A model generated the notes under the pieces. That model saw only the letters and a list, made by a program, of their open reading frames with translations, searched no databases and was not told the DNA's origin. A stretch of 32,619 nucleotides of DNA from Gillisia sp. (lineage in GTDB: Bacteria > Bacteroidota > Bacteroidia > Flavobacteriales > Flavobacteriaceae): NCBI GenBank assembly GCA_024635715.1, contig JAGXIK010000127.1:1-32619 (forward strand), written 5' to 3'. Numbering within the stretch: the first letter of the stretch is position 1; every line of letters begins with the position of its first letter. This document shows positions 1-32,619 of this stretch, piece by piece. The translations under genes were made by a program, and so were the position numbers.

Positions 1-1
1 G

Positions 2-340
2 GTAAATTCTACCTTTCCTTTTGCCTTTGATCTGCTTTCAACCATTGGGAAATATTTTGCTGTACAGGAGATCATTAGCACCGAAGCTATTAAAAAAACT
101 ATTTCTGGTATTTACGGAGGAAACCGTTCTATGGAGAATGCGTTATACGCAGTTATTCCCATGTTTGTTGAAGCAGGTTTCTTTGAGAGGGAAAAGGCGG
201 GGATATACAGGTTTGGAGAGGATCTAAAGCCTCTTTTTGATATTTCCTACCAAATATACCTGGAATCTTTTAGAGCGAGCAGACCTCTTACTCCGGATTA
301 TATGGAAGATCCGTATTTTATATTTTTAGGAGAAGAATAA
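2..340 (+). CDS. C-terminal fragment of an unidentified protein, truncated by the window edge
   Basis: Frame 2 is open from base 2 (VNSTFPFAFDLLSTIGKYFAVQEIISTEAIKKTISGIYGGNRSMENALYAVIPMFVEAGFFER...) to TAA at 338-340. The 131..340 ORF is only its tail, so the gene starts outside the window. Confidence 0.7.
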   Translation, partial: VNSTFPFAFDLLSTIGKYFAVQEIISTEAIKKTISGIYGGNRSMENALYAVIPMFVEAGFFEREKAGIYRFGEDLKPLFDISYQIYLESFRASRPLTPDYMEDPYFIFLGEE

Positions 341-487
341 ATGAAATAGGTTATAAAATTAGAAGATTGGTAAATTCATTTGGAATTTCTAGTAGGCTTT
401 GTTGAGAGATTATCAAAAAAAATAAAATTAATTGACTAAGTGAATTTTGATTAGTAAATTAAAAACTGAATACAAACATTCTGTGCA

Positions 488-3400
488 ATGGATAAAACCT
501 TACCCACCAAACATCTTTCAGCAAGAGTCCCATGGCATGATAACAAATGGAATGGCACGATATGCTGTAATGTTCTGGATAATTCATTTTGCAGAATCCT
601 GCCAAAAATTGATAGTGAAAAAGATCATGTAAAAGAAGAAGATGGTGCTCACATTCAGGATAACAATTTACCACCCTGTATTACTGAGAAAGGGACTTTT
701 CTCTCACCTCATGAATATTCCCGGGAGCTTGAGCATGCTTGGGTAAATATCAATCCATTATTCAAGGAGTTTAAACCTGCTATTTATTATCATAAGCCCT
801 ATTCATTTAATGTGATTCCTTTTAAATGGATGCTAAAAGAAAAGGCAAATTTTGATAAACCGCATTTTTCAGATAAAGCACAGCAGTATGAACTTGGTTA
901 TGATGTAGACCTGGAGGAAAAAGTAGATCAAAAACTGGGATTTCCCGGTAATACCTGGGTGCAAAACGCGAAAAATCAAAAGGAACTTCTCGACACTTTT
1001 TTTGGTTGTCTTAAAAAGAGAAAGTCTTTGGTCTTTTTTTATGCGAAGCATACACCGCTGAGTGAAACAAATGAGAGGGTAATAGTTGGTGTGGCGAAAG
1101 TCAATAATGATTTTTCTGAAATTATACCTTACAAATATCCGGAAGGATATAATGGGCATAAAAGCTATGCATGGGATAGATGTGTTGAGCATACCTTAAA
1201 TGGATCTAAAAGCAGTGAAGGCTTTTTAATGCCTTATCATGATATAATTAAATATCAGAAAGATTCTGAAGCTAATCTGGAAATGCATGATTACGTTGCA
1301 GTAGCACCAGATTTTGAGCAGTTTTCTTATGCGTCAGAATTAGTGGAACATGATGTTGCCATAGATTCGTTACTGATTTTAGCCGAAAAACTTAGAAAAG
1401 CAGCACTATTATTACAAAAAGATTTTAAACAGGAACTGCAATGGATTGATCTGGAGGTATCAAAACTGTGGGATATGAGGGGAGCCTTTCCCGGTATGGG
1501 TGCTGTATTATCTGCTTTAAAGTTTAGTAATGGTAATAGTGTAGCCTGGGCAATTGAAAAAAGTATTCTGGAAAATTATGGAGATCTTTTAGCCGCAAAC
1601 CCCTGGGATGTATTAGAAAATCACTTCAGGGGGAAAGATGTTATTCCAAGACTTCAAGAATTAAGTGACAATACCGAAAAAATAATATTGGAGTCTATAC
1701 CTGCAGTCAAGAAAGATTTTTATAAAACGCTTAGCAGATTTTATCTAAATAATGATCAAGCTGAACATATTAATAAAAACTTTAAAGCTCTTGGCGGTGA
1801 AAGAGTCCTTTTAGAGAATCTTTATTTACTTTTTGAAAAAACCAGATTTGATGAAAATGGTTTAAGTTTTCGACAAATCGAAAAGGCGCTATTGCCCCCT
1901 GATAAAATCATCAATGCCTTTCCTCTACCTGATGATGTTAAATTGGATAGTAGATTAGATCCCAGACGAATAAGGGCATTATGTGTTTGGATTCTTGAGA
2001 TGGCATCAGATGAAGGACATTCTTTACTGCCTTTTGATGATTTATTAAACCGTTTACAGGAAAAAAATCTGGAGCAGGAGTTCCCCATTAATGAAGATAT
2101 TTTAAAAAATGTATTAGAAAATGAATTCTGTCAGTCGGAACTTCAGTTAATAGATAATGGGAATATTGTTTTCGTGAAACTTCAAAGATTAAGTAAAATA
2201 AAAGGTATCCTTCGGCAAAGACTTAATCTTGAGAGAATTATGTCAAGACCATTTAATATTAAAAAAGACTGGAACAGGCTTATTGAAGAAGGGATAAACA
2301 AATCTATTGTAGATACCGGAAAAGAATATTTACCAAAAAAACCTGATGATAAAGGCTATGAACAGGAAGTAAAAGCAAGAAATGAAAAAGCGGAAGCTTT
2401 GCGAGTTCTGACTAATTATAGATTTAGTGTTTTAATTGGCCCGGCAGGTTCAGGAAAAACCACCCTGCTTCAAACCTTTGAAAGGCTTCCTGAAATTCAG
2501 GAAGGAGGGCTTATTAAACTTGCGCCTACGGGAAAAGCAAGAGTAAAGCTGGGAGCGGACGGAAAAACAGTCGCGCAATTTCTTTATCCCCATAGATATG
2601 ATGGTAGGACTGGTAGATATCACCTTAATCCAAATGCACCTAAAAATGCAGGAGCCAAAAACTTAATTATAGATGAAGCTTCAATGCTTACTGAGGAGCA
2701 ATTGGCTGCAATCTTCGATTCCCTAGGTGTAGTTGATAGAATAATTCTTGTTGGGGATTATAGGCAGTTACCTCCTATAGGTACAGGCCGGCCCTTTGTA
2801 GATATTGTTAAAGCGATTAAACCACAAGAATTTCATGATCCCGAAATACTTGTTGGTCCCGGCTATGCCCAACTTCAACAAATAATGCGACAAGCTGAGG
2901 ATGGAGATAGGAGATTAGATGTTGAGCTAAGTAAATGTTTTGGAGATGAAATTGATAAGAATCATTTAGAGGTTTTTAATGAAGTAGCGAATAAAAAAAT
3001 AAATACCCGTCATATAAGATTGGAAAAATGGTATGAGAGTACTGATTTCAGGAAATTATTTAAAAGTGTTCTGGAGGAGGAACTTCATCTTGATCAAGAG
3101 GATTTAGTCAAATCTTTTAATAGAAAAATTGGAGCTAAAGATGTTGGTAATTACCAATATTTTAATAGTGGACATGCAGAAGCGGTTATCGAAGAATGGC
3201 AGATAATATCTCCAGTGAATGGGTACGGATATGGTGTAAAAGAAGTTAATAAAAATGTTCAAACAACCTATCGATATACAACCATAGAGTTAGCTCATAA
3301 CCTGAATGATGGTAGTAATTTCAAAAAAAGACAGATAGCTAAACCCAAAGGGAGTGATAATGTGGTTTATGGAGATAAAGTAATTAATCTAAATAACCAT

Positions 3401-4294
3401 AAATGGCAGGATTGGCAACATATTGTTCCACAAGATAAAAAGCAGGAAGCTTTAAATTATATAGCAAACGGGGAAATTGGCAGTATAGTAGGTCAGTTTA
3501 GGTCTTATAAAAGCAAACAATCTGGTGAACCGGCAATTGATATAGCATTTTCCACCCAAAAAGGTTATAGCTATCGTTTTTGGCCAAGCGACTTAAAGGA
3601 AGACGGAAAGTACAATTTTGAACTGGCCTATGCTATTACGGTTCATAAAAGCCAGGGTAGTGGATTTAAAACAGTCTTTTTTATCCTTCCGTCAAAAGGT
3701 TCCATTCTCAGTAAAGAGTTATTGTACACCGCTTTAACAAGGCAAGAAGAAAAAATCATCATCCTTCATCAGGGGGAATTTAGAGACTTTTTAAAACTTG
3801 CATCTACTGAAGCATCAGCTACAGCACGTCGTTTTACGGATCTGTTCCAATTTCCCGCTCTCAAAGAGATAAATCAGAAATTTTATGATGCAAATTATAT
3901 TAACATAAGTGAAAGGGGTGAGCCAATGTTAAGTAAAAATGAAGTTATTATTGCAAATTGTCTTAACAAATACAAGGATACTATTACCTATGCCTATGAG
4001 GATAAATTAAAGATTGAAACTTCTGGAAGAACCATAAAGCCAGATTTTACAGTTCAAAACATTGTAACGGGTAGAGAATTCTATTGGGAGCATTTAGGTA
4101 TGATGGCTAAAACCAGCTACAGGGAAAAATGGGAGAAAAAATTAAAAGGTTATTTGGATGATGGTTTTGTATTACATGATAGTGCCACTTGGGAGGATGA
4201 CAAAGTACTAATTGTAACTGAGGAGAATCCTAATGGCGGCATTAACTCTATGGCAATTAATGAATTAGTGCGTAAAGTAATTTTAGAAGAGTAA
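488..4294 (+). CDS. RecD-like SF1 DNA helicase with probable C-terminal PD-(D/E)XK nuclease-like module
   Basis: 1268-aa ORF. Walker A IGPAGSGKTTLL, Walker B LIIDEASML, motif III LVGDYRQLPPIG, late motifs AITVHKSQGSGFKTVFF and LLYTALTRQEEKIIIL. C-terminal KPDFTV...REFYWEHLGM pattern resembles a PD-(D/E)XK core. Confidence 0.88.
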   Translation: MDKTLPTKHLSARVPWHDNKWNGTICCNVLDNSFCRILPKIDSEKDHVKEEDGAHIQDNNLPPCITEKGTFLSPHEYSRELEHAWVNINPLFKEFKPAIYYHKPYSFNVIPFKWMLKEKANFDKPHFSDKAQQYELGYDVDLEEKVDQKLGFPGNTWVQNAKNQKELLDTFFGCLKKRKSLVFFYAKHTPLSETNERVIVGVAKVNNDFSEIIPYKYPEGYNGHKSYAWDRCVEHTLNGSKSSEGFLMPYHDIIKYQKDSEANLEMHDYVAVAPDFEQFSYASELVEHDVAIDSLLILAEKLRKAALLLQKDFKQELQWIDLEVSKLWDMRGAFPGMGAVLSALKFSNGNSVAWAIEKSILENYGDLLAANPWDVLENHFRGKDVIPRLQELSDNTEKIILESIPAVKKDFYKTLSRFYLNNDQAEHINKNFKALGGERVLLENLYLLFEKTRFDENGLSFRQIEKALLPPDKIINAFPLPDDVKLDSRLDPRRIRALCVWILEMASDEGHSLLPFDDLLNRLQEKNLEQEFPINEDILKNVLENEFCQSELQLIDNGNIVFVKLQRLSKIKGILRQRLNLERIMSRPFNIKKDWNRLIEEGINKSIVDTGKEYLPKKPDDKGYEQEVKARNEKAEALRVLTNYRFSVLIGPAGSGKTTLLQTFERLPEIQEGGLIKLAPTGKARVKLGADGKTVAQFLYPHRYDGRTGRYHLNPNAPKNAGAKNLIIDEASMLTEEQLAAIFDSLGVVDRIILVGDYRQLPPIGTGRPFVDIVKAIKPQEFHDPEILVGPGYAQLQQIMRQAEDGDRRLDVELSKCFGDEIDKNHLEVFNEVANKKINTRHIRLEKWYESTDFRKLFKSVLEEELHLDQEDLVKSFNRKIGAKDVGNYQYFNSGHAEAVIEEWQIISPVNGYGYGVKEVNKNVQTTYRYTTIELAHNLNDGSNFKKRQIAKPKGSDNVVYGDKVINLNNHKWQDWQHIVPQDKKQEALNYIANGEIGSIVGQFRSYKSKQSGEPAIDIAFSTQKGYSYRFWPSDLKEDGKYNFELAYAITVHKSQGSGFKTVFFILPSKGSILSKELLYTALTRQEEKIIILHQGEFRDFLKLASTEASATARRFTDLFQFPALKEINQKFYDANYINISERGEPMLSKNEVIIANCLNKYKDTITYAYEDKLKIETSGRTIKPDFTVQNIVTGREFYWEHLGMMAKTSYREKWEKKLKGYLDDGFVLHDSATWEDDKVLIVTEENPNGGINSMAINELVRKVILEE

Positions 4295-4717
4295 GCGAAG
4301 TAGGAGCTATGTGGATTACGCTTTAAGAGTTAATGTTGATACATTTTCCAATTCAGTATTACTAACTTTTCTTTAATATAGAACGATGAATAGCATCTCC
4401 CTGTAAATTATTACGGTAGCATCAAAATCACAAGAAGATTGGTCTATTAGAGTTTTTTAATTTTTATTTCCTGCCAGAACCTGGGTAAAAGTCCAAATAG
4501 ATTGTTTTCAATTTTTTATTATGATCTCATCTATCCTTTTTCGCTAATATTTTTACCATTGTTCAAATAATGTTCATTCCATAGTAAATGCTGTTAAGAT
4601 TTTTCCTCCAAAAAAATAGTTAAAATTTTACGATAAAAATTTGTTAAAACCCATAAATTGTATTAATTATACAGTTCCCTACTCTTCACCTAACACAAAC
4701 CTATATTGAATATAAAT

Positions 4718-6097
4718 ATGAATCTTTTTTCAACTAAATTTTCTTCGGAAAAGAGAGAGTCTTTACTAATATTTTTCCAACATATTACAAAAATTATTTT
4801 ATTCTGTTTTCTCTTACAGTCCTGTCAAAATGATACTAATAGAAATAAGGATTCAGAAAAGGATATTAACACAGGGAATACAATAGAAAACCAAACTAAA
4901 GCTAGAAACAGCTTACGAAGCATTAACTTCTATTTAGAAAATTCAGGAAGTATGGATCCTTACACCAAGGGAAGCACTGATTTCAATCGAACTCTAAACA
5001 CTTTGCTTAGGGATATTGATTTGTTACCATTGGATACGGTAAAATTATTTGCAGCGAACACCAAAATTTATCCGTTAAATCAAGATCTGGACGCTTTCAT
5101 AAACTATCTGTATAATAAAGGAATTCCTTCAGAAGGAGATACTAATAATAGCGACCTCCATCTCATATTTCAAAACTTACTTGATGGTCACGAAAACGGC
5201 AGTGTCTCGATTCTTGTTACAGATGCCATTTATTCTGTCGAAGGTACAAGAGAAAAACTGTTGGGAAATCTTGAACAAAAGGCTTTAAAAACAAGAAATT
5301 ATTTTTACAAAACTTTACAAGAAAAAGATTTTGCCACCCTCACGTTAAAAATGGATTCTGAATACAATGGATTTTATTATCCTGCGGTGGGCGGTAGAAT
5401 TGAAATAAACCAAAAGCGGCCTTATTATATATGGTTTTTCGGGGATGGTAAACTTCTGAAAGAATTTTCAGAGAAATTGAAGTTGTATAATTTACCGGGC
5501 TACCAAGATTTCGTTTACAGTGTTAAAAACAGTAACGAACCAATTGCATACTCCATTGTTGAACACAGTGTAGGTGACATTGGTAATTTTAAAAACACAA
5601 ATCGGGGATCATATCCTGTACATTCAATACAAGATGCAGAAGAAGCTGGTCGGGGAGAGAACAGGGGTCAATTTGGATTTGCTGTAGCCGTCGATTTTTC
5701 AGAAACTCCTCTTCCAAATAATCATCTTCTGGATATAAGTAATTATAACGTTACATCTGACGAATATGAACTATATAATATTAAGGCGATAGATTCAGGT
5801 TTGGATGATAAGGCAAAGGACTATTTGAAAATTGTTGAGAAGTCCTTAGAAGGAACAAATTTTACCCATTTACTCTTCTTGAAAACTGATAAAAAATTTC
5901 TCCAAACCTTTGAAGTTGAGCTTAAAAATGAAATTCCTAACTGGATTAATAAAACAGGCATTAACGATGACACAGAAATTGTAGGGGATACACAACATAC
6001 ATTCGGGTTTGATAAACTTATAGGTGGGATATTAAAAGCTTATGACGAGGTAAACAAAGGAGAGAATATATACTCTATTAGATTAACAGTTAAATAA
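4718..6097 (+). CDS. Lipoprotein with von Willebrand factor A-like domain
   Basis: ORF track starts at TTG 4706; ATG at 4718 is likelier. Signal/lipobox LFCFLLQSC-QND; MIDAS-like FYLENSGSMD followed by SVSILVTDAIYS. Confidence 0.7.
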   Translation: MNLFSTKFSSEKRESLLIFFQHITKIILFCFLLQSCQNDTNRNKDSEKDINTGNTIENQTKARNSLRSINFYLENSGSMDPYTKGSTDFNRTLNTLLRDIDLLPLDTVKLFAANTKIYPLNQDLDAFINYLYNKGIPSEGDTNNSDLHLIFQNLLDGHENGSVSILVTDAIYSVEGTREKLLGNLEQKALKTRNYFYKTLQEKDFATLTLKMDSEYNGFYYPAVGGRIEINQKRPYYIWFFGDGKLLKEFSEKLKLYNLPGYQDFVYSVKNSNEPIAYSIVEHSVGDIGNFKNTNRGSYPVHSIQDAEEAGRGENRGQFGFAVAVDFSETPLPNNHLLDISNYNVTSDEYELYNIKAIDSGLDDKAKDYLKIVEKSLEGTNFTHLLFLKTDKKFLQTFEVELKNEIPNWINKTGINDDTEIVGDTQHTFGFDKLIGGILKAYDEVNKGENIYSIRLTVK

Positions 6098-6107
6098 AAA
6101 TTGAATT

Positions 6108-6524
6108 ATGAATGATTGGTTCGCAAATCGTTTTGAAGATTTTCTGATTTACGATCAGCAGTTCTCAGATTATGTGCACAAAGCCCATGATTATCAAATG
6201 CTGGGAATTTTTTTAATAATAATACCTATACTAGTATTCTTCGTATTCTATAAGCCTATCGATCCACAACCTGTAAAATTGTGGAAATGGTTTGTTACCT
6301 TTTTAATTTCCGCTGTATTGCTGTTTCTTACGGCATATTACTGGTTGTATTCAAACAGTATGTATAATCCTATTCAAAATGAACAAATGAGTGATATGAG
6401 TGCTGTTTCCTTCACTCTCCAATTATCTTTCTGGGCTGTTGTATTTTCAATTATACCTGCGCTTCTGTTTAGTTGGATTTGGAGTAGGACCGTTAGTATT
6501 AACAATGCCAAAAACCCTTTTTAA
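6108..6524 (+). CDS. Small multi-pass membrane protein
   Basis: 138 aa with three hydrophobic stretches (MLGIFLIIIPILVFFVFY; WFVTFLISAVLLFLTAYYWL; LSFWAVVFSIIPALLFSWIW). 10 nt after the previous stop. Confidence 0.75.
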   Translation: MNDWFANRFEDFLIYDQQFSDYVHKAHDYQMLGIFLIIIPILVFFVFYKPIDPQPVKLWKWFVTFLISAVLLFLTAYYWLYSNSMYNPIQNEQMSDMSAVSFTLQLSFWAVVFSIIPALLFSWIWSRTVSINNAKNPF

Positions 6525-6527
6525 ATT

Positions 6528-8015
6528 ATGTCAAAATTATATGTATTTGGAATTGGCGGTACAGGTGCAAGGGTTATGAAATCCCTTACTTTTATGCTTG
6601 CTTCAGGAGTGAAATTATCTAACGATATTGACACCGTAGTTCCTATTTTGATTGATCCTGACTTTGGTAACGGAGATTTAACCAGGACTAAACAATTATT
6701 GGATCTCTATATGAAGATCAATAAAAAGGCACAGTATGAGGAAGGACTTTTCACCACAAAAATTAAAACGCTAAGTGAACTTTCTAATTCTGCTGGAAGT
6801 ATAGGGGATAAATTTAAAATGCTGGATGTTAGTGGTGCCCAGAATGAAAAGTTTCGTGAGTTTATAGGATATAGCTCTCTTTCTTCGGAAAATAAGGCTC
6901 TAATAAACCTCTTTTTCTCTGAAAACAATTTAAATGCGGATATGACGGTTGGCTTTAAAGGAAATCCAAATATTGGTAGTATTGTTTTAAATCAATTTAA
7001 AAATTCAAAAGAGTATAAAGTCTTTTTAAATTCCTTTGAACCGGATGATTCCATATTTATTGTAAGCTCCATATTTGGTGGAACCGGTGCTGCTGGCTTT
7101 CCACTCCTACTGCGCAATCTTAGAAAGATAGATCCTAATTTATCGAACTCCAAGAATGTTGCGAATTCAAAAATTGGAGCTCTTTCAATGATGCCTTATT
7201 TTAAAATTAATACACCAACAGATATTGCAAATCAAACGATAGATTCTTCAAGTTTTATGGGGAAGGCCAAAGCTGCTCTTTCTTTTTATTCTAATTCTAT
7301 ATTTGGGAATAATAATCAATTGAATTCTTTCTACACCCTGGGAGAAGATGTGGCAAATTTTTATGAGCATAATGATGGACAGGCTGCTCAAAAAAATGAT
7401 GCTCATTTTCTTGAATTTGCCGCAGCCTTGGCAATAGTTGATTTCACGTGGGATTTGCAAAATCTTGAAACCAAGGATGAAAAGGCTGTACAAACATCAT
7501 TCAAGGAATTTGGAATTCAGGCCGCTTTGAAGCGGCGGCTTAGTTTTAAAACCCTAGGAGGGAAGTCTAAGAAACAGGTTCTTACCCCAATGTCGAAATT
7601 GTATTTAATGTTTTTGTTTCATAAGCACCTTCATCAAAACAAAAAAGACTTCGAAAAATCCCCGTGGCATATACATCTTGAAGAGGTATATTCAAATGAT
7701 GGCTTGTACGATCAATATCTCAAGGATTTCGGGGAACATTTCTTAAGCTGGATCCAGGAAATGAAGAAAAACGATATAGCATTTAATCCCTTTAAATCCG
7801 AAGTTTCTTATCCTAAGCTTCTAAATTTTATTGAAGATTATGAAGTCAAGAAGCCCGGATTAAAGTTTTGGGACAATCCTGCAGACGGGGATAAATTCAA
7901 TAAGATTTTAAACTCCGAATATAAGACGAGCCAAAAAACAGATGATAAGGGATCAGACTTTTTGAAACTCTTTGATAGAGCTACAGAAATACAAGTTAAT
8001 TCAATTACAAAATAG
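6528..8015 (+). CDS. Tubulin/FtsZ-like GTPase-fold protein
   Basis: 495 aa. N-terminal glycine loop KLYVFGIGGTGARVMKSL and internal tubulin-signature-like IFIVSSIFGGTGAAGFPLLLRNLR (compare GGGTGxG). Confidence 0.72.
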   Translation: MSKLYVFGIGGTGARVMKSLTFMLASGVKLSNDIDTVVPILIDPDFGNGDLTRTKQLLDLYMKINKKAQYEEGLFTTKIKTLSELSNSAGSIGDKFKMLDVSGAQNEKFREFIGYSSLSSENKALINLFFSENNLNADMTVGFKGNPNIGSIVLNQFKNSKEYKVFLNSFEPDDSIFIVSSIFGGTGAAGFPLLLRNLRKIDPNLSNSKNVANSKIGALSMMPYFKINTPTDIANQTIDSSSFMGKAKAALSFYSNSIFGNNNQLNSFYTLGEDVANFYEHNDGQAAQKNDAHFLEFAAALAIVDFTWDLQNLETKDEKAVQTSFKEFGIQAALKRRLSFKTLGGKSKKQVLTPMSKLYLMFLFHKHLHQNKKDFEKSPWHIHLEEVYSNDGLYDQYLKDFGEHFLSWIQEMKKNDIAFNPFKSEVSYPKLLNFIEDYEVKKPGLKFWDNPADGDKFNKILNSEYKTSQKTDDKGSDFLKLFDRATEIQVNSITK

Positions 8016-8021
8016 ATTAAG

Positions 8022-11000
8022 ATGGCAAAGGTTTTTAGAATTTTTAATAATTCCGGATCAAATAAGACCGATTGGTTCAATTCCAGTCAAATTGGTGGAG
8101 GCGCCATTGATTCAATTACAGTCCAGGAAACTGATGGTAAAAAATTACCAACTTCTATTCCCAGCCCTTTTGCACAATTGGATCTGGTTAGAAATGCATT
8201 TAAAACTGTAAGCGATGAAGCGAGGATTGATGTAGATCTCGATTCCCGAAAAGACAGCCATAGGCTAGTTTCCAATGCATTAGATATAGGTCAAATCCTT
8301 TTTAATCTGGAAAAAAATTTAGACACTATTTCTATTGAAGTATGGAATAAAAAAGGAGATCTACAGAAACTGAAAGATTCTAACTCCTCAGAGTTAAAGC
8401 ATCTAGGGAAAACTCTGGAATTGTTCCTTACATCTTCAGATGCAAAATCCAACAATTTTGATAAGCTTTCAGATATATTTATTTTAAAATATAATAATAG
8501 GGTTATTGGTGGTACTTCTCCCAAAACCTTATTTTTTGCTTCCGCTGATTCTGTAAAGGTGGGTGTTGATATACATTGCGGGAATGATAAAATGTTGGAC
8601 AACCAACCTTTAGCATTATATAAAAGAGATCCAAAATATATCAAGGCATTATTCTATTTAAAACAACAAAGTAATTTCGCTTCACTTTTTCCAGAATTTG
8701 AGGAATATTTAGATCTTACTCTGTCACATATTTCTAGTTTTGATGTTGCTTTTGCCAATTCACTTTCCCAACTAAATGGTAGTAATGATTTTTTGGATCT
8801 TACCCTTCCAACTAATTCAGGTGTTTTTGTTGAGCCTCTACCAGGCGTCCGTATTCAGAAGCAAATTCCCAGAGATCCTGTTAATAGTGATTTTAAAATA
8901 CTTACACACAAAAATGTTGCTAGGCCACCATTGGTATTACCTATAGATACATACACCGATAGGGGGATATATACAGATGAGGAATGGAAATCCGATACGA
9001 AAGTACCGTTATTTGATAATAATCCCCTTGATGCGCGGACGCTTCCAAGAGTAAAGGATCATTATCCCTATCTAACCATTGGAGACCTCTTAACAGAAAA
9101 TATTTTTAAACTACCTTATAAAATAGATGAAGAGAAGTATTTGTGCATTCCTGGATATGAGAATTATCTGCTTCCACTTACAAAAGTCTTTTTCGACTAT
9201 TTTACTACAGAAGATATATTGAAAAACAAAAACTTTTTAAAGTTTCAATCCATTGCCGGGGATTCTATAGAAGTTACATTGAATATTCCCATTCAAAAAG
9301 GTAAATCAATTCCCTATACAAAAAGGTATAGTAAGACCTCTTCTCTGACCTTGAACCCTCACAAGGTGGGGAATATTTTGGATACGGATTTTACCTTAGG
9401 AATATATCCATTTGCAAAATCAAAGTTTGTACCTGTAGATTATGCAGTTGCTGTTGCCGAAAATGAAACTGCCCGGGCGATGGATAATTTCACCTTTTAT
9501 AAGAGTGAAGACAACACTTCCATAGTCATGAATGAAAGGGAAAGAATGAAAATGGAGGGGCTTCACAGTACCTATTACCTCACAGAATCACCTTTTGATT
9601 ATGTTGTTGTTGGAACGGAGGCTATAAAAAACATTTTAATTCCAAAGCTAAAGGAGCATAAAAATACAGGACTACATTACGAATTTGCAATAGACTTGGG
9701 TACCACTAATACACATATTGAATATAAAACCAGTAATAGTGAGCAGCCAAATCCATATAGTCTGGAAAAATCAAATTTTGGTTACTTAAGAAATAAGAAA
9801 GAGGAATTAAGAGGTCAGGCTAAAGTAAATTCAGAAGTTTGTGAAAAGCTTTTAAACCAGGAGGTTATTCCAAACGAACTGGGAAATGAGCGTTATAGTT
9901 TCCCGTTTAGATCAGTTCTTTTAGAAAACAAATCTATTAACTATGATAGGCCACATTATTTATTCAGCGATGTAAACATTGGTTTTGATTACGGGAAAGT
10001 GGATATTTCAGAGCATTTAGAAGAGGTCACTGATTTAAAGTGGCTTCATCTCAACGAAAACTTCAATAATGAAAAAATCAAAAAATTCATTCGGGAGCTC
10101 TTATTGTTATGTAAGAATAAGGTTTTAATGACCGACGGAAACGTGGGAAGAACTAAAATAACGTGGCTTTATCCCACAAGCATGACATATAATCAACGCA
10201 ATCTTTTTGAAGATATTTGGAAAGCTGAGTATCTAGATGTGTTTCGTGTGAGCGATCTTGCCAATCTTAGATCATTGCCAGAAAGCATTGCTCCATTTTA
10301 CTACTACACCGGCTTCACAGCATTGATGAATCATACACAACCAACTGCAACCATTGATGTAGGAGGAGGGACTTCAGACATTACAATTTTTGAACAGAAT
10401 AGACCAAAGCTTATATCATCTTTTAAATTTGCCGGGAATACAATTTTTGGAGATGGTTATTCCAACAGTATCACCCACAATGGATTTATAAAGCAGTTCA
10501 CTTCGGTAATTAAGAAGAAACTTATTGCGAATCAGGATAAAACAGCAACTGAAATTAAAATATTAGAAGAAATTTATGGACGGGGAAAATCCATAGACGT
10601 TTCAAATTATTTCTTTTCGTTGAAAGATAACCATCATTTAAATAAAGAGAATCTCACAATAGATTATTTTTCCCTTCTAAAGAAAGATCAGGAAACTAAG
10701 GTTGTATTTGTCATTTTCTATAGTGCTCTGATTTATCACCTGGCTCAACTGATGAAAGATTCGGGACTTGCTTTGCCACGTCATATTCTTTTTAGTGGAA
10801 CCGCTTCCAAATCAATTAATCTACTGGATTCCACCCTTACAAAAGTGAGTCGTTTATTTAATGAGATTTTTAATGAGGTTTATAATAAGGATGATGCTAA
10901 TATTGAGGTGAGAATTGATGAATCTCCTAAGATTATAACTGCACGTGGTGCTCTTAAAGCAGAGGAAATTTTAGAAATAGAAAACCTTATTCATACTCAG

Positions 11001-11339
11001 GTTGGAACTAACGGCACAAAATTCAATTCATCCTTGACTTATGATGAGATTGGAGAAAATGTCATTCAGGAAGTATTAGAAAATGTTTCAAACTTCTTTT
11101 CTCTTGTTGATAAAATTAATACAAAGCTGGATTTCAACAAATCTTTCGGTGTATCCAGTGCTTCTTACGAGGTATTTAAAGAAATTCGTAATGAGAACAT
11201 TCACGATTATCTACTGCAAGGTTTACATGATCGGAAAAAAGACGTTAATGACACTGCTTCCAGTTTAGAAGAAACCCTATTTTTCTATCCCTTTATAGGT
11301 TTATTAAACGAATTAGCTGCAAAGGTTGTAAATCAATAA
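8022..11339 (+). CDS. Large actin/Hsp70-like ATPase
   Basis: 1105 aa. Phosphate-1 motif FAIDLGTTNTHIEY, phosphate-2 motif ATIDVGGGTSDITIFE, adenosine-like motif HILFSGTASKSINLLD, all in the C-terminal half. About 540 aa of unassigned N-terminal region. Confidence 0.78.
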   Translation: MAKVFRIFNNSGSNKTDWFNSSQIGGGAIDSITVQETDGKKLPTSIPSPFAQLDLVRNAFKTVSDEARIDVDLDSRKDSHRLVSNALDIGQILFNLEKNLDTISIEVWNKKGDLQKLKDSNSSELKHLGKTLELFLTSSDAKSNNFDKLSDIFILKYNNRVIGGTSPKTLFFASADSVKVGVDIHCGNDKMLDNQPLALYKRDPKYIKALFYLKQQSNFASLFPEFEEYLDLTLSHISSFDVAFANSLSQLNGSNDFLDLTLPTNSGVFVEPLPGVRIQKQIPRDPVNSDFKILTHKNVARPPLVLPIDTYTDRGIYTDEEWKSDTKVPLFDNNPLDARTLPRVKDHYPYLTIGDLLTENIFKLPYKIDEEKYLCIPGYENYLLPLTKVFFDYFTTEDILKNKNFLKFQSIAGDSIEVTLNIPIQKGKSIPYTKRYSKTSSLTLNPHKVGNILDTDFTLGIYPFAKSKFVPVDYAVAVAENETARAMDNFTFYKSEDNTSIVMNERERMKMEGLHSTYYLTESPFDYVVVGTEAIKNILIPKLKEHKNTGLHYEFAIDLGTTNTHIEYKTSNSEQPNPYSLEKSNFGYLRNKKEELRGQAKVNSEVCEKLLNQEVIPNELGNERYSFPFRSVLLENKSINYDRPHYLFSDVNIGFDYGKVDISEHLEEVTDLKWLHLNENFNNEKIKKFIRELLLLCKNKVLMTDGNVGRTKITWLYPTSMTYNQRNLFEDIWKAEYLDVFRVSDLANLRSLPESIAPFYYYTGFTALMNHTQPTATIDVGGGTSDITIFEQNRPKLISSFKFAGNTIFGDGYSNSITHNGFIKQFTSVIKKKLIANQDKTATEIKILEEIYGRGKSIDVSNYFFSLKDNHHLNKENLTIDYFSLLKKDQETKVVFVIFYSALIYHLAQLMKDSGLALPRHILFSGTASKSINLLDSTLTKVSRLFNEIFNEVYNKDDANIEVRIDESPKIITARGALKAEEILEIENLIHTQVGTNGTKFNSSLTYDEIGENVIQEVLENVSNFFSLVDKINTKLDFNKSFGVSSASYEVFKEIRNENIHDYLLQGLHDRKKDVNDTASSLEETLFFYPFIGLLNELAAKVVNQ

Positions 11340-11352
11340 TTTGAGACCCCAA

Positions 11353-12123
11353 ATGAATGTATTTTTTACATCTGCCATAACAACAATTCCATTTTTATTT
11401 TTTCAAATAGACTCTATAAGTAGCACAGAAATCTGGATACATAGAGTTGGTCTTGCTGTCTGCTTTATCTTGATTGTATTACTTCTACTAGCAAAACAAG
11501 AAAAGCGAAAGAGGATAAAATCCTCTCAAAGCTATAATGCTGGAGAAAGCAATGATGGAAGTTTAGAATTAGAATTAAATGCTCTTAGACAAAGAGTGCA
11601 GGTTCTTGAAACAAATAGAAATTCTGGTCAATCCATAAAAAAAGAAATCTCTAAATCAAGTGGAAATAAAGTAAAACTTCAGAGCGAATCTGAACTCGGG
11701 GAAAACAATAATTCTAGTCAGAAACTAAACCCTAATGAAGTAGAAGAGGAAATTCCTTCACTCGAAATCGATCTTCCTCTTGATAAAAGGAAGAGGTTGG
11801 AAGAAGAGAAGAAGAGTGAAATATTTTATCTCAGTTCACCGGATAAGGATAAAGCTTTTTTTGCGCCCGAAGCCACATTTAGACCTAATGAGAAAACAAT
11901 GTATTCCCTTGATGGTGATTGCTTAAAGCTTTACGACAGGATCGATGAACAAACAATGCGGTTAGCACTTAATTCTCTTGATATTCTCGTAAAAAGAGTT
12001 TGCGAAGTCCAAAATGCCAAGGAGCCTCAGCATACAAAAATTGTGATGATAGAACCAGGAAAAGTAATAAGAGAGAGAGATGATTTTTTGGTAACGAGCA
12101 AAATGAAGGTAAAATTCGAATAG
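11353..12123 (+). CDS. Membrane-anchored protein with charged, probably coiled-coil linker
   Basis: ORF track starts at TTG 11341; ATG at 11353. Two N-terminal hydrophobic segments, then a K/E/S-rich linker and a soluble C-terminus. Confidence 0.65.
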   Translation: MNVFFTSAITTIPFLFFQIDSISSTEIWIHRVGLAVCFILIVLLLLAKQEKRKRIKSSQSYNAGESNDGSLELELNALRQRVQVLETNRNSGQSIKKEISKSSGNKVKLQSESELGENNNSSQKLNPNEVEEEIPSLEIDLPLDKRKRLEEEKKSEIFYLSSPDKDKAFFAPEATFRPNEKTMYSLDGDCLKLYDRIDEQTMRLALNSLDILVKRVCEVQNAKEPQHTKIVMIEPGKVIRERDDFLVTSKMKVKFE

Positions 12124-12124
12124 T

Positions 12125-13603
12125 ATGTTAGAAGTAGAATTAATTTTTCTGTCTATAATTGTTGTTTTTCAGATCTATTCAGTTATAAATATTTGGAATC
12201 GAATAAGTGTATTGGATTCAATTTTTATCGAAAGCTCAATTTGGGATAGCGATACAAAACAATTTTTATATTCAGGAAAAAATAAAGTCAAGGCCACAAT
12301 TATTGGAACTATTAATCAATATATCCTAAAGAACGAGGGTGGTGTAATTGATTTTCATATCATCAATGATATTGTTGAAAGAAATGTTGACACCATTGAT
12401 GAAGAAATTTCCAATAAACTTTCAACTCCTTTATATTTAGGCTTGGCCGGTACAATGATTGGAATCATAATCGGTCTATTTTATGTTGATTTCTCTTCAA
12501 GTGTAGATATTTCCCCTGGCTCAGGTGTGAATGGAGATAGTGATGACCTTCTAAAGATTTCACCTTTAATAGATGGAGTGAAATATGCAATGGGAGTAAG
12601 TGTACTGGGTCTTATTCTCACTACAGTACTGTCTGTATGGATTTATAAAAATGCTAAATCGAAAGTCAATCAAGGGAAGAATGAATTTCTTTCTCAGATT
12701 CAAACAGAGTTACTTCCTACTTTAATCAAATCTGGTGATGTGGCTATTCAGGAGCTTTCTAAAGAGTTGCGAGTTTTTTCGCAATCCACTCCGATTATGG
12801 TAAATAGTTTAAAAGAGAACACCGGAGTAGTTAAAGAAACCATTGAGAAGGAGATCAATCTTCTTAATCAAATAAAAGCTCTTGATGTAAAGAAACTATC
12901 TCAAAGTAATGTTGAAATATTTCATTCTTTATCAGGAATGATGGAATCCTTTCAAGCATTCCCGGAGTACTATGAAGAACTAAATCGATCTCTTGGAAAT
13001 ACAGTCGAACTAAATAAAAATCTTCAAAGCTTAGTAAATTCTTCCCAGAACGTAAATGCGATTCTTACTGATGTAAAAAAAATAATTGAAACCGGAAATT
13101 CAGCAGCTACATTTTTCAATCAGCATATCAAAAGTTTTGAAACATATTCCGATGCTGTAAATCATTCCATCTCAGAGACAAATCAATCCTTTGATCGGGC
13201 TATAGGACAACTTAAGGAAGCTGTAGGTGCGCAAATGGAAGTTTTTAATGTCGCAATAGCTGAATATGATTCAAAGCTGTCAAAATCCTTTGATCAGGCA
13301 ATTGAAAAATACAATGCTGCTTATGAGAATGCACTTCCAGATTTTAAAAATCTGGAACATCTTAAAAAGTTAGATACACTTCAAAAGTCAAATTCTACCT
13401 TGGAAGAGATTCAGACTATTTTAGCAAAGCATACAAAGGTTCTTGAAAACTTAAAACTCCAGCTCCCGGAAAACCTTAATTTAAGTATGAAACAGGAGAA
13501 AGGGATTTTCGAATATATAAGGGATGGAATAATAATTTTCACTTGTACTACTGTAACAACTGTTGCCATTTATATTGCAATTAATTACCAAGGAATATTT
13601 TGA
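12125..13603 (+). CDS. MotA/TolQ/ExbB-type (ZorA-like) stator subunit with long tail
   Basis: 492 aa. STPLYLGLAGTMIGIIIGLFYVDF and GVKYAMGVSVLGLILTTVLSVWIY resemble the MotA/ExbB TM core. Long helical tail and a C-terminal TM (GIIIFTCTTVTTVAIYIAI). Confidence 0.75.
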   Translation: MLEVELIFLSIIVVFQIYSVINIWNRISVLDSIFIESSIWDSDTKQFLYSGKNKVKATIIGTINQYILKNEGGVIDFHIINDIVERNVDTIDEEISNKLSTPLYLGLAGTMIGIIIGLFYVDFSSSVDISPGSGVNGDSDDLLKISPLIDGVKYAMGVSVLGLILTTVLSVWIYKNAKSKVNQGKNEFLSQIQTELLPTLIKSGDVAIQELSKELRVFSQSTPIMVNSLKENTGVVKETIEKEINLLNQIKALDVKKLSQSNVEIFHSLSGMMESFQAFPEYYEELNRSLGNTVELNKNLQSLVNSSQNVNAILTDVKKIIETGNSAATFFNQHIKSFETYSDAVNHSISETNQSFDRAIGQLKEAVGAQMEVFNVAIAEYDSKLSKSFDQAIEKYNAAYENALPDFKNLEHLKKLDTLQKSNSTLEEIQTILAKHTKVLENLKLQLPENLNLSMKQEKGIFEYIRDGIIIFTCTTVTTVAIYIAINYQGIF

Positions 13604-14259
13604 AAAAGAAAAGCTTCTTTTGGGTAGGATACGCAGATTTACTTACAAGTTTATTCTTTGTGATGCTAGTGCTGTTTGTTGTTACTTTCGCAATATTAAA
13701 GGAGAAAAACAATAGGCTTATTTCGCAAAATATCCAGTTGGAATTAATAAAGGAGGTAGAAAAGGCCCTGGGATCTCTTGATCATAAGTATTTCGAATAT
13801 GATCAGGTAAACAAAAGATATAAATTAAAACAGGATATTTCCTTTAGAAGTGGAAGCGATGATTTTAATGATTTATCTGAGGATGAAAAAGCGTATTTGG
13901 AGGAAGCAGGAAGGGAACTTTTTTCTACGATAAAGGACCTCATTAAGGAAAATCCTAATATTGAGTATTTACTTATTGTAGAAGGTAATACTCAAAGAGC
14001 AGTCTTTAATGGTCAATGGAATTATGAATCCATTCCCGATGTTGGTTATGAACTCAGTTATAGGCGAGCTCTTGCCCTAGTAAATTTTTGGAAGATAGAT
14101 AGAAATATTCCATTTAATGAAATTGAGGACAATTGCGAACTGCTTATTGCTGGTAGTGGCTATTTTGGTCAATCTCGACAAACAGAGGAGGAATTGAATA
14201 GGAGATTCTCTATACAGGTAACTTCCAAGGTGGGAAAATTTTTAAATAAGGGCCAATGA
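13600..14259 (+). CDS. MotB/OmpA-type (ZorB-like) stator subunit
   Basis: TTG start overlapping the previous stop. FFWVGYADLLTSLFFVMLVLFVVTFAIL (MotB-like TM with Asp) plus OmpA-like VEGNTQ...LSYRRALALVNFW...LLIAGSGYFG...NRRFSIQV. Confidence 0.82.
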   Translation: MKKKSFFWVGYADLLTSLFFVMLVLFVVTFAILKEKNNRLISQNIQLELIKEVEKALGSLDHKYFEYDQVNKRYKLKQDISFRSGSDDFNDLSEDEKAYLEEAGRELFSTIKDLIKENPNIEYLLIVEGNTQRAVFNGQWNYESIPDVGYELSYRRALALVNFWKIDRNIPFNEIEDNCELLIAGSGYFGQSRQTEEELNRRFSIQVTSKVGKFLNKGQ

Positions 14260-15020
14260 AATTTTTAATTGGATTGTCAATTATATGCATTCTTTTGACC
14301 TCCTGTGGTGGGAGAAATAAGGATAATATATTAGAACCAGGTGGGCCAGGACCAAAAGATGGAGGTGGAGAAATTTATGATAGTGATGGACCTAGCATAG
14401 AAGAGGAGGTGAACAAAGGGAGACCGCAAGAAGTGGAAGAAACAATTCCTAAAGTACCTCCTCCAAAAATGGTTTCAGAGCTTTTCCAGGACCTAAAAAA
14501 CGGTGTATTTGTAGTTAAAACAATTTTAGGTGAAGAGTTTTATACGCAGGGGAGTGGTTTTTTTATAGCAAAGGGGATTGGTATTACTAATTATCATGTT
14601 CTTCAGGGCAGTGACCAAGGTTTTATTGTTCTTTCTCCTGATAATGTTTTTCCCATTACCCGGATCTTATCAAGCAGTCCACCGGATAAACTTGATTATG
14701 TCATCTTTGAAACCGATGTGAAGGAAAATATATCATTATCTATTTCAAAGCGTAATCCCGAAATTGGAGAAGATGTTTTTGCAATTGGAACTCCCAAAGG
14801 GTTGAATAATTCATTAACAAAAGGTACGATTTCTGGAATTAGGAAAAATCAGAGAATACAAATAGATGCTACAATCGATCACGGTAGCTCCGGAGGTCCA
14901 TTGTTTAACCTTCAAGGGGAAGTTATAGGTATAACCACCTCAGGTGTAGGAACTGGTTCTGAATTAAATTTTGCTGTCAACATCCAAGCTTTACCTTATG
15001 AAAGATATATTAGAAATTAA
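14256..15020 (+). CDS. Trypsin-like (S1/HtrA-type) serine protease lipoprotein
   Basis: Lipobox ICILLTSC-GG. Catalytic-type motifs GIGITNYHVL (His), KLDYVIFE (Asp) and IDHGSSGGPLFNLQGEVIGITTSG (Ser). Confidence 0.87.
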   Translation: MKFLIGLSIICILLTSCGGRNKDNILEPGGPGPKDGGGEIYDSDGPSIEEEVNKGRPQEVEETIPKVPPPKMVSELFQDLKNGVFVVKTILGEEFYTQGSGFFIAKGIGITNYHVLQGSDQGFIVLSPDNVFPITRILSSSPPDKLDYVIFETDVKENISLSISKRNPEIGEDVFAIGTPKGLNNSLTKGTISGIRKNQRIQIDATIDHGSSGGPLFNLQGEVIGITTSGVGTGSELNFAVNIQALPYERYIRN

Positions 15021-15026
15021 TTTTAT

Positions 15027-15599
15027 ATGATAAGTGTAAAACCATTATTTCTAGCTCTTCTCATTAGCTTAACTACTTGTGAAAGAACGGTCGATAGAAA
15101 TATTGAATCTCATCCAATAATGGATGAAAAAATTAATGAAATTGAGCCGAAGAGTCACAATTCTGAAGATCAACCTTCAGGCAAGATATTTCTGAAAGGG
15201 CAAATTACTCGTATTGTAGATGGCGATACGGGCGAATTTCTTTACAATGGTGAACTTCCCTTGATGATTCGACTTCAGCACATCGATGCCCCGGAAAAAC
15301 GCGGTAAGCAACCATATGGAAATAAAGCTAAACAAATATTATCAGATCTGTGCTTTGGTCAAAAGGTAACAGTAATAACCGATGGAGAATTTGATATGGG
15401 TGGTCGTCTTATCGGGGAAATCATTAATGAAGAAAATATAAATGTCAATAAAGAAATGGTCCGTCTTGGATATGCCTGGCATTTTAAAAAATATTCTGAA
15501 GATTTGAGTTACGATATATTGGAAAAAGAAGCTCGTAATAATAGACGAGGACTTTGGCAGGAGCCATCACCCGTGGCTCCCTGGAACTATAGGAGGTAA
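15027..15599 (+). CDS. Thermonuclease/SNase-like nuclease, predicted lipoprotein
   Basis: Lipobox-like LISLTTC-ER. SNase motifs ITRIVDGDTGEF, MIRLQHIDAPEKR, GNKAKQILSDL, GRLIGEI, VRLGYAWHFKKYS, EARNNRRGLW. Confidence 0.88.
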   Translation: MISVKPLFLALLISLTTCERTVDRNIESHPIMDEKINEIEPKSHNSEDQPSGKIFLKGQITRIVDGDTGEFLYNGELPLMIRLQHIDAPEKRGKQPYGNKAKQILSDLCFGQKVTVITDGEFDMGGRLIGEIINEENINVNKEMVRLGYAWHFKKYSEDLSYDILEKEARNNRRGLWQEPSPVAPWNYRR

Positions 15600-15623
15600 T
15601 TAAAAAATGGCCCGGAAGAAACG

Positions 15624-16157
15624 CTACTTCTTGTAACAAATTATTTTTCGAAGTTCCTCTATATCTTCGAGTAACTGGGGATATTCTTCCTCTGGCACAT
15701 AATATCCGCCACCATATCCGATCTTCTCATTCATAACCTTGACTTCGGAACCATCAGTGAATATTATTTCCTTATATTCTCCATTGTCAAAATAAGTTGA
15801 TTCCTCGATTTCTTTATCTCGTAAGTCAAGTCCGGAAAAAACAGGTATATCTATTACCCAAAACCATCCGGCAGCTCCTATTTCTTCATGCCTTTCTACA
15901 AAAATGCGGTATAATTCTTCGCCGAAAAGATCTTCAAATGATTCCCGCTCCTGTGAATATATATACTGACAAAAAGCGAAGTTTACAAGTATCTCAGCAT
16001 AATTGTCATCAGCTATTAAATGTTCCCAGTCTTTTAAACTTTCAAACTGTGAGTGTGAGTGATGCATGTCTTCAGGATAGGCTGAGCCTATGTAGATATA
16101 TTTTTCAAATTTTTCTGATGGTTCTTCCCTGTATAAAATTACTTCTATTTCTTTCAT
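15624..16157 (-). CDS. Acidic hypothetical protein
   Basis: ORF track extends to 16247; internal Met (MKEIEVILYREEP) at 16157 is the likelier start because it avoids overlap with the upstream gene. Confidence 0.6.
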   Translation of the reverse strand: MKEIEVILYREEPSEKFEKYIYIGSAYPEDMHHSHSQFESLKDWEHLIADDNYAEILVNFAFCQYIYSQERESFEDLFGEELYRIFVERHEEIGAAGWFWVIDIPVFSGLDLRDKEIEESTYFDNGEYKEIIFTDGSEVKVMNEKIGYGGGYYVPEEEYPQLLEDIEELRKIICYKK

Positions 16158-16200
16158 AGTTATTGTAAATTCCGTGTATACTGGTTTATCTAAAACTAAT

Positions 16201-16605
16201 CTAACGTGAGCTATTAAAATTAATTCCCGGATCAAGCCGGTCTGCATCTTCTTCCATCATAAGAGTTTCATCATCAAACACTATAACCACCCTGTTTTGA
16301 TCCAGACTTTTCATAAGAAGTTCAATTAAGCGAATGATCCCATTTTTCAGTTTTTCAATTTCATAGGGAAATTTGGGATATTGAATAAAACTTAGGCTAA
16401 TTGATTCCTCATCCTGGCCCGAAAATACAATAGTGCAGGGAGTAATTTTGACACTAAGTTTCATATTCATTTCAGAAAAAATCTCTTTCTGTGCCCCTGC
16501 CAATTTATTTTTAAATTCATTAATTGAAATTAACTCATTGCTATATCCTCTTTTTAAGCCAACGGTGGCTTCTGCTCTAAATGTTTGCGCTTTTATTATC
16601 CTCAT
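16201..16605 (-). CDS. Hypothetical protein
   Basis: 134-aa ORF co-directional with and just upstream of the 15624..16157 gene. Confidence 0.6.
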   Translation of the reverse strand: MRIIKAQTFRAEATVGLKRGYSNELISINEFKNKLAGAQKEIFSEMNMKLSVKITPCTIVFSGQDEESISLSFIQYPKFPYEIEKLKNGIIRLIELLMKSLDQNRVVIVFDDETLMMEEDADRLDPGINFNSSR

Positions 16606-16690
16606 TTAAACGGGAAATTTTAAAAATAATGGTGTGTATTTATTGAATAAGATAGATTAAATTTTTATCAATTATAGCATAATAAATGTT

Positions 16691-16720
16691 TGGTAGAATC
16701 TTCTGTTTTTCTTATATTCG
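16691..16720 (+). promoter_or_regulatory. Possible Bacteroidetes-type promoter upstream of copy 1
   Basis: tgtTTGg (~16689-16692) and TATATTCG (16713-16720), about 20 nt apart, just before the repeat. Confidence 0.35.
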
Positions 16721-16724
16721 TAAA

Positions 16725-16828
16725 ATCATTACGAATCTCTTGAATGAGATAGCAACCAGCGATAACAAGCAACGGTGCTAAATTAATGAGCCTTAATCAA
16801 GGAAATAAAATGTTACTTCCACTGACTT
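16725..16828 (+). repeat. Copy 1 of a duplicated ~104-bp leader-like element
   Basis: Near-identical to 17199..17303, including an exactly shared core GAGATAGCAACCAGCGATAACAAGCA and GGTGCTAAATTAATGAGCCTTAATCAAGGAAATAAAATGTTAC. ATCTC(N6)GAGAT and CCTT(aatc)AAGG hairpins. Confidence 0.85.
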
Positions 16829-16877
16829 ATTTGCGCTCCTGTTGTAATGATATTATTATTAATCTAAATAATATATT

Positions 16878-17174
16878 ATGCCACAAAAAGATGATTCCTG
16901 CCAAGAAATTAATGCTTTTGTAAAACAGTATTATTTCATTCTGCAAACCACAACTGCAAATTCTCCTGAAAGACAGGAGGCCGGTATTGTTTATAAACAA
17001 TTGGTGGCTTGTTTTGAGAAAATTTCCCGCCAAAAGTTAAACCTTAATAAGTTAGCACCTCAAACCTTACATTTCTTGAATGCGAAAAATTTAAAATTAA
17101 AAACCAAAAGAGCGGGAAGTGTGAAAAAGCCGGTAAAACGTAAAAAACGACCAAAAAGTTGGGATTTTCGTTAG
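16878..17174 (+). CDS. Small hypothetical protein with basic C-terminus
   Basis: 98-aa ORF, K/R-rich tail (KTKRAGSVKKPVKRKKRPKSWDFR), enclosed between the two repeat copies. Confidence 0.55.
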   Translation: MPQKDDSCQEINAFVKQYYFILQTTTANSPERQEAGIVYKQLVACFEKISRQKLNLNKLAPQTLHFLNAKNLKLKTKRAGSVKKPVKRKKRPKSWDFR

Positions 17175-17198
17175 TCCTTTATTAGTTTAATAACCTTC

Positions 17199-17303
17199 AT
17201 CATTAGGAATCTCTTAAGTGAGATAGCAACCAGCGATAACAAGCACCGGTGCTAAATTAATGAGCCTTAATCAAGGAAATAAAATGTTACCTTCCATTGA
17301 CTT
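17199..17303 (+). repeat. Copy 2 of the duplicated ~104-bp leader-like element
   Basis: See copy 1. It lies about 40 nt upstream of the 622-aa ORF start. Confidence 0.85.
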
Positions 17304-17342
17304 GTTGTACTCTCGCGGTGATTTAACTTTGAAAATATAACT

Positions 17343-19211
17343 ATGAGAACACGTATAAAATATATAGACCAGGATAAAATGAAAATTCGTTTTTCCACTT
17401 TCATATTTAATGTGGAAAGTATCAATGAGAAATTCGGTGGTCTTACCCTGTTTGCAGAAACATATGGTTTAACAGGTGAAACAAATGGTAGAATATTCTA
17501 CCTGTACTCCAAAGTAAAACCTACTCCTGAAGTTTATGAAAGATTTGATAACAGCTTTTCACCTTTAGGATTAATAATAGGGGTAGACTACTTTTATTTC
17601 TATACACATCCAGAATCCGAGGAGGAATTGGAACATCCATCCAGCATCAATATCTCCTGGCTGGAAGGCAAAATAAGGGAGGATGGCAATTATGTGTGTT
17701 TTAAAAACCCGGAAACCGGAATAGCACCTAAACTTATTGATCTAAACAGGAGATATGAGCTTCCGGCTATAGATAAAATCTCTTTCAAAGTGCTCGACAC
17801 CCTTGATCCGAAACCTGATTTCCCAAAATCAATATTCAAAGATGTGCCTTTCCTTAGGTTTATTTCGCCTGGAGATAACTGTTACCCACTGTTTATTGCT
17901 ACACAGGTTGGAGTTTTCCCTGAGGAAGTTCTCGGTGAATCTCTTGAAGGACAAAAAATTGCGGTAATGTATAGTTCACTTCTGGATGGAGCAATAATTA
18001 TTTATCAGATTCAGAATGGAAAGAGATTAGAGTTAAAAAAATATGCTGTAATAACTGGAAAATGGAGACATCCCAGTCTATCTGAAATAAAAGATCCCGG
18101 TTTAGCTGAAGTTAAGGTGAAAGAAAAACCTGTAGCAAAGTTTAACATATATGGCTTACGATCACAACTAGAAAATTTAAATATTGTTTATAAAGGCGAC
18201 TCATTATCCTACATGTTTCAACGGGTAAATGCCCAGGTTTATCCAAAATTCGTGCAGTGGGCAAAAACGCATAAAAAGTCTGATTTCATAGGCTTTTTAA
18301 GAACCCGCCAGGCCAAGGAATATTTTGATATTTATAAGCAATTGGATTATTGCAGAAGAAGACTTTACACAGCCGAAGAGGAGCTCTCTACTGAATTGGA
18401 GGAAGAAGTAGAAATGTTCCGAAAAATCTTAAATCCTTACCGCACCCGGTCTTTTAAACATTCGGAACTGCCGCAACAGGAGGAAATCAAGATTCTGTCA
18501 GATAAGCGTTTATGCTTATTTTATAACAACCATATCAACATCAATTCCTATCAGTCGTGGATTCAGCAACGTGAAATAATTTCAGAATTTAAACGTCGGG
18601 ATGTCTATGTTAAGAATGAATACCTTTTAATGAGTCATGCAAATCCAATCGAAATTAAAACAATCTTCTGCACCCCGGTTTTAAAAATAATGGATGGGGT
18701 GACATTCAGAACTGGAAAGGATATACCAAAATTTGAATTGGGCCCATCAAATCCCCAAATAATATGCGAACATTATTACGGGGAATACAACGCGATGACA
18801 GATATACAGTTTATTGATAGTTTTAATAGATCTGTAGGTATTAATTACTGGGGTATGGGTAGGGCTGCAATTATCCGGGCGGTAAGGTTACAGCTTAAGA
18901 AACGTAATATTGATACTTCCTCCATTATGACCGAAACTACTTTCAGCTTGAAATACTGTGTGGTGCTAGACAATATGAAACTGATCAGGGTAGCAGACCT
19001 TCAAAAATCAAGGATTTCACCCATCCTAAACGGTTATCTTCAAAAGTGTTATCCTTCAATCAAGACCGGGGAGATAGAAATCATTAAATATGATATTGAA
19101 AGTATGAAGGTATTTAACTCAGCCAGGAATATATTTTATGAGATCCCTATCAATGATCTATTAAAAAAACAGGGGGAGATGAAATCTACGATTTCACCTA
19201 AAAATATATAA
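17343..19211 (+). CDS. Hypothetical protein, 622 aa
   Basis: Long uninterrupted ORF with ordinary composition; no motif recognised. Confidence 0.8.
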   Translation: MRTRIKYIDQDKMKIRFSTFIFNVESINEKFGGLTLFAETYGLTGETNGRIFYLYSKVKPTPEVYERFDNSFSPLGLIIGVDYFYFYTHPESEEELEHPSSINISWLEGKIREDGNYVCFKNPETGIAPKLIDLNRRYELPAIDKISFKVLDTLDPKPDFPKSIFKDVPFLRFISPGDNCYPLFIATQVGVFPEEVLGESLEGQKIAVMYSSLLDGAIIIYQIQNGKRLELKKYAVITGKWRHPSLSEIKDPGLAEVKVKEKPVAKFNIYGLRSQLENLNIVYKGDSLSYMFQRVNAQVYPKFVQWAKTHKKSDFIGFLRTRQAKEYFDIYKQLDYCRRRLYTAEEELSTELEEEVEMFRKILNPYRTRSFKHSELPQQEEIKILSDKRLCLFYNNHININSYQSWIQQREIISEFKRRDVYVKNEYLLMSHANPIEIKTIFCTPVLKIMDGVTFRTGKDIPKFELGPSNPQIICEHYYGEYNAMTDIQFIDSFNRSVGINYWGMGRAAIIRAVRLQLKKRNIDTSSIMTETTFSLKYCVVLDNMKLIRVADLQKSRISPILNGYLQKCYPSIKTGEIEIIKYDIESMKVFNSARNIFYEIPINDLLKKQGEMKSTISPKNI

Positions 19212-19241
19212 TAATGTCTAATTTAAATAAAACAAATAATC

Positions 19242-19652
19242 ATGGATGATCTCATAAAAGCATATAACAGCACATCTTACAATGTATTCAAACCTAAGAT
19301 AAGTATCATCATAGGACAGAACAATCCCAAAGTAGATATGTTGCTGGAAAAATATAAATGCACAGAATGGGCTTATATCACAGCCCACAATCCATTTTCT
19401 TATGTGTTAACAGATAAGGAAAATCTTGAAAGACACAAGCAGTTAAAAATTTTAATTAGAAACTATACTTCTTTTGAAGGAGAGGGTGTGGGAACTGATC
19501 CTGACTGGAAGCCGGAACGAAGTTTACTGATACTAGGGATTTCTCAAAAAGATGCCGTAAAGCTTGGAGTAAAATTTCAGCAAAACGCCATAGTTGTAGG
19601 TCGACTGAAGGAGGTGGCGAGGTTAGTGCTTCTGGAGGAGGTGAATAACTGA
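19242..19652 (+). CDS. DUF3293-like protein
   Basis: EWAYITAHNPFSYVLTDKENLERHKQL, GTDPDWKPERSLLILGISQKDAVKLGVKFQQNAIVVG match the remembered DUF3293 pattern. Confidence 0.75.
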   Translation: MDDLIKAYNSTSYNVFKPKISIIIGQNNPKVDMLLEKYKCTEWAYITAHNPFSYVLTDKENLERHKQLKILIRNYTSFEGEGVGTDPDWKPERSLLILGISQKDAVKLGVKFQQNAIVVGRLKEVARLVLLEEVNN

Positions 19653-19700
19653 GGACATTGATTATAAGCCAAATTCTGCACCTACTGTACAAAGCATTGC

Positions 19701-19720
19701 AACAAAGGTTACCTTTTTGT
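19701..19720 (+). terminator. Possible terminator after the DUF3293-like gene
   Basis: AAAGG-TTA-CCTTTTTGT short stem followed by a T run. Confidence 0.35.
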
Positions 19721-19762
19721 AATATTTCTATTAATTATTAACCACAAAACAGAAGAAAAACT

Positions 19763-20434
19763 ATGGCTATAATTGAATTCTACAATTCCTATGACCTTAT
19801 TAATTATTTGTGTCAAGAAAACGTCTTAGGGAAACTAAAAGTGTCTTATAATCAGGAGAGGAGTTTAATGCTGGAACCTTCCTTTAATTTTGATTATCCT
19901 GCACTGCACCAACATCTTTATGGCATCTTTTGGGACTGGCCTTCATTTTTTGGATATAATTCCAGAGTTTTTATTTCATTCGATAATGCTGAGGATTATG
20001 ACGTAACAGCAGAGGATGATATGCAATGGTCAGAATATAATCTATCAAAGGATATTTATGAATTTGTGCAAGATCAAATTTTTCAGAAATTCGGAGTGGA
20101 GTCATACCTGATTATCAGTATGGAAGGAACCGGATTTACTTTGGAAGAGATAGATGTACAAAAGCTGGAAATACATAGATCTGAGGGTGAAGAGGAATTG
20201 ATTGAACTGGACGAGGAGTTTAGAAAAAAGATTGTAAATGGAATTCTCTGTATTCTGAAAAAAACAGATACTTGCATTATTTCTGTGGATAAATTCACTC
20301 TGCAAAATACAGACGGATACGATAATTTATACTATTGTGAAGAAGGCAGTCCGGATGCATATGGATATTATGATCTGGAAGATGGTAAAAGTTTCTCTCT
20401 CGATACTGAACTCCTAAATCCCGATGCAGAATAA
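19763..20434 (+). CDS. Acidic hypothetical protein, 223 aa
   Basis: Intact ORF, very rich in D/E. Confidence 0.7.
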   Translation: MAIIEFYNSYDLINYLCQENVLGKLKVSYNQERSLMLEPSFNFDYPALHQHLYGIFWDWPSFFGYNSRVFISFDNAEDYDVTAEDDMQWSEYNLSKDIYEFVQDQIFQKFGVESYLIISMEGTGFTLEEIDVQKLEIHRSEGEEELIELDEEFRKKIVNGILCILKKTDTCIISVDKFTLQNTDGYDNLYYCEEGSPDAYGYYDLEDGKSFSLDTELLNPDAE

Positions 20435-20484
20435 AAAACTTTAGAGGGCAAAGGTTAAAACAAAGTTTCCTTTTGCTTTAATAA

Positions 20485-20594
20485 TACATCAAGAATTTCC
20501 TTTCTAAGGAAATGCCAACCGAGAGAAGGTCTCCACGGTGGTTTGGAATGTGGGCGTTTTGCCAAAATAAACCTTATTGAAATTCCTTGATGTA
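20485..20594. repeat. 110-bp inverted-repeat element with internal palindromes
   Basis: Ends TACATCAAGAATTTC (20485-20499) and GAAATTCCTTGATGTA (20579-20594) are reverse complements with one bulged base. Inside are CCACGGTGG and GGCgttttGCC. Confidence 0.7.
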
Positions 20595-20638
20595 TGGTAA
20601 AATTTAAAACTAATAAATAACCATATAAAACTATCAAG

Positions 20639-21061
20639 ATGAAAAAAATTGATGAAAAGAACCTGTCAAAGTTGAAAAGTGATTTTCCACCTGGTTATGG
20701 AGAATTCCCTTATATATTAGTTAAAAATGGATATGCCAGATATATCCAAATCCCAATTTGCCGGGGATGTAAATATGAACAAACCTATAAAGGATGTGTA
20801 TTTATTTCTGAAAAAGAGAATCCTGATCATGTTCTAAAAAGGGAGCATAACTTAGGAGCATTAATGCAGGTGCGAAAAGGAAGTTTCCATATAAATAAGA
20901 CATATTTCCCCTTATGTGTTGTGGAGGGACCAGAAGATGCAGTTTATGTAAATGAGCAGGGAATAACAACAGAAAATTTATCCATTCCTAAAGGGGTTGT
21001 TTTATTAACAGGAAACCTCGCTATCCTTTCCATGTATGATCCACATTATTATACTTCATAA
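20639..21061 (+). CDS. Hypothetical protein, 140 aa
   Basis: Intact ORF; its stop overlaps the next ATG (TAATG). Confidence 0.65.
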   Translation: MKKIDEKNLSKLKSDFPPGYGEFPYILVKNGYARYIQIPICRGCKYEQTYKGCVFISEKENPDHVLKREHNLGALMQVRKGSFHINKTYFPLCVVEGPEDAVYVNEQGITTENLSIPKGVVLLTGNLAILSMYDPHYYTS

Positions 21062-21468
21062 TGAATGAGTTAAACAGATTTTCAGATCATACTTATTTTA
21101 AAATTCAGAAACGACTTGCAGATGGATTCCTGGAGTTAAGAAAGGTAACAGAAGAGTTGGGTTCAAGAACCCGGCAACTTGGCTGGAAACAACGTAATGT
21201 TCTAATAGACCACGTTTACTCCGATTATCAGAAGCATTATCAGTTAATGTTCGCAAGAAAAGAATGGGAGGAGGTATCCTGGGAATATAATGTTCACAAT
21301 AGATTATTTGAGCTTTTGCGGGAGTACCGCGACCTATATGGTTATTTTCCTGAGTATATAGAATTGTATGATCAAATAAACGGGATCATAGAACTGGCCG
21401 TGAAACAAGATGAATTTGAAATAGCAAAGATCTTGGTGAAATGGAAAGAACAGTTTTTTTCTGAGTAA
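21061..21468 (+). CDS. Hypothetical protein, 135 aa
   Basis: ORF overlapping the previous stop by one base. Confidence 0.65.
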   Translation: MNELNRFSDHTYFKIQKRLADGFLELRKVTEELGSRTRQLGWKQRNVLIDHVYSDYQKHYQLMFARKEWEEVSWEYNVHNRLFELLREYRDLYGYFPEYIELYDQINGIIELAVKQDEFEIAKILVKWKEQFFSE

Positions 21469-21497
21469 GATATAGTTGATATATAACCAAACAAAAC

Positions 21498-22109
21498 ATG
21501 AAAAAAAACAAATTACTATCCGGCCTTGCTCTCTTATTAATAACTTTTTTCATTACCTGGATGTGTTTTGTGAATTTGGGGAATCTTAAAGTGAACCGAT
21601 ATAAAAAAGAAGTTGAGGTGGTCAAAGCCACGCTGAAAGAAGGTAATTATAATAAAGAATATTGCGTCCTGGTGGATTTTTCCCTGCACAGTGGTAAAAA
21701 ACGAATGATCCTGTATGATCTACAGAATGAGAAAATTAAGAGAACTTTTATGGTAGCCCATGGAGAGGGCTGTGGACAGGAAAACGGCAAACCCCAATCC
21801 TTTAGCAATGTTCCTAACAGCTACTGCTCTAGTGAGGGAATGGCAGTGATAGGGAATAGGGATTATAGTAATTGGGGAATAAATATAAAGTATTGGTTGA
21901 AGGGTCTGGATGATACAAATAATAATATGCGGAAGAGGGTAGTAGTAATTCACTCCTGGGGAGGAATTCCTGAATTTTCAATATATCCTTTTAAACTTGT
22001 TCAAAGTCAGGGATGTTTCACGATATCCAACAATTCGTTAAAATATTTGGACGAATTTATATTCCGGCAGGATAATAAAAAATTGCTGTTTTACACTTTT
22101 AGTCATTAA
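21498..22109 (+). CDS. Murein L,D-transpeptidase catalytic domain (YkuD_2-type) family protein
   Basis: N-terminal TM, then MVAHGEGCG...SFSNVPNSYCSSEGMAVIGNRDYSNWGINIKYWLKGLDDTNNNMRKRVVVIHSW...QSQGCFTIS. Confidence 0.72.
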   Translation: MKKNKLLSGLALLLITFFITWMCFVNLGNLKVNRYKKEVEVVKATLKEGNYNKEYCVLVDFSLHSGKKRMILYDLQNEKIKRTFMVAHGEGCGQENGKPQSFSNVPNSYCSSEGMAVIGNRDYSNWGINIKYWLKGLDDTNNNMRKRVVVIHSWGGIPEFSIYPFKLVQSQGCFTISNNSLKYLDEFIFRQDNKKLLFYTFSH

Positions 22110-22168
22110 TAATTGATAGAAAATATATTGTATATTACCTAATCAAAATCGAAAAACCTAATTAATTT

Positions 22169-22477
22169 ATGCAGTTAGAATTATACTTTGGATGTATTGA
22201 GAATGCGAGGGAACAAAACTTATTCTTTAGCGACAAAATTGAATTTAAAAATTTTCTGAAAGACATAGAAAAAACAAAAAGGGAACAAGCTTGGGTCTTT
22301 ATATATGGGAAAAGTTATCAATTAAAAAATAGAGAAATTATTATTACAGAGGATATTAAAGATATAATTAAGCTTTTGGATACAGCCACTATAATTGCTT
22401 CTGGTGACTACCATGAATTATCCTTAAATGGTTTTGAAACATTGGAAAAAGCTAAGAAATTTAACGACTCTTTATAA
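22169..22477 (+). CDS. Hypothetical protein, 102 aa
   Basis: Intact ORF; no motif recognised. Confidence 0.5.
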   Translation: MQLELYFGCIENAREQNLFFSDKIEFKNFLKDIEKTKREQAWVFIYGKSYQLKNREIIITEDIKDIIKLLDTATIIASGDYHELSLNGFETLEKAKKFNDSL

Positions 22478-22591
22478 AGTTATATTAAGAGGTTCTTTAT
22501 GGACTGGTAACAAAAGAATTTTAAAAATACAATTTACTAAACTTAATTTATGGAATTTTCTTCATATTGTAAAGAAAAACGCATTGGGAAA

Positions 22592-22900
22592 TTAGATCAT
22601 TGTGATAGATTTAGCTTTTGTAGTTTCTGTTTTAACCATTTGAATCAATCTTTGTTCCTCCGCAGTTAAATCATCACAAATTTTCTTAATATTATGAATA
22701 TTGGGACTTGGATATTTTTTCTTTAGTTTCACAGTTTCTTCCTGATATACATCCATACAATCCCTATTGATTAACAATGTAAGCTCATCGCCTACAAATA
22801 TCTTAATGTTTTAGTTAACCCCACTTCTCTAATAATTCTAATCGGTATTAGCAAAATAAAGAATAATAATTATAGAGGTATCGTAATTGAAGAACCAATA
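22592..22900 (-). pseudogene. Frameshifted, truncated paralog of the 24440..24907 membrane protein
   Basis: Minus strand reads ITIPL*LLFFILLIPIRIIREVG in one frame, then NIKIFVGDE...MDVYQEETVKLKKKYPS...DLTAEEQRLIQMVKTETTKAKS in another. Intact relative: MLPLLLIFLILFIPIKIIKEVVGFNIKLLPGD...LKEQYPSKRKRKSTWEDLTSEQQKIVRFVKEETARAK. Confidence 0.75.
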
Positions 22901-22916
22901 AAGGTCAGATCAGACC

Positions 22917-23371
22917 CATAATTATCCCGAAGGAGTAAAAAGGCTCAAGCTATAGCTGCCTTCATTTTTCTGACACGTATTGGCAGATCCAAGTCTGATA
23001 TAATAGATTATATCAGTAACATAATTAATTGCGACCTGAATAGGAATGTGGTTGAGGTTAGGCCAAATTACAATTTTGATATTAGCTGCCAGGAATCAGT
23101 GCCTGAAGCAATAATTTGTTTTCTGGATAGCAGTGATTATGAATCCTGCATCCGCTCATCTATTTCAATAGGCAGTGATAGTGACACAATAGCCTGTATT
23201 GCTGGTGGTATCGCCCAGGCGTATTATGAATTTCTACCACCTGATCTGGTTGCCGGGGCCCGGGAAAAATCGCCAGCTGAGATGATTGGAATTTCGGATG
23301 AGTTTGAGAGAATGGGTAGAACATTTAATTTTGATAATAGGACACATATTTATAAAAATAAATTATCATAA
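22917..23371 (+). pseudogene. 5'-truncated and frameshifted ADP-ribosylglycohydrolase-like remnant
   Basis: HNYPEGVK (22917-) then, after a one-base frame change, AQAIAAFIFLTRIGRSKSDIIDYISN...ISCQESVPEAIICFLDSSDYESCIRSSISIGSDSDTIACIAGGIAQAYY. The catalytic N-terminus was not found upstream. Confidence 0.78.
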
Positions 23372-23535
23372 TTACACATTAAGAAGGAGTTCAGCTCAAT
23401 TGTTTTTGTACTAAGCAGATACAAAGTTCTTTCCATTCAAAATCTCTCCCCGGCTTGTGTGTAGGCTAAAAGTTTTCCACTTTTTGCAACACTGTAGTCC
23501 AAACAGCAGATGTTGGATGCTCTAAAAATAATTAA

Positions 23536-24072
23536 TCAATCATATTTCCAAACAAATCCATAATGGGTCTTTTTATATCCTAAACATACCTGTGTTACCG
23601 CATTGGGTCTGAAGCCATGTTTTGATACTTCTTTAGCGTAGCCGTAAGTACGAACAAGCTCTCCATTAAGAGTATATTGATAAACCTTTCGTTTGATCTT
23701 TTCTCGGCCCTTCATAAATGCCCCATTGTGCGCTAAGTTTTTAGCATGAGTTGTCCATTCAAGATTTTCAGCTTTATTGTTTGCCCGGTCTTCATCTAAA
23801 TGATTTACCACGTTGAGGTTATGGGGATTATCAACGAAGTGTTCCGCCACCAAACGATGAACGCTATAGGTAGTTTTAACTCTATCTTTGGTAAGTCCTA
23901 CATTTACGTAACCCAGATGCTTGTTCGGTTTGCAGCTAAATAGCAGTTCTTTCTGATATCGTATAGTGCCATTTAAACGAGTTATGTACCTGCCAAGTCG
24001 CTTAACCTGGCCCATATTACTTGTTTCGTAAAGACCTTCATAATTCTTTATTTGTTTCCATTCTTGTTCCAT
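23536..24072 (-). CDS. NUMOD4/HNH-type homing-like endonuclease
   Basis: EWKQIKNYEGLYETSNMGQVKRLGR (NUMOD4), VHRLVAEHFVDNPHNLNVVNHLDEDRANNKAENLEWTTHAKNLAHN (HNH), VYQYTLNGELVRTYGYAKEVSK (NUMOD1-like). Confidence 0.88.
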   Translation of the reverse strand: MEQEWKQIKNYEGLYETSNMGQVKRLGRYITRLNGTIRYQKELLFSCKPNKHLGYVNVGLTKDRVKTTYSVHRLVAEHFVDNPHNLNVVNHLDEDRANNKAENLEWTTHAKNLAHNGAFMKGREKIKRKVYQYTLNGELVRTYGYAKEVSKHGFRPNAVTQVCLGYKKTHYGFVWKYD

Positions 24073-24334
24073 TTATACCTTGTTTTAGTAAGTATAATGG
24101 CAGATAAAAAAAAGGAAATAGTTTATGTGAAAAAATAACTAGTACAGGAGAAAAAAATGGAAATTGTGCGAAAATACTCTGGGCCCGGGAAAAAAAATTG
24201 AATCTTACTAGGTGAAGCAAGTAGACAGGATTTCATATCAGATACCAGTCCCACCAAAATTCATTAAATGATATTTAGCTGTAAATAAACTAAATGTAAT
24301 TTTTTATCCCTAAAAAAATCCCAAGACTTTTTGT

Positions 24335-24365
24335 AAAAACAAAGCCTCACAGTGAGGTGAGGCTC
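24335..24365 (-). terminator. Probable rho-independent terminator for the minus-strand gene ending at 24440
   Basis: Minus strand GAGCCTCACCTCACTGTGAGGCTTTGTTTTT: GC-rich stem followed by a T run. Confidence 0.6.
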
Positions 24366-24439
24366 CAACAGTTTGATTTCATTTGTCAATAGTCGCTATT
24401 ATCTATTAGAGAAGCCAGTTATAGGGAAACTGAAACTAC

Positions 24440-24907
24440 TCACAATTTATTTAAATTAGCTCTTGTTTTCGCTCTTGCAGTTTCTTCCTTAACAAATCGG
24501 ACTATTTTTTGCTGTTCAGATGTAAGGTCTTCCCAAGTTGATTTACGTTTTCTCTTACTCGGATATTGCTCTTTTAGGGCGTTAAGTCTATCATCTACCT
24601 TCTCCATGTGGGTTCTGCGGTCTATCCAACCCGTAGGCGGGTCGCCAGGTAATAATTTTATGTTGAACCCCACCACCTCTTTTATAATTTTTATCGGGAT
24701 GAAAAGAATTAAAAAAATCAACAATAGTGGCAACATTACAACTGCCCCCATGAATTTAAAGTCACCTGCATAATCACCTGTGGGCAATTTAGCTGTAGCA
24801 TTGTTAAAGGCATTCACCCATTTCTCCGCTTCGAGGTCATATCTGTGGTTGGTTATGCCGTTGTCATTCGGTCTCCATTGATAATTAGTTTGGCTTGGCA
24901 TTGGCAT
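24440..24907 (-). CDS. Hypothetical membrane protein, 155 aa
   Basis: Hydrophobic MGAVVMLPLLLIFLILFIPIKII; followed by a terminator; has a decayed paralog at 22592-22900. Confidence 0.65.
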   Translation of the reverse strand: MPMPSQTNYQWRPNDNGITNHRYDLEAEKWVNAFNNATAKLPTGDYAGDFKFMGAVVMLPLLLIFLILFIPIKIIKEVVGFNIKLLPGDPPTGWIDRRTHMEKVDDRLNALKEQYPSKRKRKSTWEDLTSEQQKIVRFVKEETARAKTRANLNKL

Positions 24908-25612
24908 AACTAGCTGATTTACTGGTTAATATGCCCCAATTTCGCTATTTAGTCTGGAATGTGCCAGAAATGCGTAATAAAACTGTCTTAAAGTGTACCT
25001 TTTTGTATCAATACGGCATGCATTAGACAGGGCTGCGCTGGGAAGGGTGTGTGACTACCTATTTGAGGATGAATGACGTAAAGACTAGTTATAGCAATGG
25101 GTTGAAGGATTTGGAACTAGAGTGAAAATGTATAGAAATGCTGCATGCTTCACGAGCACCATTCACAAATAAAATATATGGAAGGATTCCAAGTTTATTC
25201 TTTGCATTTATTGGGAATATTCCTTTAAATAAAAAAAACCATTGAGAGAAATAGGGCAGGTCGGCCACCAACCTTTCTAAAAGTGTTTATGATGATTTAG
25301 CTCCCTGCTATTGGATCAATCACTTACAATTGCTTTCGGGGCAGTTGGCCAAAACAGCAATTCAATTTCCATAATTGCACTCCTGGCATTTTTAAGAACA
25401 CTAGGCAACGGTAAATTTATTCCATTTAAAATGAATTGCCATAATTTTGGGATGTAACATATCTTCCCAAAACTTTACTCACCCCAACATGGTAACTAAA
25501 TTTACATTTTACAAGGGTTAGGAGGTAATCTAACCAGTCCAAATACCCCAGGTAAAGTAGCTGAAAAAACAACCTTATAAGGACTGGGTATGATACTTTG
25601 TTGATAGTATGG

Positions 25613-26149
25613 TTATAGATTAAGGTATATGTTCTTTATCTCTTCAGCTCTTATTCCAAGGTACTTTCTGGTTACTGTTATACTGGTGTGGTTGAATATA
25701 TCAGATAAGTACATCAGAGCATTCTCAGATTGTCCATTGTTGTTGTAAACTCGCCTGCCAAAAGTTTTTCTGAGTGTATGGGAGCTTACTCCATCATCAT
25801 TGAAATACTGTTTCAGGAGCCTATTAACGTGCTTATTAGAGTACACAGTGCTCTTCTGGCTTCTGAATGCGTAAAATGAATCCTGGTGCTCTTTCCCAAT
25901 AAAGTAAGACATAGCATGTTTAATGTTATCATTGATTTCAATTACTCTATCCTTCCCGGTCTTGCCCTCATTGATAGTAATTGTATTTCTTCTAAGATGA
26001 CCATAGGTGAGGGTTAAAAGATCTGATACTCTCAGCCCCATATTAATCCCTACTATTATCATCAATCCTGCTGTTGGATTCTTATCAGTCCTGATTAGTC
26101 TTAATCCTTTTGCCTGGGCTTTGTCAAAATCTAAATGTGTGGTAGTCAT
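25613..26149 (-). CDS. Tyrosine recombinase, catalytic domain only
   Basis: 178 aa: INMGLRVSDLLTL (Arg I), GKTGKDRVIEI (Lys), SSHTLRKTFGRR (HxxR), FNHTSITVTRKYLGI (His and Tyr). No core-binding N-terminal domain. Confidence 0.85.
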   Translation of the reverse strand: MTTTHLDFDKAQAKGLRLIRTDKNPTAGLMIIVGINMGLRVSDLLTLTYGHLRRNTITINEGKTGKDRVIEINDNIKHAMSYFIGKEHQDSFYAFRSQKSTVYSNKHVNRLLKQYFNDDGVSSHTLRKTFGRRVYNNNGQSENALMYLSDIFNHTSITVTRKYLGIRAEEIKNIYLNL

Positions 26150-26171
26150 AGTTGTCGTTTTTTATTATTTA

Positions 26172-26285
26172 AATGTCAGGAAACACTAATATACGGTTAT
26201 TTTTTGACATTATATTAAATAAATTTCATTTGGGATACCATAAAACAACATAATGTCAGATATTGATCTTTTCTGACATTATATT
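26172..26285. repeat. Four TGACAT half-sites in alternating orientation upstream of the recombinase
   Basis: ATGTCA 26173-26178, TGACAT 26205-26210, ATGTCA 26253-26258, TGACAT 26274-26279. Perfect 11-bp inverted pair ATAATGTCAGA/TCTGACATTAT; direct pair TTTTTTGACATTATATT/TTTTCTGACATTATATT. Confidence 0.8.
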
Positions 26286-26420
26286 TGGCTGTTGTGAATT
26301 AATTAAAATATTTAGCCCTTGGCGTGGTAGTAGAATCAAAGTTTTTTTTATTTCTCCTCAAACTGGTGGAAATAAGAGTCCATTGGTACACAAAAGTGGA
26401 TTAGCAAGAAGTGACCCCTT

Positions 26421-26494
26421 CCCTAGTGCTCTAGGGGGTGTACCCAGGGCTGGTACGTCAGGGGAGGTAATCTTTCTTATGGGAGCCCTGGTAC
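26421..26494. repeat. Clustered palindromes downstream of the recombinase half-sites
   Basis: CCCTAG(tgct)CTAGGG at 26421-26436; GTACCCAGGGCT (26440-26451) and AGCCCTGGTAC (26484-26494) inverted with one bulge. Confidence 0.6.
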
Positions 26495-26665
26495 ATGTTT
26501 GAACATAACCCATGCAGGTGTGCTCAAAAATTTTTTTTTATTTTTTTATTTAGATTTTCAGGCCCTTTTATGATAATAATCTATGCAGGTATTTGGCCTT
26601 GGCAAACTATGGTTCACCTTCAAATCTTCATCCTTAAAGTGGTAGCGGTTACAAGAGATTAGAGA

Positions 26666-27514
26666 TTATTCGATTTGATATTGTTCCGGGTATTCAACAC
26701 CAAGTCTTGAAAAAATTTCCATTTCTTTTTTCCGCTCTTTCTTTAAACCTTCTTTAAAGTCCTGCATAGAACTTTCAACAATAAGATATTCATTACTGTG
26801 TCTACCAACCATTGCAAGATGAAAGTTATATCCAATCCCTTTAGATGGGTCATAATCCTCATAACTGCGGGGAGAATATTTATCCTTCAACCATTCTAAT
26901 TGCTCTAGATATAGATGAGTGGCTCTATCTCTTACATCCAAAGGATCCCGATGAGCAATATCCTTAATAGTTTTCTGCATAGGTTCTCCTTCTTCTGGTA
27001 AGTGTGTTACCCTCAATAAATGATAAGTGTAACTTAAAGCGCAGTAAGCTTCGTCAATAGAATCCATAGCATCATATTCCTCATGAGTAAAATCTTCAAT
27101 ACCAGTGTGGTTAAAGAGTTCATATCTGATTATTGTTCTTGGGTAGTCATTGAAGTATGATTTTTCGGTAGGAAGAAAGCGGGGATTTAGATCTTTATTT
27201 GTACTGTTATGCTGATCAATAATTCTTCCATCCAAGTTTTTTTCAAGAACAAGGAATGGTTCTTTATGTTTTCCTACTATATCAAGTAGGGATTCATTAC
27301 CCATTAAGAACTTGAGATATGTTCCGTACTTGATCTCAAATAGAAGGTAAATTTCTGATCTATCTCTTTTCTCCCCTAAATACATGAAAAAGTGTTGTTC
27401 ATTCTTTTTTGTCAACAGGATCAAAATTGGTTTGTCTAATGTGATTATGTTCCGAGACTTATCGAAAAAATTAGACGGATCAGGATAGTTCATTTTGGTG
27501 TTTTGTTTGTTCAT
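26666..27514 (-). CDS. Hypothetical protein
   Basis: ORF track extends to 27580; internal Met MNKQNTKMNYPD at 27514 is the likelier start. Confidence 0.65.
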   Translation of the reverse strand: MNKQNTKMNYPDPSNFFDKSRNIITLDKPILILLTKKNEQHFFMYLGEKRDRSEIYLLFEIKYGTYLKFLMGNESLLDIVGKHKEPFLVLEKNLDGRIIDQHNSTNKDLNPRFLPTEKSYFNDYPRTIIRYELFNHTGIEDFTHEEYDAMDSIDEAYCALSYTYHLLRVTHLPEEGEPMQKTIKDIAHRDPLDVRDRATHLYLEQLEWLKDKYSPRSYEDYDPSKGIGYNFHLAMVGRHSNEYLIVESSMQDFKEGLKKERKKEMEIFSRLGVEYPEQYQIE

Positions 27515-27719
27515 AGTAATTTGTTTTTGATAAATTTTAGTTCTGGAATTATCCGGATTTATTCGATGTGCATAAACCATTCTTCAACAGCAATGAGTGG
27601 AGTATGAAAGAAAATTCCCAGGTCTTCCTATGGATACTAATTCTCTACAGTGAAATTTGAAGATGTTGTTAAATTCAAATGAGGTAGTGAAGAATGACTG
27701 CTAAGCTCAGGTGATTGGC

Positions 27720-28607
27720 CTAGTCTACATGTCTAAAGACAAAGGATTCATGCACATCAACCTCCCCACCCATTAGTTGCCGGGCCACGCTTTTTGAAGA
27801 GTAGTCCTCATTTTGTATAGAGTTTTGCATTCCTATAAAAGCTCTTAAAGGACTCTGGAATTCAAAAATTTCATCAGTTTCAGTGTTGGTGACAATGACC
27901 TTTTTAAAACTCCCAAAGACATTATCTTCCTCAGGTGTCATTTCTCCGGATTCCAACTTTTGTCCGTTTGGAATTGATTCTTTGACCCTATCAGAAGGGA
28001 CTAGGCTTCCCGAGGATAAATCCTCATTGGTGGAACTTGAAATTTTAGGAGAAACTAATTCTTCTGCTCTTTCGGCCTGGTGGTTAGGATCTTGAGGAAG
28101 TGCGTCAGCATTACCACCACCTCCATAGATTTCGGATAGGAATTGTTCTGTAAGAGCCTGTTGATCATCAATTCGCAGTGGCTGATCCTCGGGTTTAAAA
28201 TTCTCTTGGAAAAGTAACATTAGTTGTTTACCATTGACCAAATATCCACCTGGGATGTGGCTGCCGGTGTATCTCCCGTTCTTTTTTGGATTGGATTTCT
28301 TGGTGCCTGTTATTACCTTTTTATCCCGGAGGGTCGCAATAGCACGTTCTACTGTTCTTTCTGTTATACCTAAATTAAATGCTATAACAGATTTGCGAGA
28401 CATGCACGGACGTCCGTTGAGTGTAAAATTTAGTATATAGTGAACTACACGTACCTCGGAATCTTTAAGTCCGCAATGGTATAACCAATTGTAGGCTAAA
28501 TTAAAGCGACCAAACCCATGCTCTTCCCCAATTGCCTCAAAAAACACTTTCACCGCATTCTCTTTGACCTTATTGCCATCATTCTCTTTGTTTATTTTCT
28601 TTTTCAT
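27720..28607 (-). CDS. Winged-helix/HTH (HTH_36/Rep-like) DNA-binding protein
   Basis: GLKDSEVRVVHYILNFTLNGRPCMSRKSVIAFNLGITERTVERAIATLRDKKVITGTKK resembles an HTH domain of replication/organizer-type proteins. Confidence 0.65.
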   Translation of the reverse strand: MKKKINKENDGNKVKENAVKVFFEAIGEEHGFGRFNLAYNWLYHCGLKDSEVRVVHYILNFTLNGRPCMSRKSVIAFNLGITERTVERAIATLRDKKVITGTKKSNPKKNGRYTGSHIPGGYLVNGKQLMLLFQENFKPEDQPLRIDDQQALTEQFLSEIYGGGGNADALPQDPNHQAERAEELVSPKISSSTNEDLSSGSLVPSDRVKESIPNGQKLESGEMTPEEDNVFGSFKKVIVTNTETDEIFEFQSPLRAFIGMQNSIQNEDYSSKSVARQLMGGEVDVHESFVFRHVD

Positions 28608-28779
28608 TTAAACTTTATTTAATTGATTTGTTTATATACTTATTTTTCTGAAAGACTTTTTGTTCGTTAAAGACGACAACTAGTTCTTTCTTAGGACAAT
28701 TAATCCTTATAGTGCGACATTTAATACCCTTCAAGGAATCTTTAGTCCTAGATTTGGAGTTGAAAGAGGGGGTCTATAA

Positions 28780-28822
28780 CAATACATTATCAATACATTT
28801 ATCAAGACAAAAAGCAATACAG
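28780..28822. repeat. Short iteron-like direct repeats
   Basis: CAATACATTAT / CAATACATTTAT / CAAGACAAAAAG / CAATACAG starting at 28780, 28791, 28803 and 28815. Confidence 0.5.
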
Positions 28823-29004
28823 CATATAAGAACATTTCATAACAACAGTATTTTTTAATTCCTTCTAAATTTTTTAGATATTCAATGTGATTCTACTTTA
28901 AACATGGAATAGTAGTTTCTTGTAATCCAACTTTTTTTTATTCTTCTTTAACACCTTACTTTTTAATAAGCTATATCATCTTCAATTTCCTTTTCTTTTT
29001 TCTT

Positions 29005-29240
29005 CTCATCAACCAAGCGAAGCCTTATATTCAAATGGCGTATGCCTTGCCTTTTTATATTTCATCTTTCTCAATGTTTTGTACTTTTCATTTAATTTCT
29101 CTTTTCTCAACTAGCGTAGCTAATTGCTTTATTAGAAGTTCCGCCTTCTTTTCTCTCTTCTCAACCAGGCTCCGGAAGCTTGCTGACGCCTCTCAACCAG
29201 CCTTTGAGACTTTCAAAGTCTATGGCAATGGAACCAGCCT
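29005..29240. repeat. Degenerate (T)CAACCAG-plus-hairpin repeat cluster
   Basis: ATCAACCA+AGCGAAGCCTT, TCAAC+TAGCGTAGCTA, TCAACCAG+GCTCCGGAAGC, TCAACCAG+CCTTTGAGACTTTCAAAG, then GGAACCAGCC. Confidence 0.5.
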
Positions 29241-29256
29241 TTTTAGTTTTTCGAGC

Positions 29257-29775
29257 TTATTTGCCGGTGCTTTGAATATAAATGATCTGTCTTTGGCTAC
29301 CGGAGAAGTAAGCTATTACATCTGAGACACTAACTTCTAAGGTCATCACAGTCATTTCTTCAGACCGGAAGGGAGCTCTCCAGTATTCAAAGGAAAAGTC
29401 TTCTGCTTTTTGGCGGGATAAGGTCCAGCTGACTCCGAAATCTCCGCTCTCCTTCTCCGCTATTGACATTCCTCTGTGGACTGTCACTACAGGATCCATG
29501 GAAGCAAGAAATCTATGCTCTTCAGGTTTCATCAGGCAGCTCTTTTCAGGTTCATCTTTAAGAAAGGCATCTCTTACCTCCTGGCGGTAGATGTAAAGAC
29601 CATCGGCGTTCTCATAGGCTGTCCTAAGCAAGTGCCAAAACTGCCAGCCGTGCACTAGATGCTGGACATGTAAGAACCGGGAAAAACGGTTGTAGGTGTT
29701 TATTCCTCGGCCGAAAATCAGAAGGTCTAATTGATCCTTCATGATTTCTCTGCCCTTGTTTTTCATTATTTTCAT
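29257..29775 (-). CDS. Hypothetical protein, possible ADP-ribosyltransferase-like fold
   Basis: VVTVHRGMSIAEKESGDFGVSWTLSRQKAEDFSFEYW...EVSVSDVIAYFSGSQRQIIYI resembles the R-G / SWT..A..F / terminal acidic-strand pattern of small ART-like proteins, with QRQ where E-x-E is expected. Confidence 0.45.
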   Translation of the reverse strand: MKIMKNKGREIMKDQLDLLIFGRGINTYNRFSRFLHVQHLVHGWQFWHLLRTAYENADGLYIYRQEVRDAFLKDEPEKSCLMKPEEHRFLASMDPVVTVHRGMSIAEKESGDFGVSWTLSRQKAEDFSFEYWRAPFRSEEMTVMTLEVSVSDVIAYFSGSQRQIIYIQSTGK

Positions 29776-29903
29776 TGCTTTTTTTCAATATTTTTCATTT
29801 TCAAATAGGTAATAGGATTCCCTGTCCCCGGTTTTCAGGGATTTCAGGTGTTGGTAAACAAACGGTATTAGTTAGTTTGGGAGGCTTCTACAACCCCACT
29901 AGA

Positions 29904-30731
29904 TTAGTTGTCTGATCCATCTCCATTAAAATCTTGATTTGGAACTATGAGTTGAGAGTATTCAGGATCAGGATGCTCATAACCCAACGAGACTAGAAGT
30001 TCATACTCATCAAGACGTCCTTCCTGAATATCCTTCCGCCATCCCTTAATGGAACAAAAAAGCTCATGGACCGGGTGTTGCTTATTAGTTCTCCTGAGAG
30101 ACAATCCACATACGTGACCAATCTTGGCCTTCTCCTTTAAAAAGTTAATGGCTCGACTTCGGCTGTATAAAAGATCGTGATGAAGAAATACTTCTGTATC
30201 TCCCCGTGAAGTATCTGAAGAATTCCATCGCACTTGATAACAGTAGGTTATATAATAAAGGATTTCTTTGGTTTCATGCGCCTTTTTGTAATCTTCCTCC
30301 TTAAACTTTATTTTATCAATTATCTGCTTCCTGATATCTTTTGACAAAGCAAAATCAATGTCCTGTGCGTCACAAAGTGGTTCTTCAGAATCATTTAAAA
30401 AAAGTTGATGTCTCTTATAGCCATGAGGTCCATCCTCGACTAAGAAAAGGCTAACAAAAGCGGTTGGCTCCTTTCCCACTTGCATCTGTATTAATAATTG
30501 TGAATATTCATCATTTAATATACCTATCTCTTTTTTATAATCCTGAAAAGCATATTTTTTGACTTCAAACCAGTCTTCAGGGAGATTTGCATCGTACTTT
30601 TTTATGATCTTAAAATCATTACTGCGGTGGTTCGTGAATTCTCTTTCCACTTCATACCACACTTCTTTTTCTCTATTTTTCATTTTGAATTTATTTTGGT
30701 TAAAATTTTTATTGAGTAGTGTCGTTACCAC
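29904..30731 (-). CDS. Hypothetical protein, partly paralogous to the upstream gene
   Basis: 275-aa ORF; EVFLHHDLLYSRSRAINFLKEKAK and ELLVSLGYEHPDPE resemble RRFFHHDLPKARMAALDFYRQVKE and KFYKELGYRLSDLE of the 30709..32280 protein. Confidence 0.65.
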   Translation of the reverse strand: MVTTLLNKNFNQNKFKMKNREKEVWYEVEREFTNHRSNDFKIIKKYDANLPEDWFEVKKYAFQDYKKEIGILNDEYSQLLIQMQVGKEPTAFVSLFLVEDGPHGYKRHQLFLNDSEEPLCDAQDIDFALSKDIRKQIIDKIKFKEEDYKKAHETKEILYYITYCYQVRWNSSDTSRGDTEVFLHHDLLYSRSRAINFLKEKAKIGHVCGLSLRRTNKQHPVHELFCSIKGWRKDIQEGRLDEYELLVSLGYEHPDPEYSQLIVPNQDFNGDGSDN

Positions 30732-32280
30732 CTATTACCCCCTCGTCCTCCAGGTCTGAAAGCCGGTAGCCTAATTCCTTATAAAATTTTCTTTCTTCCT
30801 GACGGCCGAATTCCAGGTACTCTTGATGTTTGACATCAGTAGAGGCGATGTAGTATGGATTGTCTCTCAAATTAGAGGCATATATGATGAGCGAAACAGG
30901 CTGAGACAAGTCTGAACCGAATTCTTCTTCCTTAACTTGTCTGTAAAAATCCAAAGCTGCCATCCTAGCCTTAGGAAGATCATGATGGAAAAAACGCCTC
31001 TCTTTTTCGGGCCGGACCCAATTATCACCCTTAAAGACAAAATAGAATTTATTAATACCCGTAAGAATTTCCAAGGAGTCTTCAAACATCACATAGTCCT
31101 GCTCTGTGTGTGGATTTAATTTAGTAAGGTCATCTCTCCTTTTTTCTTTGATTTCCTTTAGACGTGAGGCGTATTCCGGTGCAAAATCTAAAGTATTGTC
31201 TTGATAAAGGGTATGAAAATGCTCCTCACTATCCATATAATATGTGAACTGAATTTTTTGAATAAAGTAATCACCATATCCCAAAGCAGAGGCTATTTTG
31301 GAGGAAAGATGGCCCTCAGTATGATCATAATATCGGTCACGATAGAATTCAAATGCCTTAGCTTCTTCTGCAAAAAGGTCTTTTCCATCTGTATCTTTGT
31401 AGAGGTAAGGGATCATTTCCGAAAACTCGAGATTATTCCTATCGCCAAATGTCACCAACACAGCGAAGGTCACCTTTGGATCGTTCAACTCCCTTTGGTG
31501 CTTCCGGTAGCCTGGTTCAATTTCATATATCACCTCATTTTTTCCAAACAATGGACCATTTTTATAATTACGCAATGCATTGCGCTCAATGTAAAATTTG
31601 TCTTGAATCTCTTGAACTAGGGCTGGACTTACCGTATATTCACCATGATTGTCGCACAACAATATTTTAATCTCTTTATCTCCATCATTCTTGATCAAGA
31701 ATTTGCTGATGTGAAGATTTTCTCCCTGCTCCGGATCATAGCTTTTGATTCTATCTATTACAGAATAGTGTAGATAAGACATTTCCTGAAATGTCTCTTC
31801 CACACTTCCGTAGTTCTCAAGATTATCATTTTCAACATGAATTTCTTCAGGCTTTCCATTTAATTTTTCCGTTGTTTCCGTGCGGTAGGAGAAAACCTCT
31901 TTAATAGGGATGGGATGCCGCACATGTCCTTTCTTAAGTTCCCGCTGCACATTAATGCTACCTTGTTCTAATGCCACCTCCACTATGTGGCTGGCCGGTT
32001 CATCAGTATCTGAAGTGCTAACTAGGATTTCCTTTTCGTACCCCTCCTCCATTTGAACAAAGAGAAGCTTGGCGTGAATAGTGACCTCTCTACAAGTAGA
32101 ATCTTCAATATCTTGAAGCAATTCGCCCGATTTTATTAATTCCACATCTCTTTTGAATTTTTCCCTTGCCGCCAAGTAAGAATGCAGCAAATAGTCTCTT
32201 TTAAATTTCTCTTCCTTTATATGGTCTTCTTGTTCTGGAAGATTCTGAATAAGTAATTGAGTTTTAAAATATTGTTTCAT
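30709..32280 (-). CDS. Hypothetical protein, 523 aa
   Basis: Long intact ORF; its 3' end overlaps the 5' end of the 275-aa ORF. Confidence 0.7.
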   Translation of the reverse strand: MKQYFKTQLLIQNLPEQEDHIKEEKFKRDYLLHSYLAAREKFKRDVELIKSGELLQDIEDSTCREVTIHAKLLFVQMEEGYEKEILVSTSDTDEPASHIVEVALEQGSINVQRELKKGHVRHPIPIKEVFSYRTETTEKLNGKPEEIHVENDNLENYGSVEETFQEMSYLHYSVIDRIKSYDPEQGENLHISKFLIKNDGDKEIKILLCDNHGEYTVSPALVQEIQDKFYIERNALRNYKNGPLFGKNEVIYEIEPGYRKHQRELNDPKVTFAVLVTFGDRNNLEFSEMIPYLYKDTDGKDLFAEEAKAFEFYRDRYYDHTEGHLSSKIASALGYGDYFIQKIQFTYYMDSEEHFHTLYQDNTLDFAPEYASRLKEIKEKRRDDLTKLNPHTEQDYVMFEDSLEILTGINKFYFVFKGDNWVRPEKERRFFHHDLPKARMAALDFYRQVKEEEFGSDLSQPVSLIIYASNLRDNPYYIASTDVKHQEYLEFGRQEERKFYKELGYRLSDLEDEGVIGGNDTTQ

Positions 32281-32310
32281 AGTTCTTTTAGTCTTAGATT
32301 AATATTTCTT

Positions 32311-32592
32311 TTATGTCCTGTTTTTCTGAATAAGGTCCTTTATTTCCTTTTCCTCAAAGTAGACCCTTCGGCCAATTTCAATTTTAGAGAGAAGGTTATT
32401 GCGGCACCAATTATTGATAGTTCTATCGGAGACCCTGAAAAATTTAGCGGTTTCCTTTATTGTAAGCAGTTTGGACCTTTTATCAGAGGGAGGGGGATGT
32501 TCTTTCCTTAGAATCTCTTTGAAAATCTCCCGGATCTTGTTATAAAGTTCTTCGGCATCAACATCTTCAATTATTACTGTTCGTTTTCTCAT
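32311..32592 (-). CDS. Excisionase/MerR-type helix-turn-helix protein
   Basis: LLTIKETAKFFRVSDRTINNWCRNNLLSKIEIGRRVYFEEKEIKDLI matches the HTH_17 pattern. Confidence 0.85.
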   Translation of the reverse strand: MRKRTVIIEDVDAEELYNKIREIFKEILRKEHPPPSDKRSKLLTIKETAKFFRVSDRTINNWCRNNLLSKIEIGRRVYFEEKEIKDLIQKNRT

Positions 32593-32619
32593 TGAATGAA
32601 AATTATTGGTGTAAAATTA

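Follow-up and report, generated by a model that had tools for sequence, protein, structure and literature searches.

What might a bacterium do with a single operon that encodes a tubulin-like protein, an actin-like ATPase, a Zor/Mot-like stator pair and two exported enzymes? The question is raised by a stretch of 32,619 nucleotides from Gillisia sp. (GCA_024635715.1 JAGXIK010000127.1:1-32619), the whole of which was analysed and is referred to here as the window. The source genome is a MAG that is 65% complete, and MAG contigs may be misbinned. Nine consecutive + strand ORFs span positions 4718-15599. Genes were modelled as ORFs, and families were assigned with HMMs built for the present analysis:

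4718-6097, + strand: VWA-like lipoprotein (VWA), with a lipobox Cys and an ENSxSM MIDAS-like motif.
6108-6524, + strand: TM3, a small protein for which three TM helices are predicted; 85 of 88 loci have a homologue.
6528-8015, + strand: TUB, a divergent tubulin/FtsZ-superfamily protein with T1 and T4 GTP-loop motifs, nearest to Pfam Tubulin_2/FtsZl1.
8022-11339, + strand: ACT, an actin/Hsp70-superfamily ATPase with phosphate-1, phosphate-2 and adenosine-type motifs.
11341-12123, + strand: CC, an N-terminal TM and polar/coiled-coil protein; homologue in 87 of 88 loci.
12125-13603, + strand: ZorA/MotA-like stator subunit, with a weak ZorA1 match; about 60 of 100 loci have it.
13600-14259, + strand: ZorB/MotB-like stator subunit with an OmpA-like domain, a ZorB1 match and an invariant TM Asp13.
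14256-15020, + strand: TRY, a trypsin-like (HtrA-like) lipoprotein protease with a Pfam match and a lipobox; exchangeable slot 1.
15027-15599, + strand: SNase, a staphylococcal-nuclease-like lipoprotein with a Pfam match and a lipobox; exchangeable slot 2.

From gene 1 to gene 9 the intergenic spacing is 10, 3, 6, 1, 1, -4, -4 and 6 nt. These coordinates, with gaps of -4 to +10 nt, agree with the sequence-only reading, which had described nine tightly packed + strand genes that look like one operon. A TTG at 4706 is an alternative start for the VWA gene. The Bacteroidota promoter consensus gave no match near the operon and one elsewhere, fewer than expected by chance, and no flagellar genes were found among the annotated neighbours of the operon. 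A helicase matching PADLOC PDC-S68 lies upstream and was rejected as a member of the system because it is separated from the operon by 424 nt and had no homologue at the other loci compared. The host genome also encodes its own FtsZ and MreB; TUB and ACT are therefore additional to these.

TUB is 495 aa long and has no signal peptide. Its T1 loop (FGIGGTG) and T4 loop (SSIFGGTGAAG) are nearly or fully invariant in an alignment of 60 homologues and rank among the most conserved features of the protein. Pfam Tubulin was matched by 55/60 homologues and Tubulin_2 by 53/60 (E<=0.01). The window protein itself fell below both curated cut-offs, with 24.7 of 27 bits for Tubulin_2 (PF13809) and 16.9 of 33 for Tubulin; a cyanobacterial homologue scored 40.8 for Tubulin_2, above the cut-off. 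Across the first 306 residues the two proteins share 30.7% identity (E=3e-28). Profile-profile comparison with FtsZ produced a weak match in which the T1 loop alone was aligned (2%). We read TUB as a putative divergent branch of the FtsZl1 family.

The phosphate-1 (DxGTTN), phosphate-2 (DxGGGTTD) and SG..SK adenosine-type motifs of ACT are conserved across 53 homologues. The protein scored below the Pfam curated cut-offs and has no signal peptide. Its best PDB profile match was MreB (E=2.4e-4), and an hhalign comparison with MreB (E=2e-5) gave a partial match confined to the phosphate-2 region; the fold of the N-terminal region, approximately 550 aa, was not recognised. Conservation of the GTP-loop and phosphate motifs in homologues upholds the tubulin-like and actin-like identities first proposed for the predicted proteins.

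The VWA lipobox Cys is invariant (36/36 homologues). The window VWA protein had no Pfam match in the family scan, and its cyanobacterial homologue (E=1e-13) has DGSGSM at the motif. TRY and SNase matched Pfam Trypsin_2 (E=3.7e-21) and the SNase domain (E=7.5e-23), respectively, in the same scan; both have predicted lipoboxes and intact catalytic motifs, in line with the three lipobox proteins originally described. TM3, CC, ZorA and ZorB contain predicted TM segments that would place them in the inner membrane.

The proposed Zor/Mot-like stator drew its clearest support from ZorB, which matched PADLOC ZorB1 (E=6.5e-12), as did all 29 members of its family. When the ZorB profile was compared with solved chains, the top match was the type I Zorya stator 8VVN (E=1.3e-15), followed by another ZorB (8.6e-8) and then flagellar MotB (5e-6). 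The 8VVN match covers positions 4-204, including the OmpA-like domain, for which Pfam OmpA alone was weak (E=0.015). Asp13 in the TM helix is invariant (29/29) and, judging from its position, is probably equivalent to D24/D21 of Zorya ZorB (PMC11890865). ZorA gave a weak PADLOC ZorA1 match (E=2.3e-4); its tail of approximately 270 aa matches helical or coiled-coil chains and is followed by a C-terminal TM segment.

Conservation of the neighbourhood had been set beforehand as the test on which the proposal could fall. Scanning genome contigs against the ACT alignment yielded at least 234 relatives, and 80 loci were kept; because loci were selected for their resemblance to ACT or TUB, the sample is biased towards relatives of these two proteins. 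The order VWA-TM-TUB-ACT-CC is preserved in about 95 of 100 loci, with ZorA-ZorB next in about 60. Core gene pairs are adjacent, ordered and on the same strand in 93-95 of 96-99 loci, with median gaps of 4 to 18 nt, and adjacency holds for CC-ZorA in 63/64 loci and for ZorA-ZorB in 50/57. Pairwise distances between core proteins covary (ACT-TUB, r=0.90; ACT-ZorA, r=0.84; ACT-ZorB, r=0.67). The genes are thus conserved together, as predicted, but not as a fixed nine-gene unit: judged by gene content and order, the system is a conserved five-gene core plus ZorAB and exchangeable enzymes.

ZorAB is missing from approximately 40% of loci, where TUB and ACT are kept, which suggests that the motor is either an addition to an older core or a loss from it. 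The same ZorAB subfamily was found with DarT and a NADAR-like partner on a Parabacteroides plasmid (L148) and on a provirus contig (L158; partner 70% identical), with DarT and an ADP-ribosylglycohydrolase in another locus (L149), and as an isolated pair. This makes ZorAB a portable module, and finding it does not by itself prove defence.

The genes behind the motor vary. An exported protease follows ZorB directly (<=60 nt) in 34/55 loci and belongs to one of three unrelated classes: retropepsin-like (16 loci; DTGA, Pfam gag-asp_proteas), trypsin-like (14) or transglutaminase-like (4). The second slot is sometimes filled, by an SNase, an Exo_endo_phos (DNase I-like) protein or a DNA/RNA non-specific endonuclease, again of unrelated folds. 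Most slot enzymes have a lipobox. Catalytic motifs are intact in 17/18 trypsin-like, 25/25 retropepsin-like and 4/4 transglutaminase-like proteases, in 7/8 SNases and in 4/4 Exo_endo_phos proteins; the non-specific endonuclease motif was found in 1/3, with a pattern that is too strict, and both members scanned match Pfam Endonuclease_NS. The TUB+ACT tree (43 loci) has at least 10 switches of protease class, fewer than the shuffles gave (mean 16.5, minimum 11), which indicates that the class is inherited with frequent swaps. Two close relatives (L063 and L067) carry different protease classes. In another pair (L011 and L019), TUB and ACT are 98% identical, whereas CC and the Exo_endo_phos protein are 56% and 54% identical, respectively, indicating a mosaic operon whose breakpoint lies between ACT and CC.

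Versions of the cluster can be recognised across Bacteroidota, and parts of it in cyanobacteria, but the operon is patchily distributed. Within the window's family, a protein search was positive in 9/199 genomes, one of them weakly, and ACT is carried by 1/16 genomes of the genus and 14/375 of the class, the window's own genome being counted. One family differs, with a seven-gene form in 94/120 genomes. Seven of the eight loci read there are of this form and lack a recognised enzyme; the remaining one has a trypsin-like gene and is a second copy in a genome that also carries the usual one. So two forms exist, a resident one and an accessory, armed one. Further afield, divergent TUB-ACT pairs with similar-sized neighbours occur in further classes of the same phylum (L142 and L143), and Gloeothece and Picosynechococcus plasmids carry VWA-, TM-, TUB- and ACT-like genes in the same order, with the VWA gene on the opposite strand in Gloeothece and matching CC-like genes in Picosynechococcus. 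Whether accompanied by the motor or not, the cytoskeletal core is probably the older part, possibly with a general role in the envelope. Matches in Gracilibacteria and Acetatifactor (L039 and L065) may be contamination.

A phage origin was rejected, with no match in phage records and one viral contig, as was spread by plasmids, which is rare (two ACT matches). At L011 (genome G068), the operon adjoins tRNA-Met and an integrase, and a 14-bp repeat derived from the tRNA lies 33 kb away; read by eye, the downstream genes look like a type I restriction set together with one for a DUF262 protein. At E<=1e-30, 93 PADLOC models matched in the flanks of enzyme-bearing loci and 15 in controls, a supporting comparison only, as it counts models, many per protein, rather than proteins. 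Some loci adjoin a TPR histidine kinase and a NarL-type regulator.

The predicted layout has the VWA lipoprotein outside, TUB and ACT without signal peptides, and the protease and nuclease exported as lipoproteins. We give about an even chance to the reading that the operon is an envelope-spanning, ion-driven conflict (defence) machine armed in the periplasm. In this reading, ZorA5B2, anchored to peptidoglycan and driven by ions, would be a stator sensing or relaying an envelope disturbance, such as phage DNA entry, and CC and TM3 would couple it to nucleotide-dependent TUB/ACT assemblies beneath the membrane. Activation would change the VWA protein and free the periplasmic protease to act on the machine, the nuclease or invader proteins, and the nuclease would cut DNA while it crosses the periplasm. 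The enzymes would be interchangeable warheads of accessory copies. We hold more tentatively to a further reading, a previously undescribed type of defence machine in which the stator, coupled to both the tubulin-like and the actin-like NTPase, would fire swappable protease and nuclease modules in the periplasm and keep phage DNA from reaching the cytoplasm. Polymerisation of TUB and ACT and assembly of the parts into one complex are putative; complex formation, sensing, the direction of signalling, periplasmic action and defence are all inferred from sequence.

Several observations argue for defence: the conserved order, tight spacing and covariation of the core; slots filled by unrelated folds with intact motifs and export signals, and the changes of class; mosaic operons such as L011/L019; the patchy distribution; the L011 island with its apparent type I restriction-modification set; the PADLOC flank excess; the closeness of ZorB to Zorya ZorB; and the association of ZorAB with DarT. 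Against it, the seven-gene form is near-universal in one family, where most copies read have no recognised enzyme, a pattern not expected of accessory defence; ZorAB of this subfamily is also found as an isolated pair; and Zorya nucleases are cytoplasmic, whereas both enzymes here appear to lie outside the cytoplasm.

The near-universal form without a recognised enzyme (94/120 genomes) speaks for membrane remodelling or envelope maintenance, in which TUB/ACT filaments beneath the membrane, powered or anchored by ZorAB, would bend or repair the envelope and the enzymes would clean up. The ancient core with cyanobacterial homologues, the neighbouring histidine kinase and regulator, and the 2010 prediction for VWA/FtsZl1/OmpA operons (PMC2875224) are consistent with this possibility, which we rate as less likely than defence: it leaves unexplained the patchy spread, the island location, the rapid swaps between unrelated protease and nuclease folds and the export of a nuclease.

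Lipoproteins of Bacteroidota are often surface-exposed, and export of the protease and nuclease in this form could instead reflect antagonism, predation or scavenging of DNA or nutrients, with motor and cytoskeleton driving the surface display of enzymes that would attack neighbours or break down polymers outside the cell. We regard this as improbable, given an operon without secretion genes, immunity genes or transporters and the many loci in which the same core has no enzymes. Slightly more improbable still is a further Zorya type with TUB, ACT and the enzymes in place of ZorC, ZorD and ZorE. The ZorB profile matches favour it; on the other side, none of the nine proteins matches ZorC, ZorD or ZorE, and the approximately 40% of loci that keep TUB and ACT without ZorAB make the motor an add-on. 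A chance neighbourhood of unrelated genes, for which we found no supporting point, is refuted by the conserved order in about 100 loci and has a negligible probability.

If the defence reading is right, a single conserved operon would tie tubulin-like and actin-like NTPases to a stator driven by ions, and periplasmic rather than cytoplasmic defence would become directly testable. The long-standing FtsZl1 puzzle would gain a concrete, mutable setting, and three protease classes and three nuclease folds interchanging behind one motor would provide a natural experiment.

The gene combination had not been recognised as any named system. PADLOC supports this, and the gene set is not described in the literature searched, which covered few subscription journals or preprints; partial precedents do exist. 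Makarova and Koonin (2010; PMC2875224) describe FtsZl1-VWA-OmpA operons and predict membrane remodelling, and the gene lists there include Bacteroides caccae and may contain relatives of the present operon. As in those operons, a tubulin-superfamily protein occurs with VWA and OmpA-domain proteins and a predicted membrane association, and the cyanobacterial TUB homologue lies above the Tubulin_2 cut-off. Most FtsZl1 proteins are described with a long coiled-coil and helical C-terminal part (about 1000 aa), which TUB, at approximately 495 aa, lacks; same-phylum Tubulin_2 proteins above the cut-off sit in frames of 1138-1215 aa. The window operon also differs from FtsZl1 operons in that it has neither a GTPase nor a kinase and instead encodes an actin-like ATPase together with the ZorAB stator and the exported enzymes.

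The GTPase-centric conflict systems of Kaur et al. (2020; PMC7159879) share the tubulin, HSP70 and vWA themes and membrane association, and some include trypsin. No GTPase family scored above its curated cut-off in the nine genes, and neither a GTPase nor, in scans that used no dedicated GAP1 model, GAP1 was recognised. Within the GAP1-N2 group as Kaur et al. set it out, tubulin and HSP70 are non-overlapping themes, and the paper makes no mention of MotA. The unnamed DarT-NADAR and DarT-ARH loci (L148, L158 and L149) use the same ZorAB subfamily but have a DarT toxin module and no VWA, TUB or ACT. With Zorya I-III (PMC11890865), the operon shares adjacent ZorA and ZorB, the conserved ZorB Asp and the OmpA-like periplasmic domain, and may share the long ZorA tail; unlike Zorya, its nuclease is an exported lipoprotein and its cytoskeletal core occurs without the motor. 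Under the PADLOC models, by the effector criterion (ZorC/D/E), the predicted operon is not Zorya. It looks like an unnamed cluster with partial precedents in the FtsZl1-VWA and tubulin/HSP70/vWA systems.

The operon, here as it occurs at two other loci (L011 and L019), is a mosaic; between these loci, the tubulin-like and actin-like proteins are 98% identical, whereas the coiled-coil protein and the exported DNase I-like nuclease are only 54–56% identical and the flanks are unrelated. A TPR histidine kinase and a NarL-type response regulator are encoded upstream on the same strand in L014, L016, L019, and L046 and close by on the opposite strand in L054 and L057. A NACHT-domain protein (L015:434–4213) is located near a Zor-bearing locus.

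The following features flank the operon in the window:
488–4294, RecD-like helicase, 1268 aa (full-length PDC-S68 match, 1300 bits)
16721–16818, 17195–17292, and 20481–20579, SAM-I/IV riboswitch matches (Rfam)
23536–24072, NUMOD4/HNH protein
25613–26149, phage-integrase-family protein

No counterpart of the helicase, which matches a PADLOC candidate defense family, was found at the operon's other loci. All three riboswitch matches exceed the Rfam gathering score, and each precedes a gene of unknown function (products of 98, 622, and 140 aa). The integrase-family and NUMOD4/HNH genes, both downstream, suggest that mobile DNA lies close to the operon.

Some loci lack ZorAB, the stator pair. In L016 and L017, a YidD-like gene lies upstream, and the actin-like gene is followed by two further genes (541 and 273 aa in L016); in the Prevotella-type loci L066–L098, the coiled-coil gene is followed by zinc-ribbon transmembrane proteins. 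In one family, a ZorA-ZorB pair of the operon's subfamily stands alone, in differing gene surroundings (L151–L156).

ZorA-ZorB of this same subfamily also recurs adjoining DarT and a partner, at three loci:
L148:6499–10621, Parabacteroides plasmid
L158:4497–8681, provirus contig
L149:5520–11599, genome contig

The partner is either a NADAR-like/DUF6939 protein or an ADP-ribosylglycohydrolase, and DarT is fused to a further N-terminal part. This unit appears to be a Zorya-like DarT system without a name of its own.

What the first reader, a model, noticed from the sequence alone, without database searches (positions are those of the whole stretch)
6528..11339. Adjacent tubulin-like and actin-like NTPases, a rare pairing in one operon
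SIFGGTGAAGF plus GIGGTGARV (tubulin-like), directly followed by DLGTTNTHIEY / DVGGGTSDITIFE / SGTASKS (actin/Hsp70-like). The actin-like motifs start only about 550 aa into a 1105-aa protein, leaving a large novel N-terminal region.
Basis: partly seen in the sequence, partly recalled or inferred. Interest (0 to 1): 0.8.

Follow-up and report, generated by a model that had tools for sequence, protein, structure and literature searches.

The report
Bacterial tubulin-actin pair in motor operon
A conserved bacterial gene cluster, mostly in Bacteroidota, encodes a tubulin relative next to a large actin relative, plus a proton-driven motor resembling the Zorya anti-phage motor and swappable exported enzymes that cut protein and DNA; it is probably an unstudied cell-envelope machine, perhaps for defence.

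Summary
Window 6528-8015 encodes a tubulin/FtsZ-superfamily protein and 8022-11339 an actin/MreB/Hsp70-superfamily protein, 6 bp apart. AlphaFold models are confident (pLDDT 88.0 and 88.4), and Foldseek's top hits are all FtsZ/tubulin and MreB/Hsp70/actin. The actin motifs start at residue 558. The 550 residues before them are conserved in relatives and match nothing in the PDB by sequence. The pair is one part of a nine-gene operon (4706-15599): vWA-like lipoprotein, 3-TM protein, tubulin, actin, 1-TM protein, ZorA-like and ZorB-like motor subunits, trypsin-like lipoprotein, exported SNase nuclease. Tubulin directly precedes actin in 85 of 89 loci studied, mostly Bacteroidota; a Gloeothece (cyanobacterial) mobilizable plasmid carries vWA-TM-tubulin-actin too. 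At the 3' end, three unrelated peptidase types and three unrelated nuclease types replace one another, a pattern seen in conflict systems. SrfB membership was tested and rejected. Closest known are the FtsZl1/Tubulin_2-vWA systems (Makarova & Koonin 2010), the tubulin or HSP70 GTPase-centric systems (Kaur 2020), and Zorya. I judge this a new variant combining them. Most likely mechanism, inferred only: an envelope motor and NTP-driven switch that releases an exported peptidase and nuclease against invading DNA. No function was tested.

The parts
4706..6097 (+). vWA-like lipoprotein, 463 aa (TTG start, or an ATG 4 codons on); lipid-attachment Cys40; MIDAS-like E78-x-S80-x-S82-M and D173
   Evidence: C40 in 99%, E78 99%, S80 94%, S82 99%, D173 100% of 79 relatives; no Pfam hit alone; the cyanobacterial homologue (E 9.4e-19) has canonical DGSGS
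6108..6524 (+). small membrane protein, 138 aa, three predicted TM segments
   Evidence: present in 82 of 89 loci; Y48 100%, W61 95%; hydropathy
6528..8015 (+). tubulin/FtsZ-superfamily protein, 495 aa, divergent Tubulin_2 branch; predicted alpha-helical C-terminal half
   Evidence: T1 GxGGTGxR and T4 FGGTGAxG invariant in 78; AF2 pLDDT 88.0, pTM 0.92; Foldseek top hits all FtsZ/CetZ/TubZ/tubulin, best E 2.5e-5, prob 1.00
8022..11339 (+). actin/MreB/Hsp70-superfamily protein, 1105 aa; conserved N-terminal region ~1-550, actin-type ATPase domain ~553-980
   Evidence: phosphate-1, connect-1, phosphate-2 and adenosine motifs conserved in 80; AF2 pLDDT 88.4; Foldseek best MreB 4czj_B E 2.0e-9, prob 1.00, then ParM, Hsp70, actin
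11341..12123 (+). single-TM protein, 260 aa, C-terminal domain conserved (F173, C221, G240)
   Evidence: 81 of 89 loci; conservation; hydropathy
12125..13603 (+). MotA/TolQ/ExbB-like motor subunit resembling ZorA, 492 aa, with a long helical tail
   Evidence: 10 of 26 relatives hit PF01618; best PDB profile hit 8vvn_C E 2.6e-12, an entry cited in the Zorya structure paper PMC11890865; 73 of 89 loci
13600..14259 (+). MotB-like motor subunit resembling ZorB type I, 219 aa; TM with ion-carrying Asp13 (FFWxSYxDLMT) and OmpA-like domain
   Evidence: 25 of 25 relatives hit ZorB1 models; D13 in 98% of 66; PDB 8vvn_B E 6.9e-15; 64 of 89 loci
14256..15020 (+). exported trypsin-like lipoprotein, 254 aa; one of three interchangeable peptidase types
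   Evidence: PF13365 E 3.7e-21; trypsin 19, retropepsin-like 25, transglutaminase-like 5 of 77 loci
15027..15599 (+). SNase-family nuclease with predicted export signal, 190 aa; one of three interchangeable nuclease types
   Evidence: PF00565 E 7.5e-23; SNase 13, NucA-like 6, EEP/DNase I-like 5 of 77 loci
488..4294 (+). upstream RecD-like SF1 helicase, PADLOC defence candidate PDC-S68; neighbour only, not part of the conserved operon
   Evidence: PDC-S68 1300.9 bits; found in none of the other 88 loci

Best explanation
The locus encodes one envelope-anchored multi-protein machine. Shown: a conserved operon with a tubulin-fold and an actin-fold protein, a lipidated vWA-like protein, two other membrane proteins, a ZorA/ZorB-like motor, and a 3' slot for one exported peptidase and one exported nuclease drawn from unrelated families. 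Inferred: the ZorB-like subunit grips peptidoglycan and the vWA lipoprotein senses or holds a partner in the periplasm. On an envelope disturbance such as phage DNA injection or conjugation, ion flow through the motor and NTP-driven assembly of the cytoplasmic tubulin/actin complex change the state of the complex. This releases or activates the peptidase, which in turn activates the nuclease that degrades incoming DNA in the periplasm. It would work like Zorya (motor senses the envelope, modular nuclease executes) but with a tubulin-actin switch and periplasmic enzymes.
For: Tubulin and actin folds. Tight co-directional operon with gaps of -4 to 10 bp. First four genes together in 82 of 89 loci, all seven core genes in 55, tubulin directly before actin in 85. 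Tubulin and actin distances correlate best of all gene pairs (r 0.93). ZorB likeness with the ion-carrying Asp kept; ZorA likeness. Zorya needs that Asp, peptidoglycan binding and the ZorA tail (PMC11890865). Exactly one peptidase class in 49 of 77 loci and one nuclease class in 24, 21 having both, Fisher p 0.004. Many of the peptidases, of all three folds, share a lipoprotein leader CxGCSRSGR, and L019 is a single protein matched by both the trypsin and NucA profiles, as in the trypsin-NucA cascade of Kaur 2020. Patchy occurrence, about 2% of Bacteroidota genomes, and a cyanobacterial mobilizable plasmid. The window copy lies beside PDC-S68.
Against: No functional data. Most flanking genes are housekeeping; only a handful of 110 flank proteins are restriction-modification or other defence genes. 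25 of 77 loci have neither a recognised peptidase nor nuclease. Some loci (Spirosoma, L007, L010) lack the motor. No relative in 50,697 phage records, and the canonical catalytic T7 loop of tubulins is not conserved, so GTPase cycling is unproven.
Confidence: 0.42

Rival explanations
1. A housekeeping or accessory envelope-remodelling or trafficking machine, as Makarova & Koonin proposed for FtsZl1-vWA-OmpA operons: tubulin/actin polymers and the motor reshape or transport envelope components; the peptidase and nuclease are clean-up enzymes.
For: Same part list of tubulin-like, vWA, OmpA-type and membrane proteins (PMC2875224); flanks mostly ordinary genes; core present without effectors in 25 of 77 loci.
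Against: Patchy occurrence in about 2% of genomes, mobilizable plasmid carriage, and replacement of effectors by unrelated folds at one slot are unusual for housekeeping.
Confidence: 0.3
2. A DNA or nutrient scavenging machine: exported nuclease and peptidase digest external polymers and a PMF motor moves products or DNA inward.
For: Exported nucleases and peptidases, motor of the MotA/TolQ/ExbB kind, DNA-entry nuclease relatives (NucA type).
Against: No transporter, TonB receptor or competence gene is conserved in the operon; tubulin/actin not explained.
Confidence: 0.12
3. A plasmid- or chromosome-segregation cytoskeleton (TubZ/ParM-like) that hitch-hikes in an operon.
For: Tubulin and actin folds related to TubZ, ParM and MreB.
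Against: No centromere-binding adaptor in the conserved operon; a lipoprotein, two membrane proteins and a stator motor point to the envelope; nearly all copies lie on chromosomes or chromosomal contigs.
Confidence: 0.05
4. Artefact: motif matches in unrelated proteins, or assembly chimera.
For: Host is a 65% complete MAG.
Against: Same order in dozens of independent genomes including isolates such as Christiangramia portivictoriae DSM 23547; confident structure models.
Confidence: 0.01

Closest known systems
FtsZl1 / Tubulin_2 (PF13809) vWA systems, Makarova & Koonin 2010 (PMC2875224)
   Same: Divergent tubulin with alpha-helical C-terminal part and no identifiable T7; vWA partner, OmpA-type protein, membrane proteins in one operon.
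   Different: Here 495 aa without the long coiled coil (known members ~1000 aa), below the PF13809 cut-off, T4 is FGGTG not GGGTG; no GTPase or kinase gene; a full-length actin-like partner and a ZorAB-like motor are present. That paper names no actin-like partner.
GTPase-centric (GAP1-N2) conflict systems of Kaur et al. 2020 (PMC7159879)
   Same: Tubulin and HSP70-family NTPases with vWA and membrane proteins in predicted conflict operons; separately, trypsin + NucA cascades (their System 3).
   Different: There tubulin and HSP70 are non-overlapping themes of Firmicutes/Actinobacteria around DO-GTPases and GAP1; here tubulin and actin-like sit together without those GTPases, with a motor, in Bacteroidota.
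Zorya (ZorAB core; PMC11890865)
   Same: ZorA-like and ZorB-like proton-motor subunits with the ion-carrying Asp and an OmpA-type domain, plus exchangeable nuclease effectors.
   Different: No ZorC, ZorD, ZorE, ZorF or ZorG found; effectors are exported, and tubulin, actin-like and vWA proteins form the core.
SrfB (PF07520) / SrfC operons
   Same: Large actin-fold protein in a multi-gene membrane-linked operon with a protease or EEP nuclease nearby (L107, L111).
   Different: Window protein is not matched by PF07520; SrfB lacks the 550-aa N-terminal region and pairs with SrfC and a double GTPase, not a tubulin.

Membership tests
Tubulin/FtsZ superfamily | Tubulin-type GTP-binding fold with T1 and T4 glycine loops | tested here: met
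   Invariant T1 and T4 loops; AF2 pLDDT 88.0; Foldseek top 40 hits all FtsZ/CetZ/TubZ/tubulin, prob 1.00, though TM-scores are low (TMt up to 0.49)
Tubulin/FtsZ superfamily | T7 catalytic loop and FtsZ/tubulin C-terminal domain for head-to-tail polymers | tested here: inconclusive
   No conserved Asp pair after S5 in 78 sequences; C-terminal half predicted helical
FtsZl1 / Tubulin_2 (PF13809) | Score above the Pfam gathering cut-off | tested here: not met
   24.7 bits against 27; relative in L109 passes, so a divergent branch
FtsZl1 / Tubulin_2 (PF13809) | Operon with a vWA protein | tested here: met
   vWA-like lipoprotein in 83 of 89 loci; MIDAS-like residues; canonical in cyanobacterial homologue
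Actin/MreB/Hsp70 superfamily | Phosphate-1, connect-1, phosphate-2 and adenosine motifs in an actin fold | tested here: met
   Motifs conserved in 80; Foldseek MreB E 2.0e-9, prob 1.00; PDB profile hits MreB and Hsc70 at the phosphate-2 region
Actin/MreB/Hsp70 superfamily | ATP hydrolysis and filament formation | not testable with these tools
   Needs biochemistry
SrfB (PF07520) | Match to PF07520 | tested here: not met
   No match at E<=1; true SrfB elsewhere in the genome
Zorya | ZorA and ZorB | tested here: met
   ZorB1 models hit by 25 of 25; best PDB profile hits for both subunits are chains of 8vvn, cited in the Zorya paper
Zorya | ZorC/ZorD, ZorE or ZorF/ZorG effector | tested here: not met
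   No such hit among the ten operon and upstream proteins
GTPase-centric GAP1 systems (Kaur 2020) | DO-GTPase and GAP1 genes | tested here: not met
   No GTPase family hit in the window operon

The most novel reading that the evidence does not exclude
A so far undescribed class of bacterial machine in which a tubulin-family and an actin-family NTPase form one obligate complex or mixed filament that gates a proton-driven, peptidoglycan-anchored ZorAB-like motor and thereby fires a swappable exported peptidase-nuclease cascade against invading DNA.
Probability: 0.2. Interest if true: 0.95.

Novelty: new variant of a known kind. Interest (0 to 1): 0.74.

Why it matters
Tubulin and actin homologues are usually thought of as separate cytoskeletons. 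A conserved operon, found mostly in Bacteroidota and also on a cyanobacterial plasmid, that almost always pairs them and couples them to a rotary-type motor would be a direct place to study mixed cytoskeletal signalling in bacteria, and may be a Zorya-like defence route that acts in the periplasm. The actin-like protein is unannotated in the one annotated record seen (NC_014503), so the pairing is easily missed by annotation.

Tried and rejected
SrfB membership (rejected). Prevalence from the profile search taken at face value (295 of 396 genomes) was rejected because nearly all those hits are ~35-45 residues around one motif in ~420-470 aa frames, which look like FtsA. A transglutaminase HMM that drifted onto the shared lipoprotein leader gave 31 hits; replaced by a strict motif count of 5. 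Phage carriage: no match in phage records; two related IMG/VR contigs (L094, L095) carry the operon but their status as virus was not established. Defence-island test: weak, mostly ordinary neighbours. Promoter and terminator scans were no better than or near shuffles. Literature: searches of open-access papers found no description of the tubulin-actin-ZorAB combination; subscription papers could not be searched.

Full report
OBSERVATION. Pfam gives only sub-threshold hits: Tubulin_2 E 1.7e-5 (24.7 bits, cut-off 27) and FtsA E 0.0019 at residues 776-818. The window is contig C166 of a 65% complete Bacteroidota MAG, with one copy in that genome.

FOLDS. From these, alignments of 78 tubulins and 80 actins were built. 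The tubulin model has pLDDT 88.0 and pTM 0.92; Foldseek against the PDB returns only FtsZ, CetZ, TubZ and tubulins at the top, best E 2.5e-5, prob 1.00. The actin model has pLDDT 88.4 and pTM 0.79; Foldseek returns MreB, ParM, Hsp70 and actin, best E 2.0e-9, prob 1.00. TM-scores are modest (TMt at most about 0.5) and rmsd large, so these are superfamily assignments, not close structural matches. Catalytic-type residues of the actin domain are invariant (D558, E754, D779). The tubulin keeps T1 and T4, but no conserved T7-type Asp pair is seen, and its C-terminal half is predicted helical, as reported for FtsZl1.

OPERON. Profiles of each window gene were run over 89 loci. Found: vWA-like lipoprotein in 83, TM1 82, tubulin 87, actin 89, TM2 81, ZorA-like 73, ZorB-like 64. 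The order vWA-TM1-tubulin-actin-TM2-ZorA-ZorB is kept. Tubulin is directly upstream of actin in 85 of 89, median gap 5 bp; the first four genes occur together in 82 loci and all seven in 55. Two of the four exceptions have genes inserted between the pair (L038, L055) and two are contig ends. Pairwise distances of tubulin and actin correlate more strongly (r 0.93, rho 0.81) than any other pair of genes in the operon. This is partly shared ancestry, so it supports co-inheritance and does not prove contact. The 80 loci are the closest of at least 580, so percentages are for near relatives.

WIDER SPREAD. Two more distant Bacteroidota-phylum loci (L108, L109) pair a tubulin of this family with a full-length relative of the actin-like protein (hhalign E 1.7e-18 over 1010 columns), here with TerD and OmpA-type genes. 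The mobilizable plasmid of Gloeothece verrucosa (NC_014503) carries a vWA lipoprotein with canonical DGSGS (E 9.4e-19), a TM protein, a tubulin (4.4e-52) and the actin-like protein (2e-25), the last annotated 'hypothetical protein'. So vWA-TM-tubulin-actin is the older core and the motor looks like a Bacteroidota addition (inference).

MOTOR. The ZorB-like family has the FFWxSYxDLMT transmembrane motif with the ion-carrying Asp in 98%; all 25 scanned members hit ZorB1 models, and the best PDB profile hit is 8vvn_B, E 6.9e-15. The ZorA-like family best hits 8vvn_C, E 2.6e-12. Entry 8VVN is cited in the Zorya structure paper PMC11890865, which shows that the equivalent Asp, peptidoglycan binding and the ZorA tail are needed for defence.

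EFFECTOR SLOT. Downstream of the core, 49 of 77 loci with a complete 3' end hold exactly one exported peptidase class: trypsin-like 19, retropepsin-like 25, transglutaminase-like 5. 24 hold exactly one nuclease class: SNase 13, NucA-like 6, EEP/DNase I-like 5. 21 hold both (Fisher p 0.004). In many of them the unrelated peptidase folds follow the same lipoprotein leader (CxGCSRSGR), and L019 is a single protein matched by both the trypsin and NucA profiles. Replacement of unrelated folds in one slot is typical of conflict systems (Kaur 2020), which is the main reason for preferring a defence-type reading.

CONTEXT. Real full-length copies occur in 9 of 396 Bacteroidota genomes. Flanks are mostly ordinary genes, with a few type I and type II restriction-modification genes. 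The window copy is next to a PADLOC defence candidate, PDC-S68, absent from the other loci. No phage record holds a relative.

VERDICT. The pairing and folds are close to certain; the multi-gene unit is solid; the function is inferred. As far as open-access literature could be searched, the combination of tubulin, full-length actin-like protein, vWA lipoprotein and ZorAB-like motor is not described, but every component class is known, so I call it a new variant of a known kind.

Noticed in passing
window 488-4294 (+): RecD-like SF1 helicase, strong match to PADLOC candidate PDC-S68 (1300.9 bits); about 410 bp upstream of the operon.
   Followed up: partly
L107 (contig C197 of the window's genome), 1009-11929: The same genome carries a separate SrfB-SrfC operon with a subtilisin-type protease and a double GTPase; in L111 an EEP-type nuclease sits beside SrfB. 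A parallel actin-fold plus hydrolase arrangement.
   Followed up: partly
L108 1172-10172 and L109 368-8455: Tubulin-actin pairs linked to TerD-domain genes and an OmpA-type gene instead of a ZorAB motor.
   Followed up: partly
L007, L018, L016, L040 and others, 3' genes: Peptidases, and more loosely some nucleases, of unrelated folds share a lipoprotein leader of the form C-x-G-C-S-R-S-G-R, suggesting swapping of catalytic domains behind one export tag.
   Followed up: partly
window 23536-28607 (-): NUMOD4/HNH endonuclease, short tyrosine recombinase and a helix-turn-helix (possible replication initiator) protein: the right part of the contig may be a mobile element.
   Followed up: no
window 21498-22109 (+): YkuD_2 L,D-transpeptidase; L010 also has an exported protein that looks like an L,D-transpeptidase just after its operon.
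   Followed up: no
L044 17003-18838, L029 x585, L045 x192: A large membrane protein with a vWA-like stretch inserted between the ZorA-like and ZorB-like genes in three loci.
   Followed up: no
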